Source: Desulfobulbus propionicus
Lineage (GTDB): Bacteria > Desulfobacterota > Desulfobulbia > Desulfobulbales > Desulfobulbaceae
Assembly: GCA_002748735.1 (NCBI GenBank)
Contig: PDTC01000019.1
Span: 1 to 64,000 of the forward strand
Length of the DNA stretch: 64,000 nt
Reading direction: 5' to 3'
Shown: piece by piece, positions 1 through 64,000 of the stretch
Layout of the letters: each line of letters begins with the position of its first letter
How positions within the stretch are numbered: the stretch's first letter is position 1
Made by a program: the position numbers and the translations under genes
The notes under the pieces: model-generated
Database searches by the model: none
Told to the model about the DNA's origin: nothing
What the model saw: the letters and a program-made list of their open reading frames with translations, nothing else

Positions 1-282
1 ACAGGCGGTGCCGAGACAGACCCGTATGGTGTAGATGCCGCGTGGCTGTAATGAAAAGAAATGATAAAAGGTGACAACCCCGTAAATGGTGGACATCGGA
101 ACGTGGAGCTGCTCACTGATTCTCTGCATCGCGGATTCAGGGACATAACCAAAAAGCTCCTGGGTTGTCTGCAGGGCGGGGATCAGCCCGCCCTCCTCGC
201 GCGACGTGGTTACCAGCATCCTCTCCAGGTCGGCAAGCAGATCTTTTTCCTGAACGGTTAGTGTTTCTCTGTTCAACACCAT
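1..282 (-). CDS. NuoE/HndA-like [2Fe-2S] ferredoxin subunit, 5' part
   Basis: Reading the minus strand from an ATG at 282 gives 94 codons that run off the left edge. The protein starts MVLNRETLTVQEKDLL and contains the family signature of the 24-kDa thioredoxin-like [2Fe-2S] subunit: a helical N-terminal part, then GVVTFYHFFSLQPRG and VCLGTAC, the first two of the four cluster cysteines. A GGAG lies 8 bases before the ATG. In the family this subunit passes electrons between NAD(P)H or a partner flavoprotein and the rest of NADH dehydrogenase I, HndABCD-type hydrogenase or NAD-linked formate dehydrogenase. Which complex it belongs to cannot be decided, because the following genes lie outside the window. 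It is probably the first gene of that operon. Confidence 0.85.
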   Translation of the reverse strand, partial: MVLNRETLTVQEKDLLADLERMLVTTSREEGGLIPALQTTQELFGYVPESAMQRISEQLHVPMSTIYGVVTFYHFFSLQPRGIYTIRVCLGTAC

Positions 283-960
283 TGATCTTTCTCCATCAGA
301 GATGAAACTAACTAAAAAAGAGAGGAAAAAAGTATGAAAAATTCACTCCTCTACTTGAGAGTTGGGCTGATTACTCAGCGCTTCAAAAAACAGGCATCTT
401 GTTACCGGATATTCATCTTCAGAAAGAGTTGTGGCCAGTTCATTTCTTCTCTCGGGGCAAGCGTAAGGATAACAGTGAGTTGAGCGGCTTAGCGGCAGGC
501 CGGCCGACGACGTCTGCCGAGGCTGACGGGAAGCGCCATGTGAGACACCCTTCACGGGAACTCCAATTCTGTTGGGAAATCGTTGCCGCTGCCACATAGA
601 GTAATTTTTGTTATTTTACCTCTCTCATACTGGCATCTTGAACTATTCGATTTTTCAATCCAGATCAAGGTTGACGAAAAAATTTCTGCCTGCATGGCAC
701 TGCTTTTTTACCAGCGTTGTCTCCTCTTGTCTTCCATAGGAGAAGGGTGGGGAGAAACAGTTTGTCAGGGTTCTCGTCAGGCTAAAAGAAAAAAATATAA
801 GATATTGAACGGTTACCCTTATTAGCGCATAAGGACTAAGACAACAAGAGTAACCTGCTCAAAAGAGAGTTACAAAAAAGGACTCAACGCTTCAGGAAAA
901 AGGAAATAGTCGCTGAAATCAACGATACCCATCCCTGATGGTGGAGAGCTGTTATTGGTT

Positions 961-987
961 GAACGAAGTGTTTACATGCCTTCGTTC
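961..987. repeat. Hairpin, 8-bp stem
   Basis: GAACGAAG (961-968) is complementary to CTTCGTTC (980-987) with an 11-base spacer. It abuts the palindromic repeat at 989-1015. There is no T-run on either side, so a simple intrinsic terminator is not supported. Confidence 0.5.
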
Positions 988-988
988 T

Positions 989-1015
989 ACTCCGGCGCGC
1001 TACGCACGCCGGAGT
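989..1015. repeat. Dispersed palindromic repeat, copy 1
   Basis: ACTCCGGCG and CGCCGGAGT form a perfect 9-bp stem around the 9-base loop CGCTACGCA. Copies 2 (5971-6011) and 3 (57549-57573, inverted) keep the stem-proximal GGCG/CGCC and a 9-base loop of consensus CGCTRCGYW, while outer stem bases change in pairs. The pattern suggests a small repeat family selected for structure, REP-like or a protein-binding hairpin. Confidence 0.6.
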
Positions 1016-1146
1016 CGGAAGAGCAAATTGTGCTTTGCAGTTGCTGAGGTATGGTGAGAAAGAGGGGGTAACCCTCTTGTTGAGCGATGACTCATACCAG
1101 ACTGACGCTGGGGAAAACAAAAAGGAAAGTAGTTACGAAAAGGGAA

Positions 1147-2187
1147 TTACTTCATATAGCGAGTTGCCAAGCGCATAAGCGTATTAGTGGTAAACTCCTG
1201 ACCTTCACGCATCGGCAGACTCTTCATGCTCACCTCTGCCCTGGCAGCCTCTTTGTGCCCCCCTGCAGGACCAAATTGACCAAAGGTCCGCTGTGCGAGC
1301 TGACCAGCGTTTTTACGATAGCCGTCACAGCGAAAGATGACCACTAGCTTCTCGTTATAGACACCAGAGACAAGAACCCAGTCGAACTGGTCGACATGAT
1401 TAAAAAAATCAGCAATGATCACGAGAATATCCGGGGTGCCTACCTTACCCAGATGCACATAAGCACGCCTTTTGCTCGCCTTCACCTCATTCAGCGCAAT
1501 TTTAAAATACTTAAGCTCGGAACGGCGTAACTCTGTCAACTCGAACTTGCGCACCAGATTAAGATTGGCAATATTAAAAAGATATCGGAAGCTTATACCA
1601 TCTGCCACCTGCATGTTTTTTTTCTGGAAATTCTGGGTATCAACCTTGATCCCATAAAAAAGCGCGGTAGCAAGCGCCACCGATGGCTTAATATTGGCCG
1701 CCCGCAGATATTCGACCATCATGGAGGCCACGGCTCCATATTCTGGGCGGATATCGATGAAACCAGCATCCCAGCCCTCACTGACCGGATGATGGTCGAT
1801 GACGACATCAAACTGTATCTTGGAGAAAACGGCCAGGTGGGTAGGTTGCGAGTCAATCATAACTTTCTTGTTAAAATCAGACTGTTGCACAGTATGCAGC
1901 CTTTCCATCTGCACCTTAAGTCGATCAATCATCGTCAGATTATTCAACCGCCTGATCTCATTAGGATAAGCAATCACAACCTTCTGCACCCGATAGCTCA
2001 GCAGGCGCTTCATGGCCATGGCCGAGGCAATGGCATCAGGGTCAGCATTGATCACCAGAAGGACCCGGTCTTCACGATCAAACTTGTCCCACAACCCATT
2101 AAGACGGGTTAGTGCGGAATTCTTACTGGCACTGCGGGTGACGCAGTCATCTATCTTTTCCAGTCTCTTTGGCAGGCTTTTTTTCAT
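1147..2187 (-). CDS. DHH-family phosphoesterase
   Basis: A 346-residue protein of the DHH/DHHA1 superfamily, which hydrolyses short oligonucleotides (nanoRNase), pAp or cyclic dinucleotide products with Mn ions. The N-terminal metal motif reads NADPDAIASA (about residues 47-56), the DHH motif is VVIDHHPV (about 129-136), and the C-terminal DHHA1 substrate-binding motif is GGHKEAA. The first motif has Asn where many members have His, a common variant in this subgroup. The ATG at 2187 (MKKSLPKR) is preferred to a TTG at 2208; the Shine-Dalgarno is weak in either case. The gene stands alone between two non-coding stretches. A nanoRNase/pAp phosphatase-like role is likely, but the substrate is not determined by sequence. 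Confidence 0.85.
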   Translation of the reverse strand: MKKSLPKRLEKIDDCVTRSASKNSALTRLNGLWDKFDREDRVLLVINADPDAIASAMAMKRLLSYRVQKVVIAYPNEIRRLNNLTMIDRLKVQMERLHTVQQSDFNKKVMIDSQPTHLAVFSKIQFDVVIDHHPVSEGWDAGFIDIRPEYGAVASMMVEYLRAANIKPSVALATALFYGIKVDTQNFQKKNMQVADGISFRYLFNIANLNLVRKFELTELRRSELKYFKIALNEVKASKRRAYVHLGKVGTPDILVIIADFFNHVDQFDWVLVSGVYNEKLVVIFRCDGYRKNAGQLAQRTFGQFGPAGGHKEAARAEVSMKSLPMREGQEFTTNTLMRLATRYMK

Positions 2188-2208
2188 CTCAAAAAAAAAC
2201 CACCGCAA

Positions 2209-2608
2209 CCGAGCGACACCAAACGGTTACAGTGGTAATACCTCTTTTTCAGCCTTGAATGGAGGTCTGCCCTTTCATGAACTGCGTCTGAGAGGACGCC
2301 ATCGTGCTGTTTTCAGATAATAGATTCATTGCTTCACTCTCCTCGGCCATCCGTTACAGGTGATCGCTGATAACGACTAACCCAAGGTTACCTCGACTAT
2401 ACTCTTGGGTTTCGAAAAATGCAACCCTGGACAAAACACCCTTCTCCGCTGGGTTTGCGTAATGGTTGTCACTCCCTGATGGAGGCCTAGGCAAGACTCG
2501 GCGGATATGGTAGTATCGTCGCCGCTGACTACGCACAAAGACCATGTGCCCCAGACCGGTCAACCATCCATAACACATTGACTGCACACCAATCCACTAT
2601 CACCTCCC
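2209..2608. other. Intergenic leader upstream of lptG with competing hairpins
   Basis: Four hundred bases without a supportable gene. AACCCAAG (2379-2386) pairs with CTTGGGTT (2404-2411), and CCGCTGGGT (2446-2454) can pair with ACTCGGCGG (2496-2504) with two G-U pairs. The segment GGGTTTGC (2451-2458) could alternatively pair with GCAACCC (2421-2427) with one bulge, which is mutually exclusive with the second stem. This may be a structured 5' leader for lptG, but no known riboswitch class was recognised. Confidence 0.3.
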
Positions 2609-3688
2609 GTGAAATTACTGTATAAATACATCCTCACCCAGTTTTTCAAGCATCTGCTGACCATCACCAGCAGTTTCATTGCCATCTATCTGCTCATCGA
2701 TTTTTTCGAAAAAATTGATAACTTCATGGACAGAGGCAAATCCATGCAGCTGGTGATGGAGTTTTTTCTGCTGAACATTCCCTTCATTATCGATCAGATG
2801 GGCCCGGTGTGCATCCTGCTTACAGGCGTGGTAACCCTGGGACTGCTCAACCACAGCAACGAACTGATCGCACTCAAGGCTGGCGGCATTCCTTTGCGCA
2901 CCATCACCGCTCCCATTATTCTTGCCGCTATGGGCGTCACCCTACTGCTGCTCACCTTGAACCAGATGGTACTGCCCAAAACCGTGGCGAGGACCAACGA
3001 GATCTGGAACAGAGAAATAAAAAAACAAGTACCATTAGGTATTTACCGTAACGGTCGCTACTATTACCGGAGCAAGGAGGGTTTTTACTCCTTTGCCCGA
3101 CCTGATCCGAAAAAAGACAACTTCCACTTTTTCTCCTATACGACATGGAACGACCAGTACAAAATTGACACATTGGTTGCCGCTGTCGGTGCCGTATGGG
3201 ACGGCACCTGGCGTCTTGCCGACGGTCTCATACAGACTTCCGGGGCGAACAACAACTACACCACCGAGGTCTTTGACCGTAAAGCCTTCAACTTTTCGGA
3301 ACGTCCCGAAGACTTTTTCGTTCCCGAAGACTACACCAAGGAGCTCTCTCTGGTGGGACTATACATGGATGCCCAGCGCAAAGACTCACCGGATGAGCGC
3401 AACAAGGTTCTCGCCGAATTCTGGGGACGCCTCAGCTACATCTTTCTCGGCCTGCCGCTGCTCCTGCTCGGCCTGCCGCTGCTGCTCATGGTTTACAGAA
3501 AATGGGGACGTGATCTGTCAGTGGCCATCCCGGTGAGTTGCGGTATGGCCTTTGCCTGCTGGGGCGTCTGGGGCACGTTGCAGTCGCTGGCCAGAGCCGG
3601 CTACCTTAACCCGCTGATTGCCGCCATCACCGTACACCTCCTTATGGGCACCGCCGGTATGTATCTGCTGCTTCGGGAAGACCTGTAA
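2609..3688 (+). CDS. lptG: LptG/LptF-type lipopolysaccharide export permease
   Basis: A 359-residue YjgP/YjgQ-family inner-membrane protein. The family forms the LptB2FG ABC transporter that extracts lipopolysaccharide from the inner membrane and hands it to LptC/LptA. Three N-terminal membrane helices (about residues 10-32, 58-80, 100-120) are followed by a periplasmic beta-jellyroll region (about 125-270) and three C-terminal helices with the Leu-rich segment FLGLPLLLLGLPLLLMV. The start is GTG at 2609 (MKLLYKYILTQF), the usual LptG N-terminus, although no strong Shine-Dalgarno is visible. Its TAA overlaps the ATG of the next gene (TAATG), so it is translationally coupled to two genes of the 2-hydroxyacyl-CoA dehydratase/activator type. 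LptG is favoured over LptF from the N-terminus, without certainty. Confidence 0.88.
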   Translation: MKLLYKYILTQFFKHLLTITSSFIAIYLLIDFFEKIDNFMDRGKSMQLVMEFFLLNIPFIIDQMGPVCILLTGVVTLGLLNHSNELIALKAGGIPLRTITAPIILAAMGVTLLLLTLNQMVLPKTVARTNEIWNREIKKQVPLGIYRNGRYYYRSKEGFYSFARPDPKKDNFHFFSYTTWNDQYKIDTLVAAVGAVWDGTWRLADGLIQTSGANNNYTTEVFDRKAFNFSERPEDFFVPEDYTKELSLVGLYMDAQRKDSPDERNKVLAEFWGRLSYIFLGLPLLLLGLPLLLMVYRKWGRDLSVAIPVSCGMAFACWGVWGTLQSLARAGYLNPLIAAITVHLLMGTAGMYLLLREDL

Positions 3689-4428
3689 TGGCCCAGCGTA
3701 CTGGCATTGTCGGGGTGCCGCCACTCGACGTCATCCGTGAGCTGAACAGGGAGGGCGATCAGATCATCGATCTGGACGAGCCTCAGGTTCACCGGCCCAT
3801 GGACCTGAGTGCTCCCTATATCCCCAGGGTCTACTGCGCCATCCTCCGAACAGTGGTGCTAAACGCCATGCATCTGCAGCTGGATCGCATTTTCATTGAT
3901 GTGGGTCCAGGAAAATGTGACTGTGCCCTGCACGTCTCCGAGATCCTCAGCCACCTTCTTCCCTGCCCGGTGATTCGTACCCACAATCAGGATACACAGG
4001 CCTTTGGCACGCCGCTGTGCACAAGCGGCCTCCCCCTCATCGAGAAGGTCACCAGGATTACCCGGGGCGTTCAGACAGCCGTTCCCGGGGAAAAGCCGCC
4101 CCACTGTCCACCGGTCTGTGGTTTCTGGGGGGTCCCGCCCCGAGACTTTTCCATCCTTGAGCTCTTCCCGGACGCCACCCATATCTACGGCTGGACCCGC
4201 TGTATGGAAAACAAGACTCCGGCAGACCTAGAGCTGGAAAAGGTGATGAACCCGGCGGTGCCAACGGTCTTCTTCGCCCAGAGCTTCTGTGCCAAATCAG
4301 CGCTGGCAAAACATCTGGCCGGACTCCACCCGCGAGCGTTGTACGTCGATGTTGACGTTACCGCCGGTAACTCAGCCAAGGCAAAAATCGAGGCCTTCAT
4401 CCAACTGGCCGGGCTCAGGGAGGGATAA
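3688..4428 (+). CDS. Putative small 2-hydroxyacyl-CoA dehydratase-like protein, partner of an activator ATPase
   Basis: A 246-residue cytosolic protein, coupled by a 1-base overlap to lptG and followed directly (TAAATG) by an activator-like ATPase gene. It is cysteine-rich, with segments such as FIDVGPGKCDCALHVSEIL and CPVIRTH that resemble the HgdB/BcrC-type reductase fold, in which a Cys ligates a 4Fe-4S cluster, and later CPPVCGFWGVPPRDF and GWTRC. It is much shorter than HgdB-type subunits (about 370-430 residues). The assignment rests on this distant resemblance and on pairing with the ATPase. An ATP-driven low-potential electron transfer role is an inference; the substrate is unknown. 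Confidence 0.5.
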   Translation: MAQRTGIVGVPPLDVIRELNREGDQIIDLDEPQVHRPMDLSAPYIPRVYCAILRTVVLNAMHLQLDRIFIDVGPGKCDCALHVSEILSHLLPCPVIRTHNQDTQAFGTPLCTSGLPLIEKVTRITRGVQTAVPGEKPPHCPPVCGFWGVPPRDFSILELFPDATHIYGWTRCMENKTPADLELEKVMNPAVPTVFFAQSFCAKSALAKHLAGLHPRALYVDVDVTAGNSAKAKIEAFIQLAGLREG

Positions 4429-5088
4429 ATGCTGCTGGCAGACTTTGGTACCTCTTACTGCAAGCTGCTGGAGACTGACAAGGCTGACGGCCCAGTGATC
4501 GTGCCGACCCGAGAACTGCAGCGAGGCTTTCAGGCAGATCTCGCCACCGGACACAATGCCGGACGACGAAGCAGGCAGAGCATTAATGAACTCACGGCAC
4601 TGGCCAGGGGGGGAGCACGGCTGCTCGATACCAGCACCTCGGTACTGCTGGATTGCGGCAGTCGCGACATCAAGTTTGTCCGCTTTGCAAATGGCCAGGT
4701 AGCAGACATGGGCTGGAACGATGAATGCGGAGCTTCCATGGGCTTTACCATCGAACTGCTCGCCCGTTACTATCAGCTGGACTTCGCCACCTTGCCGGTT
4801 CCCAAAACCGGTTTTTCCATCACCTGCGGAGTACTGGGGATGAGCCACATCTTTGACGCCGTGGTCTCCGGGAGCTCAGAAAAAGACGCTGTTGCCAAGT
4901 TCATCCGAGGTATCGCCCATAACGCCTACCGTTTTGCCGGATCTCCCACGCACCTGTTCCTCTCAGGTGGCCTCTGCGACAACCCCCTGTTTGTGGCGAG
5001 TTTTCCCTGCGAGGTGACAACGCTGGGCAGATTTGTCCTGCTGGAAGGACTACAGGCGACCGTTGAGGCGGCTGGCCCTCTTTCCTGA
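4429..5088 (+). CDS. Activator-type ASKHA ATPase (BadF/BadG/HgdC-like)
   Basis: A 219-residue protein of the BadF/BadG/BcrA/BcrD family. In that family a homodimer with one bridging 4Fe-4S cluster uses ATP hydrolysis to drive electrons into a dehydratase or reductase. The phosphate-1 loop is ADFGTSYCKLL (residues 4-14), phosphate-2 is LLDCGSRDIKFV (about 73-84), and the cluster cysteine lies in WNDECGASMG, matching the family NDKCAAGTG. FLSGGLCDNP is the adenosine-loop glycine motif. It is somewhat shorter than the usual 255-270 residues. It directly follows the preceding gene with no gap, so the two are likely co-produced. Coupling of such a pair to lptG is unusual and suggests an envelope-lipid or cell-surface link, but that is inference. 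Confidence 0.75.
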   Translation: MLLADFGTSYCKLLETDKADGPVIVPTRELQRGFQADLATGHNAGRRSRQSINELTALARGGARLLDTSTSVLLDCGSRDIKFVRFANGQVADMGWNDECGASMGFTIELLARYYQLDFATLPVPKTGFSITCGVLGMSHIFDAVVSGSSEKDAVAKFIRGIAHNAYRFAGSPTHLFLSGGLCDNPLFVASFPCEVTTLGRFVLLEGLQATVEAAGPLS

Positions 5089-5436
5089 GTGCCGACAGCA
5101 ACAGCTCGGAAAGAGTATCTGTCTCTCTGCGGCCGGGTCATTGCCCCTCGGCTGCTGGTTTCCGCCGCCGCTTTTAACCGCAAACGCAGAGCTCTCCCTG
5201 CGTATCAATGATACCTGAGGATTACTTTAAACAAGTAATAAATATTTACCCTTTATAAATAAAAATAATCTTGATTATACTCAAGCAGTATATAGTAATA
5301 ACGAGCACCTAAGCAGATACCCATCCTTTATCGCGTATTACTTCTTGTTTTCAAGAATATTTTTATAAAAACCTGTTATATTTTTATAAATAACAACAAC
5401 CATATAGGCAGGCAAACTGCCAAACGCTGGCCTAGC
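5089..5436. other. AT-rich intergenic stretch
   Basis: About 350 bases between convergent genes. From about 5220 onward it is clearly richer in A and T than its surroundings. No gene, strong terminator or repeat was recognised. Confidence 0.4.
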
Positions 5437-5943
5437 TTATCTATGAGGAACATATACATAATCATAGAATGAAACTTTAATAGCTCTTTTTGCAAACTTT
5501 GATCTTGCAAAAGATCTTAGACTTTCTACTATCATGCCAATATCTTTAATATCTTTTTCTGTTGTTAAAAATATATTGGTATTTGATTCCTTCTCCACTT
5601 CAACGAATACCGCCTCAAATTCTGCTTTAGATATCTTAATAAACAAGTACAAGTAATCCTTGCCTGGATATCTAAAGTCCATATTTTTAGCATGCCCCCG
5701 CAACGGCTGAATCTCCCAAGAATCGCTTGACGATAAGAGTTCCATACCTTTAGAGTTAAGAAATATGGCAAGCTCAAAAGACAGAGCATCGACATCCTTA
5801 TCGGTTAACAACAGGTTTTCTTTAGAACCGTCAGCAGAATAACCGACTTCAAGTTTTTGGATATCTCTATTGACAAGCAGGTGACCGGGAGGGATACACC
5901 CCTGAAGAGCAAAAAACACCAACAGCAATAGGTACTTAGACAT
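5437..5943 (-). CDS. Small predicted lipoprotein of unknown function
   Basis: A 168-residue protein with a lipoprotein signal: hydrophobic stretch LLLLVFFAL and lipobox LQGC, so Cys16 would be the lipidated residue and the mature protein is exported. A GGAG lies 7 bases before the ATG. The remainder is a mixed alpha/beta sequence without a family I recognise. The gene is visibly richer in A and T than its neighbours, which suggests recent acquisition or fast evolution. It lies between an AT-rich gap and the palindromic repeat at 5971-6011. A function is not proposed. Confidence 0.7.
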   Translation of the reverse strand: MSKYLLLLVFFALQGCIPPGHLLVNRDIQKLEVGYSADGSKENLLLTDKDVDALSFELAIFLNSKGMELLSSSDSWEIQPLRGHAKNMDFRYPGKDYLYLFIKISKAEFEAVFVEVEKESNTNIFLTTEKDIKDIGMIVESLRSFARSKFAKRAIKVSFYDYVYVPHR

Positions 5944-5970
5944 TAAATTCTCCTACCGCTACGCCAATAA

Positions 5971-6011
5971 ACGCACAGTTCTGGCGCGCTGCGCACGCCA
6001 GAACTGTGCGT
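5971..6011. repeat. Dispersed palindromic repeat, copy 2
   Basis: A perfect 16-bp stem, ACGCACAGTTCTGGCG with CGCCAGAACTGTGCGT, closes the 9-base loop CGCTGCGCA. It lies between the fkpA-like 3' end and the lipoprotein gene. It may act as a terminator-like or mRNA-stabilising hairpin for the fkpA-like transcript, though no T-run follows. It shares its loop and inner stem with the copies at 989-1015 and 57549-57573. Confidence 0.65.
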
Positions 6012-6068
6012 TGCACTTCGCCCTCGCTTGACGAGTTCGATGTGCGCTAACTCGCGTACCGAAACCAA

Positions 6069-6809
6069 TCATTTCTTGGCGGTGGGTTCCTCCTGTTTTT
6101 CGGTCTCGGCGGCCTCAGGGGTAACAATATCAAGGAGTTCCACCTCAAAGATCAAGGTGGAGGCAGGACCAATATGCGGTGGAGCTCCACGGTCACCGTA
6201 GGCCAGCTCGGCCGGGATATAAAACTCATAGGTCGAGCCCACCTTCATCAGGGGTAATGCCTCCTGCCAACCCGGGATCACCTGGTTCACCGGAAACTCA
6301 ATCGGTTCTCCCCGCTTGTAACTGCTGTCAAACTCGGTGCCATCCAGCAGCGTTCCACGGTAGTGGACCTTCACCGTATCTGTGGCCACTGGCCGGGCAC
6401 CATCCCCCTCCTTGATGACCTTGTACTGCAGGCCACTCTCGGTCACGACAACACCTTCCTTCTCCTTGTTTTCAGCGAGAAACTTCTTGCCGGCCGCCTG
6501 GTTTTCCTGAAGGGCCTTCACCGTTGCCTCAACCTGGCGCTTTTGCTGGCGCTCGGCAAAGGCCTGCTTCACCGCAGAGACCTCCTCAGGGGACAGCAAC
6601 AGCTCCTTCTCTGCATAGGCATCTGTAATACCTTTGATCAGGGCATCGATATGCACAGGTTCACCAACCCCCTTGAGATACGTTCCCAGATCGATTCCCA
6701 TGGCATACCCAAGCTTCTCGTCATCACCGGCAAGGGAGGTCATCTCCTTGGCACCGGCTGTCCCGGCGATGAAAACTGAGGTCAGCAATACAGCAACAAT
6801 TCTTTTCAT
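6069..6809 (-). CDS. Periplasmic FKBP-type peptidyl-prolyl isomerase (FkpA/Mip-like)
   Basis: A 246-residue protein with a Sec signal peptide (MKRIVAVLLTSVFIAGTAGA, residues 1-20). A helical Mip/FkpA-type dimerisation region follows (about 25-115), then an FKBP catalytic domain (about 125-232) with typical stretches VHYRGTLLDGTEFDSSY, VIPGWQEALPLM and AYGDRGAPPHIGP. The family speeds cis-trans isomerisation of Xaa-Pro bonds and acts as a chaperone for outer-membrane and periplasmic proteins. A GGAG lies 8 bases upstream of the ATG. The C-terminus carries a short charged tail after VELLDI. It is monocistronic as far as can be seen. Function is assigned with high confidence, the exact subfamily less so. 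Confidence 0.92.
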   Translation of the reverse strand: MKRIVAVLLTSVFIAGTAGAKEMTSLAGDDEKLGYAMGIDLGTYLKGVGEPVHIDALIKGITDAYAEKELLLSPEEVSAVKQAFAERQQKRQVEATVKALQENQAAGKKFLAENKEKEGVVVTESGLQYKVIKEGDGARPVATDTVKVHYRGTLLDGTEFDSSYKRGEPIEFPVNQVIPGWQEALPLMKVGSTYEFYIPAELAYGDRGAPPHIGPASTLIFEVELLDIVTPEAAETEKQEEPTAKK

Positions 6810-6980
6810 ATAAGTTCTCCTTGAAGTAAAAAAATATCCGACAATTGGTCAGGCAACAGCCTGCTCGTTATCACTGCAGCTATCTTAGCATATACAGGAA
6901 ACAGGAAAAATCGGCAAACACACCCATAAGATACTCGACGAATACCTCGAACCCTTTTTTTGCCCCGGCAGGCTCCCCCC

Positions 6981-8279
6981 CTAAAACTGGCGTTTATCGA
7001 TCACTCGCTGTGCCTTGCCCAAGGAACGATCGAGGGACTTCTCCTCGACCAGTTTGACAGCAACGGCAATGCCCAGCTCCGAGGCTAGTCGCGTCTTGAT
7101 ATGTTCGACCATACCCCGCTGTTTTTTCATCGCATCAAAAAAGATGGACTCCATCACCTCGACCATGACCGTAACCTTATCTGCATGCTTCTCCCGCTCA
7201 ATCACAATCTGATAATGGGGCTCTGTTCCCTCGATCTCAAAGAGTACCTGCTCGATCTGCAGCGGAAAGACATTGACACCTTTAATAATCAGCATATCGT
7301 CGCTACGCCCCATCATCCGCTGCATCCGCCTCTGTGTCCGCCCACAGGGGCAAGGCTCGGGCAGTAGCCGGGTCAGATCCCGGGTTCGGTAACGGATCAG
7401 AGGAAAGGCCTCCCTGGTCAGGGTGGTGATGACCAGCTCGCCCATCTCTCCCGGTGCCACAGGCTCGAGACTGTCTGGATCGATAACCTCAACGAGAAAA
7501 TGATCTTCATTGATGTGCAGGCCGTTACATTCCTGACATTCACCGGCCACCCCCGGCCCCATCACCTCGGACAGGCCATAATTATCAGTGGCGATAATGC
7601 CAAGTTGTTCGCTGATCTCCCGACGCATGGACTCAGACCAGGGTTCAGCACCGAAAAGACCGTAGCGCAGAGACAGGCCGTTGGGATTGATCCCCATCTC
7701 CATCATGGTGTCGGCAATCACCAGGGCATAGGAGGGGGTAGAGACCAGGGCCGTTGTCTTGAAGTCCTGCATGATCTGGATCTGCCGTTTGGTATTCCCG
7801 GCCGAGACAGGGATAACCGAAGCGCCGAGGTGCTCTGATCCATAGTGCAGGCCAAAACCACCGGTAAACAACCCATAGCCAAAGGCAATCTGAATAACAT
7901 CGTTGGAGGTGACACCCGCACTTACCAGTATCCGGGCCACCAGGCTGGCCCAGGTGCGAATATCCTGTTGCGTATAGCCAACCACCGTGGCATTACCAGT
8001 GGTTCCCGAAGAAGAGTGGAGCCGCACGACGTCACGTAGCGGCACCGCAAAAAGGCCATAGGGGTAGTTGTCGCGCAGGTCCTGCTTGACAGTAAAGGGT
8101 AACCGCCTGAGATCACTTAGCGAACGAATCTGCTCACCATTGACCTTGTTCTCAGCGAATCTCTTGCGATAGAAAGGTACATGGGTTTCCATCCGGTACA
8201 GGGTGGCCTGCAGCCGCTCCAGTTGCAGCTGTTCGAGCTCTTCCCTGTCCATGCATTCATATTCCGGTTCCCAATACAT
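6981..8279 (-). CDS. paaK: Phenylacetate--CoA ligase
   Basis: A 432-residue adenylate-forming enzyme that activates aryl acids such as phenylacetate to CoA thioesters with ATP in the cytosol. The P-loop-like motif [16 protein letters not shown] (about residues 88-103), the [11 protein letters not shown] segment, [10 protein letters not shown] and the C-terminal hinge [16 protein letters not shown] are all present. An ATG at 8279 with AGGAG 9 bases upstream is chosen; an in-frame extension to 8456 gives an N-terminus unlike the family. It is the last gene of the iorA-iorB-paaK-ACT-paaK run and a clear paralogue of the ligase at 9011-10318. In anaerobes this layout fits arylpyruvate oxidation to aryl-CoA plus ATP-yielding CoA ligase reactions. 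The two paralogues probably differ in acid preference. Confidence 0.93.
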
Positions 8280-8530
8280 TCTATGCTTCTCCTGCTGTTG
8301 CTCTCGGTCAGATTTCCCGGGCCTGAAGACCTCAACCGCCCGGTTTGCTGCCGTTTTTTCAGTACGATCGAGATGATCGTGCCCTGGCACCGGCCATAAC
8401 TCCAGGATGGAAGGGGTGATCTCCAGGATATACCCGAAAGGCACCGGTAAGGGCACAGGTCAACACCCCTGACAGCCCGGTAAAAGGCGGTCGTTCTTCC
8501 GACAAGCAGCGCGGCGCCAAACCCGGCCAG

Positions 8531-8962
8531 CTATAGCGCGCAGACCTGCTCACCCGTGAGCAGGGTAAACTTCTCCCGGTTCAGGGTGGTGATAGCCCTG
8601 TCCATGTCATCGAAGCGAAAGATAAGCACCGCATCTGCGCCACTTCTGTTGACAAATGCGTACATATATTCGACGTTAATCTGATCGACCTCGATCACCT
8701 TGAGAACACGATTCAGCCCGCCGACACTATCCGACACCTCCACTGCCACCACGTTGGTCTTGCTTACGGTAAAGCCGGCAGACCGCAGGACCTTTTCGGC
8801 CAGATCGACCTTGTCGACAATGAGCCTGAGGATACCGAAATCAGCGGTATCGGCGACACTGAGCGCTCGGATATTGACATCGTTGGCAGCCAGCACCCCG
8901 GTTATCTCAGCGAGGCGGCCCGCCGTGTTTTCGAGAAAAACCGCTATCTGTTCAACTCGCAC
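8531..8962 (-). CDS. Tandem ACT-domain regulatory protein
   Basis: A 143-residue protein made of two ACT domains: VEQIAVFLENTAGRLAEITG (residues 3-22) opens the first and the second begins near residue 72 (VEVSDSVGGLNRVLKVIE). ACT domains bind amino acids and regulate metabolic enzymes. The start is GTG at 8962, supported by GGAGG six bases upstream. It sits between the two phenylacetate-CoA ligase genes, the common place for this protein in anaerobes, which suggests that it senses an aromatic or branched-chain amino acid and tunes the ligases or the indolepyruvate oxidoreductase. The ligand is an inference from context. Confidence 0.88.
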   Translation of the reverse strand: MRVEQIAVFLENTAGRLAEITGVLAANDVNIRALSVADTADFGILRLIVDKVDLAEKVLRSAGFTVSKTNVVAVEVSDSVGGLNRVLKVIEVDQINVEYMYAFVNRSGADAVLIFRFDDMDRAITTLNREKFTLLTGEQVCAL

Positions 8963-9010
8963 TGTTTACCTCCCTGCTGGTAGTTATCATCAACCCGGTT
9001 CATAAAGGGC

Positions 9011-10318
9011 TCAGAGGTTCCGGTGGTCAATCACCCGTTGAGCCTTGCCTTCAGAGCGGGCAATAGTTCGGGGCTCCACCAGTTTGACCTTGCAGGTGAC
9101 CCCGAGAATATCCTTTATATCCTTTTGAATCTGCCTGCTCAAGGTCTCCAGCACCCGAATCTCGTCTGAGAAAACACGTTCACTGACCTCGACGAGCACG
9201 CTCATGGTATCCAGGTTCCCCTCACGGTTGACCTCGATCTGGTAGTGGGGCTCGACACCATCGATACCGACGAGCACGTGTTCAACCTGAGAAGGAAAGA
9301 CATTGACGCCGCGGATGATGAGCATGTCATCGGTACGGCCGCTCACTTTTTCCATACGCACCAGGGTCCGACCGCAGTCGCAGGTCTCCACGAACAGCCG
9401 GCTGATATCCTTGGTACGGTAACGGATCAGGGGAAAGGCCTCCTTGGTGAGGGTGGTAAACACCAGCTCACCTGGCATACCCGGCGGCACCGGCTCCAGT
9501 GTTTCAGGATCAATAATCTCGGGCAGGAAGTGATCCTCGAGTATGTGCATGCCACCGCTGCTGCTGAGACATTCCATGCCCACACCCGGTCCCATGACCT
9601 CGGACAGGCCGTAGATATCGACAGCCTTGATCCCCAGCTTACGCTCAACCTCGTCACGCATGTGCTCACTCCAGGGTTCAGCCCCGTGGATGCCTACCCG
9701 CAACTGTAGCTCCTCTGGCTTCACCCCCATGTCGGTCATGGCATCGGCCAGGTTAAGGGCGTAACTGGGAGTGGACAACAACACCGTGGAACCAAAATCC
9801 CGCATGATGTTGACCTGCCGCTTGGAGTTCCCACCTGATACAGGAATGACGGTGGCGCCCAGCGCCTCTATCCCGTAATGCGCACCAAGTCCGCCGGTAA
9901 AGAGCCCATACCCGTAGGCATTGTGCACCATGTCGCCCCGGGTGACACCGGCCATGGCCAGGCAACGCGCCATAATCTGGGCCCAGAGGTCAATATCGCC
10001 TTGTGTATAGCCGACCACTGTTGGCTTCCCCGTGGTACCGGAAGAGGCGTGAACCCGGATAACTTCTTGCAAATCAACGGTAAACAGGCCAAAAGGATAA
10101 TTGTCGCGCAGATCGTCCTTGGTGGTAAAGGGCAGCAGCCTGAGATCATCGAGGCTGCGCACGTCTTCAGGGGCGATGCCCGCGGCATCCATCTTTTCCC
10201 GGTAAGGCGCCACTGACCGGTAAACCCGTTCCACCAGATATCGCAGCCTGGTCGCCTGGATAGCCTCAAGCCCCTGGCGGGGCAACCTTTCAATTTCTTC
10301 CACCCACGTCATCTGCAC
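9011..10318 (-). CDS. paaK: Phenylacetate--CoA ligase, second paralogue
   Basis: A 433-435-residue aryl-CoA ligase paralogous to the enzyme at 6981-8279. It carries [16 protein letters not shown] (about residues 91-106), [25 protein letters not shown] and [16 protein letters not shown]. Two starts are possible: GTG at 10318 with AGGAG 9 bases upstream, or ATG at 10312 with a weaker AGGG. The gene begins about 20 bases after iorB stops and almost certainly shares its transcript. Indolepyruvate:ferredoxin oxidoreductase releases arylacetyl-CoA, and the ligase run backwards could conserve its thioester energy as ATP; forward activation of aryl acids is equally compatible. Confidence 0.93.
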
Positions 10319-10338
10319 TTTTCCCTGCTCCTCTCTGT

Positions 10339-10923
10339 TCAGGCGTACACCTTTGCCCTGCCTGCGGTAAACGCCGCCTTGTTGACCTCTCTGAACTGTG
10401 CCTTGACCTTGGTGTCGATCACTTCGAGAAAAACAGCAGGATCAACGGCCAGAAAATTGGACATGGCACCGACCATGGCCACATTGGCGGTACGCAGCTC
10501 TCCGACCTCCTCAGCTACGGCAAAGGCATCAAGGGCAATCACGTTGATCCGCCGATCGCGTAACTCATCAAGGATATTTTCCGGGTAGGACATCCTTCCC
10601 AGTGCCACTGCAGGCGGCAGGATCTTCTGGGTATTGACCACCACCGCACAGTCTGCGTGCAGATACGGCAGATACCTGACCGCCTCAAGGACCTCAAAGG
10701 CCACCAGGATATCGGCACAACCCGGCTCGATCAGCGGCGAATAGACGCGCTCACCGTAGCGGAGATGGGCCTCCACCGAGCCGCCGCGCTGGGCCATGCC
10801 GTGGACCTCAGATTTTTTCACGTCATACCCCATGGCCAGCTGGGCATAGGCTGTCAGCTCGCTCGCCAACAGGATGCCCTGACCACCGACACCGCAAAAC
10901 AGGATGTTACCGCTTTGTCTCAT
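10339..10923 (-). CDS. iorB: Indolepyruvate:ferredoxin oxidoreductase beta subunit
   Basis: A 194-residue gamma-domain-type subunit of the 2-oxoacid:ferredoxin oxidoreductase superfamily. The N-terminal [17 protein letters not shown] and [20 protein letters not shown] segments are typical of IorB. With IorA it oxidatively decarboxylates arylpyruvates (from Trp, Phe, Tyr transamination) to aryl-acetyl-CoA and reduces ferredoxin. The start at 10923 (MRQSGNILF) overlaps the iorA stop as ATGA, which shows translational coupling; the longer frame upstream has no support. Cytosolic. Confidence 0.94.
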
Positions 10924-12734
10924 TGCTCGATCTCCACGGGGTGAATCGCATCGAACGTACAGAGGCAGGCGCACTGACCACAGCCGTTACACTGCACCTC
11001 TGTAATACGGGCGCGCCCTTTCTGCTGCTTTCTATATCCTTGTGCCAGGGCCTCTGCCGGCGTCAGCGGCTCCCAACTGATGGCCGGACAGCCCAGGCCG
11101 ACACATGCGGTGCAGCCCCTGCAGTTGGCCAGCGTCGTCCGATAGACAGGTTTCTCCCGCCTGACCTCTTCGGGCAGGAGTACACAGGGGGCCCTGCTGA
11201 TAATCACCGAGGGTTCGTCGCGCTCAATCTCCTCTTTGAGAAGCTTGCGGGTTGTCGCAATATCATGGGGGTTGACCACGACAACGTGGCGAACACCCAG
11301 GCTACGACAGAGGAGCTCCAGGTCAATGGCCGAGGCCGGCTCGCCCTTGATGGTCCTGCCGGTGGCCGGATTCTCCTGGTGACCGGTCATGGCAGTGGTG
11401 CGGTTATCGAGGATGATCACCGAGGCGTAGGAGTTATTGTACACCGAATTCAACAGTCCGGTGATTCCAGAATGTAAGAAGGTAGAATCCCCCAACACAG
11501 CGACCAGACGGCCCTCTCCTTCTGCCCCCAAGGCCTTGGCCATACCGTGGGCAACGGTCACCGACGCCCCCATGCACACGCAGGAATCCATCGCTGAAAG
11601 TGGCGGAAGGAATCCGAGGGTATAGCAGCCGATATCACCGGAAACAAACACGTTTTTCATCCGGGACAGGCTGTAAAAAATTCCCCGGTGGGGACAGCCA
11701 GCACACATATTGGGAGGCCGAACAGGGAGTTCCAACGGCGTAAAAGGCGGTGGTGCCGCTTCCGGATCCAGGGCATGACGGACGATATGCGAATTGAGCT
11801 CACCAATGGCAGGGATGAGGTCCTTGCCGCGACAGTCGATGCCCATGGCGCGGATGTGAGTCTCAAAAAAAGGATCGAGCTCCTCGACAACGATGAGCTC
11901 CTCCACCGAGGCGGCAAAGTCTCGAATCTTCTTTTCAGGAAGCGGCCAGACCATCCCCAGTTTAAGAACCGGAGCTTCGGGAAAGGCCTCCTTCACGTAG
12001 TTGTAACTGGTGCCAGCGGTGATAAATCCCCTGGTGCCCTTCCCCGGCTCCACCCGGTTGAGATTGAGGTTCTCGGCCAGTTCACCGGCCCGTTCCATGC
12101 GCTCCTCAACGGCCTGTCTGCGGACCCGGGCATTTCCTGGCAGCATCACAAACTTGGCTGGTGCCTTTTCAATGGAGGCCTGAGCAGCAGGCACCGGTTC
12201 TCCACGCGAGACCACCCCCTTGACATGGGCGATGCGGGTGGTAATGCGAAGCAGTACCGGGGTGTCCAGCTCTTCGCTCAACTCACAGGCCGAGCGGACC
12301 ATGGCCTTGGCCTCGGCAGGGTCTGAAGGCTCAAGCATAGGGAGCTTAGCGGCAAAGGCATAATTGCGGTTATCCTGCTCATTCTGGGAGCTGTGCATCT
12401 GCGGGTCGTCGGCATCAACTATCACCAGACCGCCGCGCACCCCTGTATACGCGGCGGTGAACAGCGGATCGGCAGCAACGTTGAGGCCGACATGTTTCAT
12501 GGTTGCCATGGCCCTCGAGCCCGCGAAACTGGCACCAATGGCCACTTCCAAGCCCACCTTCTCGTTAGGTGCCCATTCTGCATACACGCCGTCGTAGCGG
12601 GCAAAATTTCCCATAATTTCGGTGGACGGCGTCCCTGGATACCCCGAGGCAACCCGGATTCCCGCCTCCCACGCACCCAGGGCAATCGCCTCGTTCCCTG
12701 AAAGCCAAAGGCTCTCCTTATTGTCTATCTTCAT
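10920..12734 (-). CDS. iorA: Indolepyruvate:ferredoxin oxidoreductase alpha subunit
   Basis: A 604-residue thiamine-diphosphate enzyme subunit. The N-terminal pyrimidine-type domain begins LSGNEAIALGAWEAG, the pyrophosphate-binding domain has the GDSTFLHSG...N motif near residue 420, and the C-terminus holds two ferredoxin-like 4Fe-4S motifs, CRGCTACVGLGC and CNGCGQCACLC. The ATG at 12734 (MKIDNKESLWLSG) has GGAG 7 bases upstream. It heads the iorA-iorB-paaK-ACT-paaK run and is probably the first gene of the transcript. It makes aryl-acetyl-CoA and reduced ferredoxin from arylpyruvate, and so links amino-acid breakdown to low-potential electron carriers. Confidence 0.95.
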   Translation of the reverse strand: MKIDNKESLWLSGNEAIALGAWEAGIRVASGYPGTPSTEIMGNFARYDGVYAEWAPNEKVGLEVAIGASFAGSRAMATMKHVGLNVAADPLFTAAYTGVRGGLVIVDADDPQMHSSQNEQDNRNYAFAAKLPMLEPSDPAEAKAMVRSACELSEELDTPVLLRITTRIAHVKGVVSRGEPVPAAQASIEKAPAKFVMLPGNARVRRQAVEERMERAGELAENLNLNRVEPGKGTRGFITAGTSYNYVKEAFPEAPVLKLGMVWPLPEKKIRDFAASVEELIVVEELDPFFETHIRAMGIDCRGKDLIPAIGELNSHIVRHALDPEAAPPPFTPLELPVRPPNMCAGCPHRGIFYSLSRMKNVFVSGDIGCYTLGFLPPLSAMDSCVCMGASVTVAHGMAKALGAEGEGRLVAVLGDSTFLHSGITGLLNSVYNNSYASVIILDNRTTAMTGHQENPATGRTIKGEPASAIDLELLCRSLGVRHVVVVNPHDIATTRKLLKEEIERDEPSVIISRAPCVLLPEEVRREKPVYRTTLANCRGCTACVGLGCPAISWEPLTPAEALAQGYRKQQKGRARITEVQCNGCGQCACLCTFDAIHPVEIEQ

Positions 12735-13197
12735 GCATACACTCCGGTACCACATCTATGATTATGGCAGGCAAGACCTTGGAAAAAGGAAAAAACAAGC
12801 TCACACGCAGTCGCCGGACAACAGGATGAAACTCCTGCAGGTAAAGCAAAGAAGCTACTCCAAAACCCTCCGGCCAGGCAAGACAAAAAAAGAAACCAGT
12901 CTATCCACAGAGGTTGATGCAGCGTAAGCGAGTCAGTGGTTCTCCCGGGTAGCTCAAGCAACTGTTGCAGGAGCCCGGTCATGTGCCAGCAGTAGTCCTC
13001 ATCCTGGTGCAGATGACCGCGCTGACACGAAATCCTTTTCAAGAATGGAAAACAGCTGATCTGCGGCCTGGGTACCATGGAGACAATCAGCAACTGCACG
13101 AACTGTTGGTGACCATCAAGGGAATTGGGAACATACCGGCCTTGATCCGGATGCTGGCGATGGCTGAAACCGCTCGTTTTACGGTTGACCTTCAAAC
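12735..13197. other. Intergenic stretch between iorA and cls
   Basis: About 460 bases upstream of iorA and downstream of the cardiolipin synthase gene. It should hold the promoter of the ior/paaK run, but no convincing -35/-10 pair was identified. An open frame on the minus strand through this stretch overlaps both neighbours and has no family resemblance, so it is not called. Confidence 0.4.
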
Positions 13198-14631
13198 CTA
13201 CAGCACCGGACCAATAGTTGCGATAACGTTGTTCCAGATACGCCTGTAATAGGGCCAGTTGCGCACATCTGCCAGCGTTACAGGCACTGCTCTGGCAATA
13301 TAGTCGTTTTGCCGACGGCAAACGGTTTCGGTTGTCACCACATCCTGCAACAAGATATTGTTTTCATAGTTCAGGTCAAAACTGCGCAGGTCCAGGTTAG
13401 AAGAGCCGATCAAGCTGACCTGACCGTCAATGGTCAGGGTTTTCGAGTGCAGCAGTCCGCCCTGAAACTCGTAGATCAGGCAGCCTGCTTCGAGCAGGTT
13501 ACGGTAATAACTGCGGCTGGCAGCAGCAACGACCCAGCTGTCGTTGCGTTGCGGGAAAACCAGGGTGACCGCTACCCCACGATGCGCAGCCGAACAGAGC
13601 GCCTCCAGAACTGTTGCGTCAGGCACAAAATAAGGGGTGGTAAGCGTCAGCGTTCTTTGGGCATTGGCGATCAGGGTGGCAAACAGCTGTGGAGTGGCTC
13701 CCCTGCGTTCTGTCGGGCCATCACCCATGACCTGCGCTGGAAACCCCTCTTTTGCCGGTAAGGCCGGCAGCGGGATGACCTCAAGACTATCACCGGTGGC
13801 CTGCATCCAGTCACTGGCAAACAGGATCTGGTTTTGCAACACCACCGGGCCCTCGAAACGAAGCATAATATCCACCCAGGGGGCATACTTCGCTTTGACG
13901 CGAAATTCAGGATCGGCTGAATTGCGGCTGCCGCAGTAGGTTATACGCCCATCAATGACGGTAATCTTGCGATGATTACGCAGGTCCAACCGGCTGGTCA
14001 AAATGGTATGCATTGGCCTGTCCAAGGGCATGGCAACGGCCAGTTGTACCCCGGCCTCTTTCATCCGCCGCCAGAGCTCAGAGGTAACCATCGCTCGCGA
14101 ACCAAGCCCATCTGCCATTGCCCGGCAAACGACTCCCCTCTGAGCCGCACGGATCAACGCCTCGGCCACGTCGGTACCGGTATCATCGGCCAGCCAGATA
14201 TAGTACAGCACATGCACATGGTCAGTGGCAGCGTCTATATCGGCCACCAGCCGTCTACGGGTCGTCATCGCATCGGCCATTACCTCGGCCCGGTTACCTG
14301 GAACAGGGTGAAAGCCGTTGATCGAGGCCACATAGCGAAAAGCCGGGCGAAAATGTGGCTCAATCAGCTTGTCGACTTGAGTCTCATCCCCCATACAACG
14401 CACGGCCCGGGTCTTGATTGCGGCAAAAATCTCTTTGTGGTGCTTGTTGGCGCTCTGGCCAAGGTCGATCTCTCCAAACAAAAAATAGACCATGCTGCCG
14501 AAATAAGGCAGAATATTCATGATGATGAACCACGCAAGCCTCGCCGGAGGCGACAGGTCGTCACGCAAAAGAATACGAAGGGTAAATCCCACCACAAGGG
14601 CAAAGTGGAAAAATGCCAGAGCTGCGATCAT
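13198..14631 (-). CDS. cls: Cardiolipin synthase (phospholipase D family)
   Basis: A 477-residue membrane-bound enzyme that condenses two phosphatidylglycerols to cardiolipin and glycerol. Two N-terminal membrane segments (about residues 3-22 and 33-52) precede two PLD domains. Their HKD motifs are seen as NHRKITVIDGRITYCGSRN (about 216-234) and LHSKTLTIDGQVSLIGSSN (about 394-412). AAGGAG lies 7 bases before the ATG. Length and architecture match bacterial Cls. It appears monocistronic, or is preceded by the uncertain small frame ending at 14628, whose stop overlaps this start. Confidence 0.95.
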   Translation of the reverse strand: MIAALAFFHFALVVGFTLRILLRDDLSPPARLAWFIIMNILPYFGSMVYFLFGEIDLGQSANKHHKEIFAAIKTRAVRCMGDETQVDKLIEPHFRPAFRYVASINGFHPVPGNRAEVMADAMTTRRRLVADIDAATDHVHVLYYIWLADDTGTDVAEALIRAAQRGVVCRAMADGLGSRAMVTSELWRRMKEAGVQLAVAMPLDRPMHTILTSRLDLRNHRKITVIDGRITYCGSRNSADPEFRVKAKYAPWVDIMLRFEGPVVLQNQILFASDWMQATGDSLEVIPLPALPAKEGFPAQVMGDGPTERRGATPQLFATLIANAQRTLTLTTPYFVPDATVLEALCSAAHRGVAVTLVFPQRNDSWVVAAASRSYYRNLLEAGCLIYEFQGGLLHSKTLTIDGQVSLIGSSNLDLRSFDLNYENNILLQDVVTTETVCRRQNDYIARAVPVTLADVRNWPYYRRIWNNVIATIGPVL

Positions 14632-14942
14632 ATGGTATCTCCTTGCCGGGTCAATGGCATAGAGTCGTCATTTGAAGTATTCATCATCCCTAAACTCATA
14701 AGCTTGGTGCTTCCTCGTTTGTCTTTGAGATAACGTAACATCTTTTCTGTAACTTTCCTTAAGCTTTCGTCTCCCTTGCGATGCAAGGGTAGAATTATTT
14801 TACTTGATACCGCTACCATTGACCTGTGTCTGTCGGTTTTTCCCTGGGCAAAATTCAGGAGAGCAAAAGGAGCCATCAAATTCCCTTTTGGTCTTGATGC
14901 CACCTTCCTGCATTCATCGATCTGAGAGACGGTAAGCTCCAT
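14628..14942 (-). CDS. Uncertain small hypothetical protein
   Basis: A 104-residue frame whose TGA overlaps the cls ATG. The overlap is what a coupled upstream gene would show, but no Shine-Dalgarno precedes its ATG. The protein is basic, has no membrane segment and resembles nothing I recognise. It may be a chance frame or a degraded gene at the edge of the insertion-sequence remnant. Confidence 0.2.
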   Translation of the reverse strand: MELTVSQIDECRKVASRPKGNLMAPFALLNFAQGKTDRHRSMVAVSSKIILPLHRKGDESLRKVTEKMLRYLKDKRGSTKLMSLGMMNTSNDDSMPLTRQGDTI

Positions 14943-15068
14943 GAAAGACGATAGGCCAGAAAACTGCAGAATATCTCCTCTGGTTCATATCTGGTTTTTG
15001 ACAGAAGGTTTACCGATTATCGGTGATATCAGGATCTCTGTGATCGGGGCATTTTCTTTGTTACCAGA

Positions 15069-15515
15069 ATGAAAAGGAACACGATCCCAACTTATCTTAA
15101 AAAACGACCTGGACGTAAACCAACAACTATTTGTAAAGATCAAACAATCACGCTCAGTAAAATGAATGCGGCGCTGAGTCTTATTGAACATACTGATCCT
15201 GAAACAGAAAAAGTAACAATTCCTTACCAATACCAACCAGTTGAATGCTCAGGCTATTGCTGATTTGTATAAGGAGCGTCGCAGATTGTGCAATTTTTCA
15301 GATGGCAGAACTTGAAGGTCAAGACCCTCTATGGCACATCGGTTAATGCTGTTCTTTCCCAGGTATGGCATGTCCTTTGTGTTTACTCTCTCCGCTCATT
15401 TGTAAAATTTAAAGTAAAGCTCGGTATTCCCCTCACCAAGATTTTACGATTATTACATTTCCATTTGTTTGAAAGGCAATCTCTAATTGATTTGTCAAAT
15501 CCTCCTGACAAATAA
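15069..15515 (+). pseudogene. Decayed IS4-family transposase, C-terminal part
   Basis: Fragments in different frames line up with the C-terminal half of an IS4-type DDE transposase. They are KDQTITLSK and TDPETEK in one frame (to about 15210), then after a shift FLTNTNQLNAQAIADLYKER (about 15222-15281), then after another shift QFFRWQNLKVKTLYGTS and LTKILRLLHFHLFERQSLID (15288-15515). The conserved DLYKxRW(Q)IE catalytic-Glu region is broken by the second frameshift and a short deletion around 15282-15300. The element is therefore dead, and its N-terminal half is missing. Confidence 0.75.
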
Positions 15516-15558
15516 TTTATCGTTTCTCCACAGCTTTTATTAGGGGAGAAACGATAAA
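15516..15558. repeat. 14-bp perfect inverted repeat next to transposase remnant
   Basis: TTTATCGTTTCTCC (15516-15529) and GGAGAAACGATAAA (15545-15558) form a perfect 14-bp stem with a 15-base loop, directly after the transposase stop. It could be a terminator-like end of the old insertion sequence. No T-run follows on the plus strand. Confidence 0.6.
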
Positions 15559-15915
15559 ACACCACTGAGAGACTGTATACTTTCCTATCTCACCCTGCTG
15601 CATACATATCTTATTGGTGTAAATTATATTAAAAAAAATCGACCAGTTATTTGTATTTTGATAATAAATGTGATTTTGGAGAACCGAAAAATTATTGCTT
15701 CTTTATACGCGCCTGTGATAAAATTGTAGCCCTGTCTATGAACATTGCCGCTGCAACCGAAGATGATGGCTGCAATGGCAATCTTTACGCAGGCTGAGAC
15801 CTAAAAACAACATGTTTCCAAAGGATGTAGCGGCTGAACCTTTCTTTACTGGTTCCACTGTGAATGAACAGGGCTTGCGAGTAGGTGAGCAAAACACCAA
15901 CACAAGGAGGATCCG
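15559..15915. promoter_or_regulatory. AT-rich upstream region of the beta-helix gene
   Basis: About 350 AT-rich bases. TAAAAT near 15718-15723 could be a -10 box, with a poor -35 (TTGCTT, 15695-15700) 18 bases before it. The assignment is weak and no regulator site was recognised. Confidence 0.25.
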
Positions 15916-16704
15916 ATGAAAAAGCATGTGATACTGTTACTGAGCTTGTTTGGTATGCTGATGATTGGAGTACCTGTATCAGCGAAGGAAAAGGTAGTTG
16001 TTATTCCCATGTTAGCAAACAAGTCCATGAACAATATTGTCACCGTGGCCAAAAGCGGCGGAGACTTTACAGATCTGCAGAAAGCGATAGACTCCATTAC
16101 CGATGCGAGTCTTGAGAATCCCTATCTGATAGTCATTGCACCCGGCAGGTACAGAGTAGAGCAGACCATTACAATGAAACCCTGGGTCAGTATTACTGGC
16201 AGCGGCCAAAAAGTAACAACATTGTGGGGCAATATCGGTTCAAGTTCCATAGATACTGCAGCCATTATACAAGGCGCCTCTGATGTGGAACTCAGCAATA
16301 TTTCCATTGCTAATTTGGGGCTGACTTCTTCCTTAAACTATGCTGCCGGCCTGTATTGTAGTGATGTTAAAAACGTGTTTCTAAAAAATGTAAGCGTGCT
16401 AATACTCCCAGGACCGCAGCCGGCAGCTAATATCACAGCTGTTTATAATTTGGACGAGTCTTATCTTCGTCTTACTGATGTTGATGCAAGAGCCATCGGT
16501 GGAGGAGCGACAGCCCTTTATAATTCAACGAACAGCATCAGCCATGTCAACAATTCAGTATTGTGGGGAGATGGAAAAGGAGCCTCTATAGGTGACTCCC
16601 TCACAAGGATTGTAAATTCAATCATTCAGGGTGGCGTTACTTCTGGAAGCGCATCACAGTGTAGGAATACGTACAATTTAGAGCTCCATCCAGTAAGTTG
16701 TTGA
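15916..16704 (+). CDS. Secreted right-handed beta-helix protein (pectinesterase/lyase-like fold)
   Basis: A 262-residue protein preceded by an ideal AGGAGG six bases before the ATG. The N-terminus is a Sec signal peptide (hydrophobic ILLLSLFGMLMIGVPVSA, cleavage near residue 23). The mature part starts VTVAKSGGDFTDLQKAIDSI, the usual opening of pectinesterase-type beta-helices, followed by short repeats of Asn-rich beta-strands (NISIANLGL, NVSVLILPG, VDARAIGG). Pectinesterase catalytic Asp/Arg motifs were not found, so it is more likely a carbohydrate-binding or structural surface protein. It lies beside a dead insertion sequence in AT-richer DNA, which points to acquisition by transfer. Confidence 0.75.
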   Translation: MKKHVILLLSLFGMLMIGVPVSAKEKVVVIPMLANKSMNNIVTVAKSGGDFTDLQKAIDSITDASLENPYLIVIAPGRYRVEQTITMKPWVSITGSGQKVTTLWGNIGSSSIDTAAIIQGASDVELSNISIANLGLTSSLNYAAGLYCSDVKNVFLKNVSVLILPGPQPAANITAVYNLDESYLRLTDVDARAIGGGATALYNSTNSISHVNNSVLWGDGKGASIGDSLTRIVNSIIQGGVTSGSASQCRNTYNLELHPVSC

Positions 16705-16744
16705 GTGGCGGTGCGAATGATAGTTTGAAAGGCTTTTTGACATG

Positions 16745-16785
16745 GACGCTGTCTGATCACTCCAGGACGGCGGTCAGACAGCGTC
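16745..16785 (+). terminator. Hairpin after beta-helix gene
   Basis: GACGCTGTCTGA (16745-16756) pairs perfectly with TCAGACAGCGTC (16774-16785), a 12-bp stem with a 17-base loop, 40 bases past the gene's stop. There is no T-run, so it may be a 3'-stabilising hairpin rather than an intrinsic terminator. Confidence 0.4.
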
Positions 16786-17126
16786 GTAATGAGAGTAATT
16801 CAACGCAGTGGGCGGTACCTGCGGCTAAGGTATAAACAGCTGCCGAAGTCTGGTATCTTCCCTTTTGATATGCAACCCTAAATTGGGTCGATGGATTTAG
16901 CCAGCGCCGAATTCTCAAACCCATTGGCGATATTCCACCCGCTGAGTTTGAGATGTTGTATTATACGAATGCTGAGGACGCGGTTGCGTGACTCAGACAA
17001 CATACGTTCCCATAACCTCGGGGTGGTTCAGTGGAGGGATGGAAAAAAAAGCTGAACTGAATTTGAGCTGACAAATACCTCGTCAAAACTGGGTAGTTGT
17101 CTGCTCAGGCCTGAACCACCACAACC
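16786..17126. other. Intergenic stretch without a recognised gene
   Basis: About 340 bases between the beta-helix gene and the terminator at 17127. Nothing with a ribosome-binding site or family-like protein was seen on either strand. Confidence 0.4.
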
Positions 17127-17175
17127 CTAACTTCTTTAGGGTCAGGTGTCAGCCCTAAAGAAATTAGCTTTTTTA
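17127..17175 (+). terminator. Rho-independent terminator
   Basis: CTAACTTCTTTAGGG (17127-17141) pairs with CCCTAAAGAAATTAG (17153-17167) with one mismatch, has an 11-base loop and is followed by CTTTTTT. It would stop plus-strand transcription before it runs into the convergent atp operon. The loop TCAGGTGTCAG resembles ends of REP-type or IS200-like elements. Confidence 0.7.
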
Positions 17176-17278
17176 ACCCTAAGAAGGTGTTCGAGTTGAG
17201 CACTACCAGCACCTTCTCATAGGTGCCTCACAGGAAAACAAAATTCCACGCACTCCTGGAGACACCTTTGACATGACA

Positions 17279-17704
17279 CTAGAAGCCCTTGACCTTCTCG
17301 GCTGTACGCAACCTGGCCAGGGCTCGCTGCAAGGATGCTTCGGCACGAATACTGTTGATCTTTTCGCCCCGCTGCTGGGCAGCAGCCTGGGCCAAACGCT
17401 TCTCGGCCCGCTCCTTTGAGCGAAGGGCGCGGTCAACATCAATGTCCCCACCATCCTCAGCGGATTCCACAAGAAAGGTAATCTTGTTATTGGAAACCTC
17501 GCTAAACCCGCCACTGACCATCAGGAACCTCGTTTCCTTGTCCTTCTTAAAGCTCAAGGTTCCTGTCTTGATGGTACTCAAAAAAGGTGCATGATGCGCA
17601 AGTACACCAAATTCACCGCCAACGCCTGGAGCGGTGACAATGTCAACATCTTCACTGACAACTGGGCCGGACGGAGTAACAACTTCCAAATGAATCTGTG
17701 CCAT
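17279..17704 (-). CDS. atpC: F1 ATP synthase epsilon subunit
   Basis: A 141-residue central-stalk subunit that couples the c-ring to gamma and inhibits ATP hydrolysis. The N-terminal beta-sandwich carries [12 protein letters not shown] and [18 protein letters not shown], and the C-terminal two-helix region spans about residues 90-138. It is the last gene of the atp operon, 28 bases after atpD. Confidence 0.97.
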
Positions 17705-17732
17705 AATATCCCCTCAGATCAGTTGGAAAAAA

Positions 17733-19175
<1,443 letters not shown>

Positions 19176-19203
19176 TTAAAAATACCCGTTGGTATCGCGT
19201 AAC

Positions 19204-20094
19204 TTATCCTCGCAGCGCCTCGGCACCGCCAACAATATCCATGAGCTCACTGGTAACCGCCGACTGCCTTGCCTTGTTGTAAAGCATGGTCAGATCCCTG
19301 ATCATATCCTTACAGGCGTTGGTGGCGTTATCCATGGCTGTCATTCTGGCCGCATGCTCACCGGCACCCACCTCCAGCATGGCATGGTAGGTCTGGACGT
19401 TAAGATAAAGCGGCAACAGGACTTCCATGATCTCCCCAGGCTCGGGTTCATAGATGTAGGCTCCTGTCACCCCAGCTTTGCTCTCTGCCACAGCACGCTC
19501 CTCATGCTTTTCTTCGAGCGGCCTGATCGGCAACAACTGTTCGGTAGCGGGCCTCTGGTTGGCCACGGACATGAAGCGGCTGTACACCACATCCACCTGA
19601 TCAGTCTCGGCAGAGACAAAGGCCTGGGTAACCGTCTGGCTGATCTCACGGGCGTTGAACATCTGGAAGGTTCCCATGATATCATTGAACCGCATCCGAA
19701 CCTTGCCGGTTTTTTTCAGGAGCTGCGACGCCTTCCGGCCAACGGTTACATAGCTGACCGTCTTGCCCTCGCTCTCGTATTTGCGGGTCAACTGCTCTGC
19801 CAAGGCAACGACATTGGCGTTGAAACTACCGCACAGGCCCCGGTCTGAAGTGACCACCACGATCTCCACGGCCTTGACGTCACGGACTTCCATCAGGGGA
19901 AGGTTGGCGCCCTCCATGCTACCAGAGAGGTCATGCATGGCCTCGGCAAATTTTTCGGCATAGGGGCGAAATGCCTCCATCTTTTCCTGGGCACCCCGTA
20001 ACTTTGCCGAGGCAACCATATTCATGGCCTTGGTGATCTGCGCCGTCTTCTTGACGCCGTTGATCTTTATTTTGACATCCTTTAATCCAGGCAT
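19204..20094 (-). CDS. atpG: F1 ATP synthase gamma subunit
   Basis: A 296-residue rotary-shaft subunit. The conserved N-terminal helix (INGVKKTAQITKAMNMVASA, residues 11-30) and the C-terminal helix with RMTAMDNATNA and LYNKARQSAVTSELMDIVGG are present. It lies between atpA and atpD in the usual order. Confidence 0.98.
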   Translation of the reverse strand: MPGLKDVKIKINGVKKTAQITKAMNMVASAKLRGAQEKMEAFRPYAEKFAEAMHDLSGSMEGANLPLMEVRDVKAVEIVVVTSDRGLCGSFNANVVALAEQLTRKYESEGKTVSYVTVGRKASQLLKKTGKVRMRFNDIMGTFQMFNAREISQTVTQAFVSAETDQVDVVYSRFMSVANQRPATEQLLPIRPLEEKHEERAVAESKAGVTGAYIYEPEPGEIMEVLLPLYLNVQTYHAMLEVGAGEHAARMTAMDNATNACKDMIRDLTMLYNKARQSAVTSELMDIVGGAEALRG

Positions 20095-20113
20095 ATCAAC
20101 TCTTCCTCAGCAG

Positions 20114-21637
20114 TTAGTTCAGCCCCTTGGTCGCCTTGAAGGTCTCGCCGAAGCTGGTCATGGTCTTCTTCATCTTCTCTTCAAGCTCAGGCGAAATGGC
20201 CTGCTTTTCACGAAGTTCTTCAAAGATGGAGGGCTCGTTGGCCTCAATGTATCCATAGAGTTCCTGCTCGTAATCGGCCAGGGTATCTACGGGAAACTGA
20301 TCGAGCAGGCCCTTGGTGCCTGCAAAGATGATCGCCACCTGTTTTTCCATGGGCAGCGGCTGATACTGCGGCTGCTTGAGGATCTCCACCAGGCGCTCGC
20401 CTCGAGTCAGCTGGGCCTGTGTTGCAGCATCAAGGTCAGAACCGAAACTGGCAAAGGCGGCAAGCTCACGGTACTGAGCCAGGTCGAGCCGCAAGGTGCC
20501 GGCGACCTGCTTCATGGCCTTGACCTGTGCAGCACCACCGACGCGGGAGACAGACAGGCCGACATTGATCGCCGGACGGACACCGGCAAAGAACAGGCTC
20601 GGCTCCAGATAGACCTGGCCGTCGGTAATGGAAATAACGTTGGTGGGAATAAAGGCGGAGACATCACCCGCCTGGGTTTCGATGATGGGCAGTGCCGTCA
20701 GTGAACCGGCACCAAGCTCGTCATTGACCTTGGAGGCACGCTCAAGCAACCGGGAATGGTTGAAGAAGATATCACCCGGATAGGCCTCACGTCCGGGAGG
20801 GCGACGAAGCAGCAGCGACAGTTCGCGGTAGCTGACCGCCTGTTTGGAGAGATCATCATAGATAATCAGGGCATGCTGGCCATTGTCGCGGAAGTACTCG
20901 CCCATGGCGCAACCGGCAAAGGCAGAAACATACTGCATGGGCGCAGGATCAGAGGCGCAGGCGGCAACCACGGTGGTGTACTCCATGGCGCCATGCTTGC
21001 GCAGCGCCTCGACCACCAGGGCAACAGTGGATTTTTTCTGGCCGATAGCCACATAGATGCAGTGAACATCGGTGTTTTTCTGGGCAATAATAGCGTCAAC
21101 ACACAGGGCAGTTTTACCGATCTGCCGGTCTCCGATCACCAGCTCTCGCTGGCCACGGCCAACAGGTGTCATGGCGTCAACCGCCTTGGCTCCAGTATAG
21201 CAGGGCTCATGCACGCTCTTCCGGGCGATAACTCCGGGAGCCAGCACCTCGATCTTGGAGAACTGCTTGGCGTCAATGGGGCCCTTCCCGTCAATGGGCT
21301 GGCCGATACCATCAACAACCCGGCCTTCCATTTCAGGGCCAACCGGCACCTCGGCAATACGGCCCGTCCGCTTGACAATATCGCCCTCTTTGATGTCGCG
21401 GACATCACCGAGAACCGCGCAACCGACATTGTCCTCTTCAAGATTCAATGCCAGGCCAAAGATGTTGCCAGGAAACTCGAGCAGTTCCATGGCCTGGCAA
21501 TTCTCCACGCCGTAGACACGGGCAATACCGTCACCCACAGAGAGGACGACGCCAGTTTCCTTCAGGTCAACATCACTCTCATAGCCCGCGATCTGGTCTT
21601 TGATGATTTGACTGATTTCTTCGGCTTTGATCTGCAT
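20114..21637 (-). CDS. atpA: F1 ATP synthase alpha subunit
   Basis: A 507-residue non-catalytic nucleotide-binding subunit of F1. Walker A is [10 protein letters not shown], and [20 protein letters not shown] is the family signature. It starts at ATG 21637, five bases after atpH stops. Confidence 0.98.
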
Positions 21638-21641
21638 TTGA

Positions 21642-22187
21642 CTAATCTCTCCCCTTAATAGATTCTTTTAAGCTGTTGAGCTGCGTTCTTATGCTTCCGT
21701 CCAGCACCAGATCGCCAACCTTTGCTATGATTCCGCCAATAATGGAAGGATCCACCTCGGTTGTAATGGTCACCTTGTTGCCAGTGAGTTGCTCCAGGGT
21801 CGTACGGATCTTTTCCTGAAGGTCATCATCCAGCTCCACTGCAGAGATCACCGAACCATGGCTGATACCCTTCTCCCGGTCGACCATTACCTGCATCTCT
21901 TCGGCAATGTCCGGCAGGAGCGTGGCCCGTTTCTTTTCGATCAGCAGGTGGAGGAAACCAGTCAAAAAGGTATCGGCCTCAATGGACTCAGCGATCCTCG
22001 CCATGATTTTTTGTCTGGCCTCCAGAGGATACAGCGGATTCGACAGGGAATCACCGACACCTGACTCGGGCGTGTAGAGCGCGGCAATACTGTTGAGTGC
22101 CTCGCTGTAGGTCTCTTCCTGCCCCTGTTCCTTGCCAAGGGAAAAAAGTGCTTTCGCATATCTGCGGGCCAAAATTGTCTGTTTCAC
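21642..22187 (-). CDS. atpH: F1 ATP synthase delta subunit
   Basis: A 181-residue peripheral-stalk subunit linking b/b' to the top of F1. The N-terminus [16 protein letters not shown] and the C-terminal segment [20 protein letters not shown] are diagnostic. The start is GTG at 22187, overlapping the atpF stop as GTGA, so the two are translationally coupled. Confidence 0.96.
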
Positions 22188-22870
22188 CGTACCGCACCCA
22201 CTCGTTGGAGATACTGTTCAGTGATCGTTTTCTGATCCTCCGGAGTGAGGTTCTTGACGATCAGCTCCTCAGCCATACCGGCTGCCGCATCTGCAGCGTC
22301 AACCAGTAATCTGCGGCGGGCATCAACCACTTCCGCCTGGACGGCAGCCTCAGCCTGACGCTTGATATCTTCAGCGGCTTTCTCGGCCTCGGCAAGAATC
22401 CGCTCTTTCTCGTTTTTCGCCTGGGCGATGGCCTTTTCAACAACCTGCTCCATCTCCTTTTCCATGCCCGCCAGTTTTTCGGTAAACTCACGATAGGATT
22501 GCTGGGCCTCGTCACGACGACCCTCAAGCTCTTCAAGCTCTTCCCGCACCTGCTTTTGCCTTCCGGTAAGCCCGTTGCTGATGGGTTTGCCAAGGAAATA
22601 GACAAGAAGGACCACCAAGGCGACAAAGTTGACGGTTCGCCAAAAAAGGTCCTTCCATTTCGCCGCAGGAGGAAAGCCACCGTGATGCTCTTCGCTGTTG
22701 GCTTCATGGGCAACAGCGCCGCCCTCATGGATGGCACCACTCACCTGCGCAGAGGTCTGCACTGCCTCATGACCACCATCATCCGTCGAGGAAGCACAGA
22801 CAAAAGACGCCGTGCCGACAGCGAACATCAGCGCGGTCATGAACAGAATCTTCGTGATAAATGATCTCAT
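22184..22870 (-). CDS. atpF: F0 ATP synthase b subunit with extended N-terminus
   Basis: A 228-residue peripheral-stalk subunit. Unlike the compact Escherichia coli b (156 residues) it has a signal-like hydrophobic N-terminus (residues 1-26) and a His/Glu-rich exported-looking linker (about 28-68). The membrane anchor follows (WRTVNFVALVVLLVYFLGKP, about 75-94), then a long charged coiled coil. Such two-segment b subunits are common in Desulfobacterota. ATGA overlap with the preceding b' gene indicates coupling. The peripheral stalk is probably a b/b' heterodimer. Confidence 0.93.
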   Translation of the reverse strand: MRSFITKILFMTALMFAVGTASFVCASSTDDGGHEAVQTSAQVSGAIHEGGAVAHEANSEEHHGGFPPAAKWKDLFWRTVNFVALVVLLVYFLGKPISNGLTGRQKQVREELEELEGRRDEAQQSYREFTEKLAGMEKEMEQVVEKAIAQAKNEKERILAEAEKAAEDIKRQAEAAVQAEVVDARRRLLVDAADAAAGMAEELIVKNLTPEDQKTITEQYLQRVGAVR

Positions 22871-23298
22871 GCTTCCAGACTCCTTCCAAGAATCTTTTCG
22901 GCCATCTCCCTGGCAAAACCGGCAACATTGCCCTGGAGCTGTTTACCGGCGGTATCCACCTGCACGCGGATCTCTGCCAGCTGCTGTTCTTTACCCTCAT
23001 CCATCTCACTGCGGATGGCGGCCAGTTTTTCGCTCCCCGCAGCCTGTGCCTCACTGCGGGCACCATCAAGGGCCTTTTTTGCGCGGCTGCTGGCTTCACG
23101 CATCTGCTCTTCCACTTCTGCCTGACGCTGCCGGGCGTCTTGACGAAACCGCTCAATATCACCGTGTAGTGAGGCAATTTTTTCCTTGCGCTGCTCAAGA
23201 ATGCCGAGGACCGGCTTGTACAACACAGCGTTGAGGACAAACATCAGCACGATCATGTTGATGATGTGCAGGACCAGGGTAATGTCAATCGTAATCAT
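22867..23298 (-). CDS. atpF': F0 ATP synthase b' subunit
   Basis: A 143-residue second b-type subunit: one N-terminal membrane helix (about residues 4-27, ITLVLHIINMIVLMFVLNAV) and a charged coiled coil rich in Glu, Gln and Ala. GAGGAG precedes the ATG. It is the first gene of the operon; genes for the a, c and I subunits are not upstream and must lie elsewhere in the genome. Confidence 0.92.
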   Translation of the reverse strand: MITIDITLVLHIINMIVLMFVLNAVLYKPVLGILEQRKEKIASLHGDIERFRQDARQRQAEVEEQMREASSRAKKALDGARSEAQAAGSEKLAAIRSEMDEGKEQQLAEIRVQVDTAGKQLQGNVAGFAREMAEKILGRSLEA

Positions 23299-23373
23299 AC
23301 CAATTACTCCTCATCGCTCAAAAATAGTAATAATTTCGCTGGCAGAGTGAATGGCTGTTCACATCGGCTTAAA

Positions 23374-23403
23374 ATAACTAATGAAAAAAGTGGGTACTGT
23401 CAA
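23374..23403 (-). promoter_or_regulatory. Possible atp operon promoter
   Basis: On the minus strand TTGACA (23403-23398) matches the -35 consensus perfectly. AGTTAT (23379-23374), 18 bases on, is only a moderate -10. It lies about 75 bases upstream of atpF', the first gene of the atp operon. Confidence 0.35.
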
Positions 23404-23433
23404 ACCTTTTTTAAGTATAATTTATGCCATTTT

Positions 23434-24471
23434 TCAATATTCCTTTTCAGCCACCGGCTTCTCGTCCAGGACAGGTCTCCCACTGGTCTGCAGCCAGCTG
23501 ACCAGGCGGTCCAGCCCTTCTTCCATGCCAACCTGCTCCTGGTATGCCAACAACCGCTTCGCCTTGGAATGGTCGAACCAGTGAGATCGGGCCAGCTGAA
23601 GGGCAAGAAATCTTGTCATCTTAGGCTCCTCTTGCCACCGGGCAAGGGCATAAACGCCTTCCAGGGTCCAGCCAGCGAGGTAGGCGATCACCAGCGGCAC
23701 CCGTCTGCGTACTGGAGCGATATCAAGACGACGAAACAGGGTATTGATCCAGTCCCACAGGTTCACCGCTCTTTCCTGGCCGATAAAAAAAGCCTCGCCA
23801 GCGGCAGCACCATCTCCATGAAGACTTTCAGCAGCCAGCAGATGGAGATGGACAACATTCTCGATATAGCTGATATCCACACGGTTGCCACCATCACCGA
23901 CAATCCGCAGTTGCCCATTTCTGCCCCGTTCCAGCAGCCTCGGAATCAGGTGACGATCACCAGGCCCCCAGACCAGGTGCGGACGTATCGCCGTGGTCCT
24001 GAGCTCCGCAGTACTGGCTGCGAGCACCAGCCGTTCCGCTTCAATTTTGGTGCGGGCATAGGCACAGAGCGGCCTCCTGCCGTACGGCAACGTTTCCTCC
24101 CCTCCCTCAATGTTTTTTCCGGCAAAAACCACCGATGGCGTAGACGTATAGACCAGTGCCGCAACGCCGGACTCCTGGCATGCCCTGATAACATGTACAG
24201 TGCCACCCACGTTAATGTCGTGATACTCCCGACTCGCTCCCCAGATACCAGCCTTGGCAGCAACATGAAAGACTGTATCCCGGCCCATGACGGCCTGCCT
24301 CACCTCTTCAAGGTCACGAAGATCGCCGACGATGCACTCGGCCCCAAGCGCCTCAATCTCTGGGTACCTGTTGCGGCCGAACACCGCTACCCTGAGCCCC
24401 CTGGCAAGCAGAGCCCTGACAATTCCCTGGCCGATAAACCCTCCGCCACCGGTGACCAGAACGTTCTTCAT
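23434..24471 (-). CDS. oleD: OleD, 2-alkyl-3-ketoacid reductase
   Basis: A 345-residue extended short-chain dehydrogenase. The cofactor loop is GGGGFIG (residues 8-14), and the catalytic residues are Ser110 in VYTSTPSVVF and Tyr138/Lys142 in AYARTKIEAE. In the Ole pathway it reduces the 2-alkyl-3-ketoacid made by OleA to the 2-alkyl-3-hydroxyacid using NADPH. The ATG at 24471 overlaps the oleC stop as ATGA and has AAGGAGG 7 bases upstream; the longer frame is rejected. By family alone it could be a sterol-type 3-beta-hydroxysteroid dehydrogenase relative; adjacency to oleA, oleB and oleC decides for OleD. It is the last gene of the run. Confidence 0.88.
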   Translation of the reverse strand: MKNVLVTGGGGFIGQGIVRALLARGLRVAVFGRNRYPEIEALGAECIVGDLRDLEEVRQAVMGRDTVFHVAAKAGIWGASREYHDINVGGTVHVIRACQESGVAALVYTSTPSVVFAGKNIEGGEETLPYGRRPLCAYARTKIEAERLVLAASTAELRTTAIRPHLVWGPGDRHLIPRLLERGRNGQLRIVGDGGNRVDISYIENVVHLHLLAAESLHGDGAAAGEAFFIGQERAVNLWDWINTLFRRLDIAPVRRRVPLVIAYLAGWTLEGVYALARWQEEPKMTRFLALQLARSHWFDHSKAKRLLAYQEQVGMEEGLDRLVSWLQTSGRPVLDEKPVAEKEY

Positions 24472-26102
24472 CTGCCGCCCTCCTTGTCGCTTCCCACACG
24501 GTCTGCCGCCCATTGTCCCAACTGTTCACGAAAGATCTTGGCATTGTGGCGAATATCCACAGGAAAGCCCGGGTGAACAAGAAAATCGGTAATGGTTGCC
24601 GTCAAAGGATTCCCCAGGGCCAGCGCTCGCAGCTCCTTGAACAGGGCAGCGGGCTCCTGCCGATCCATAAGCTCGACGAGCAGTACAGGGCGCTGTTGAC
24701 CGGGAGCTCCGATCCCCACCAGGGCTGACCTGAACACCCGAGGATGCGCATTGAAGATCGCCTCACAACAGACGGTGTACATGGGGCCTGTCGGCGTGAG
24801 CACCCGATGGGCCTTACGCCCGCAGAACCAGAGCCTCCCTGTATCGTCCCGGTATCCCATGTCCCCGAAGCGGTGCCAAAGCCCCTCGTCACTGGCAATT
24901 TTTGCCAGTCGCGTTTCCTCTGCATTGTCGAAATAGGCCTGGGTGACCACCGGACCGCGCACCACAATCTCGCCAATGTCCCCTGGTGGTAGTTCCTCTG
25001 CCAGCTCCATCCGACTGATGGGCCCATCCACCGGCCGGATCACCCGGATCTCCATGCCTGGCAGAGGTCTGCCCACACAGGCACCGGCGCCACTGCCCGT
25101 CATTGCCCAGGTGGAGCGCAGAATTTCCTCACCGGTACAGGAGGTGGTCGGCAACGATTCAGTGGCACCGTAGGGTGTATGAATCTCTGCCCGGTCCGGA
25201 AGAATTCGCCGCACCCTGTCAATCAATTCACCGGGAACCGGTGCCCCGGCCATGAGCACCTTACGAACCGGCAGTGTAATTCCCTGTTTCAGGCAGTAGC
25301 GGCTGACCACGTTCCAGATTGCCGGAGACCCGAAGGAGTAGGTCACCCCCTGCTCAACTATACTGCGAACAAACTTGTCGGGCTGCACCTGAGCCGGACG
25401 GCTGGGATCCATATCCGGGATAACAGCTCGGACACCCAACGCTGTGGAAAACAGCGCAAAAAGGGGGAAACCGGGCTGATCAACATCATCCGGACCTATA
25501 CGGTAATAGTCGCGGATCATCTCAAGTTGGGCATGAAAGATACCGTGGGTATACTCCACGCCCTTGGGCGGCCCGGTGGAACCGGTGGTAAAGATAATGG
25601 CGGCCAGCTGTCCGGGCGCCGCCTTCACCACCGGAAAAGGGGTGGCAACAGCAGGACGCAGCCGTCTGGCCAGCGGCCCGAGTCCGCCGCCAACACAGAA
25701 ACGCTGCCGGAGCGTTTTAAAGGGGCCAGGGACAAACCGACTGAAAAGTACGGCCCGGGGAATGCCCACCAGGATATCGGGACGAACCCCGCCGATGCAG
25801 CGCAGCAGGTTTGCATACCCCATCCCCGGATCTATAAGGATAAGCACTGCCCCCAGCTGAAAGAGGGCAAAGGTGAGCGAGATGAACTCCATGGATGGCC
25901 GTACCATGAGGATAACCCGGTCACCGGCACGGACGCCTTCGGCCTCCAGGCGTGCCGCATAGCCATCGGCGGCCTCCTGTAACTGGGCAAAACTCCAGTG
26001 CCGGTAGCCCCTTCTCCCTGCGGTCATGGTCACGGCCCGGGCCGACCCCTGGACCGCCGCCACCTTCCGCAGCACCGAGGCGATATTATACTCAGCAGCC
26101 AA
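24468..26102 (-). CDS. oleC: OleC, beta-lactone synthetase
   Basis: A 544-residue adenylate-forming enzyme. The AMP-binding loop is FTTGSTGPPKG (171-181). THGIF, YGATESLPTTS and FGDMGYRDDTGRLWFCGR are typical of the OleC branch of the ANL superfamily. OleC uses ATP to close 2-alkyl-3-hydroxyacids to cis-beta-lactones. The start is most likely TTG at 26102 (MAAEYNIASVL), with GGAG 7 bases upstream inside the end of oleB, so the two overlap by 11 bases and are probably translationally coupled. A rare TTG start may keep OleC low relative to its neighbours. Confidence 0.88.
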   Translation of the reverse strand: MAAEYNIASVLRKVAAVQGSARAVTMTAGRRGYRHWSFAQLQEAADGYAARLEAEGVRAGDRVILMVRPSMEFISLTFALFQLGAVLILIDPGMGYANLLRCIGGVRPDILVGIPRAVLFSRFVPGPFKTLRQRFCVGGGLGPLARRLRPAVATPFPVVKAAPGQLAAIIFTTGSTGPPKGVEYTHGIFHAQLEMIRDYYRIGPDDVDQPGFPLFALFSTALGVRAVIPDMDPSRPAQVQPDKFVRSIVEQGVTYSFGSPAIWNVVSRYCLKQGITLPVRKVLMAGAPVPGELIDRVRRILPDRAEIHTPYGATESLPTTSCTGEEILRSTWAMTGSGAGACVGRPLPGMEIRVIRPVDGPISRMELAEELPPGDIGEIVVRGPVVTQAYFDNAEETRLAKIASDEGLWHRFGDMGYRDDTGRLWFCGRKAHRVLTPTGPMYTVCCEAIFNAHPRVFRSALVGIGAPGQQRPVLLVELMDRQEPAALFKELRALALGNPLTATITDFLVHPGFPVDIRHNAKIFREQLGQWAADRVGSDKEGGR

Positions 26103-26955
26103 GGCAGCGCTCCACAAAGGGAGTGATCACTCCCATGGCCTCGGCAAAGGCGTCCTCAAGCACATAATGTCCGGCATCCTTACAGTACAGAGTCTGTGCA
26201 TCGGGAAAACGTCGGCGCCACTCAGCAAAAAAGACCTCATTAAAACAAAAATCACGCCCTCCCCAGCAAAGCAGCATGGGGCAATCTTCAAGACCCGCTA
26301 AACCGGCCTCCACCTCCTTGAGTGTTGCCCATGAGGGATGCCTGCTGTTCATGGGAATATCCCTGACGAAACGGTACAGGGCGACACGGTCATGCCAGGA
26401 GCGGTACGGGGCAAGAAAGCCGGCAGCCCGCTCAGCTGTCAGGGGTGTTGTTACCGCCATCTGCACCGATGGTCGGGCAAAGCCGTTGAGACCGCGCACC
26501 AGCAAGGCGCCAAGGCCCGGCACCCGGCAGACACTGAGGCGCAAAGGGATGTACGGCATAGGAAAGGCAGCGGTATTGGTAACGACAATACCGGCTACCC
26601 GATCCGGATGACGTCCGGCCCAGCCCATGCCAATAGCCCCGCCCCAGTCATGCACCATCAACAGGCACCGCTGGATATCGCGCTCCTCGAGCAAGGCTTC
26701 CAGATTATCGATATGCTGGCTGAGCGTGTAGGGGTACTGCTGGGGTTTGTCGGACAGGCCACAGCCGATATGATCCGGCGCCACACAGCGATATCGCCCG
26801 CTCAAGGCAGTGATGACCCTGCGGTACAGATAAGACCAACTGGGGTTTCCGTGCACCATGACCACTGCCGGACCATGGCCCTCATCCACACAAGACATCC
26901 GCACTCCACCCACCTCAACCCTGACCGGTTTGAAGGGGTACTCATACAAGGACAT
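26092..26955 (-). CDS. oleB: OleB, beta-lactone decarboxylase (alpha/beta hydrolase)
   Basis: A 287-residue alpha/beta-hydrolase of the haloalkane dehalogenase-like group. HGNPSWSYLYR (35-45) forms the oxyanion region, Asp103 in MVHDWGGAIGMGW is the nucleophile and His263 in DAGHYVLED is the general base. OleB breaks cis-beta-lactones into an olefin and CO2. The start at 26955 lies two bases after the oleA stop, without room for other regulation. In some bacteria OleB is fused to OleC; here they are separate. Confidence 0.88.
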   Translation of the reverse strand: MSLYEYPFKPVRVEVGGVRMSCVDEGHGPAVVMVHGNPSWSYLYRRVITALSGRYRCVAPDHIGCGLSDKPQQYPYTLSQHIDNLEALLEERDIQRCLLMVHDWGGAIGMGWAGRHPDRVAGIVVTNTAAFPMPYIPLRLSVCRVPGLGALLVRGLNGFARPSVQMAVTTPLTAERAAGFLAPYRSWHDRVALYRFVRDIPMNSRHPSWATLKEVEAGLAGLEDCPMLLCWGGRDFCFNEVFFAEWRRRFPDAQTLYCKDAGHYVLEDAFAEAMGVITPFVERCLGC

Positions 26956-26957
26956 GC

Positions 26958-27992
26958 TCACCAGTCTATCCCCAGCATCATGGTGTTGATTCCGGAACCG
27001 ATGCCCAGCAAGGCGCAACGCTGCCCGGGTTGCAGGTATCCCCGTTCAATTCCCAGGGCCATGGTGATCGGCGCGCTCACTGACCCGACGTTGCCCAGCT
27101 CGGCAAGCGTCTCGAAGTTACGCGCCGGGTCAAGTTTCAGGCTCGAAAACAGGAGGTGAGCATGGGCGCGCCCCACCTGATGACAGAAAAACCGGTCAAC
27201 GGTTTCCGGCTGCCATGCCAACTCCTGGAGAAAATCATCCCAGCAGTCACGGGCAGTCTCGACGCCGCGAATGAGCAGCTCCTCGGAATCCGTGGACATG
27301 AGTACACCCTGCTCGGCGTTCTGGCCGCCCTGGCAGAGATGGTTGTACTCGGTGTTGGCCCGACAGGCTCCGCCGCGCAAGTAATGGCCGGAATCGCTGA
27401 ACGTGTCACTGGTGAGCACCAGGGCTACTGCTCCAGAGCCGATGGTCAGGGAGGCGAACAGCGGTTTGATGCTCTTACGGGAAATCGTCTGGTCGGTCTG
27501 CAGAAGCCTGATGGTCGAATGAACCAGGTCTTCGGCGGTCTCCCCGGCAACGACAAGCCCGCTTTTCACCTGACCAAGCTCGATCATCCCGGCCAGCATC
27601 ACCATACCGTTGAGAAAACCCAGGCAGGCATTGGAGATATCAAACACCTGACAGCACTGGGGCAGTCCAAGCTGACGATGCACGAAAGAGGCGGTACTGG
27701 GCTCGAGCATATCCCGGCTCACCGAGGTAAACAGCAGGCAGCCAAGATCGTTCTTCCCGATGCCTGAGGCCGCAATGGCCTGTTCCCCCGCCATGGCTGC
27801 GGCCTGGCTGGGCCGGGTGCCTTGATCCCAGAGGCGACGGCTCCGGATCCCCGTCATCAGCTCCAGCCGTCCCTGTGGCAGACTGAGCCGAGAGTAAAGG
27901 GGACTCAACTCCTCTTCCAGTGCCGTGGAGGTGAGGTTCACCGGCGGCAACGCATACCCAAAAGCCTGGAGGCAGACCTTACTGAACCGCAT
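26958..27992 (-). CDS. oleA: OleA, head-to-head acyl-CoA condensing thiolase
   Basis: A 344-residue thiolase-fold enzyme that condenses two fatty acyl thioesters without initial decarboxylation into a 2-alkyl-3-ketoacid. The catalytic triad is Cys123 (DISNACLGFLNG), His271 (FFCHQVGRAH) and Asn301 (LGNVGSV). Glu97 in MLEPSTA sits where OleA enzymes supply a distinctive glutamate from the partner subunit; FabH-type synthases lack it. The ATG at 27992 (MRFSKVCLQAFGYALPP) has GGAGG 7 bases upstream, and a TTG extension to 28151 overlaps the DUF1232 gene without support. It could accept acyl-ACP from the dedicated synthase just upstream, or acyl-CoA. Confidence 0.9.
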   Translation of the reverse strand: MRFSKVCLQAFGYALPPVNLTSTALEEELSPLYSRLSLPQGRLELMTGIRSRRLWDQGTRPSQAAAMAGEQAIAASGIGKNDLGCLLFTSVSRDMLEPSTASFVHRQLGLPQCCQVFDISNACLGFLNGMVMLAGMIELGQVKSGLVVAGETAEDLVHSTIRLLQTDQTISRKSIKPLFASLTIGSGAVALVLTSDTFSDSGHYLRGGACRANTEYNHLCQGGQNAEQGVLMSTDSEELLIRGVETARDCWDDFLQELAWQPETVDRFFCHQVGRAHAHLLFSSLKLDPARNFETLAELGNVGSVSAPITMALGIERGYLQPGQRCALLGIGSGINTMMLGIDW

Positions 27993-27993
27993 A

Positions 27994-28254
27994 TCACCGC
28001 CTCCGGGAGTTGACGTCATCAGACGACGAAAACCGCCCTGCCCAGGCGATGAGCAGGGCTGCCAGGGCAACGTCGTCGAGTATTCCGGCGACTGGCAGCC
28101 ACTCGGGGATAAGGTCATAGGGCGAGAGGCAGTAGAGCAGCCCGCCGGCAAGGATGGCCTTTACCCAGAGCGGGGTTCCGGGCGCAAAAAAGACCCTGAC
28201 GGCCCGACGGAGCATACCCCAGGCCTGGTGCAGCAGTGAGGCCGATGGTGTCAT
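27994..28254 (-). CDS. DUF1232 (YkvA-like) small membrane protein
   Basis: An 86-residue protein with the DUF1232 signature LYCLSPYDLIPEWLP (about 43-57) and two short membrane-associating helices (about 33-50 and 54-72). GGAG lies 6 bases before the ATG at 28254, and its stop is one base from the oleA start. Its role is unknown; the position inside the run suggests that it anchors or organises the hydrocarbon-forming enzymes at the membrane. Confidence 0.8.
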   Translation of the reverse strand: MTPSASLLHQAWGMLRRAVRVFFAPGTPLWVKAILAGGLLYCLSPYDLIPEWLPVAGILDDVALAALLIAWAGRFSSSDDVNSRRR

Positions 28255-28273
28255 GACTGTCTCCTTGCGGTAT

Positions 28274-29086
28274 TCATGTGCAGCCCTGCGCCACCGTCCG
28301 GGTGACGATGGCGCTGTCAAAATAGTTCTGCCCCATACCTGCATCGACCACCAGGCACTGACCAGTTATCCCGGAGCTTCTCGAGGAGAGCAGAAAGGCA
28401 GCGGCATTGGCGGCCTCTTCGGTCTGCAGCGCCCTCTTTCGATAGGTTGCCTGCTCGGCAAAAAGGTAGGAGTCAATATAGCCGGGAATACCTGCTGAAG
28501 CCGATGTCTTCAGCAGGCCCGGACAAACCGCGTTGAAGCGTACCTCACTGAAGGCAGAAAAACTCTTTGCCAGAAAACAGAGTGACGATTCCAGCGCTGC
28601 CTTGACCGGTGCCATGTACCCATAATTTTCTGCAGCCATCCGTGTTGTCGAAATCGAAATGGTGACCACAGAGGCATCCTTTGCCAGCAGCTCCTTCAGC
28701 GAATTTGCAATACTGATCAGGGAGAAACAGGAGATATTGACGGCCTGAAGAAAATCCTCCTGCCTGGTTTCATGAAAAGGTTTCATCCCGTCGCTGTAGT
28801 TGGCAAAGGCGATGGAATGGACCAGACCGTGCACAGGGCCATGGACAGCGGCGGCGATCTCGTCGCGCACCCGATGGATATTTGTCTCATCCTCAACATC
28901 GCAGCAGAACACCTGACAGCCGGGAAAGAGTTTTCTGCAGGTCACGGCCCGCTGTTCACTTCGCACCACGTGGAGCACCTCTGCGCCAGCCGCCTGGACA
29001 ACACGGGCAATGGCGCAGGCCACAGACTTTCTGTTGGCCAGCCCAAAAACCACCACCTGCTTACCACTCAGCCCGAGAAAATCCAT
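28274..29086 (-). CDS. FabI-like enoyl-ACP reductase (SDR), atypical
   Basis: A 270-residue short-chain dehydrogenase of the FabI branch. The cofactor segment [13 protein letters not shown] (residues 15-27) matches GxANKKSIAxGIA, and the spacing Tyr155-x6-Lys162 (NYGYMAPVK) is the FabI-specific pattern rather than the general YxxxK. At the position of the first FabI tyrosine (Escherichia coli Tyr146; Phe in InhA) there is Ile145. It probably reduces enoyl-ACP in the dedicated chain-building path, but the deviation leaves open a different reaction. The ATG at 29086 overlaps the preceding stop (TGATG) and has AGGAGG upstream. Confidence 0.82.
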
Positions 29087-29523
29087 CACCCCTCCTTGAG
29101 AGAACAGGCAAACTCCACCTGAAGCGCCACCTTGTCCTGCAGTTTCACGCTACCTTTCAGAAACCAGGCAGAGCTGAGACGTTCCTTCAGGGTGGCATGA
29201 ATATTGATGGTTGCGCCAGGGCCGACCTCCCGCTTGAACCGGGCCGATTGAATTCTGGTCAGCACAGGCACCGCACCTTGCAACGACGGCTCTATACCGG
29301 CCAGCTCAACGATCAACAGGGCGCCGGCCTGAAAAACCGCCTCGCAAAGCAGTACTCCCGGCATAAGCGGATGGTCCGGATAATGGCCACGAAAGATATC
29401 GAGGTCTTCGGGCAGATCCTTTTCCGCATGGATGCGCTGCTCATCCATTTCGACAATCCGGTCGATCCAGAGAAAAGGCGGCCTGTGAGGAAGGCGTTGC
29501 AGCACAGCAGCATCGGCCACCAT
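29086..29523 (-). CDS. FabZ-like 3-hydroxyacyl-ACP dehydratase
   Basis: A 145-residue hot-dog-fold protein. [13 protein letters not shown] (11-23) and [17 protein letters not shown] (46-62) carry the catalytic His47 and Glu61 of FabZ/FabA-type dehydratases. It would remove water from 3-hydroxyacyl-ACP, and some members also isomerise the double bond. TAATG overlap with the preceding ketoreductase gene shows coupling. It is one of the dedicated synthase genes next to oleABCD. Confidence 0.87.
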
Positions 29524-30257
29524 TACAACCCTCCGGTAATTTCCAGGACCGTGCCGGTGATGTAGGCCGCATGTTCACCGGCAAGAAAGAGTACGGCCTC
29601 GGCCACCTCATCTGCGGAACCAAAACGCCGCATCGGCACCATATTTTTGTACTGCCTCAGCTGCTCGTCGGAGAGCCCGTCAAGGAACTCAGTGCTGATA
29701 AAGCCCGGCGACACCGCGTTCACCGTGATCTTTCTCTTGGCCACCTCACGGGACAGCGATCGCATCAGCCCCACCTGCCCGGCCTTGGAGGCCGCATAAT
29801 TTGCCTGGCCAGTGAAGCCCATCCGTCCCATCGGGGAGGTGATAAAGATGATCCGCCCATACTTCTGCTGCATCATCATGGGGACCGCGAACCGCGACAT
29901 GGTAAAACCACCGGTGAGATTGACATCGAGGACCCGCTGCCACTCGTCCTCTTTCATGAGAGGCACCAAGGCGTCGCGACGGATGCCGGCATTGTTCACC
30001 AGGATGTCCAGGGTGGCGACGCTCTCTTCAAGGCGGCTGTAAAAGTCCTGAACAGCCGCGTAGTCAGCGACATCCAGCTGCTCCAGATGCAGTCGATCAG
30101 TAGCACTCTCTTGGCGCAGCTCCTCGGCGGCAGCCTCATTTCCGCCATATACCCCGATAACTTCCGCACCCCTCGCCAGCAGGGCAGAGGTAATCGCCCG
30201 ACCAATCCCTCTGGTCGCCCCGGTCACCACCGCCCGTCTTCCCGAAAAATCGCTCAT
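29523..30257 (-). CDS. FabG-like 3-ketoacyl-ACP reductase
   Basis: A 244-residue short-chain dehydrogenase. TGATRGIG (12-19) binds NADPH, NNAG lies at 88-91, and Ser141, Tyr154 and Lys158 (QANYAASKAG) form the catalytic set. It reduces 3-ketoacyl-ACP in the dedicated synthase. The start at 30257 (MSDFSGRRAVVTG) is chosen from family N-termini; an ATG at 30266 also follows the GGAGGGG site, and a TTG at 30305 is less likely. Confidence 0.88.
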   Translation of the reverse strand: MSDFSGRRAVVTGATRGIGRAITSALLARGAEVIGVYGGNEAAAEELRQESATDRLHLEQLDVADYAAVQDFYSRLEESVATLDILVNNAGIRRDALVPLMKEDEWQRVLDVNLTGGFTMSRFAVPMMMQQKYGRIIFITSPMGRMGFTGQANYAASKAGQVGLMRSLSREVAKRKITVNAVSPGFISTEFLDGLSDEQLRQYKNMVPMRRFGSADEVAEAVLFLAGEHAAYITGTVLEITGGL

Positions 30258-30305
30258 CTTTTTCATCCCCTCCATCAATCCCGGCCACAGGTTGAGATCC
30301 GACAA

Positions 30306-31727
30306 TCAGTGATCACTCCTGAGCAACGCATCCGCATCGTTGGCGACGATCACCCCGTAGTTGATGGCCCCTAGCCAGCCGCTCATGATGATTCCCACCG
30401 ACCCCACATGAAAGAGCCCGGCAACCTCTTTGAAGATCCCCCTGGAGAGGTCCAGTCCCTCGAACTTTGTCCCAAAAGATGTCCCCTTGGTATGCAGGGT
30501 ATACCGGTTAAACGTCAGCGGTGTTGCCGAGTCAATGGTATCGATTTTCTCTCCAACCCCAGGTAGATACCGTTCAAGATGCCGCAGACAACGCTCCTCC
30601 ATCTTTTTCTTGGCAGCGCTGTACTCAGCCGGGGCAAGAGGTTTCCAGTCATCGTACCTCGCATTCATGGAGGCGACAATGGTGTAATCAGGATTTTCCG
30701 GCCGTGTCTTCGGGTAGTACAAGGAAAAGGTCATGCTGCCGGTGTCGGGACGCAGCATCTCTGATGAAGAAAACTCTGGTGCGGTTGAGGTAAACAGGAG
30801 ATCTCCGATATCGTCGATCACCTCGCCCCGGCGAATCCCAAAGTATACCTGACAGCTGGAGTTATTCACCCTGACCCCGTCAAACTGTTCACAGAAAGCA
30901 GCGGAAAAATGCTCCCGCCCCACCAGGTTATCGACAGTATTGGTGATACCGCTGTTGGAGATAACGCAACGCGCTTCGATCCGGCGGCCACCCACGTCAA
31001 CACCCCGCACCCTTCCCTTTTCGACAATAACCCGTTCCGCCCGTGCCCGGGTACAGATGGTGACCCCGGCTTCTCTCAATTGCCTGGTCATCATGTCGAT
31101 CAGCTTGTCGGTCCCCCCCTGGAAGGTGAAGACCCCGCGATTCATGAAGTTAGAAAAGACGATCCCATAGGTGATGGCCGGTTCATCAAGGGTAGAGCCG
31201 TTGGCATAGGTAATAGGCTCCATAAGCAGGCGGTGCACATCTGTTCGGCCCGGAAAGAACTGGTTGAAGAGCTCGCGGGTGGTGATCTGGCGGTCGTCAT
31301 AGTAGTTCATCTGTTCGACAGCACGAAAAAAGCCTTCCACTGTCTCCTGCGCTATGGCAAACCGCTCAAAAAGGATGCGGATAAAGTCGTCCTTGCTGAA
31401 GGTGGTGGTCAACTGAAACTGGGGATTATCAAAGACAATATTTTTCAGTTGAACAATGCAATCCCGAATCTCTCCTCCCCAGTACTTCTTGCAGGTCTTG
31501 ACCATGCCATAGGGGAAGCCGTGCAGGGAGACATCAAAGACATGGCCGCCGCGCTTGAACCAGGTGGCCAGTCCTCCCAGCTGAAAGTGGTGCTCCACCA
31601 GGAGAACACGGTGACCGGCCCTGGCGAGCCGATTGGCCGAAGTCAGGCCGCCAAGACCCGAGCCGATAATAACGACATCGTAGGCCGGTTCAAGGTGTGT
31701 CAGCGGAGTAAAGGAAGAGTCAGCCAT
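30306..31727 (-). CDS. CrtI-like FAD-dependent oxidoreductase (first copy)
   Basis: A 473-residue flavoprotein of the phytoene desaturase/retinol saturase superfamily. GSGLGGLTSANRLA (22-35) is the dinucleotide-binding loop, LVEHHFQLGGLATWF follows, and the C-terminal FAD motif appears near FHVGSVGIIMSGWLGAIN. No carotenoid-backbone genes (crtB, crtE) are nearby. The enzyme is embedded between a ketoreductase and a second CrtI-like gene. In this setting it likely desaturates, saturates or isomerises an acyl chain or the olefin; the substrate is inferred from context. From memory and unverified, related CrtI-like genes occur in fatty-acid clusters proposed for ladderane lipids of anammox bacteria. 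Confidence 0.8.
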   Translation of the reverse strand: MADSSFTPLTHLEPAYDVVIIGSGLGGLTSANRLARAGHRVLLVEHHFQLGGLATWFKRGGHVFDVSLHGFPYGMVKTCKKYWGGEIRDCIVQLKNIVFDNPQFQLTTTFSKDDFIRILFERFAIAQETVEGFFRAVEQMNYYDDRQITTRELFNQFFPGRTDVHRLLMEPITYANGSTLDEPAITYGIVFSNFMNRGVFTFQGGTDKLIDMMTRQLREAGVTICTRARAERVIVEKGRVRGVDVGGRRIEARCVISNSGITNTVDNLVGREHFSAAFCEQFDGVRVNNSSCQVYFGIRRGEVIDDIGDLLFTSTAPEFSSSEMLRPDTGSMTFSLYYPKTRPENPDYTIVASMNARYDDWKPLAPAEYSAAKKKMEERCLRHLERYLPGVGEKIDTIDSATPLTFNRYTLHTKGTSFGTKFEGLDLSRGIFKEVAGLFHVGSVGIIMSGWLGAINYGVIVANDADALLRSDH

Positions 31728-31745
31728 GGGAAAGTTGTCCTCAAA

Positions 31746-33119
31746 TCAGGAAAGGATATGCCGGTTGACCATGGCCACGCCGCTGAGCATGGAACCGACA
31801 ATCCCCAGGTAGCCCTGGTCAGTTCCGGCAAGAAAGAGATTAGCCCATGGCGTCTTCCCGTCACGGACTTTCACGGCACTGCCGTACACTGCGCCGGCAG
31901 CCTTACGGGTGAACCGTTCAATGGTGACAGGGGTAAAACAGTCCAGGCAGGTCAACGAGGAGGCAGCGATCCCCAGATGACGGGCAGCGATCTCTCTGGC
32001 CCTGTTCTGCCACACCGCTTTTGCGCCATGATAGGCAACGGGCTGGAGTGACTGCCAGTATACGTGTCTGGCGCTCAGGGTGACCCGGACCTGGAGCCCA
32101 TTCGCCAGATCCAGCCCCTGAAACTGATCTGGCCGGCAGAGCACCCCCCAGGATGGATCAACCGGCCCAGTCGGGCAGCAATAGGAAAAACGCTGCTGGT
32201 CATTAAAAAAAACGATCGCCCTTGCCTCAGCCGCTACACTGGCGGCGGTGGCTGGCGCCAGCAGTATGGTTTCCACAAAACTCATCCTGCCGACGTACGC
32301 ATCACCAACCTTCCACCCGGTAAGTCTTGCGGTCTCCGGGACACCAGCTGTGGAGATTACAGCCGCAGCAGCCAGTCGTTCCCCGTCATCGAGCACCACC
32401 TCTGTGATCCGGTCACCGACAATGGTAAGGGAATCGACCCGCTTGCGTAGCCTGACCTCTCCTCCCAGCGCCTTGAAATGGTCGAGGAGTTGCCCGAGAA
32501 ACTCACGGATAGTGTGCTCGGGCCGAAACAGCCCCTCAAGAAACAGGGCACGAAACATAATCATAAACTGCCGAAGATCCATATCTTTTTCCTCGGCGTT
32601 GCCGTAAACCATGACTGGCAGAAGCAACATATCGATCAACAGCGGGTCATTGAGCTGTTCGCCAAGGAAGGTCCTGGTGGAGCGCCAGGGTCCTGGAGCA
32701 AAGGGATCGAACGTCCGGACACACTCGAGCAGGCGCAGGAACCGGCGGCCTTCTTCAGGAAAGGCACGGTTAACCTCGTCAATGAGCACGGCAACATCAT
32801 TGGTGAAGTTCAAACGAACATCAGGAAAACGAATTTCCGAACCGGTCTGTTCGCGGGTGACAAACTCCTTTCTGGGCAGTTTGAGCTGACGAAACAGGAG
32901 ATTTAACGGCGCCCGCTTCTCGGTGACAGGCGCATGGTTGGTCATGGCATGCAGCCCGGTTTCATAAAGGATTCCCTGACGCCGGTAATACGAGTTCAAA
33001 CCACCTGGCAGGCTGTGCTGTTCAAGGATAAGTGTCCGGACCCCATACCGGGCGGCTCGAATTCCAGCGGCAATACCGGAAAGCCCCCCACCAATGATGA
33101 TCAGCTGGTAATCGGCCAT
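31746..33119 (-). CDS. CrtI-like FAD-dependent oxidoreductase (second copy)
   Basis: A 457-residue flavoprotein of the same superfamily as its neighbour. It has IIIGGGLSGIAAGIRAA at the N-terminus, EQHSLPGGLNSYY for FAD ribose binding, and LFLAGTDQGYLGIVGSMLSG as the C-terminal FAD motif. It differs strongly in sequence from the first copy, so the pair is not a recent duplication. The two may act in sequence or as a heterodimer, as some paired CrtI enzymes do. It lies between the ACP gene and the first copy. No membrane anchor is evident beyond the usual hydrophobic C-terminal helix. Confidence 0.8.
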   Translation of the reverse strand: MADYQLIIIGGGLSGIAAGIRAARYGVRTLILEQHSLPGGLNSYYRRQGILYETGLHAMTNHAPVTEKRAPLNLLFRQLKLPRKEFVTREQTGSEIRFPDVRLNFTNDVAVLIDEVNRAFPEEGRRFLRLLECVRTFDPFAPGPWRSTRTFLGEQLNDPLLIDMLLLPVMVYGNAEEKDMDLRQFMIMFRALFLEGLFRPEHTIREFLGQLLDHFKALGGEVRLRKRVDSLTIVGDRITEVVLDDGERLAAAAVISTAGVPETARLTGWKVGDAYVGRMSFVETILLAPATAASVAAEARAIVFFNDQQRFSYCCPTGPVDPSWGVLCRPDQFQGLDLANGLQVRVTLSARHVYWQSLQPVAYHGAKAVWQNRAREIAARHLGIAASSLTCLDCFTPVTIERFTRKAAGAVYGSAVKVRDGKTPWANLFLAGTDQGYLGIVGSMLSGVAMVNRHILS

Positions 33120-33169
33120 AGTGGGAGAAAAAGATCAGTAAGGGACATCAGCCCATGGCGACTGGGAAT

Positions 33170-33421
33170 TTATACGTCCTGGAGTCGTGGTTCAAGATAG
33201 TCAACGCAACTGTTCAGGGTAGCAAGCTGCGGGTAGTCTTCTTCGGGGATCTGCAACTTATAGCGTTTCCGCAGCTCCATAACAATATCAAGAAAATCCA
33301 TGGAATCCAGATCCAGTTGATCTCGAAGAGGCTCTGCGCCATTCAGATTATCAAAATCGGCCTCATCGTCAATATCCTCTATGATTTCAAGGATAACATC
33401 CTTGATTTCGTCCCGGGTCAT
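33170..33421 (-). CDS. Dedicated acyl carrier protein
   Basis: An 83-residue acidic carrier protein. The phosphopantetheine attachment site is Ser40 in LDLDSMDFLD, not the DSLD of AcpP. It is not next to fabD or the housekeeping fabF, so it is probably a specialised ACP for the chain made by this cluster. Confidence 0.9.
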   Translation of the reverse strand: MTRDEIKDVILEIIEDIDDEADFDNLNGAEPLRDQLDLDSMDFLDIVMELRKRYKLQIPEEDYPQLATLNSCVDYLEPRLQDV

Positions 33422-33537
33422 AACGTCTTGTCCTTGCAGTGTTAACGCTTTATCATTGCCGTAAAAATCGTGAGCCCGCCACTGTTCCCTCTTCTGTCCT
33501 TGGGCTCAAACTGTCCTTTTTACCACATAACAGCCTT

Positions 33538-34782
33538 TCACGCCACAAATCTCTTGACGATCACCACGGAATTGATGCCCAGCATACCAAAAGAGTTGTT
33601 GAGGATGACGTCCACCCGGTCCACCTCTTCAGGACTCCCGGCGACAAGACCTGGAACGTGACACTGCGGATCAAGGTCGTCGAGGTTGATGGTGGGGTGT
33701 ACCTGATTATCGGTAAAACTGGGAAGATTACCGGCCAGTTCAAGTACACCGGCCGCCCCCATGGCATGGCCAATGCTCGACTTGGTGTTATTCACCCGAA
33801 CACGGTTGCACCCTGCAAACAGGGACCGCACAGCCGAGCACTCCTCGACATCACCCTGCTGGGTCCCTGTGGCATGGGTATTGACAATCGAGACATCTTT
33901 GGGCTCCAGTGCTGCACGCCGCAACGCAGCCTCCATGCACTCCCGTTGTCGAGGTCCATGGGGCAGGACAACATCACAGGCGTCGGAGTTCATCGCATAT
34001 CCGGCAACCTCAGCATAGATTGACGCGCCCCGGCTCAGGGCGCTTTCCAGCCGCTCAACAACGAACATGCACCCACCTTCGGAAATGACAATACCGTTAC
34101 GATTCTTGTCAAAAGGACGGCTCGCCCTGGTGGGATCTTCGTGCTGGGCAAGTGCCCCCTGGGCCTTGAAACTGGCAAAGATACCAAAAGACCCGACGCA
34201 CTCTGAAAATCCACCACAAAGGGCCAGGTCGACCTCGTTTAAGCGTAACATCTGCACACCCTGAATAAGCGCGGCGTTACCGGCGGCACAGGCTGCGCCA
34301 ATGGAATAATGCGGCCCGGTTATTCCCAGGTTCATAGTGATTTCGCCGGCAGGATTGTTGAGGACAGTACGTGGATTATGGTGGTGGGTCCAGTAATCGA
34401 CGTCATAGTCATACCGGCTGATATTGTACACCTCGTTTTCGGTCTCCACGGTTCCGTGTTCCGTCAATCCCGCATACACCCCTGTCCGGTGCGGCACCAG
34501 CATATCCCTGCTGAGCCCCGCGTCCTCCAAGGCCTGGTTGGCACAGTAGACCCCGATACAGCCGGCCCTGGTCCCCCGCTTGTTTTCACGTTTTTTCCGA
34601 TACCTGGTTTCCTGAAACGAACAGAGCCCGGCCGGATGTTCGCCCATGTAGCGAAGGTCAATAGTGGAAATACCACTGCGGCCAGCCAGGAGATTGGCCC
34701 GGAAGTCCATAAGGTTGTCAGCTCCCGGCGCGACAAGGCCAACACCGGTGAGTACGATTCGATCATTTTTCTGGTCAGTCAT
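33538..34782 (-). CDS. FabF-like beta-ketoacyl-ACP synthase
   Basis: A 414-residue decarboxylating ketosynthase. Catalytic Cys165 (GAACAAG), His303 (NTHATGT) and His339 (SSIGHAMGAAG) make the intact C-H-H triad, so it can extend chains with malonyl-ACP and is not a chain-length-factor-type subunit. The ATG at 34782 (MTDQKNDRIVLTG) is preferred; longer alternatives at 34806 and 34827 lack a good Shine-Dalgarno. It is the first gene of the run down to oleD, and about 165 bases without a gene separate it from alaS, leaving space for a promoter. Confidence 0.9.
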   Translation of the reverse strand: MTDQKNDRIVLTGVGLVAPGADNLMDFRANLLAGRSGISTIDLRYMGEHPAGLCSFQETRYRKKRENKRGTRAGCIGVYCANQALEDAGLSRDMLVPHRTGVYAGLTEHGTVETENEVYNISRYDYDVDYWTHHHNPRTVLNNPAGEITMNLGITGPHYSIGAACAAGNAALIQGVQMLRLNEVDLALCGGFSECVGSFGIFASFKAQGALAQHEDPTRASRPFDKNRNGIVISEGGCMFVVERLESALSRGASIYAEVAGYAMNSDACDVVLPHGPRQRECMEAALRRAALEPKDVSIVNTHATGTQQGDVEECSAVRSLFAGCNRVRVNNTKSSIGHAMGAAGVLELAGNLPSFTDNQVHPTINLDDLDPQCHVPGLVAGSPEEVDRVDVILNNSFGMLGINSVVIVKRFVA

Positions 34783-34992
34783 GATATGCGCGATCCTTCC
34801 GGCCATAAAGGATGAAGGAAAAGACAAGATGCACAGTATTGACAGTTACTGATTGCCAGCACCATCCCCGGTCGTCACAGGCCTTTCCAGGGCACTGCCG
34901 CAACAAACCTATTCGGCAGTGTCTCTGTGGAGGTAGACGCGAAGACCCCTCTCATCCCCAGGCCTGCTTATCTTTAAGTTTATTTAAACAGC

Positions 34993-37668
34993 TCAAGAGG
35001 TTAGCTGCGTGGTTACCAGGTCACTGGCACGGGCCATCACCTCATCGAGTTTGTCAGGCATGGGGCCGCCGGCCTGGGCCATATCAGGGCGGCCTCCCCC
35101 CTTGCCGCCAACAATGGCTGCCGCCTCCCGGACAAGATCTCCCGCCTTGACCCGTCCGGTAAGATCTGTGGAGACCAACGCCAGTAGGACGGCCTTACCC
35201 TCCAGTTCTCCGCCAAGCAGGGCGATTCCGCTTTCCAGGCGGTCGCGAACCTTATCACCAATTTCCCTGAGCGTCTTTGCTGAGTCCAGGGGAACCTTTC
35301 CGGCCACCACCCGGATACCCTCGACCTCAACGGCGCTGGCCAGGAGCTGATCAAGGCCGCTCAGGGCTACCTGCTCATGCAAACGGCTCACCTCCCGTTC
35401 AAGGGATTTCTGCCGGTGCAGCAAGGTGGCAATCCGCGCTGCTGCCTCCTCAAAAGGTACACTCAGCGCATCGCTTACCCCAGCGGCACGGGCAGCCAAG
35501 TCCTGGAGCCATTCCACGGCAACCGGCCCAGTAACAGCCTCTATCCGGCGAACACCTGCAGCAATACCGGTCTCTGCGACGATCTTGACAAGGCCGATCT
35601 CACCGGTGGCGCCCACGTGGGTTCCCCCGCATAACTCCTTGGAAAAGGCGCCCATGGTGACCACCCGTACCGCATCCCCGTATTTCTCACCAAAAAGGGC
35701 GGTGGCCCCATTACTAAGCGCCTCTTCCCTTGCCATCACCTCGGCGTCGACCCGAAGATCAGCACGAACCTGCTCGTTGACCAGTTGCTCGGTCCGCGCC
35801 AGTTCTTCCTCTGTCACCGGAGAAAAATGGGTAAAATCAAAGCGCAGACGGTGGTGCTCCACCAGCGAACCAGCCTGTTTGACATGGTCACCCAGCACCT
35901 GACGAAGGGCCTCGTGCAAGAGGTGGGTGGCGCTGTGATTCAACATGATCTTCTGCCGACAGGGAGCATCCACCCGCAGGTGTACGCTATCACCAACGGC
36001 AAGCCTGCCCTTGAGAAGCCTGCCACTATGGAGGATCAGCCCTTCAGCGGCAAGTGTGGTGGACTCCACCTGGAACCGCCCGTCAGCCCAGAGAATCTCG
36101 CCTCGATCGCCGATCTGGCCGCCGGCTTCAGCGTAAAAAGGTGTCTGCGGACAGTAAATCCGGGCCTCGGCACCGCTCTTGATTTCCCTGACGAGACAGC
36201 CATCGACGTCGATAATTCCAGCGACTGCCGAATCAGCCTCAAGGTCTTCATACCCGAGAAAGACGGTGGTCATTCCCTGGCCGGCAAGTTCGAGGACACC
36301 GGCATCAAGATGCTCCACATCTGCACCCTTCCAGGATTTACGAGACTGTTCCCGTTGCCGTCCCATGGCCGCTGCAAAACCGGCCTGATCAAAGTTGACC
36401 GAGCTTTCCAGGGCGATGTCCCGGACAATATCCACCGGGAACCCAAACGTATCATACAACTTAAAGATAAACTCACCGTCAATACATGCCTGCTTGCCCT
36501 GTGCCGCCTGAAGGGTCTCTATTTTCTGGTGCAGCATCTCCAGGCCATGATCAAGGGTCTCGCCAAAGCGTTTCTCCTCATTGCTCACCACCTTTTCCAG
36601 GAGGTTACGGTAGCCGTCAAGATAGGGATAGGCCTCCATCATCATGGCAAGAACCCTGTCGCAGACGCTGGTAAAAAAGGCGTCCAGCCCGAGATGGCGA
36701 CCATAGCGGATAGCACGGCGCATAATCCGTCGCAGCACATAGCCGCGGCCCTCGTTGGCGGGAAGCACGCCATCGGCAACGAGAAAGGTGGTCGCCCTGG
36801 CATGATCGGCAATGACACGCATGGCAACATCGTCAGCCCTGTTCGCCAGGTAGGTTCGGCCGGCAAGGTTGCCGATATACCTAATAATCGGGGCAAACAG
36901 GTCAGAGTCAAAATTGTTGTATTTCCCCTGCAGTACCGCTGCCACCCGCTCCAACCCCATGCCGGTGTCAATGGCAGGCCGAGGTAAAGGGGTCATTGTT
37001 CCGGACTCATCCCGGTAGAACTGCATGAAAACCAGGTTCCACAGCTCAAGAAACCGGTCACATTCACAGCCGAGCTGGCAATCCGGTCGACCACATCCGG
37101 CCGCTGCCCCCTGATCGATGTGAATCTCCGAACAGGGCCCGCAGGGGCCGGTATCTCCCATGGCCCAGAAATTATCCTTCTCACCGAAGCGGACAATCCG
37201 CCCAGGGGGAAGGTCCTTGATCTGTTTCCACAGTTTCTCGGCTTCATCGTCATCGGTATAAATCGATACCCAGAGCTGAGCAGGATCAAGCCCCAGTTCC
37301 TTTGTCAGAAAATCCCAGGCAAAGGTAATGGCCTCTTTTTTGAAGTAATCACCGAAACTGAAGTTACCAAGCATCTCAAAAAAGGTATGATGGCGGGCGG
37401 TGTAACCGACATTTTCCAGATCATTGTGCTTGCCCCCTGCGCGCACACAGCGCTGCGAGGTGGTAGCCCGGACATATGACCGCTTGTCCTCGCCCATGAA
37501 CACCCGCTTGAACTGCACCATCCCAGCGTTGGTGAACAGCAGGGTGGGATCGTCCTGGGGAACCAGCGGTGAAGAATCCACCCGAGTGTGACCACGATCC
37601 TCAAAGTATTTGAGAAATCGCTCACGTATCTCGTCACCTGTCATGCCCGTTTCATCAGTTTGTTTCAT
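34993..37668 (-). CDS. alaS: Alanyl-tRNA synthetase
   Basis: An 891-residue class II synthetase of usual length. The N-terminal catalytic domain shows LLFTNAGMVQFK and TARHHTFFEMLGNFSFGDYF, the editing domain has HSATHLLH, the second zinc-type motif is CGGTHVGATGEIG, and a C-terminal oligomerisation domain follows. It charges tRNA-Ala and edits Ser- and Gly-mischarged tRNA. GGAGGG precedes the ATG. The gene is monocistronic here. Confidence 0.98.
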   Translation of the reverse strand: MKQTDETGMTGDEIRERFLKYFEDRGHTRVDSSPLVPQDDPTLLFTNAGMVQFKRVFMGEDKRSYVRATTSQRCVRAGGKHNDLENVGYTARHHTFFEMLGNFSFGDYFKKEAITFAWDFLTKELGLDPAQLWVSIYTDDDEAEKLWKQIKDLPPGRIVRFGEKDNFWAMGDTGPCGPCSEIHIDQGAAAGCGRPDCQLGCECDRFLELWNLVFMQFYRDESGTMTPLPRPAIDTGMGLERVAAVLQGKYNNFDSDLFAPIIRYIGNLAGRTYLANRADDVAMRVIADHARATTFLVADGVLPANEGRGYVLRRIMRRAIRYGRHLGLDAFFTSVCDRVLAMMMEAYPYLDGYRNLLEKVVSNEEKRFGETLDHGLEMLHQKIETLQAAQGKQACIDGEFIFKLYDTFGFPVDIVRDIALESSVNFDQAGFAAAMGRQREQSRKSWKGADVEHLDAGVLELAGQGMTTVFLGYEDLEADSAVAGIIDVDGCLVREIKSGAEARIYCPQTPFYAEAGGQIGDRGEILWADGRFQVESTTLAAEGLILHSGRLLKGRLAVGDSVHLRVDAPCRQKIMLNHSATHLLHEALRQVLGDHVKQAGSLVEHHRLRFDFTHFSPVTEEELARTEQLVNEQVRADLRVDAEVMAREEALSNGATALFGEKYGDAVRVVTMGAFSKELCGGTHVGATGEIGLVKIVAETGIAAGVRRIEAVTGPVAVEWLQDLAARAAGVSDALSVPFEEAAARIATLLHRQKSLEREVSRLHEQVALSGLDQLLASAVEVEGIRVVAGKVPLDSAKTLREIGDKVRDRLESGIALLGGELEGKAVLLALVSTDLTGRVKAGDLVREAAAIVGGKGGGRPDMAQAGGPMPDKLDEVMARASDLVTTQLTS

Positions 37669-38174
37669 AGCGTTTCCCTCCGCCGTTATCCTCGCACCTG
37701 GTCACCAGAGACTTTTGTCGTGACAACCAGGAGATGCTACCTTAGCAATTCATGAAACTCTTTACAGAGAAGCGCTCCGACAACGTCAGCACAGTACCCA
37801 CAGGTATCCATGGACATCAGTCGCTTTCAGCTCATACCAAGTGTTGAGACGCTTATCGTCGTCGACGCAGGATAAATGGCTTTTCTAGTGAGAGTCAATA
37901 CAATTTGCAACCAAAAACCGGCCCTGGACAACCTTCCCCGGTCGCAACGCCCTGGTACAGATGGTGTACGCTATCAGGCTGCTTTTCTGCCTGGCTGCTG
38001 GCCAACAATGTCAACCGTACAAAGGAGGTTCATGGCCGCAGGCGTCAAGCTGACGATGCAGAGTGCTTCGTTGACCAGTTGCTCCGCGTTGGGGCAAAAA
38101 ACAGCAGCGGTCTGCATCGACGAGCAGTGCCGCCTCACGAAAGAGATGACCACTCGACCTTGTTCGCTTTTGCT
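37669..38174. other. Intergenic stretch upstream of alaS
   Basis: About 500 bases between alaS and the 3' end of the acetyltransferase-like gene. Open frames on the plus strand have no ribosome-binding site or protein-like composition, so nothing is called. It should include the alaS promoter. Confidence 0.4.
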
Positions 38175-39380
38175 TTATTTCCCCTGATCTCTACGCTCCT
38201 CAAGGGCGCCGGAAGCCGCCTCAACAAATCCCCATCCCAGTTCAGGCAACCAGTACTCTGTTGACAAGAGAATGACAGCATCCTTATGTAACAGCAGCCG
38301 ATCCCAGTCCAGGGGCTCCCCCTGAATAGAGTGGCTTTCAACCTGAACCGGGTCAATTGTCCCGTTATCTGCCGGATAGTGGAAAGACCGTTTGAAGTAA
38401 TACAGGGCATCTACCTCTTCGGATAACCGGGCCTCGGCCATGACCGCCACCAGGGTAAAAAGGAAACTGTCTCCGATAATCAAAAATGAAGGTTTTTCTC
38501 GATGGTCCTGGCTCTTCTGGGGGTGAAAAACCGGATAATCGGTGGCACGACTGATAAATACTGGGTCCCAAAGGTTCAATAGACGGCCAAGATCAGCCTC
38601 CACCGGTTCAGCGCGCCTTCTTTCCACAGCTTTAAGGGGCGGCAGCCTGACTGGTTGAGACATCTGGGTGTTGAGCAATGCTGCAAGTTCCTGCCAGGCC
38701 AGGTATACGCCATACTTGTTCCAGTGGATACCACCGGGCCCGAACAGATGCAGTGCCGGGTTCTCTTTCTTCTGCCGGGCGAAAAGGGCGTGACAGTCGA
38801 CAAAGTGAACGCCATGTTGCTGCAAGGCCTTCACTGCCTGCTGATAGTCTGTCTCCTGGTTTTCCTGAAGTGGAGGACGCAACCAGTCCAGAGAAGGAAT
38901 AAATTCCGGATAAACCTCTGCCTTGCTTGGAGCGATGATGTAGGCAAAGGCCTTCTTCCTGGCCTTGAGCTGATCCTGCAGGCGTCTCAATTGCCGAACC
39001 CGGGTACTGATCAATGTTCCGTCATCAGCAGAGGGTTTATTGAGTTTAGCCACATAGGTTCTCTCATACAACCACCGGTCATCGCCAATGATAACGCTCG
39101 TGCCGGTGCCGCTGGTCACTCGGCCAAAAAGCGAATACTGCAGTTGATTGTAACTTTTCACCAGATGAGGGCGCAGGCCAAAACGAATATTACGCCGCTG
39201 CTCATACTGCCGCTGAAACGCCCCGGTAAACCAGGCGGTCGCCGTCAACTCTGCCTGCGGCACCGGCGGTTCTGCGCCGATGAGCTCGACCTGGGGCAAG
39301 ACTCCCAGGCTATGCTGCAATGTGGGTATCCAGAGCAAACCAATGAAGACTGCACAGTAGACAACCGGTAAGCAACGCAT
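38175..39380 (-). CDS. AlgJ/AlgX-like polysaccharide O-acetyltransferase component
   Basis: A 401-residue protein with an N-terminal membrane anchor or signal (about residues 5-25) and an SGNH-hydrolase-like periplasmic domain. IIGDSF provides the nucleophile Ser. In AlgX/AlgJ the catalytic motif reads D-x-H-W-N; here the segment is FGPGGIHWNKYG, so the Asp position is Gly while His remains. Partner of the MBOAT gene, whose stop overlaps this start (TGATG). Together they would O-acetylate an exported polysaccharide. No alginate polymerase is nearby, so the polymer is unknown. The missing Asp may mean a supporting rather than catalytic role. Confidence 0.8.
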   Translation of the reverse strand: MRCLPVVYCAVFIGLLWIPTLQHSLGVLPQVELIGAEPPVPQAELTATAWFTGAFQRQYEQRRNIRFGLRPHLVKSYNQLQYSLFGRVTSGTGTSVIIGDDRWLYERTYVAKLNKPSADDGTLISTRVRQLRRLQDQLKARKKAFAYIIAPSKAEVYPEFIPSLDWLRPPLQENQETDYQQAVKALQQHGVHFVDCHALFARQKKENPALHLFGPGGIHWNKYGVYLAWQELAALLNTQMSQPVRLPPLKAVERRRAEPVEADLGRLLNLWDPVFISRATDYPVFHPQKSQDHREKPSFLIIGDSFLFTLVAVMAEARLSEEVDALYYFKRSFHYPADNGTIDPVQVESHSIQGEPLDWDRLLLHKDAVILLSTEYWLPELGWGFVEAASGALEERRDQGK

Positions 39381-40828
39381 CAGAATCGAAAGTAAATAAA
39401 AGGGTTAAAACCAACAGAGATCAGCGTGCAAGCCCCGAGCAGAAGCAAAAGGACCGAGCAGAAAAACTGTCCGGTCATCAAAGCCAGAGGCCGCCTCTCG
39501 CTCCAGTTGCGTTGTTCAAAAAATCTGAGCCCCCGGTCCATTGGTAAAAAGGCAAAAAAGGCTGCGATCACCAGAATAACGAACGAGTTACTGTCCAGAT
39601 AATGAGGGCGTATGAGCAGAGACTCTACCGGGATCAGACCAAAAAGGGCCTTGTAGTAGAGAACGGCAGAGGGTAAATCTTCTGCCCGAAAAAGTACCCA
39701 GCCGAGCATCACCAGAACAAATGTCAAAGGTACGCCAATCAGTCGACCCAAACGTCTGGTGCCGGCCAGTGGGTTAACCTTGTCCAGGGAAAGGAACAGA
39801 CCATGATAAGCACCCCACAGGATAAAGTTCCATGAGGCGCCATGCCAGACCCCTGAAAGCAGAAAAACGACCCATAGATTACAGGCTGTCCGAACAGCAC
39901 CCCGTCGGTTTCCGCCAAGGGGAAAATAGAGGTACTCGCGCATCCAGCTGGAAAGTGAAATATGCCACCTTCTCCAGAACTCGGTAAAACTGTGCGCAAT
40001 GTAAGGGGTATTAAAATTCTCCGGAAACTCAAAGCCCATCATCTTCCCCAACCCAATTGCCATATCCGAATAACCGGAAAAGTCATAATAGATCTGCAGG
40101 GAATAACAGAGCAGTCCCAGCCAGGCGCAGCCAACTTCCGGGAGACCGTGCCCGAAGGCAAAGGCCTGATCAGCAACCTGCCCTAGGGTATTGGCAACAA
40201 TAACCTTCTTTGCCAGACCCAGACAAAAACGCCAGATTCCCGACAACATCCGCTGACTGGTATGCAGTCGGCTGCGCAACTGATCAACAATATCGTGATA
40301 GCGCACGATAGGGCCGGCAATAAGTTGGGGGAACATGACCACATACAACAGATATTCATTGTAACTTCTGGCAGGGGGACTGACGCCACGATAGGTGTCT
40401 ACCAGATAACTGAGCTTCTGGAAGGTAAAAAATGAAATACCAATGGGGAGGGCCACCTCACTCCAGGAGAAAGCCGAGTATCCAAACGCGCTGAACAGCT
40501 CCTCCAGTTCACCAATGAAAAAGTTAGCATATTTGAAATAGGCGAGGAGGGCGATATTCAACGACACACCAAGAACCAGCAGGTTTCTCCTTCTTGCCAC
40601 AATGACCCTGTCATATCCTTGCCGGTCATCGACAAAAAAAAGACTAAGGTAATAATCAATGGCCGCTGACAGTAACAGCACGAATATAAATTTTGGTGCC
40701 CCCCACGCATAAAAGACCAAGCTCAGGACAAGCGCGACCACATTTCGGTACCGTGGCGGTGCCAGATAATACGCCGCCAGGGCAACCGGCAAAAAATGGA
40801 AGAGAAAAATAATTGAGCTAAAAACCAT
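39380..40828 (-). CDS. MBOAT O-acyltransferase (AlgI/PatA-like)
   Basis: A 482-residue polytopic inner-membrane protein of the membrane-bound O-acyltransferase family with about 10-12 membrane helices. The AlgI-type motifs WRRWHISLSSWMREYLYFPL and GVWHGASWNFILWGAYHG contain the active-site His residues. It moves acetyl groups from a cytoplasmic donor across the membrane to the AlgJ/AlgX-like partner encoded immediately downstream. The start codon is ATG at 40828. Confidence 0.93.
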   Translation of the reverse strand: MVFSSIIFLFHFLPVALAAYYLAPPRYRNVVALVLSLVFYAWGAPKFIFVLLLSAAIDYYLSLFFVDDRQGYDRVIVARRRNLLVLGVSLNIALLAYFKYANFFIGELEELFSAFGYSAFSWSEVALPIGISFFTFQKLSYLVDTYRGVSPPARSYNEYLLYVVMFPQLIAGPIVRYHDIVDQLRSRLHTSQRMLSGIWRFCLGLAKKVIVANTLGQVADQAFAFGHGLPEVGCAWLGLLCYSLQIYYDFSGYSDMAIGLGKMMGFEFPENFNTPYIAHSFTEFWRRWHISLSSWMREYLYFPLGGNRRGAVRTACNLWVVFLLSGVWHGASWNFILWGAYHGLFLSLDKVNPLAGTRRLGRLIGVPLTFVLVMLGWVLFRAEDLPSAVLYYKALFGLIPVESLLIRPHYLDSNSFVILVIAAFFAFLPMDRGLRFFEQRNWSERRPLALMTGQFFCSVLLLLLGACTLISVGFNPFIYFRF

Positions 40829-41435
40829 AATACTTTCTCCCCGGGAAATATCCGGCAGAGACGCACAACTTTTGCTGTATACGTTATCTGGAGAACCAGG
40901 CTATGCCAAGTTGAAAAAAACGCATTGTTATTGAGCAGCCAAAGGGTAAAAGACCTCTTTTTTACCGTCAATGGGTTAATAGTTCCGAGGCAGAAGCTGT
41001 CACCGCATTCTTTTCTTCTCCCATCTCCTCTCCCGACAAAGTCACTCACATGAGCGGATATTTTCCATCCTCATAACTCTCAGTGTGTTTTGACATATCA
41101 ACCAAAAGAAGGACGGAGACGGGCCCACGATCAATAACAAACATGGTCCTAACAATCCAACATTTTCCATAACGATCAAGCTGAGGCAATGAACCGAGGC
41201 GCTGCTTCGGCGCTCATCTTTCCCGGCCACAAAGAATGGCAGGGCTGGCAAGAACAACTCTGCCACAAGAACATTGACAGACAACAGGCCTGTATGTATC
41301 AGTACACGAGAACTCAAGATCACGTAACCTCGTCCTCTCCTCTATAGCTCACTCCACGATGAACCAAAAGAGGATAGACAAGGCTGAACGTCAGGGTGGC
41401 ACCCCTGGCATAACCCACATCAGGGGCAATGTAGC
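40829..41435. other. Intergenic stretch without a recognised gene
   Basis: About 600 bases upstream of both the MBOAT gene (minus) and the DUF2892 gene (plus). Frames on the minus strand (for example 41042-41323, GTG start) are hydrophobic but lack a ribosome-binding site and any family resemblance. Confidence 0.4.
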
Positions 41436-41651
41436 ATGATTATCACCGACTGGATTCACACCATCGCAGGTACCTTCATTCTTGTCAGCTTGGCTCTGGG
41501 GGTCGATTGCGGCGGCAATCCCTTCTATGTCAGTTCATATTTCCTCTTTTTCACCGCCTTTGTTGGTGCCAATCTTTTCCAGTTCGGCCTTACCAAGTTC
41601 TGTCCGATCGGACTTGTCCTGAAGAAGCTGGGGGTTCCTGAAACCCGGTAG
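41436..41651 (+). CDS. DUF2892 inner-membrane protein
   Basis: A 71-residue protein with two membrane helices. The pattern IHTIAGTFILVSLALG, then FTAFVGANLFQFGLTKFCP, then LKKLGV is the DUF2892 family, often fused to or next to rhodanese or sulfur-transfer proteins in anaerobes. An AGGGG lies about 9 bases before the ATG. It stands alone here, so a role in sulfur handling is only a guess from the family. Confidence 0.85.
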   Translation: MIITDWIHTIAGTFILVSLALGVDCGGNPFYVSSYFLFFTAFVGANLFQFGLTKFCPIGLVLKKLGVPETR

Positions 41652-42164
41652 AGAATATACACGTAACGTTACGACAACAGCTTCTTATCATTCTCAAAAA
41701 GTGGGTTCCATGGCTAACGAGAAAAAAATCGAACAGTGACCATGGGGCAAAGATAAAGCAAACAAGCCTCTATTGAGCAAAAGAAAAAAATAGTACTTAT
41801 CTATAAAGAGTCATAATTTTATTCGAGGACATATAGGACATGTATGCAGTGTAAGTTTTTTGTGCCAACAAAAAAATACACCATTACCAACAATGCGCAG
41901 ATTCATGATAAAGGTGGCGAGCTTGTGTAGTCAATTTCTCCATCATGCTCCCCTTACCGAAGTTACCCATCAGGGTACCAAGCAGCAGGTCAAGTGGAAA
42001 AAAAGATTTTACTTGCTGGACTCAGATGATCGCGAAGTTGTTCTATCACCTGGTTCACGCTGATTCTCTTGGGAAAAGCAGTGATGTTCTCCAATGCTAC
42101 CAAGACAAGATATGCAATCCTGCGTATTAGCAAATCACTTATTAATATGGAGTAAAAAGAGACC
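41652..42164. other. AT-rich intergenic stretch
   Basis: About 510 bases with long A and T runs between the DUF2892 gene and the pentapeptide-OmpA gene. No gene was supported. Possible promoters are too degenerate to call. Confidence 0.35.
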
Positions 42165-43172
42165 ATGAAAACAATATGTTTATTGACTGTATACCTACTT
42201 TCAATGGCTATGGCAGCGGGGAACATCTTTGCAGATCAGCCTGAAACCGTCAATGTTCAGAAAAAAGAAGTCAATATCTTAGGGGAAGGGAGTTCTATTA
42301 ATCTAGAAAACTCGAATGTCAACATCCAAAGTCCCTTTGGGGCAATTAACATAAAAAACCCAGATTCAAATATTACTAAAAGCTTATCCCCAGAAGAGGA
42401 AGTTTCTGCAGAAAATGGTGGGTTCATCAACGGGGAGTTAATTAGCATCAACTTCAGCAACCAGAACCTTGCCGGAAAAAGCTTTGTCAATGCTGAGATT
42501 GTTAATTGTAATTTTACCGGCGCAGATCTTACCGGCGCAGATTTTTCAGGGGCTGATATTATTAATTCAAATTTCAACTATGCTATTTTGACCAACAGTG
42601 TCTTTATCAATGCGACTATAACCGGCAGTAATATATCATTTGCCGACCTTACAAATGCTGATCTTACCAATGCCGATATCGACAATGTTGTAAAAAATGG
42701 AATAATTCTTACTGGAGCTACCCTGACAAACGTTGACATGGATGAATTCATTGAAAATGAATATAGCAGGAAGACTTTTTATCAATCTCAGGATATCATA
42801 AATGCCCTCGCACTGGAAGATTCTCCCGAAGCAAGAATTGATCTCAATGTAAATTTTGCTTTTGACTCAGACCAGCTTACAGCTTCCGGCAAAAAACAGG
42901 TCGCTGAAATTGCAAAAGCTCTTAATACACCATCTCTTCAGGCTGACAGATTCTTACTTGAGGGGCATACAGACGGGGTAGGAAGCGAGGCCTACAATAT
43001 TGACCTCTCGATGCGCAGGGCCTTAACAGTATCCCATACGTTGCAAAACGAATATGGGGTCAAGGTTGAGATGAGAACAAAAGGTTATGGCGAGACAAGG
43101 CCAGTTGCGACAAACGAAACAGAGGCTGGGCGAGCAGTAAACAGACGGGTTTCCCTTGTTAGGCTAAAATAG
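42165..43172 (+). CDS. Pentapeptide-repeat/OmpA-C-terminal-domain fusion protein
   Basis: A 335-residue envelope protein with a Sec signal peptide (cleavage near residue 24, IFADQ). A low-complexity beta-rich section (about 28-85) is followed by pentapeptide repeats of the A(D/N)LxX type (about 88-195), including FTGADLTGADFSGADI and ADLTNADLTNADI. The last 120 residues are an OmpA-like peptidoglycan-binding domain with FAFDSDQLTASGKKQ, EGHTDGVGSEAYN, RRA and NRRVSLV. The repeats would form a right-handed quadrilateral beta-helix tethered to the cell wall. The fusion is unusual. The gene is AT-richer than the core genes. Function unknown; a surface scaffold or stress shield is possible. Confidence 0.88.
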   Translation: MKTICLLTVYLLSMAMAAGNIFADQPETVNVQKKEVNILGEGSSINLENSNVNIQSPFGAINIKNPDSNITKSLSPEEEVSAENGGFINGELISINFSNQNLAGKSFVNAEIVNCNFTGADLTGADFSGADIINSNFNYAILTNSVFINATITGSNISFADLTNADLTNADIDNVVKNGIILTGATLTNVDMDEFIENEYSRKTFYQSQDIINALALEDSPEARIDLNVNFAFDSDQLTASGKKQVAEIAKALNTPSLQADRFLLEGHTDGVGSEAYNIDLSMRRALTVSHTLQNEYGVKVEMRTKGYGETRPVATNETEAGRAVNRRVSLVRLK

Positions 43173-44024
43173 GGATAACCTCCGGGAACTGTTTTGTGTT
43201 TCGCCGCATTAACGACAGGTTAGGAAGGGTAGGTCTCCTTCCTATTCATTTACCTCTGTTAATTTTTCATTTTTTACCCTTCCTACACCTCTTTTAATCA
43301 CGGGGAAGGAAACATCACCAGTTCTCGAAAAACAACGATGTGGCGGTCGGTTCCCCTAGAATCATGACCTTAGGCCCATTTGGCAAAAGGAAAAGGGCTT
43401 CTAAATCAAGGCGCGGTCCGCATTATAGCCAGGGCTGGTTTTGTGCCAAGGCGTTTTCAGGCTTTTTCTTGAACAGAAAGAGCACCCAGGGAAGATCCTC
43501 GCTCCTTCTCAGAAGGGCGTCACCCTCTCCGGCAGCAAAGAGATTGCTGACGCTTTTACCATCGCTCATACTAAACCGGCAGGCCATGATGGTTGTAGCT
43601 CAGCTTGGCAAGGCAAAAACAGGCGGCGAATAGTATATGGGACAGGTTGCCGAAACCGGTTGCAGCAACATGGAATATACAGACGGAATTATCTGCGTTA
43701 GCCCTGGATATATACCGCCATTACAACTCACCGCACCGGGAACGCGATTTTATTTTTGTTGATCTTAACAAAGCCTTTTTACAAGGTAAATTTACTTTTT
43801 GGGACTGACACCTAATCTTTCATGCCACGAACGTCTTTTCAGCATGGCTTGTCAATCCACCCCACCGGACACGCACCTCTCTTATCTTATTGTTTTTTTA
43901 AAAAAATTCTCTCCAAAGGGTGGCCATGTTATTTTTTTATTGTCCCGCTGAGTAAGGCGTCATATAATATAAAACGAAGTGTCACTTGGTTGTCATACCG
44001 AACCGCACCCTGGATGAGAAAAAT
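43173..44024. other. Intergenic stretch with possible gene debris
   Basis: About 850 bases without a supportable gene. TAGGAAGG and CCTTCCTA around 43220 could form a weak terminator-like stem after the preceding gene. Between 43440 and 43780 short frames give protein-like fragments (for example KGVTLSGSKEIADAF, then, in another frame, YTDGIICVSPGYIPP), which may be remains of a lost gene, but no family is recognisable. Confidence 0.35.
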
Positions 44025-44708
44025 ATGCTCCTGCTCCGGCATCAGATACTTTTCACGATAGTACTGCTGGCTCTACCACTGTCCACGATGGCAGAGGAAG
44101 AGAGGCTCGACGAGAGGAGTCCGGCCTGGGACCGTACGGTAAATAGCCTGCTAGTAACGTCGATGTATGGAATTCCCAAAACTGCTGCAGACGGATTCTC
44201 TCTACATCTGAGTGGCACAGGTGATTTCTCTCAGGAAACCATTGCCCCCAAAGCATATCTGAAAGACCAGTCTATCACCTTCAGCTACGATGGTTCCGCC
44301 GGGCTGCTGGGTTTTTCTACGGGCTACATTCTCACCTCCGAACCATCTCAGGACACCCCTGGCACGGTCTTTCTGGGCATTAACGAGTTACCTTTCAATG
44401 ATTTCAGCCCCAAATGCTCGTGGTACATGGCCTTCGGTCTCTCCAGCTCCTACCAGGTGGACGAATTGCTCAACTTTGGTTTTGACTCGACCCTCATACT
44501 CAAGAATGATCCTTTTTCCACCAATGAAGGGCGCGCATTTTCTATGCTGTTCAATATACCGGTAAATTATAATAACTATCTCACCATCACGCCGCAATTC
44601 CAGTGGACCCGAAACTTCCCGGAACTACCACAAGGACTTTATCCGAATGAAGACGGATATACAAGAGACAGCTTCTACGGCGGTGTTTCTCTTAGTTTTT
44701 CCTACTAA
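44025..44708 (+). CDS. Predicted outer-membrane beta-barrel protein
   Basis: A 227-residue protein with a signal peptide (LFTIVLLALPLSTMAEE, cleavage near residue 22). The rest is rich in alternating hydrophobic strands (FSLHLSGTGDF, SITFSYDGSAGLLGFSTGY) and ends in SLSFSY, an aromatic C-terminus typical of BAM-inserted barrels. A family was not recognised. The ATG at 44025 follows a weak GGATGAG. It may belong with the FG-GAP and porin genes downstream as an envelope group, although promoters separate them. Confidence 0.65.
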   Translation: MLLLRHQILFTIVLLALPLSTMAEEERLDERSPAWDRTVNSLLVTSMYGIPKTAADGFSLHLSGTGDFSQETIAPKAYLKDQSITFSYDGSAGLLGFSTGYILTSEPSQDTPGTVFLGINELPFNDFSPKCSWYMAFGLSSSYQVDELLNFGFDSTLILKNDPFSTNEGRAFSMLFNIPVNYNNYLTITPQFQWTRNFPELPQGLYPNEDGYTRDSFYGGVSLSFSY

Positions 44709-44922
44709 CGACCACATGGATCATGGCAAAACATACGCGGCTCAACGTCTTTGAAAAAACAAAATATTGAGTGGCATTTCATATACATTCTCCAGATCCA
44801 TTCAAGAGTTTCTCTCCTGTACAGCCTCTTCCCCCCTTCCAAGAACTCATTTTTCGAGTATAGTAGCTGGAGTATTGCTTATCCTTTTTCCTCGATGATG
44901 ACCCAGGAGCCTTACTGATTCA

Positions 44923-46620
44923 ATGAATATCCATACGTTTCTCCGCCATCGGATGCCTCGTTTTCTCCTCAGTCGTATCAAACTGTCGAGTTTTTTCTGT
45001 CTGCTGATCTTTGCCTTTTCCTGTCCCGTTTCGGCCACGGATCAACAGCAGTCGCCGACTACCATGCTCTTCTTGCCATTCACGGTTGACCTTCCCCCCG
45101 CTTATGCGCACCTGCACACCGGCTTGCCGGAAATGCTCGCCAGCCGGATGACGGCCCGAACGGGAATCCGCCCGATCTATCAAAAGAAGACTCCCAAATC
45201 GAGCAAAACCACACTGGCGAACGACGATTTCGCTCAACTTACCAAAAAAATTCAAGCTGTAGGCGCCAATTATGTGGCCTTAGGGTCCATTAGCACCAAA
45301 GACCAGCAATACGAACTTACCGTACATGTTTTCCCTGGAGTCACAGGTGCACAGGCAACGTTTTTCACAACAGAAGTCAATACGATAGATGAAATTATGG
45401 ATGGTGTTGATAGGCTAAGCTGGGATATTGCCGAAGCCTTATTCGACAAAAAACGCCCTGCACCTGTACACGCCGAATCGACCAAGAGCGGTATAGCCGC
45501 TTTTCAAACTGACCACCCGGAAAAAGCTTACCTGGAAGGCCTTTTCAGCAGTACCACTGTTGCTGGCCTTGAAAACAACGATAATTTCACCCTGATCAAC
45601 AGTCTCTCCAGCCGACGTCTGGATTTTGACGCCGTAGACATGACAATAACTGACCTGGATAGTGATGGAAGCACAGAAATTATCCTGGCCGGGACCTCTG
45701 AACTCAAGCTGTACCAGTTCAACGGCGAGTACTTCCAGCACAAGTCTACCATCGAGCTGCCTGCATATCTGAGCGTCCACGCGATAACAGTAGCGGACAT
45801 CAATGGTAACGGTTTTCCGGAGATCTATGTTTCTGCCAACAATCGCAACCGTCCCTCTTCCCTCCTCCTGGAATGGGATGGCAACACGCTGAAGATGCGC
45901 AAAATATCCATACCATTCTACCTGCGAGCCACCAAGATTCCAGGAAAAGCCCCCTATCTGGTCGGCCAAGCCCCATCTCAAAAAACACCTGCTGGCGGCA
46001 AGATATACGCCATGGAGTTAAGCGAACAAGGGACACTACGTAAAAAAGAACAGCTCCATATTCCCGAGGGGCTCAATCTTTTCGACTTTGTCCGTGCCGA
46101 CATCACCGGAGACGGTTCTTCTGAACTGATTTTCATTGATGCCAATAATTTTCTCGGTGTATCTACACTCAATGGCACGTTACTCTGGCGAAGCAGCGTC
46201 AAGTACGGGGCGAGCTGTAATTACTTTGGCACAAAATCAACCATGGCACTGAAAGAAGACAGGACATACATCCCCACGCGGATAGTCATCCATGACATTA
46301 ACCATGATGGCACGGCAGACGTGCTCATTGGCCGTAACCGCTTGGAACGCGTCAAGTATATGCAACAGATCCGCTACTGGAAAGGCAGTTCACTGGCCGC
46401 GCTCACCTGGAAGGACAGCCGCCTTATTCCCCTCTGGGAAACTCGTCAGCGTAACGGATATATTGCTGGGTATGGGATTGAAGATAAAAACGAACAGGCC
46501 CTCTCCCTCTTTTTTACCGACGGTGTCGGTGACACCCTGTTTTCGTCTCTCTTCCCCGGTGCAGACCCCCTGACACTCCATCAGTATCTGCTGCATGTCA
46601 ACGCGGCAGAAAAAAAATAG
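44923..46620 (+). CDS. Secreted FG-GAP/VCBS repeat protein with TolB-like N-terminus
   Basis: A 565-residue exported protein (hydrophobic signal about residues 18-38, ending PVSA). Residues about 48-165 resemble the small alpha/beta domain used by TolB-N/FlgT-type envelope proteins (LFLPFTVDLPPAYAHL, GLPEMLASRMTARTG). Four or more FG-GAP/VCBS-type calcium loops follow: TDLDSDGSTEIIL, ADINGNGFPEIYV, ADITGDGSSELIF and HDINHDGTADVLIG, which build a beta-propeller. It probably binds calcium and polysaccharide or protein at the cell surface. Similar long frames are common and uncharacterised in Desulfobacterota. Its binding partner is unknown. Confidence 0.8.
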   Translation: MNIHTFLRHRMPRFLLSRIKLSSFFCLLIFAFSCPVSATDQQQSPTTMLFLPFTVDLPPAYAHLHTGLPEMLASRMTARTGIRPIYQKKTPKSSKTTLANDDFAQLTKKIQAVGANYVALGSISTKDQQYELTVHVFPGVTGAQATFFTTEVNTIDEIMDGVDRLSWDIAEALFDKKRPAPVHAESTKSGIAAFQTDHPEKAYLEGLFSSTTVAGLENNDNFTLINSLSSRRLDFDAVDMTITDLDSDGSTEIILAGTSELKLYQFNGEYFQHKSTIELPAYLSVHAITVADINGNGFPEIYVSANNRNRPSSLLLEWDGNTLKMRKISIPFYLRATKIPGKAPYLVGQAPSQKTPAGGKIYAMELSEQGTLRKKEQLHIPEGLNLFDFVRADITGDGSSELIFIDANNFLGVSTLNGTLLWRSSVKYGASCNYFGTKSTMALKEDRTYIPTRIVIHDINHDGTADVLIGRNRLERVKYMQQIRYWKGSSLAALTWKDSRLIPLWETRQRNGYIAGYGIEDKNEQALSLFFTDGVGDTLFSSLFPGADPLTLHQYLLHVNAAEKK

Positions 46621-46689
46621 AACAACTGGCCTGCCTGAACGACTGAACACCGCAGGTAAAAAAAATTAAACCGCTTCAGTAAAAAAAAC

Positions 46690-46718
46690 TTGACAAGCCC
46701 GGAGCCAAATCGTATTTT
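46690..46718 (+). promoter_or_regulatory. Sigma70-type promoter of the porin gene
   Basis: TTGACA (46690-46695) is a perfect -35, and TATTTT (46713-46718), 17 bases later, is a good -10. It lies about 80 bases before the porin ATG. This is the best promoter seen in the window and fits an abundantly expressed porin. Confidence 0.7.
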
Positions 46719-46800
46719 TCCCACAGAATACATTTTTTTACTTTTCCTGTCTCCCGCCCGGGGGCAAGTTAACCAACATTATCTGACAAGGAGATCCAGA

Positions 46801-48039
46801 ATGAAGAAAGTACTTGCTACAGGAGCAGCCCTGATGATGACGGCGGCCGTTGCCTCCACTGCTGCTGCTGAGGTTAATTTCAAGGGTGACGGTCGTGCCC
46901 GTGCGTTCTACAACAGTGGGTACGACTTTGGTAACACCCTCCAGCCGGATGGCACCTATGACGTGCGCAACTCCTTTGGCTGGAGCAGCCGTGTCCGTCT
47001 GCAGTTCGAAGGCAAGGCTGCTGGCGGCGCCAAGGCCGTAGCTCGTATCCGCCTCATCGATACCCAGTGGAGCGGTCCCGAAGACAAATCTCTTGACAAG
47101 AACATCTGGGCTGACAAGGCCTATATTTTCGTCCCCTTCGGCGAGACATGTTCCGCTGAGATGGGCTACACCCAGTTGACCGTTTCCCGTATGACTCTCG
47201 ATGATGTTGATATCGCCGGTGGTAAATTTGCCTATAACGCAGGCGGCCTGACCGTTATGCCGTTCTTCGCGTGGGGCCGTGATGGAGATTACGCCCAGCC
47301 AGCAGACAGCGTAGGTGTTCCCAACGCTAACTGGGTTGACGACAATGACGCCTACGCAGTGGGCCTGTATGTCGCCGGAGAGGCCGCTGACTGGACCATC
47401 GGTGCTGCAGCCTGGGCCGTAAACGATGACAACGTTGATTTTGTCGACTCCGCAACCGGTGAACTTCTCGAGATGAACGACGACGGTGGCTGGACAGGAA
47501 CCATCTTTGTCGACGGTAAGATAGGGGCAATGACTGCTGCCGCTGAACTGGCCTTTGCTGATGCCGACTACCTTAATTCCATGGATGACGGCATGGGCGG
47601 CTTTGTTGAGCTGGGCTTTGCTGCCGATGCCCTGGATGCTCATGTAACCTTTGCGTACACTGCTGACGGCTATGTTCCGGACGGCGATTTTGGCGATATC
47701 AGCGGCTGGCTGATGTTTGGTGGTGGTTCTGCCGTCAATGTCGTCGATTTTAACGGTGGCGACGATATCATGGCTATTGGTGGCCATGTCAACTTTACTG
47801 CCAGCGACGCCCTGTCGTTCTTCGGCAACCTGGTTTACGCCACCTTTGACGCCAACGATAATGGTGGCAGCGGCCTTGACAATGTCTGGGAGGTTTCCGG
47901 TGGTCTCGGATACACCATCAGTGAAGGATGCACCTTTGATTTTGTTCTCGGTTATCTGAGCCCAAGCCTGGATGAGCAGGTGCATGGTAACGACGACGCT
48001 GCCTTTGGTGCAGCCGGAACCCTGAACGTTAAGTTCTAA
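46801..48039 (+). CDS. Major outer-membrane porin
   Basis: A 412-residue beta-barrel protein. The signal peptide (MKKVLATGAALMMTAAVAST, cleavage after AAAE) is preceded by AAGGAG 8 bases from the ATG; longer frames start inside non-coding DNA. The mature part has repeated Gly/Asp/Ala-rich strands and ends TLNVKF, a C-terminal Phe typical for barrels assembled by BAM. Low Cys and high Asp/Asn content agree with an abundant general-diffusion or anion porin of Desulfobacterota. Substrate unknown. It has its own promoter and a strong terminator. Confidence 0.88.
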   Translation: MKKVLATGAALMMTAAVASTAAAEVNFKGDGRARAFYNSGYDFGNTLQPDGTYDVRNSFGWSSRVRLQFEGKAAGGAKAVARIRLIDTQWSGPEDKSLDKNIWADKAYIFVPFGETCSAEMGYTQLTVSRMTLDDVDIAGGKFAYNAGGLTVMPFFAWGRDGDYAQPADSVGVPNANWVDDNDAYAVGLYVAGEAADWTIGAAAWAVNDDNVDFVDSATGELLEMNDDGGWTGTIFVDGKIGAMTAAAELAFADADYLNSMDDGMGGFVELGFAADALDAHVTFAYTADGYVPDGDFGDISGWLMFGGGSAVNVVDFNGGDDIMAIGGHVNFTASDALSFFGNLVYATFDANDNGGSGLDNVWEVSGGLGYTISEGCTFDFVLGYLSPSLDEQVHGNDDAAFGAAGTLNVKF

Positions 48040-48071
48040 GTATTCCGTGTAACACACACGTTGCAAATGAA

Positions 48072-48110
48072 AAAAAAATCGGAACCGCAAATGCGGTTCC
48101 GATTTTTTTT
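48072..48110 (+). terminator. Strong bidirectional rho-independent terminator
   Basis: AAATCGGAACCGCA and TGCGGTTCCGATTT form a 14-bp stem with a 3-base loop. An A-run precedes it and a T-run follows, so it can stop the porin transcript and the convergent histidine kinase transcript alike. Confidence 0.92.
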
Positions 48111-48163
48111 GCCGTATTGAACAAACTTTTCTCCGCACACCTCCCTCTCTATAAAGACAACGA

Positions 48164-49921
48164 CTATCGCGGCAGGCAAACTATGGCACGGGTGCCTCCA
48201 TCTTCGAGACTTTCAAGACGAAAGACGCCCCCGTGGTCATCAATGATCCGCTTGACCAGGGTTAATCCCATACCCGTACCCAGGGTTTTTGTGGTAAAAA
48301 AAGGAGTGGTCGCCTGCTCCTGCCCGACAGTCGCCAGACCTCTTCCCGAATCGGTGATGAACACACAGACGTCTCTGTCGTTCTCAAGCAATTTCACCTC
48401 CAGCTCTCCACCATCTGGCATGGCTTCCAGGCTGTTACGGAACAGATGTGCCAGAGCCTGATACAAAAGCCGGGGATCAAGCCGTACCAGTACCTCATGC
48501 TCAGGCGTACGCAGAGAATACTCCACACCCTGCCGTTGCAGAGCGGTAAAGTGGAGCATCAACGACTTATGCAGCAGTTTGCCTAGATCACTCATCTCGA
48601 ATTCCGGCTGAGCCTGCTCGACAAAGCTAAACAGATCCTGGAGAATCCTCTCTACTTTTTCTGCCTCGGCAGCCATCATTTTCAAAAATTTTAACCAGTC
48701 CGGATCATCTGTTTTACGGGTCAGCAGTCGTGCAGTACCTCCGATGGAAGTAACAGGATTACGAATCGAATGGGCCAGTTGCGCTGCCATATGCCCCACC
48801 GCAGAATAGCGCTCTGTCTCTACGAGAAGATCCTTGTTCTTCTCCAGCTCCTCGGTCATGGCTTCCAGCTGGGCAATTTTCGACTCCATGGCCATATACA
48901 GGCGACAATGCTCTATCGCCAGACTGGCCTGACCGGCAAAACTCTCCAGATCAATGATACGTTCTTCTGTTATCGGTGCCCGTGTAACACAATGATCGGC
49001 GATAATCACTCCCAGGGAGCGTTTCGGGGAAAAGAGCGGCACCACGACAAAGGTATCTTCCCCCAGGGTTGTCACGAGGTCGGAAGACACCTCCACATCA
49101 GCAATACCATTGACCACATTGATGGATCGCCGCTCCCGGGCTGCTCGAATAAGGATATGGTCACGCTCGTCACCGTCCACCTGTAATTTCCTGACAATAC
49201 CATTGACCCTCTCGCCATTGACAATGCCGACACTGCCGGGCACAGAACTTTCTGTCTGCTCACCAAGCTCGCCACTGGGCGGTCCTATGGCCATGCGTCC
49301 CTTAAGGTGCTGATCCTGTTCGTCAAACAAGGCGAGAAAGGCCCGGTTAAACTGGAGCCCCTCCCTGGCGGTGATTCCCACGAGAAGGGCCTGAAGAATT
49401 CGATCGAGCTCCACTGGCCCCAAATGGGCAGAATTCATCTGCAAGGCAAGTTCATGGCTGAGCTGAAAGCGAAACCGGGCCTCCTCAATCTCTTTTTGGT
49501 ATTGACGGTTACGAATGGAAAGCCGTCTTTTTTCCAGCACCTTACGAACCCTTTCAAGGAGCTGATCAAACTGAACCGGCTTGGTGAGGTAATCATCAGC
49601 GCCCTTTCGTAGACAGTCTAAGGCGATCTCCAGCTTGGTCACCGCGGTGAGCATGATAACGCTTAAATCACTGTCTCTTTTTTTCAGACGTGGCAGCAGC
49701 GCAGCACCATTGGCATCAGGCAGACCTATATCCAATAATATCAATGCAATATGCTTTTCCTCCAAACACTTGTACAGTTCGCTGGCTGAATTTGCCGTAC
49801 TGACGGCAAATCCGCACTTTTCAAGAAAATCTCTTAGCATTCCGGTAAGATCGGGATAATCATCAACGAGAAGGATGGTCTCGTTATCTTCGAGGAGCAA
49901 TTCTTGAGGAAAATCTACCAT
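48164..49921 (-). CDS. Receiver-GAF-histidine kinase (hybrid sensor kinase)
   Basis: A 585-residue soluble signalling protein. An N-terminal receiver domain (about residues 13-130, with LLDIGLPD as the phospho-Asp region and LTKPVQF near its end) is followed by a coiled coil and a GAF domain (about 165-335). The kinase core comes next: dimerisation helix LAHSIRNPVTSIGG with the phospho-His, N-box HLFRNSLEAM, G1 DSGRGLATVG, G2 GTGMGLTLVKR. The ATG at 49921 (MVDFPQELLL) is used. With no membrane segment it acts in the cytosol, likely as an intermediate that receives phosphate from another kinase. No adjacent response-regulator gene defines the output. Confidence 0.92.
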   Translation of the reverse strand: MVDFPQELLLEDNETILLVDDYPDLTGMLRDFLEKCGFAVSTANSASELYKCLEEKHIALILLDIGLPDANGAALLPRLKKRDSDLSVIMLTAVTKLEIALDCLRKGADDYLTKPVQFDQLLERVRKVLEKRRLSIRNRQYQKEIEEARFRFQLSHELALQMNSAHLGPVELDRILQALLVGITAREGLQFNRAFLALFDEQDQHLKGRMAIGPPSGELGEQTESSVPGSVGIVNGERVNGIVRKLQVDGDERDHILIRAARERRSINVVNGIADVEVSSDLVTTLGEDTFVVVPLFSPKRSLGVIIADHCVTRAPITEERIIDLESFAGQASLAIEHCRLYMAMESKIAQLEAMTEELEKNKDLLVETERYSAVGHMAAQLAHSIRNPVTSIGGTARLLTRKTDDPDWLKFLKMMAAEAEKVERILQDLFSFVEQAQPEFEMSDLGKLLHKSLMLHFTALQRQGVEYSLRTPEHEVLVRLDPRLLYQALAHLFRNSLEAMPDGGELEVKLLENDRDVCVFITDSGRGLATVGQEQATTPFFTTKTLGTGMGLTLVKRIIDDHGGVFRLESLEDGGTRAIVCLPR

Positions 49922-50133
49922 GGAACACCCACCAATAGCCGCGCTGCACACCTAAGACGAGCACCTCAGACGAGCCATCGGATGAAAAAAATGATGCTAC
50001 TCTTTTACAGTTCGAAGCGGATGGTGTCAAGCAGTGGCAAAGAAAATGGTCATTGCCTTGCCACCGTGGTAATGCTAGGATGTGCTTGTCCAGAAAACAA
50101 TCCTGTCTCTGGTGGTCCTCCATTTTCACATCC

Positions 50134-50553
50134 ATGAACGATTCGAAAAACTTCCACAAAGAAATCAGCGACGAAGAGCTTTTGCTGGTGATCGCCGATT
50201 TCCTCGACATGGGCCACGTCGACAACATCGTTGCCATGTTTCGCGCCGAACCCCGTTATTTCAGGTGGACGGGCTCCCTGCTCACTGATCAACGCCTGGC
50301 CGTGCGTCTCGGCGTCTCGGTTCTTTTCGAATACCTTGTGGAAGATGTTCCCAACCAAACAGCCCTGGCCCTGGACTCTCTGGAACAAGCCCTTGCCGAC
50401 GACCGTGACTGGGTGCGCGGCGAGGCCTTAACTGTGCTCGGCATCATCGGTGGTCAACGAGCTCATACCCTGATAAACGCCCATGTCAATGACCCTGCTC
50501 CATTGGTACGGGAGGTAGCAGTAGACATTCTCGAAGAGTTCGCCGATGACTGA
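50134..50553 (+). CDS. Small HEAT-repeat protein
   Basis: A 139-residue helical protein with HEAT-like repeats (about residues 40-130, for example WVRGEALTVLGIIGG and APLVREVAVDILEEF). It starts at MNDSKNFHKEI. The end overlaps the dinG-like start by 8 bases (ATGACTGA), so the two are translationally coupled. HEAT proteins are protein-protein adaptors; a link to the helicase is inferred from coupling. Confidence 0.75.
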   Translation: MNDSKNFHKEISDEELLLVIADFLDMGHVDNIVAMFRAEPRYFRWTGSLLTDQRLAVRLGVSVLFEYLVEDVPNQTALALDSLEQALADDRDWVRGEALTVLGIIGGQRAHTLINAHVNDPAPLVREVAVDILEEFADD

Positions 50554-52534
50554 ACAGGACACCAGTATTCCTGCGATCTTCTCGGCAGGGGGTATTCTTG
50601 CGCGTAACCTCACAGGATACGAGACCCGAACCGGCCAGGCCGAAATGGCCGTGGCCGTGGCCGACCTCCTCGATATTGACGAGCAATCCGAGGAACACGG
50701 CCCTGCAGCCTGTCTTGTTGTCGAGGCTGAAACCGGCCTGGGTAAAACCCTTGCCTATCTGGTACCGGCAGCCCTCAGCGGCCGCAGGGTAGTGATCTCC
50801 ACCAATACCCGCAATCTCCAGGATCAGATCCTCGAACGGGAGCTCCCCCTGATCCATCGCCTTATCGATCCAGAGCTACGTGCCATGTGTATCAAGGGCC
50901 GCCAGAACTACCTCTGCCTGCACCGTTGGCACCAGTACCGCTCTGCCCGTCAGGATATGCTCTTCGATGACAAGCTGGTCGGCCGCATTGATGACTGGCT
51001 GAAAGAGACAGTCTACGCGGAACGCTCGGAGCTCCCCTGGTTATCGACGGCTTCGCCGGTCTGGCAGCGCATCAACAGTCAGTCTCACCTCTGCCTGGGC
51101 AATGACTGCCTGCACGCCAGCCACTGTCACCTCAATCGGCTCCGCCAAGATGCCGCAACGTGCAGACTGCTGATCGTCAACCATCACCTGTTGTTTGCTG
51201 ATCTCGCTGTCCGACGCTCTGGTCACGGCGAGGTGCTTCCCCGTTACGAAGCCGTGATCTTTGATGAAGCCCACCATGTGGAAAATGTGGCCACCACCTT
51301 TTTTGGGCAGAGCTTTTCCCGCTACCAGCTACTCGACCTGTTACATGATATGGAACGCAGCGCCCTGGCCGATCTTGGCGCATCAGCCCAGCAAAAAGTA
51401 CAACAACAGACCGCTGAACTGGCCGGGCTGCTTGAACGGTTCATCGCCCTCTTTCCCGCCAATCCAGGGCGCCACCACCTCTCCCCCATTTTAACGGAAA
51501 ATCAGGAGGTAGCTTCGCTGGCGGCAACAATGGCCGCTGCCATTCGAACACTGGGCGAACTGAGCAGATCACTGCGGGGAGCCGAACCGTGGGAGCAGTA
51601 CGAGCTGCGGACCATTGATCTTGCCGAGCGCCTCGAGCTGATCACCACCGAAGAGTTCACCGACATGGATGAAGCGGAAGCCCGGCATACCCGCTGGTAC
51701 GAGCGCACCGGCAAACGGGCAAACTTGACCCTGTCGCTCACGCCCATTGAGGTGCAGGAGTATTTACAGGAAACCCTCTTCGACAAGCTCCGGGCCTGTG
51801 TGTTCACCTCCGCGACCCTCTCGGCAGCCGGAAAATTCAACTATTTTCTCTCACGGCTGGGACTTCCGGAAGAGACCGTCCAGCTCCGTTTTCCCTCACC
51901 GTTCGATTACCGCAACCGCAGCCTGATCTACCTGCCGCCCAGCAACTTTCCCGAACCCAATGCACCGAGCGCGGTCCAGGCCCTCCACGAACAGATGAAG
52001 AAGCTTATCGACCTTGCCGGAGGCCGGACCCTGGGCCTATTCACCTCTTTTTCGGCAATGGACAAAGCTGCTGCAGCCCTGGCTGACTCCTTGCACTATC
52101 CCCTGCTGGTCCAGGGAGAGATGCCAAGAAAGCAGTTGCTGGACCGTTTCATCACCGAAGAAAACTCGGTGCTTTTTGGCGTTGCCAGCTTCTGGGAGGG
52201 TGTTGATGTGCCCGGTCCGGCACTGCGTCTGGTGATTATCGATAAATTACCGTTTGAAGTCCCCAGCGACCCTGTTATTATGGCGCGAATTAACAAGATG
52301 AAAGCTGCAGGCGGAAACCCCTTTTTCGATTTTCAGGTGCCCCGGGCTATCCTCGGGATGCGCCAGGGAGTGGGGCGTCTGATGCGAACCTCCACGGACC
52401 TCGGCGTTATCGCCCTTATGGATGTTCGCCTGCGAACCAAGGGGTATGGCCGACGATTTCTGCAAAGCCTGCCACCTGCCCCTGTCTGTCAAACCCTTGC
52501 TGAGGTTGCTCAATTCTTCAAGCACCATGCCTGA
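50546..52534 (+). CDS. dinG: DinG/YoaA-type ATP-dependent helicase (XPD family)
   Basis: A 662-residue superfamily 2 helicase. Walker A is EAETGLGKTLAY (about 60-71), the DEAH box is FDEAHHVE, and four cysteines in CIKGRQNYLC and CLGNDCLHASHC are placed like the 4Fe-4S-domain cysteines of XPD/DinG. The family unwinds DNA 5'-3' and resolves R-loops and D-loops. It overlaps the HEAT gene at its 5' end and ispB at its 3' end by 8 bases each (ATGCCTGA), forming a coupled run HEAT-dinG-ispB-yibQ. Confidence 0.92.
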   Translation: MTEQDTSIPAIFSAGGILARNLTGYETRTGQAEMAVAVADLLDIDEQSEEHGPAACLVVEAETGLGKTLAYLVPAALSGRRVVISTNTRNLQDQILERELPLIHRLIDPELRAMCIKGRQNYLCLHRWHQYRSARQDMLFDDKLVGRIDDWLKETVYAERSELPWLSTASPVWQRINSQSHLCLGNDCLHASHCHLNRLRQDAATCRLLIVNHHLLFADLAVRRSGHGEVLPRYEAVIFDEAHHVENVATTFFGQSFSRYQLLDLLHDMERSALADLGASAQQKVQQQTAELAGLLERFIALFPANPGRHHLSPILTENQEVASLAATMAAAIRTLGELSRSLRGAEPWEQYELRTIDLAERLELITTEEFTDMDEAEARHTRWYERTGKRANLTLSLTPIEVQEYLQETLFDKLRACVFTSATLSAAGKFNYFLSRLGLPEETVQLRFPSPFDYRNRSLIYLPPSNFPEPNAPSAVQALHEQMKKLIDLAGGRTLGLFTSFSAMDKAAAALADSLHYPLLVQGEMPRKQLLDRFITEENSVLFGVASFWEGVDVPGPALRLVIIDKLPFEVPSDPVIMARINKMKAAGGNPFFDFQVPRAILGMRQGVGRLMRTSTDLGVIALMDVRLRTKGYGRRFLQSLPPAPVCQTLAEVAQFFKHHA

Positions 52535-53519
52535 ACATCTTTCCACACTCTTACAAGCCCGTGCCAGGGAGACCGCTACACGCCTGGAGCAGCACATCCG
52601 GGTCGATCTTGCCAGCGCCCTGGCTAACGCTGACCCTCTCTTGCCTGAAGTACTGGCATACGCACTCATGGGAGGCGGCAAGCGAATCCGTCCACTGCTG
52701 GTGATACTTTCAGCCAGGGCCTGCGGTAGTGAGGCTACAGAGATCTGGCAGCTGGCCTGCGCCCTGGAGTACCTGCATGTCGCCACGCTGATCCATGACG
52801 ACGTCCTTGATCATGCCGCTCTGCGGCGCGGCCGCGACTCGGTGGTAGCTCGTTACGGCATGGCTACGGCCATCCTCTGCGGTGACTGGCTGCATGCCCG
52901 GAGCATGTATCTGGTGGGACGACTCACCGGGGACAAAGGGCTCGAACTCTTTTGCTCGGCCACACAGGCGATGGTCGATGGTGAGTTTCTCCAGCTCCGC
53001 CACTGTGCAGATGTGCACACCAGTGAAGAGCGATACATGCGCATCATCCACTGCAAAACTGCCGGACTCATCAGTTGTACCTGCGGTCTGGGCGCCTTGT
53101 ACGCAAAAGCTGACCCGTCGAAAAGCCGGGCCTTAAAAGAGTATGGGCATCTCCTCGGAACCGCCTTCCAGGTGGTGGACGACCTCCTCGATTACCTGGG
53201 TGACACCTTGACAGGCAAGACCATCGGCAATGATTTCCGAGAAGGCAAGATAACCCTGCCGGTGATCCGCGCCCTGCAGGCCGCCAATCCCGAGGAGCAG
53301 CAACAGCTTGAAGCACTCCTCACCTCCAGAGGCGAGGATCCCGGACAACTGGAAGCTGTACGAGGGTACATTGCGCAGCTGGGCGGATTTGACGCTGCGC
53401 GTAACGAAGCCCGGGCCCTGGTTGACGCCGCCATCAGCGAACTTGCCCTCCTCCCGGACAGTGAAGAAAAACACCTACTCGAAGGCCTGGGAGTCTATGT
53501 TCTCAACCGTAAAAAATAA
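52527..53519 (+). CDS. ispB: Trans-polyprenyl diphosphate synthase
   Basis: A 330-residue isoprenoid chain elongase. The first Asp-rich motif DDVLD (91-95) and the second VDDLLDYLGD bind magnesium and the allylic substrate, and GGGKRIRPLL (49-58) binds the diphosphate. It makes the long polyprenyl tail of menaquinone or ubiquinone from FPP and IPP. The ATG at 52527 is chosen, since upstream codons run in the helicase. ispH, the last step of the MEP route, lies 1 kb downstream. Confidence 0.9.
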   Translation: MPEHLSTLLQARARETATRLEQHIRVDLASALANADPLLPEVLAYALMGGGKRIRPLLVILSARACGSEATEIWQLACALEYLHVATLIHDDVLDHAALRRGRDSVVARYGMATAILCGDWLHARSMYLVGRLTGDKGLELFCSATQAMVDGEFLQLRHCADVHTSEERYMRIIHCKTAGLISCTCGLGALYAKADPSKSRALKEYGHLLGTAFQVVDDLLDYLGDTLTGKTIGNDFREGKITLPVIRALQAANPEEQQQLEALLTSRGEDPGQLEAVRGYIAQLGGFDAARNEARALVDAAISELALLPDSEEKHLLEGLGVYVLNRKK

Positions 53520-54486
53520 CACACCTGGTCCGGTACAGCCCCTGCTACTGGCCCTCATCCTGCTCCTCTGTCCGGCAGGCTGTCACCAGACAGATTCTGG
53601 AGCCCCCAGTATCGATCCGGCCCTGGAAGCTGTTCAGGCGGACGACTCGAGTATGAACGTCGATGACAGCGCCGAGGTAAGGGTGCTCCCGCCCATAGAG
53701 GAAACCTTCATCCCAGGGGAAGCTGCACCAATTATCGCGGCCCAGCAGACCAAAAAGGTCGTTAAAAAAACTCTGCCGCGTGTTGCCATTATCATTGATG
53801 ATATGGGGTATCATCGTGATATTGGAGAGGCCCTGTTGGAACTGGATATGGATATCTCCTTCAGCTTCCTTCCCTGCGCACCACTGACCAGGGAGCACGA
53901 AAAAAAAGCCTATGAACTGGGCCATGATGTACTGGTTCACCTGCCCATGCAGCCAAAAAACACAGCAACCGATCCTGGGCCAGGAGCCCTGCTCGTGAAT
54001 CAGAGCGAGGAGGAACTCTCTGCAGTGACACATCAGCTCCTGGACGGTGTTCCCCACGCCACCGGTGCCAACAACCACATGGGATCACTGTTCACCGAGC
54101 AGCGGGAGGCCATGCGTTCAGTACTTCGGGTCCTCCGCCAGCGCGGGTTTTTCTTTATCGATTCCTTTACCAGCGCCGCTTCCACTGGCCTGGAAGAGGC
54201 CCGTCTCATGGGGATACCCTGCGAACGCCGCCACATCTTTCTTGACAATAAACAAGAGACCACCAAGATCTGTGAACAACTGCAACACCTGGCAACGCTT
54301 GCCCGACAGCAGGGGCAGGCCATTGGCATTGGCCATCCCTATCAAACCACCCTGAATGCGCTTACCGACTGTGCGTCTCTCCTGGACGGTGTACAAGTGG
54401 TTCCCGTACACATGTTACTGCCACCACCACCGACACTCTCCGATGACCAACAGCAACCGGCCCTCGTGGAACGATTTCACCCATGA
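53497..54486 (+). CDS. Divergent polysaccharide deacetylase (YibQ-like), predicted lipoprotein
   Basis: A 329-residue protein of the YibQ/divergent polysaccharide deacetylase family. RVAIIIDDMGYHRDIGEALL contains the metal-site Asp pair, HLPMQP and NNHMGS are the other conserved blocks, and LPCAPLT lies between. A lipobox-like LCPAGC puts a possible lipidated Cys at residue 29. The start at 53497 lies inside ispB (23-base overlap, GGAG upstream); the longer frame is not credible. It probably acts on periplasmic peptidoglycan or other polysaccharide, the substrate unproven. Confidence 0.82.
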   Translation: MFSTVKNNTPGPVQPLLLALILLLCPAGCHQTDSGAPSIDPALEAVQADDSSMNVDDSAEVRVLPPIEETFIPGEAAPIIAAQQTKKVVKKTLPRVAIIIDDMGYHRDIGEALLELDMDISFSFLPCAPLTREHEKKAYELGHDVLVHLPMQPKNTATDPGPGALLVNQSEEELSAVTHQLLDGVPHATGANNHMGSLFTEQREAMRSVLRVLRQRGFFFIDSFTSAASTGLEEARLMGIPCERRHIFLDNKQETTKICEQLQHLATLARQQGQAIGIGHPYQTTLNALTDCASLLDGVQVVPVHMLLPPPPTLSDDQQQPALVERFHP

Positions 54487-54524
54487 GGACAGCACCAGCA
54501 GTAAAACCTTAACGGATCTCGATC

Positions 54525-55475
54525 ATGGAGCTTTTTCTTGCCCGCCCCCGAGGTTTTTGTGCCGGTGTCAACCGCGCCATTGCCGTGGTGCACAAGGCAC
54601 TGGACCGCTATAACGCTCCAGTGTATGTGCTGCACGAAATTGTCCACAATACCCATGTCATTGCCGAGCTCACCAAACGGGGGGCTGTTTTTGTGGAACA
54701 CCTCACCGATATCCCCAAGGGAGCGATAGCCATATTCAGCGCTCACGGCGTCAGCCGCGCCGTGGTAGCCGAGGCAAAAGGCATAGGCCTGCATACCATC
54801 AACGCCACCTGTCCCCTGGTCTCCAGGGTCCACCGTCGGGTCCGTCGGCTTAACCGAGCCGGGTGCGATGTCCTGGTTATCGGGCATAAGGGGCATCCCG
54901 AGGTCGTAGGGACCTGTGGTCACGCCGATGGTGCAGTCCACGTGATCTCGACGCCGGAAGAGGTCTATCGCCTCAAGGTACAACACCCGGAACGGGTGGG
55001 CTACGTCACCCAGACCACCCTCAGTGTCGACGATACCCGGGAAATCCTCGCTGCTGTTCACGCCCGCTTCCCCAATATCAGGGAACCGGAACGTACTGAC
55101 ATCTGCTATGCAACCACCAATCGCCAGGCAGCTGTACGCCGACTCGCCGAACAGGTGGATCTGGTACTCATCGTTGGCTCCCGCAACAGCTCTAACTCCA
55201 ACAGGCTCCGGGAAGCGGCTCACCTCATGGGGACACCTGCCTACCTCATCGATGATGCCAGTGAAATTGACGACAGCTGGCTGGACGGTATCAGCCGGGT
55301 CGGTATCAGTGCCGGTGCCTCAGCACCAGAGCACCTGGTAACCGGCGTCATCGGCCGCCTGCAGGAGCAAGGCGCCGGAGAACCCGTGGAAATGGAAGGA
55401 GAGCAGGAAAACATCAGCTTTATCGTTCCGGAGCTCGAGGAGATACCTGGAAAACAACGAAAAAACGGGGGCTGA
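54525..55475 (+). CDS. ispH: 4-hydroxy-3-methylbut-2-enyl diphosphate reductase
   Basis: A 316-residue iron-sulfur reductase that converts HMBPP to IPP and DMAPP, the last MEP-pathway step. The three cluster cysteines are in RGFCAGV (Cys12), NATCPLV and DICYATTNRQ, the His residues in HEIVHN and IGHKGHPEV, and the conserved catalytic TQTTLS is present. A C-terminal Glu-rich extension (about 290-316) is longer than in Escherichia coli. It supplies precursors to ispB encoded just upstream. Confidence 0.97.
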   Translation: MELFLARPRGFCAGVNRAIAVVHKALDRYNAPVYVLHEIVHNTHVIAELTKRGAVFVEHLTDIPKGAIAIFSAHGVSRAVVAEAKGIGLHTINATCPLVSRVHRRVRRLNRAGCDVLVIGHKGHPEVVGTCGHADGAVHVISTPEEVYRLKVQHPERVGYVTQTTLSVDDTREILAAVHARFPNIREPERTDICYATTNRQAAVRRLAEQVDLVLIVGSRNSSNSNRLREAAHLMGTPAYLIDDASEIDDSWLDGISRVGISAGASAPEHLVTGVIGRLQEQGAGEPVEMEGEQENISFIVPELEEIPGKQRKNGG

Positions 55476-55557
55476 AAAGGGAGAGATATCTGGTGGCCAT
55501 GGCAGGGCCTGACGACGTTGAGTGGCACCCCAGGACAGACAGACATACCGGACCAGC

Positions 55558-56739
55558 CTACTCCCTGAAGAGCTCTCCCTGATTGGCCCGTGACCAAAGT
55601 TCAAGAATGGTCATTGTCGCCAAGGCACACCGCTCCGGCAGGCTCTGCCGGACCATGTACTCCCGATCACTGTGATCCTGGTCACCGATGGGCCCCAGGC
55701 CGTCAAGTACAGGTGTGCCGCTGGCGGCAATGATATTGGCGTCGGAGACACCAGAACGAAACTCTTCCACCACATGCTGACCGAGAGTACCTGCCTGCTC
55801 AGCCACCAAGGAAAAAAGGTATCTGTTAGGCGCTGTCTGCTCCATGGGCAGCCGGCTTGTCTCGGCTTCAACAACAAGCCGGGTATCAGGATTTTTTGGG
55901 GACAGCACCTTGTGAAGACGTGCCTCCAGGGCAACAGCTGCCGCTGAATCCTTCACCCGGGTATCAACCAACGCCACTGCCCGCTCTGGAATAGTAGTAG
56001 GGCCGATACCTCCTTCCACTCGACCGACATTAAGGGTAATTCCCTGTCCGGGATCATTGAGTGCCTCGAGGGCAATGATGGCGTGAGCAAGGGCAAGCAA
56101 CGCGCTGGGCTTAGGGCCAGGCTTGGCAAAGGCGGCATGGCCGGCCCTGCCAAAGGCTTCCACCCGGTAACCGATCTTCCCCTTACGACCGGTTACAATT
56201 CCCCCTCCCAGACCGCCGCACTCAAAAATCAGACCACACTGTGCCTTTTCGGCCTCCCTGGTGATAAGCTCCCGTGAATCGAGGCTACCGGTTTCCTCAT
56301 CGCTGTTACAGATGAAAATCACCGGAATACGGGCCAAGAGCCCTGTCCGATGCAGGGCCAGCAACGCCTGCACAGCCACCACCAGGCCGCCCTTCATGTC
56401 GATGACTCCGGGCCCACGAACCAGCTCCCCTTCTTCCCGGTACGTTTTAAAGGGTGAATCAGGAGGAAAGACCGTATCCATGTGACCAACAAGGAGGATG
56501 GGGCGCACACCAGTACCAGTGCAGGCAGGCGAACGGAACACCAGGTGATCACCGACGGTCGACGAAGACCTCACTTCCAGCTGCATGGCAGTAGCCGCCA
56601 GGGCTGAAGCCATGGCCCGTCCCACCCGGTTGACCCCCTCGATATTGTTGGTGTGGCTCTGCAGCTCGACCAGCTCCTTGAGTAAGGCAAACTGGCCTTC
56701 CCGGGCACGTTCCAAGAAAGAGAGAATCCGCTGACGCAT
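55558..56739 (-). CDS. M20-family metallopeptidase
   Basis: A 393-residue zinc peptidase/deacylase of the ArgE/DapE/carboxypeptidase G2 group. Metal ligands are seen in LVGHMDTVFPP, GPGVIDMKGG, CNSDEETGS and IGDQDHSDREYM; the dimerisation insert lies at about 175-295. It would cleave an N-acyl amino acid or small peptide in the cytosol. Substrate not determinable. The gene is convergent with ispH and has only a weak Shine-Dalgarno. Confidence 0.9.
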   Translation of the reverse strand: MRQRILSFLERAREGQFALLKELVELQSHTNNIEGVNRVGRAMASALAATAMQLEVRSSSTVGDHLVFRSPACTGTGVRPILLVGHMDTVFPPDSPFKTYREEGELVRGPGVIDMKGGLVVAVQALLALHRTGLLARIPVIFICNSDEETGSLDSRELITREAEKAQCGLIFECGGLGGGIVTGRKGKIGYRVEAFGRAGHAAFAKPGPKPSALLALAHAIIALEALNDPGQGITLNVGRVEGGIGPTTIPERAVALVDTRVKDSAAAVALEARLHKVLSPKNPDTRLVVEAETSRLPMEQTAPNRYLFSLVAEQAGTLGQHVVEEFRSGVSDANIIAASGTPVLDGLGPIGDQDHSDREYMVRQSLPERCALATMTILELWSRANQGELFRE

Positions 56740-56792
56740 TATCAGTCACCATACCGAGAAAAGGCGATCAGCCATGTACAGACGAGGAGACG

Positions 56793-57130
56793 TCAAGGTA
56801 ATGGACCCTCCTGGCCATTCAAGGGCTTAGGCAACGTACAGGCAATGCCCTTAACACTGACCACATTGTTGTAGTGCAGGAGAATCTTTTCGCTGGCTGC
56901 AGCAATATAGCGGAGAAGAGCGTCGCCGACAATGTTGGTGCACATGGATTCGACCATGTCGTGCTCACCTTAAGCGGCACCCGGAAATGGGCCAACTGCA
57001 GATGAGGCAGCTACAGTTAAAAGGTATAAGGCCGGCACAGGCCTCCTGCATGTTCTCGTAGCGCTGCGTCTTCACAGAGGTATCATCAATTCCCTTGAGC
57101 AGGACCGCCTGAGTAAAAGCACTGCAGTCA
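56793..57130 (-). pseudogene. Decayed protein gene of unrecognised family
   Basis: On the minus strand a reading frame at about 57126-56985 encodes GDCSAFTQAVLLKGIDDTSV and then YENMQEACAGLIPFNCSCLI before a stop. After a frameshift the frame from about 56970 continues GEHDMVESMCTNIVGDALLR and YIAAASEKILLHYN, and stops at 56793. The two pieces look like consecutive parts of one real protein with several Cys. No start codon with a ribosome-binding site remains, so it is a 3' remnant. I do not recognise the family; a metal-binding enzyme is possible. Confidence 0.5.
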
Positions 57131-57212
57131 CCCAGTCAGAGATATTGTGGAGGAGTTCCGGATTTTTTTGGGTACTGCCCTTTGTCAGTTGGCCAGTGCC
57201 AAGTGTCTCCCC

Positions 57213-57238
57213 CATGAGAGACAGTACAGTCTCTCATG
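57213..57238. repeat. 10-bp inverted repeat, possible operator
   Basis: CATGAGAGAC and GTCTCTCATG are perfectly complementary with a 6-base spacer. The symmetry suits a dimeric regulator site or a hairpin. No repeat of the same sequence was found elsewhere in the window. Confidence 0.4.
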
Positions 57239-57548
57239 TACGGGCCATTATCCATTACGGCTTAACATTATTGCAAAAATTTAAACAAGTTACTCGTACT
57301 CCCGCCCTCAAACGTTGTCAACCCTTTGTTCCTCACCGACGCGATGATCACCACCGTATGGCAAATCTGGTACACTGACGTGGATCCCTTTGACAAACAA
57401 TGCATTAGACATGACTAAAAAATAATGGTATTGAATACGCAGTAACCGCTCTACCAACGACAAGTACCGTCGGATTTATGATAATGTTACCACTCAGTGA
57501 CACCGAGCTGTTCTTCGGCTCTTTTTACAGAGTAGCGCTAACAGCGAA

Positions 57549-57573
57549 TTCCGGCGAACGCAGCGCGCCGGAA
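57549..57573. repeat. Dispersed palindromic repeat, copy 3 (inverted)
   Basis: TTCCGGCG and CGCCGGAA form an 8-bp stem around AACGCAGCG, which read on the other strand is CGCTGCGTT, the same loop family as the copies at 989-1015 and 5971-6011. The stem differs from the others by paired changes. Confidence 0.6.
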
Positions 57574-57782
57574 CAAGAAATCAGGTGAAATTGACAGCAA
57601 AATTTTGTATATTTTAGACATGATCCATGTGGGTGGCGTACAGTTTATCGGTAAAGGAAGCTGAGGCAATCTCGACCACATGACACCGATCTTATCGTGT
57701 GATTTCATGGTTACCAGATCGAAATTTTTGATCGCTTTGACACCATCGAATCCAGTAACTCTAACCCCGGAAGGAGGTACAT

Positions 57783-57989
57783 ATGGCACAAGATCAAATG
57801 AGTGAAGCTGACATCAAAAAAGCTGCAGAGACCGGAACATTAACAGAAGACATGGATGTTGACAGCGCTCTCGAAGGAGCGGAACCTTGGGAACCCATTG
57901 AGACCAAGCTCTGCCTTTACTCCTTTCTTGCTGCTGCCGTCGCCCTGGTTATCGGGCTCATCCTGGTGCCAACGTCAATTTTCCATTAA
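57783..57989 (+). CDS. Small single-span membrane protein
   Basis: A 68-residue protein with an ideal AAGGAGG before the ATG. It has an acidic cytosolic N-terminal half (Glu/Asp/Thr) and one membrane helix (about 44-64, LCLYSFLAAAVALVIGLILV). It is the first of three closely spaced genes ending with the YeiH-family exporter, so it is probably an accessory or assembly subunit. No family was recognised. Confidence 0.8.
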   Translation: MAQDQMSEADIKKAAETGTLTEDMDVDSALEGAEPWEPIETKLCLYSFLAAAVALVIGLILVPTSIFH

Positions 57990-57996
57990 AACTACC

Positions 57997-58281
57997 ATGA
58001 TATTCACCAAGAAAAAAAACCGACAAGATATCAGCACCAGAGAAATGATTCTTGATCATGATGGGGACAACTGGATCCTCTCTGACGATACGCTTGTCAT
58101 ACGAGCTCGTGAAATAGACGAGCTTGATCGAAAGCTGGAAAAAGAGTTACACGGTGAGCTTCAACATGAAAAAAAGATACATGTTTATATGCGAACCAAT
58201 AATGATATTATTCCTGAGTGGATGCGGCCATATATGAATCACTACTTTAATCGTTACCTGGAGCTGCCACTTCAGTACTAA
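57997..58281 (+). CDS. Small charged protein in exporter operon
   Basis: A 94-residue soluble protein, MIFTKKKNRQDIS, that starts eight bases after the preceding stop and ends with LPLQY. It is rich in Glu, Asp, Arg and Met, contains no membrane helix, and has a central part, ELDRKLEKEL, that is probably helical. Read from ATG 57997. It likely works with the transporter as a cytosolic regulator; I do not recognise a family. Confidence 0.75.
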   Translation: MIFTKKKNRQDISTREMILDHDGDNWILSDDTLVIRAREIDELDRKLEKELHGELQHEKKIHVYMRTNNDIIPEWMRPYMNHYFNRYLELPLQY

Positions 58282-58299
58282 TAAAAAGGAGAATCTATC

Positions 58300-59940
58300 A
58301 TGGCACAACAAAAATCCTGGTATTCAGGTATGTCATCAACTGAAGACTGGTGGGCAGTCTGGCTTGGCTTGCTTTTTTTTGGACTTGGATTATTGACCAT
58401 TTTTGGCATTGATTTGGTGGGCTGGATTGCCTATCCAAAAATGTGGGTTTTCAGCCTACCTGACGGCGCAGTTGCCAAAAAAATAACAACCGCCGGTCAT
58501 GCTTTTTATGCACTGGGCGGTAAATACAGCAATACCTCAAAAGAATTTTACAAATCACTCGGCCCCATAGGCGCTATACTTGTCACCTATGTCGCCTTTA
58601 CAATCCCCACAACCATTGGCGCCTATTTCCAGAAATGGGATGTTAAAAAGTTTTTTCAGGGCTGGACAGTCATCTTTTTCCTTACCTATCTTGTCTGGTT
58701 TATCGGTCATCATGCCTTTTTTGCAGCTTCCGTTGTTGACCTGAAAAAGAACCATATGGAGATGTTCAGCCTCTCCCTTGGTGGCGGAGCATCGTTTATC
58801 CTTGCCCTGATTGTCGGGCTGATCATCGGTAATTTTTTCAAACCTCTCGCTCGCTTTTTAAGCACAGCGGCCAAGCCCGAATGGTATATCAAAACCGCTA
58901 TTGTTTTTTTGGGTGTCAAGGTAGGGTACCTCCCAATAAAGGCTGTACTTACCGGTTCAAAACTTGGTGGTAAGGGTGGAGAGGCACTGGGACAGCAAAT
59001 GGCTCACTTCACCTTTGAGCTGTTTGTCGCTGGCGCCGCCGCCACTATTGTTGCCTATCTCATCTTCTGGCCGGGGGTCTACATTATCTCCCGTAAAATA
59101 TTCAATCTCCCCCGTAAAACAGCGGCTGTGCTGGGTTCAGCTATCTCGATCTGTGGTGTTTCTGCAGCAGTAGCGACCGGAGGGGCGGTACGGGCCAAAC
59201 CTGTTGTTTCCATTATGGTTTCAGCACTGGTTGTCGTTTACGCAGTTATTGAGTTGGTTATCCTGCCAGGTGTTTTCACTCATATCTGGCCGGGCACTAG
59301 CGACCCTATCGTTGCCGGTTCAGCCATGGGTATGGCGGTCAAGACTGACGGTGCCGACGCCGCTGCCGGTGAACTGCTTGACGAGTTCATGCGTAATAAG
59401 GTGGCAAAAGAGAGTGATGGTCAGGTTCAGTGGATGGAGGGGGTTATCACCACCAGTGCTGTGATGACTAAAATCTGGATTGACATGTTCATTGGCCTGT
59501 GGGCTTTTGTCCTTGCCATGGTCTGGGTCTATAAGATTGAAAAGCACGAAGGTGACCGTATCCCCTTTTCCGAGGTCTGGTTCCGTTTCCCCAAATTTGT
59601 CCTTGGTTACTTTTTGGCCTGGTTTGTCTACCTGGGTATCTTTTTTGGCCCCGGTCAATCCGGCGCGGCAGAGGGGTTGCCAATTCTTAAAGCGGCAAAG
59701 GCCGGAGCGGTATCAGTTGAAAAGGGCATGCGAAAACTCTTTTTCATGCTCACCTTTGTCAGCCTTGGTATTATTACTGACTTCAAAAAACTGGCCGAAG
59801 CACAGTTTGGTAAGATGGTCTGGGTCTATTTCGTTGCGCTGACCTTCTTTATCATCCCTGTAGCGGTAATCGTTGCCTATCTGTTCCATCATGGCATGGA
59901 GATACCTAACATGGCAACTGTTGCCGGAGCAGTAAAATAA
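58300..59940 (+). CDS. YeiH/UPF0324-family putative sulfate or sulfite exporter, long form
   Basis: A 546-residue inner-membrane protein with about 12 membrane helices, homologous to YeiH (conserved hypothetical protein 698) but about 200 residues longer than Escherichia coli YeiH. Signature parts include FLGVKVGYLPIKAVLTGSK, AVLGSAISICGVSAAVATGG and, at the C-terminal end, FFMLTFVSLGIITDFKKLAE. GGAG precedes the ATG. The family has been associated with sulfate/sulfite export, but its substrate is not established biochemically. In a sulfur-metabolising anaerobe, balancing sulfate or sulfite across the membrane is plausible. Confidence 0.85.
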   Translation: MAQQKSWYSGMSSTEDWWAVWLGLLFFGLGLLTIFGIDLVGWIAYPKMWVFSLPDGAVAKKITTAGHAFYALGGKYSNTSKEFYKSLGPIGAILVTYVAFTIPTTIGAYFQKWDVKKFFQGWTVIFFLTYLVWFIGHHAFFAASVVDLKKNHMEMFSLSLGGGASFILALIVGLIIGNFFKPLARFLSTAAKPEWYIKTAIVFLGVKVGYLPIKAVLTGSKLGGKGGEALGQQMAHFTFELFVAGAAATIVAYLIFWPGVYIISRKIFNLPRKTAAVLGSAISICGVSAAVATGGAVRAKPVVSIMVSALVVVYAVIELVILPGVFTHIWPGTSDPIVAGSAMGMAVKTDGADAAAGELLDEFMRNKVAKESDGQVQWMEGVITTSAVMTKIWIDMFIGLWAFVLAMVWVYKIEKHEGDRIPFSEVWFRFPKFVLGYFLAWFVYLGIFFGPGQSGAAEGLPILKAAKAGAVSVEKGMRKLFFMLTFVSLGIITDFKKLAEAQFGKMVWVYFVALTFFIIPVAVIVAYLFHHGMEIPNMATVAGAVK

Positions 59941-59955
59941 TCTCTACCCGTATAA

Positions 59956-59990
59956 CAAGCAGGGCTTCTTCAAGCCCTGCTTGTTTGTCT
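59956..59990 (+). terminator. Rho-independent terminator of the exporter operon
   Basis: CAAGCAGGGCTT (59956-59967) and AAGCCCTGCTTG (59972-59983) form a 12-bp stem with a 4-base loop, followed by TTTGTCTT. It ends two bases before the ATG of the next gene, which it therefore also occupies as a leader. Confidence 0.9.
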
Positions 59991-59991
59991 T

Positions 59992-60363
59992 ATGCCTGCC
60001 TATCTTGACGTCCTTATCTTTTTCCTCGCTGGAGCAGCGATTGTTTACCTTTTTCAGGTTCGTCGCTCCAGGGTGAAATCCTTGTCACCTGAGGATCTAC
60101 CCGAACTCTCAAAAGATGATTTCAGCAGGTTAATTGTACTGCTGAAAACAGCTTACGAACGCATGCTTTATATGGGTGTTCTTTTTTTCCCTCTGGCGTT
60201 ATCAACCCTGCAACGAGAAAATCGAATGAGCACGCTGTTTTTTCTCCTGCTTATCTTTTTACTCTTTTTGTCAAACATTCCACCACGTCACAAGATCATG
60301 CAACTCCTCGAGGGCCATAATCTAACGACAGGTGATTTAAAACAAAGAGGCATACATCTCTAA
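59992..60363 (+). CDS. Small two-helix membrane protein
   Basis: A 123-residue protein with a first membrane helix near residues 6-22 (VLIFFLAGAAIVYLF), a charged middle (RSRVKSLSPEDLPEL), and a pair of helices near 58-70 and 80-94. The ATG is immediately behind the terminator at 59956-59990 and no Shine-Dalgarno is visible, so translation may depend on read-through from the exporter operon. Family not recognised. Confidence 0.6.
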   Translation: MPAYLDVLIFFLAGAAIVYLFQVRRSRVKSLSPEDLPELSKDDFSRLIVLLKTAYERMLYMGVLFFPLALSTLQRENRMSTLFFLLLIFLLFLSNIPPRHKIMQLLEGHNLTTGDLKQRGIHL

Positions 60364-60479
60364 AAACATGTACAAGAGCAGGAGGCTGGGCTATCTCAGT
60401 TCTGCTGAGTTTGAGAAAAGGATGATGCCACAAAAAGAGTCCAGAAAGAGAGATACTTTTCCCCGCGACGACATTACCC

Positions 60480-61931
60480 TCAGCTGATCACAAGACTCAC
60501 CGGGCAGTGGTCTGAACCCGTGACGTCGTCATGGATCTCAGCAGCAACAACCCTGTCTCTGCTGGCAGGATCCACAAGGAAATAGTCAATACGCCAGCCA
60601 ATATTTTTTACTCTGGCGTTGAACCGATAACTCCACCAGGTATAGTTCCCAGGCTCTTCATGAAAGAGACGGAAGGTATCGATATAGCCGGCAGCAACAA
60701 CCTCGTCCATCCAGGCCCGTTCCTGCGGGGAAAATCCGGGGTTGGCGGTGTTAGCGGCCGGATTGGCAAGGTCAATCTCCTTGTGCGCCACATTGAGATC
60801 ACCACAGAGCACCACGGTTTTGTCCTCACTCAAACGGTCCATGTGATGCATCACCGCCTGATTGAACCGCAGTTTGAAATCCAGCCGTTTGAGGCCAGGC
60901 TGGGCATTGGGAAAGTAAATATTGACGAGATAGTAATCCTCAAACTCAAGGGTGATCACTCGCCCTTCACAGTCCCATTCATCATTACCCAGGCCGTAGA
61001 TGACCTTCTCAGGTTCTCTTCTACTAAAAACCGCAGTCCCAGAGTAGCCTTTACGAACAGCAGGATTCCAGTACACATGATAGCCCGGAGGCGGTTTCAC
61101 CGTATCGGGTAATTGCTCTGGCAGCGCCTTGATTTCCTGGAGGGCAAAGACATCAGCATTACTTTCGCTGAGCACATCGAGGAAACCTTTTCCCAGGGCA
61201 GCTCGCAATCCATTGACATTCCATGACATTAGTTTCATCTGAGAGGCCGCAATCACTGATATTTTGGGGACCCGACGAGGTGTTACGCCAAGACGCGGGC
61301 ATATGTGGGTAAGTACGCAACGGTCACAATGGGGGCTGACAGGACGGCAGGTTCCCTGACCGAAGGCAACCAGCAGTCTGTTAACTTTGAGCCAGTACTG
61401 CCGAGGCAGCCTATCCCTCAGTGCCATCTCCGTTTCCAGTGGAGATTTCGTTGCCACATAGCCCCAGATATTCATAATGCGATGGACGTGGGTATCCACG
61501 CAAATCGCCGGAACTCCAAAGGCGGTCGCCAGCACAAGGTTGGCTGTTTTCCTGCCGACACCTGGCAGCTGCAGCAATTCCTCCATGGTGGCCGGGACCT
61601 GCCCGTCGAACTTCTCTGCAAGCTTTTCTGGTAACTTATGGAGATACGTGGCCTTGTTCCGAAAAAAACCGACCGGATAAATCAAATTTTCGATCTCCTC
61701 ACGGGACAGCATCGCCAGCTCTTCAGGATTCTGAGCACAGGCAAAGAGCCTACGTGCGGCAACAGCCGTGACCTCATCCCTGGTTCGAGCCGAAAGGATG
61801 GTGGCCACCAGCACCTTGAAGGGGTCTTTTGTCTGGGTAGCGATGAGGTCAACCACTGGGACCTCGTATCCGGCTACTTCGCGTTCTAGAAGATCTAAGG
61901 CACAGTCAACAGGAAAGGTTACGATCACCAT
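60480..61931 (-). CDS. Endonuclease III - exonuclease III fusion (Nth-XthA)
   Basis: A 483-residue protein that joins two base-excision repair enzymes. Residues 1-225 are endonuclease III: helix-hairpin-helix LPGVGRKTAN with Lys128, VDTHVHR with Asp146, and 4Fe-4S cysteines 195, 202, 205 and 211 spaced C-x6-C-x2-C-x5-C. Residues 232-483 are exonuclease III/AP endonuclease: MKLMSWNVNGLRAAL, LQEIKA with Glu266, GDLNVAH, WRIDYFL and GSDHCP. The linker (ISVIAASQ) is only about eight residues and no internal ribosome-binding site precedes Met232. The fused product could excise an oxidised pyrimidine, nick and trim at one site. Confidence 0.93.
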   Translation of the reverse strand: MVIVTFPVDCALDLLEREVAGYEVPVVDLIATQTKDPFKVLVATILSARTRDEVTAVAARRLFACAQNPEELAMLSREEIENLIYPVGFFRNKATYLHKLPEKLAEKFDGQVPATMEELLQLPGVGRKTANLVLATAFGVPAICVDTHVHRIMNIWGYVATKSPLETEMALRDRLPRQYWLKVNRLLVAFGQGTCRPVSPHCDRCVLTHICPRLGVTPRRVPKISVIAASQMKLMSWNVNGLRAALGKGFLDVLSESNADVFALQEIKALPEQLPDTVKPPPGYHVYWNPAVRKGYSGTAVFSRREPEKVIYGLGNDEWDCEGRVITLEFEDYYLVNIYFPNAQPGLKRLDFKLRFNQAVMHHMDRLSEDKTVVLCGDLNVAHKEIDLANPAANTANPGFSPQERAWMDEVVAAGYIDTFRLFHEEPGNYTWWSYRFNARVKNIGWRIDYFLVDPASRDRVVAAEIHDDVTGSDHCPVSLVIS

Positions 61932-61945
61932 AACATCCCAGCATA

Positions 61946-62848
61946 TTACCGACTGTAATAATCTTTCTGCTGGTAATCATAAAAACCAAACACTTTAGTA
62001 TCGAGCACGGTAGACTCGTAGGCATTAAAGACGATGCCAAGAATTTTGTCTTTACCAAGGATTTCCACCATGCTCTTGATATGCTCACGCCGGGATCTGC
62101 CGTAGCGGACCACAAGAATAACGGCGTCAACCTGCTGGGCAAGCACAGCGGTTTCAGAAGCGGCATGCAGAGGAGGGCTATCCAGCAAGACCAGACGGTC
62201 TTCATAGCGCAGAACCACTTCCTCTACCAGACTGGCCATTGCTCCAGAACCGAGCAGTTCTGCAGGGTTAATCGGCGGAGGACCTGCAGGCAAGATGGAC
62301 AACTTATCAACGCCAGAGGGAAAAATAAGGTGCTCCAGGGGAACCTGATCCAGGAGAAAATCGGTCAAGCCCCGATCACTCTCCAAACCGAACAGGCGGT
62401 GCTGAGTTGGCTTGCGTAAATCACCATCGACCAACAGGCTGTGGGTGTCAACACCTTGGGCCATAGAGATAGCCAAATTGGCGCAGATAAAACTCTTTCC
62501 TTCTCCAGCATCAGCACTGGTTATTAAGAGAGAACGAGGGCGTTCTCCCTGAGAGGGATGAAGAATTCGGGTTCGCAGGGCGCGGATATTTTCGGTGACA
62601 ACAGCATTGGCCGTAGCAGCAAAAATCAACCGGTCATCCCATTTTCTCCCGCTAAGACTCCTGGTCGATCTTTTTTTCGACCGAGGTTCCTCTCCTGCAG
62701 ACACCTTACGTCCTGAGGAAGCCAAAAGTTTGGAGGTAACCGCATCAGCTGCTTGATGATCCCCTGAAGATGTTGCCTCTGCCTTTTCTTTTCCCTGAAA
62801 ATTTCTGTTCTGCTCGGCTCTGTTCAGTATCTTATATACCTTTCCCAT
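61946..62848 (-). CDS. Bacterial tyrosine kinase (CpsD/CapB-like) for exopolysaccharide export
   Basis: A 300-residue P-loop ATPase of the BY-kinase family. Walker A is SADAGEGKSFICANLA, Walker A' is LLVDGDLRKP and Walker B is LVLLDSPPL; the C-terminal Tyr-rich tail FYDYQQKDYY holds the autophosphorylation sites. The basic N-terminal third (1-70) has no membrane span, so it resembles Firmicute-type CpsD that needs a separate Wzz-like transmembrane activator, probably encoded beyond the right edge. It regulates polysaccharide polymerisation and export. Confidence 0.92.
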   Translation of the reverse strand: MGKVYKILNRAEQNRNFQGKEKAEATSSGDHQAADAVTSKLLASSGRKVSAGEEPRSKKRSTRSLSGRKWDDRLIFAATANAVVTENIRALRTRILHPSQGERPRSLLITSADAGEGKSFICANLAISMAQGVDTHSLLVDGDLRKPTQHRLFGLESDRGLTDFLLDQVPLEHLIFPSGVDKLSILPAGPPPINPAELLGSGAMASLVEEVVLRYEDRLVLLDSPPLHAASETAVLAQQVDAVILVVRYGRSRREHIKSMVEILGKDKILGIVFNAYESTVLDTKVFGFYDYQQKDYYSR

Positions 62849-62940
62849 TGATCAAATCTCTCTACCTAATTGACAAACTGATACACCTACCGCGATAATT
62901 TCTATGGCAGCCGCCTGTCAAGAGGAGAAAACGCCTTGGT

Positions 62941-63870
62941 TTATGGCAGCAATTGCAAAGCGAAGAACAGGAGGACTACGACAACGAGTACTCCTGTAAT
63001 CCACCCCCCTAGCCGTTTCCAACTCTTTTTTCTAAGATGTTGAGGCAGCGGCAGATCGTCCCCTTCACCGGGAAAGTGCAGTTCAGCTATACACTCCTCA
63101 ACCAGTTCAGCCGAGATAGTCGGTTTGCTGTCAGCAAAACCACTGATCAGAGCATGATCGCAAACAATGTTGATCAATCTCGGCGTTCCCTTGCTGACGC
63201 GGTGTATGACAGCCATTGCCTCATCTGTAAAAATATAGAGTTGCCTGCTCCCGGCTGCCCGCAGGCGAAAGAGGATATACTGTTTCGTCTCTTCCTGATT
63301 AAACAGGCTCAGATGAAAACGAATACCTATGCGTTGTCTGAGCGGGAGAAGTCGTTCATCACGCATTTGATCATTTAATTCCGGCTGCCCTACCAGAAAA
63401 ATAGACAATACATCCTGCCCTTCCACATCCATATTTGAAAGCAGCCGGACCTCTTCAAGGAGATCAACCGGTAGGACCTGGGCCTCGTCAATAATCAGCA
63501 AGACCCGCTCATTTCTCTGATAACACAGCTGGAGATACCTCTCGAACTCGAGAAGAAACATCGCCTTGTTACCGTCCCAAGGAAGCTCGAATTGTTCTGA
63601 AATATAAGAAAAAAATTCATCTCTCTTCAGGAGAGGATTATTAATCATACAGACTCGAATACCTACATCAATGGTGTCCAGCAGTGCCTGTAGTAATGTC
63701 GTCTTACCGATTCCCACTTCGGCCGTAAGTACCAGAAAACTCTTCTTACTGATCACCCCGTACTTCAGAATAGCGAATGCCTCTTTATGAGTCTCGCTCA
63801 TATAGACCACTTCAGGATCCGGGATAAGATCAAACGGCTTCTTTGTAAGCCCGTAATATTTCGTATACAT
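62941..63870 (-). CDS. ExeA-like AAA ATPase with C-terminal membrane anchor
   Basis: A 309-residue ATPase of the ExeA/GspA branch: it opens YYGLTKKPFDLIPDPEVVYM, Walker A is AEVGIGKTTLL, Walker B is LLIIDEAQVLP, and the sensor region GTPRLINIVCDHAL is conserved. A final hydrophobic helix (about 286-307) anchors it. Such ATPases sit with polysaccharide export genes (XrtA/PEP-CTERM-type and similar) and could help to assemble the trans-envelope complex. It lies between a Wzz-like membrane protein gene end and the BY-kinase gene on the same strand. Confidence 0.9.
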   Translation of the reverse strand: MYTKYYGLTKKPFDLIPDPEVVYMSETHKEAFAILKYGVISKKSFLVLTAEVGIGKTTLLQALLDTIDVGIRVCMINNPLLKRDEFFSYISEQFELPWDGNKAMFLLEFERYLQLCYQRNERVLLIIDEAQVLPVDLLEEVRLLSNMDVEGQDVLSIFLVGQPELNDQMRDERLLPLRQRIGIRFHLSLFNQEETKQYILFRLRAAGSRQLYIFTDEAMAVIHRVSKGTPRLINIVCDHALISGFADSKPTISAELVEECIAELHFPGEGDDLPLPQHLRKKSWKRLGGWITGVLVVVVLLFFALQLLP

Positions 63871-63908
63871 AATCGCTCAGTTTCCCAGGGATAAATGTCC
63901 CGATATCC

Positions 63909-64000
63909 TCACAAAATAATCATTCCTCTATACCAGGCATATCCCACGGCAGCCAACAATGCACTCCAGGCCATCACAACCATTATTGCCAACAGCCAGT
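63909..64000 (-). CDS. 3' end of a membrane protein gene (Wzz/chain-length determinant candidate)
   Basis: The last 29 or so codons of a gene entering from the right edge. The frame reads WLLAIMVVMAW, then SALLAAVGYAWYRGMIIL and stop. This is a single C-terminal membrane helix, like the last helix of Wzz/GumC-type chain-length proteins that partner BY-kinases. The assignment depends on context and on the fragment only. Confidence 0.55.
   Translation of the reverse strand, partial: WLLAIMVVMAWSALLAAVGYAWYRGMIIL

Follow-up and report, generated by a model that had tools for sequence, protein, structure and literature searches.

A candidate type II polyunsaturated acyl synthase joined to OleABCD in Desulfobulbus propionicus

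How anaerobes that lack the known large synthase might make long polyunsaturated oils is the question raised by a gene cluster in the 64,000-nucleotide stretch of Desulfobulbus propionicus DNA analysed here (the window), which comes from a MAG of the type of the Desulfobulbaceae, a family of sulfate reducers. Desulfotalea psychrophila is presumably of the same order as this host. In the excerpts of PMC2649909 cited throughout, C31:8 and C31:9 hydrocarbons, previously known from Planctomycetes too, make up 5% of D. psychrophila lipid; no PKS was found, no ladderanes are made, and the phytoene-dehydrogenase-like genes DP2405 and DP2406 sit in a FASII cluster. A role for FASII and phytoene-dehydrogenase-like genes was proposed in that report (Rattray et al. 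2009), in these excerpts without a link to ole genes. No cluster tying oleABCD to FASII and CrtI genes was found in titles and abstract openings of the open-licence PMC papers that the searches listed. For hydrocarbons made without a recognisable PKS-type synthase, the cluster in the window offers a candidate gene set that includes the ole link. Most likely the block builds polyunsaturated chains whose head-to-head condensation yields a long hydrocarbon of the membrane, and the product is probably C31:8/C31:9, as reported for D. psychrophila.

Gene content and active sites of the cluster

The cluster and its two conserved neighbours are as follows.

34993..37668, minus strand: alaS, conserved upstream neighbour, outside the pathway
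33538..34782, minus strand: KS, FabF-like ketoacyl synthase (ORF open to 34827, TTG)
33170..33421, minus strand: ACP, acyl carrier protein with a DSM motif
31746..33119, minus strand: CrtI1, flavoprotein (FAD) akin to phytoene desaturases and carotenoid isomerases
30306..31727, minus strand: CrtI2, second FAD flavoprotein of the same kind; module marker
29523..30266, minus strand: KR, FabG-like ketoacyl-ACP reductase (ORF open to 30305)
29086..29523, minus strand: DH, FabZ-like dehydratase
28274..29089, minus strand: ER, FabI-like enoyl-ACP reductase, Y-x6-K
27994..28254, minus strand: DUF1232 small membrane protein (ORF open to 28344)
26958..27992, minus strand: OleA, head-to-head thiolase (ORF open to 28151)
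26092..26955, minus strand: OleB, alpha/beta hydrolase, by position the beta-lactone decarboxylase (ORF open to 27018)
24468..26117, minus strand: OleC, beta-lactone synthetase
23434..24471, minus strand: OleD, 2-alkyl-3-oxoalkanoate reductase (ORF open to 24513)
22867..23298, minus strand: atpF, b subunit of ATP synthase; opens the F-ATPase operon that is conserved downstream, outside the pathway

In the ORF list of the window, all twelve cluster ORFs lie on the minus strand between 23434 and 34782. Starts of KS (34782), KR (30266), DUF1232 (28254), OleA (27992), OleB (26955) and OleD (24471) were inferred from relatives and internal ATGs, and with these the largest intergenic gap is 116 bp and several genes overlap. 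Family searches and motifs bear out the twelve same-strand genes of a preliminary description (KS, ACP, a CrtI pair, KR, DH, ER, DUF1232 and OleA to OleD) and its stop/start overlaps; its wording that the pathway is "fused" to a fatty-acid synthase was mistaken, every cluster gene being separate. The enzymes are separate small proteins, and the multidomain PfaA/PfaC layout (KS, ACP repeats, FabA-type DH) was not found among them.

KS matches Pfam ketoacyl-synt at 1e-37 and ACP matches PP-binding at 8e-8; KS, ACP, DH and ER all score under the FabF, ACP, FabZ and FabI equivalog cut-offs, which points to divergent paralogues; KR reaches 272 bits to 3oxo_ACP_reduc, under its cut-off of 298. OleA is above the PRK09258 cut-off (442 bits against 285) and OleC above that of PRK09274 (641 against 478), yet OleC falls under two olefin equivalog cut-offs; OleD, at 363 bits, is under its cut-off of 580, and OleB was assigned by Pfam alpha/beta hydrolase family and position. 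Both the window and the aligned relatives retain their catalytic motifs, barring gaps in single incomplete rows: the KS Cys motif is conserved in 41/41 aligned rows, ACP DSMDF in 45/45, OleA NACLGF, xEPxxA, CHQVG and GNxGS in 33/33, the OleC AMP-binding motif in 24/24 and OleD YxxxK in 20/20. The roles of these motifs, including the OleA Cys, Glu, His and Asn, are taken to be the familiar ones. Discrete KS, ACP, KR, DH and ER with their active-site residues, as in a type II fatty acid synthase, are thus accompanied by an OleA with its active site and by OleB, OleC and OleD following in order, and the claim that OleABCD is coupled to a set of acyl-building genes with an ACP of its own is supported by gene content and by the linkage described below.

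Judged by sequence, CrtI1 and CrtI2 belong to the carotenoid CrtI/CrtISO superfamily, in other subfamilies than the carotenoid enzymes. CrtI2 scores 104 bits against a cut-off of 587 (carot_isom) and 96 against 238 (crtI_fam), CrtI1 scores 54 against 238 (crtI_fam), and neither passes any curated CrtI, CrtD or CrtISO cut-off; the family scores do not separate isomerase from desaturase.

That the cluster is the housekeeping fatty-acid synthase was rejected because other FabH-, FabG-, ACP- and FabF-like genes lie on host contig C27, the FabF-like protein being 32% identical to the cluster KS, and a FabD-like gene on contig C3.

Linkage of the module to ole genes

CrtI2 was found in 198 of 257 Desulfobulbales genomes. 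The order alaS-KS-...-OleD-atpF, with KS-ACP-CrtI1-CrtI2-KR-DH-ER-DUF-OleABCD between, is repeated in relatives and so is not a matter of chance; among the loci compared, DUF1232 matches are confined to Desulfobulbales. The module KS-ACP-CrtI1-CrtI2-(KR)-DH-ER also occurs, ole-linked, in MAGs labelled Planctomycetota, Nitrospinota and Chloroflexi. Arrangements include OleA-KS-ACP-CrtI1-CrtI2-KR-DH-ER (Chloroflexi loci L166, L168, L171), OleABCD-KS-ACP-CrtI1-CrtI2-DH-ER (L260), OleC-OleD-KS-ACP-CrtI1-CrtI2-DH-ER (L176, L177) and KS-ACP-CrtI1-OleABCD-CrtI2-KR-DH-ER (L214), the sole case with oleABCD inside the module; KR was detected in only one of 11 full-flank Planctomycetota loci. CrtI2 has at least one ole gene no more than 11.5 kb away at 15/20 Desulfobulbales loci of the first set, at 17/25 loci of the named-genome scan and at 6/11 Planctomycetota loci with enough flank. 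The constant separation of fab/crtI from ole genes, which the preliminary description had named as evidence against its proposal, is therefore not seen; the shared order that it suggested seeking in Desulfobacterota and Planctomycetota is present as the window order in relatives and as module-ole linkage in Planctomycetota.

OleA was detected in 51/51 CrtI2-positive and 36/195 CrtI2-negative Planctomycetota genomes (246 in total), in 12/16 and 19/281 Desulfobacterota genomes respectively, and with CrtI2 in 26 of the 29 genomes behind the named-scan loci, counts that come from genomes of common ancestry, so that Fisher p-values overstate the co-occurrence. That module and ole genes are chance neighbours serving different lipids is very unlikely given the several linked arrangements across phyla and the complete co-occurrence in Planctomycetota, although the two lie far apart in some genomes (for example the single-contig G007 and G033) and four Desulfobacterota genomes have CrtI2 without OleA (G059, G067, G104, G139; three are one genus). 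These four make another module product possible. Stretches of G660, G688 and G693 carry the module without ole, and in G038 a KS of the module type occurs with ER and OleA but no CrtI. At a single Desulfocapsaceae locus (L132), the genes between module and oleD are not concerned with lipids: they form a tolQRAB-like operon, which comes with genes for an FtsJ-type methyltransferase and a TPR protein.

OleA lineages and the proposed pathway

OleA of module genomes forms one side of the OleA tree, and one change separates module from no-module OleA; the module side is weakly supported (82; 51 without L228), and support for the main no-module group is 99. With L228 left out, a single OleA clade was rejected for Planctomycetota (p 7e-50) and for Desulfobacterota (p 0.03). 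A same-strand frame of more than 1000 aa stands directly upstream of OleA at 15/21 no-module loci as against 0/41 of the module-side loci listed. Five of these 15 giant ORFs are annotated, and all five are Pfa-like, with 2-4 FabA-type domains and KS parts; a CrtI match was found at 0/21 no-module OleA loci. Module and Pfa-like synthases thus alternate beside ole genes. A Pfa synthase in the host was rejected, as no protein passed the PfaA cut-off (1010 bits) in any of the 57 genomes searched, host included. PfaA-like proteins of 733-798 bits occur in relatives G004, G005, G015, G044, G053 and G054, others scoring less; G004, G005, G015 and G053 also have the module, so the two kinds of synthase are not strictly exclusive.

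The best reading of these findings is that a type II synthase takes the place of Pfa as the supplier of OleABCD. A synthase of polyunsaturated acyl-ACP that is discrete, works without oxygen and is coupled to OleABCD, with the following route to C31:9 and C31:8, is considered probable. KS would elongate the acyl groups carried by the dedicated ACP of the cluster, with malonyl units from housekeeping FabD, and KR and DH would form enoyl-ACP, which ER would reduce in some cycles. In other cycles CrtI1 and CrtI2 would keep the double bond, by trans-2 to cis-2 or cis-3 isomerisation, a step that FabA-type domains carry out in Pfa synthases. OleA would receive two chains from ACP, predicted to be about C16:4 and C16:3, and condense them; OleD would then reduce, OleC form the beta-lactone and OleB remove CO2. 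The product, chain lengths, transfer to OleA and CrtI chemistry are what we infer from the genes.

CrtI1 and CrtI2 are most likely flavin-dependent double-bond isomerases and less likely desaturases. It is possible, though less likely, that the same olefin is made with both as true desaturases oxidising acyl-ACP from the line and passing electrons to the quinone pool: phytoene-desaturase models and the isomerase model fit them about equally well, and phytoene-dehydrogenase-like genes were proposed as double-bond adders in D. psychrophila (excerpts of PMC2649909). However, the KR/DH steps already make double bonds, so only relocation is needed, FabA-type domains are the counterpart in annotated no-module ole loci, and FAD desaturation of an isolated C-C bond in an anaerobe would be a harder reaction. 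The distantly related Kuste3336 and Kuste3607 gave no lycopene in E. coli (PMC4790861), a result neutral between desaturase and isomerase. The desaturase proposal resembles the one made by Rattray et al. 2009, as excerpted from PMC2649909.

Alternatively, the chain made by the line might be saturated or monounsaturated and unusual in length, CrtI1 and CrtI2 acting after OleABCD on the olefin or a conjugated polyene. Hydrocarbons are the normal substrates of CrtI enzymes, and KS, KR, DH and ER make a complete saturating cycle; but CrtI genes stand within the KS-ACP...DH block even at L215 and L217, in genomes without detected OleA, and this order of events is judged unlikely.

More tentatively, the isomerase reading may extend to a second oxygen-free polyunsaturate route, in which a type II synthase with a CrtI-like pair replaces FabA-type isomerisation, in at least four phyla (Desulfobacterota, Planctomycetota, Nitrospinota, Chloroflexota) and with its own OleA lineage. 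Related blocks in several phyla would be a testable answer to how such oils arise in anaerobes that lack the known large synthase. The genes form one compact set that is complete and can be cloned, CrtI2 serves as its conserved marker, and the named scan includes cultured hosts (Desulfogranum japonicum, Desulfosediminicola flagellatus, Desulforhopalus vacuolatus), which makes the gene question directly testable. If the proposal is true, CrtI-like flavoproteins gain a role in fatty-acid synthesis, polyunsaturates a new oxygen-free route, and C31 polyenes in sediments become readable as a possible signal of module-bearing phyla.

Comparison with known systems

The preliminary description had supposed a polyunsaturated or cyclised product and mentioned a link to Desulfotalea and to ladderanes. 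The Desulfotalea link is real, such clusters being discussed in the excerpts of PMC2649909, and polyunsaturation is the best inference; cyclisation and the ladderane link found no support. Anammox ladderane candidate loci do also have FASII and phytoene-desaturase-like genes (same excerpts), and L265-L267 show a DH-KS-KS-CrtI-like layout. However, in twelve genomes presumed anammox by HZS-alpha ORF length, a naming that is the analyst's judgement, close KS and CrtI orthologues were not found: 11 of the 12 have a CrtI-like protein, at only 26-29% identity, the anammox proteins compared are 27-32% (KS) and 24-27% (CrtI) identical to those of the window, no OleA appears at E<=1e-40, and two KS genes stand together in three of four stretches viewed. 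Radical SAM genes reported in anammox loci (PMC4790861) are absent from the twelve cluster proteins, and D. psychrophila makes no ladderanes (excerpts of PMC2649909). The ladderane reading was accordingly dropped, and cyclised or ladderane-like lipids are a most improbable product.

Compared by published description, D. psychrophila and the window are alike in having CrtI-like genes, numbered consecutively in D. psychrophila, in a FASII cluster. The clusters of D. psychrophila and Kuenenia stuttgartiensis in the excerpts of PMC2649909 include radical SAM genes, which the window cluster lacks; OleA is mentioned 0 times in those excerpts, where the comparison is with anammox, whereas the window cluster is ole-linked. 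That report is also at odds with a review statement (excerpts of PMC4882568) that every C31:9 producer also makes EPA or DHA.

Classical OleABCD of Xanthomonas has the same four head-to-head enzymes as the window and uses the core type II FAS (excerpts of PMC6463001); in the window, ole is linked instead to its own KS, ACP, KR, DH, ER and CrtI pair, and OleC and OleD fall under olefin equivalog cut-offs. The premise that OleABCD normally draws on the housekeeping pool was too narrow, as OleABCD of the Shewanella and Geobacter kinds is coupled to a Pfa-type synthase (excerpts of PMC6463001, PMC3098273). The Pfa and OleABCD systems of Shewanella and Geobacter bemidjiensis, whose product is C31:9, resemble the window in that a dedicated synthase with oleABCD supplies polyunsaturated chains (excerpts of PMC6463001, PMC3098273, PMC4882568). 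As described there, the Pfa synthase is a type I megasynthase with dehydratase domains, whereas the type II enzymes of the window are discrete, with a single FabZ-like DH and a pair of CrtI-like flavoproteins, and its OleA lies on the opposite side of the OleA tree from that of loci with Pfa-like ORFs.

The twelve-gene block and its conservation in Desulfobulbales

The window is part of contig 21 of a 1.81 Mb metagenome-assembled genome (MAG; 86% complete) and contains the following block, flanked by alaS and the F-ATPase operon:

34782 to 23434, minus strand: KS, ACP, CrtI1, CrtI2, KR, DH, ER, DUF1232, OleA, OleB, OleC, OleD

CrtI1 and CrtI2 are FAD flavoproteins of the phytoene desaturase/carotenoid isomerase kind; the genes from KS to ER, with or without KR, are here called the module, and CrtI2 is its marker. 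Residues that we take to form the active sites are conserved in all aligned rows and intact in the window for KS (Cys, 41/41), ACP (Ser, 45/45), OleA (Cys, Glu, His and Asn, 33/33), ER (Tyr-x6-Lys, 29/29), DH (His and Glu, 34/34) and OleD (YxxxK, 20/20). The presumed KS His and Lys are each lacking in a single truncated row among 41; the KR motif is absent from 1/32 rows and the OleB His from 1/27. Gene order and aligned motifs thus bear out the preliminary description of twelve genes with intact catalytic residues, and the block is real, complete and widespread. Neither FabD nor a phosphopantetheinyl transferase is among its genes, so both would have to be borrowed. Elsewhere in the genome, contig C27 encodes FabH-, FabG-, ACP- and FabF-like proteins with 27%, 42%, 27% and 32% identity to cluster OleA, KR, ACP and KS, respectively, and contig C3 has a 315-residue frame that, like FabD, matches the PfaA model in its acyltransferase part. 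Upstream of alaS, at 38175-40828, an MBOAT acyltransferase is paired with an AlgX/SGNH-like protein, a combination known from polysaccharide acetylation systems.

CrtI2 was found in 198 of 257 Desulfobulbales genomes (E<=1e-100). Mapping of 57 relatives, own genome included, gave 44 loci with CrtI1, 24 of which have OleA in the same stretch; several others stop at a contig edge. CrtI2 has an ole gene within 11.5 kb in 15/20 loci with enough flank, and the order from alaS to atpF is seen in three one-contig genomes (G637, G651, G652). In other genomes (L070 with L098, L085 with L095) the block is split after DH, with ER and OleABCD distant or on another contig. In Desulfocapsa-kind loci (L132) a tol operon lies between the KS-to-DH block and oleD/oleC, which point towards each other over a distance of about 7 kb; OleA is sited elsewhere in G371, the only such genome checked. 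Stretches of G660, G688 and G693 hold the module without ole. Some Desulfobulbaceae loci (L066-L069, L072, L073, L110) have 1-3.4 kb of extra DNA in the KS/ACP or CrtI1/CrtI2 gap.

Linkage of module and ole genes in other phyla

A scan with the CrtI2 alignment confirmed at least 565 relatives, the best 80 of which were analysed. Most of the top matches carry the label Desulfobulbaceae, Desulfobulbus or Desulfocapsa, the first (L104) being filed under Desulfobulbales, Desulfobulbaceae; 55 (66-74% identical) were treated as Desulfobulbales, not all being so labelled. The other 25 are MAGs (57-63% identical) labelled Planctomycetota or its groups, Nitrospinota/Nitrospina, Chloroflexi/Dehalococcoidia, Nitrospirota, Deltaproteobacteria or simply bacterium. 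Their loci, many cut by contig ends, include DH in 24, ER in 23, CrtI1 in 18, ACP in 16, and KS and KR in 14 each, with OleA in 4, OleC in 3 and OleD in 4.

Gene orders at loci joining the module to ole genes
L166, L168, L171: OleA-KS-ACP-CrtI1-CrtI2-KR-DH-ER
L163/L271 (Dehalococcoidia CP070819): OleA-KS-ACP-OleA-KS-CrtI1-CrtI2-KR-DH-ER, two OleA-KS pairs in tandem
L176, L177: OleC-OleD-KS-ACP-CrtI1-CrtI2-DH-ER
L260: OleABCD-KS-ACP-CrtI1-CrtI2-DH-ER
L257: KS-ACP-CrtI1-CrtI2-KR-DH-ER-OleA-OleB-OleC
L264: KS-ACP-CrtI1-CrtI2-DH-ER-OleB-OleC-OleD, OleA 7 kb away
L214 (Desulfobacterota outside Desulfobulbales): KS-ACP-CrtI1-OleABCD-CrtI2-KR-DH-ER

Across the scan as a whole, 25 loci have enough flank, and in 17 of them CrtI2 has an ole gene within 11.5 kb; their genomes are partly shared with the Desulfobulbales set. 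By the same distance test, loci with full flanks gave 6/11 for Planctomycetota, 2/2 for Chloroflexota, 1/2 for other Deltaproteobacteria, 0/1 for Nitrospinota and 0/1 unclassified. The joining of an acyl-building line to ole genes, first described for the window, recurs in Desulfobacterota, Planctomycetota and Chloroflexi-labelled loci, in varying orders. OleA is also doubled in G347 (L198/L211), a further Chloroflexi-labelled genome. L257, from a Planctomycetota sample (G401), has a window-like order from KS to OleC and an OleA placed among Desulfobulbales in the tree, which suggests that the block moved from one phylum to another. Nearly all Planctomycetota modules (L162, L169, L175-L177, L258, L260, L261, L264) lack KR, which is present in 1/11 full-flank loci; housekeeping FabG may serve its role there.

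CrtI2 and OleA also co-occur across genomes, with Fisher p-values that are too small because the genomes share ancestry. Among 246 Planctomycetota, CrtI2 (E<=1e-60) was found in 51 and OleA (E<=1e-40) in 87, including 51/51 with CrtI2 (inflated p 1.7e-29); among 297 Desulfobacterota, CrtI2 (E<=1e-90) was found in 16, OleA (E<=1e-50) in 31 and both in 12 (inflated p 2.5e-10). The four with CrtI2 and no OleA at these thresholds are G059, G067, G104 and G139, three being of one genus. G139 has three CrtI2 relatives (52-56%; L215, L230, L231) on different contigs, and its module possibly serves another end product. OleA (E<=1e-20) was found in 26/29 genomes behind the scan loci, the misses being G351, G354 and G358; a piece of OleA does sit at the contig end of L168, which comes from G354.

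Two acyl builders beside OleABCD

The OleA tree comprised 76 of 112 collected sequences, with Desulfobulbales thinned and CrtI2-scan loci and second copies left out. One change on it splits 55 module rows (Desulfobacterota, Planctomycetota, Chloroflexi, Nitrospinota) from 21 no-module rows. Nineteen of the latter group together (support 99), Planctomycetota and Desulfobacterota mixed, with L225 and L228 apart; support for the module side is 82, or 51 without L228. One module-labelled row, L102, is from a genome (G038) in which a module-type KS and no CrtI1/CrtI2 orthologue was found. With L228 left out, a single OleA clade was rejected for Planctomycetota (p 7e-50) and for Desulfobacterota (p 0.03).

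A same-strand stop-to-stop frame of more than 1000 aa lies directly upstream of OleA in 15/21 no-module loci (the exceptions being L224, L225, L228, L247, L249 and L256) and in 0/41 module-side loci listed, L102 included. Each of the five frames annotated (L221, L222, L223, L250, L253) combines KS parts with two to four FabA-type domains; four also match an acyltransferase, in two cases below the Pfam cut-off. The L222 frame scores 506 against a cut-off of 1010 on the PfaA model, and is therefore Pfa-like (resembling multidomain polyunsaturated fatty acid synthases) and not a member. A CrtI1/CrtI2 match was found in none of the 21 no-module loci. The acyl builder beside OleABCD is thus of either of two kinds that replace each other, a Pfa-like megasynthase or the discrete module. 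The alternation is not strict genome-wide. PfaA-like megasynthases (733-798 bits; cut-off 1010) occur in six Desulfobulbales (G004, G005, G015, G044, G053, G054), and G004, G005, G015 and G053 carry the module with PfaA-like proteins elsewhere in the genome, which is evidence against the best explanation.

Predicted product and comparison with known systems

The cluster probably constitutes a discrete (type II) polyunsaturated acyl synthase joined to OleABCD, C31:9 and C31:8 being its predicted products. In the sections available of two sources, the substrate of Shewanella OleA is taken as Pfa-derived 16:4n-3, and two such chains yield C31:9 (PMC6463001, PMC4882568). A chain of this type would require double bonds to be retained and shifted during elongation, and CrtI1 and CrtI2 would be the remaining cluster enzymes for this. 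The NCBIfam carotenoid isomerase model matches 24/24 CrtI2 and 25/25 CrtI1 members (E<=1e-10); desaturase models match almost equally, slightly better for window CrtI1, and neither kind reaches its cut-off with either window protein. These scores do not separate the two enzyme kinds. Isomerases are favoured over desaturases because KR and DH would already make double bonds, because isomerisation would proceed without an oxidant, and because the CrtI pair would fill the place of the FabA-type domains.

Available portions of Rattray et al. 2009 (PMC2649909) describe Desulfotalea psychrophila FASII clusters with phytoene-dehydrogenase-like DP1860, DP2405 and DP2406, report C31:8 (4% of its lipid) and C31:9 (1%) with no PKS and no ladderanes, and propose an anaerobic PUFA pathway; OleA has zero mentions in those portions. 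Pfa-like Type I clusters were suggested to feed ole in Deltaproteobacteria and one planctomycete, according to the text at hand of Shulse and Allen 2011 (PMC3098273). Extracts of a 2016 review state that every C31:9 producer also makes EPA or DHA, and, at another point, that G. bemidjiensis makes C31:9 and has tandem pfa and ole genes (PMC4882568). Among titles and abstract openings of open-licence PMC articles, no report was found pairing oleABCD with a FASII/CrtI module.

The preliminary description had also raised a link to ladderanes, which was not supported. In twelve presumed anammox genomes (judged by HZS-alpha frames of 809-844 aa), neither CrtI2 (E<=1e-60) nor OleA (E<=1e-40) was found. 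Eleven encode a CrtI-like protein at 26-29% identity; in four stretches seen, its neighbours are two KS and DH (three) or KR and DH (one). For Kuste3336 and Kuste3607, no lycopene was produced, according to the accessible part of Javidpour et al. 2016 (PMC4790861). The distant CrtI, the absence of an OleA match and the different neighbours argue strongly against the module being the ladderane locus; it is only a distant cousin, with one KS whereas three of the four anammox stretches have two. The pairing of a polyunsaturated acyl synthase with OleABCD is known, but the putative synthase here is unusual: where the Pfa-like megasynthase has FabA-type domains, it has separate enzymes, among them one FabZ-like DH and the CrtI pair.
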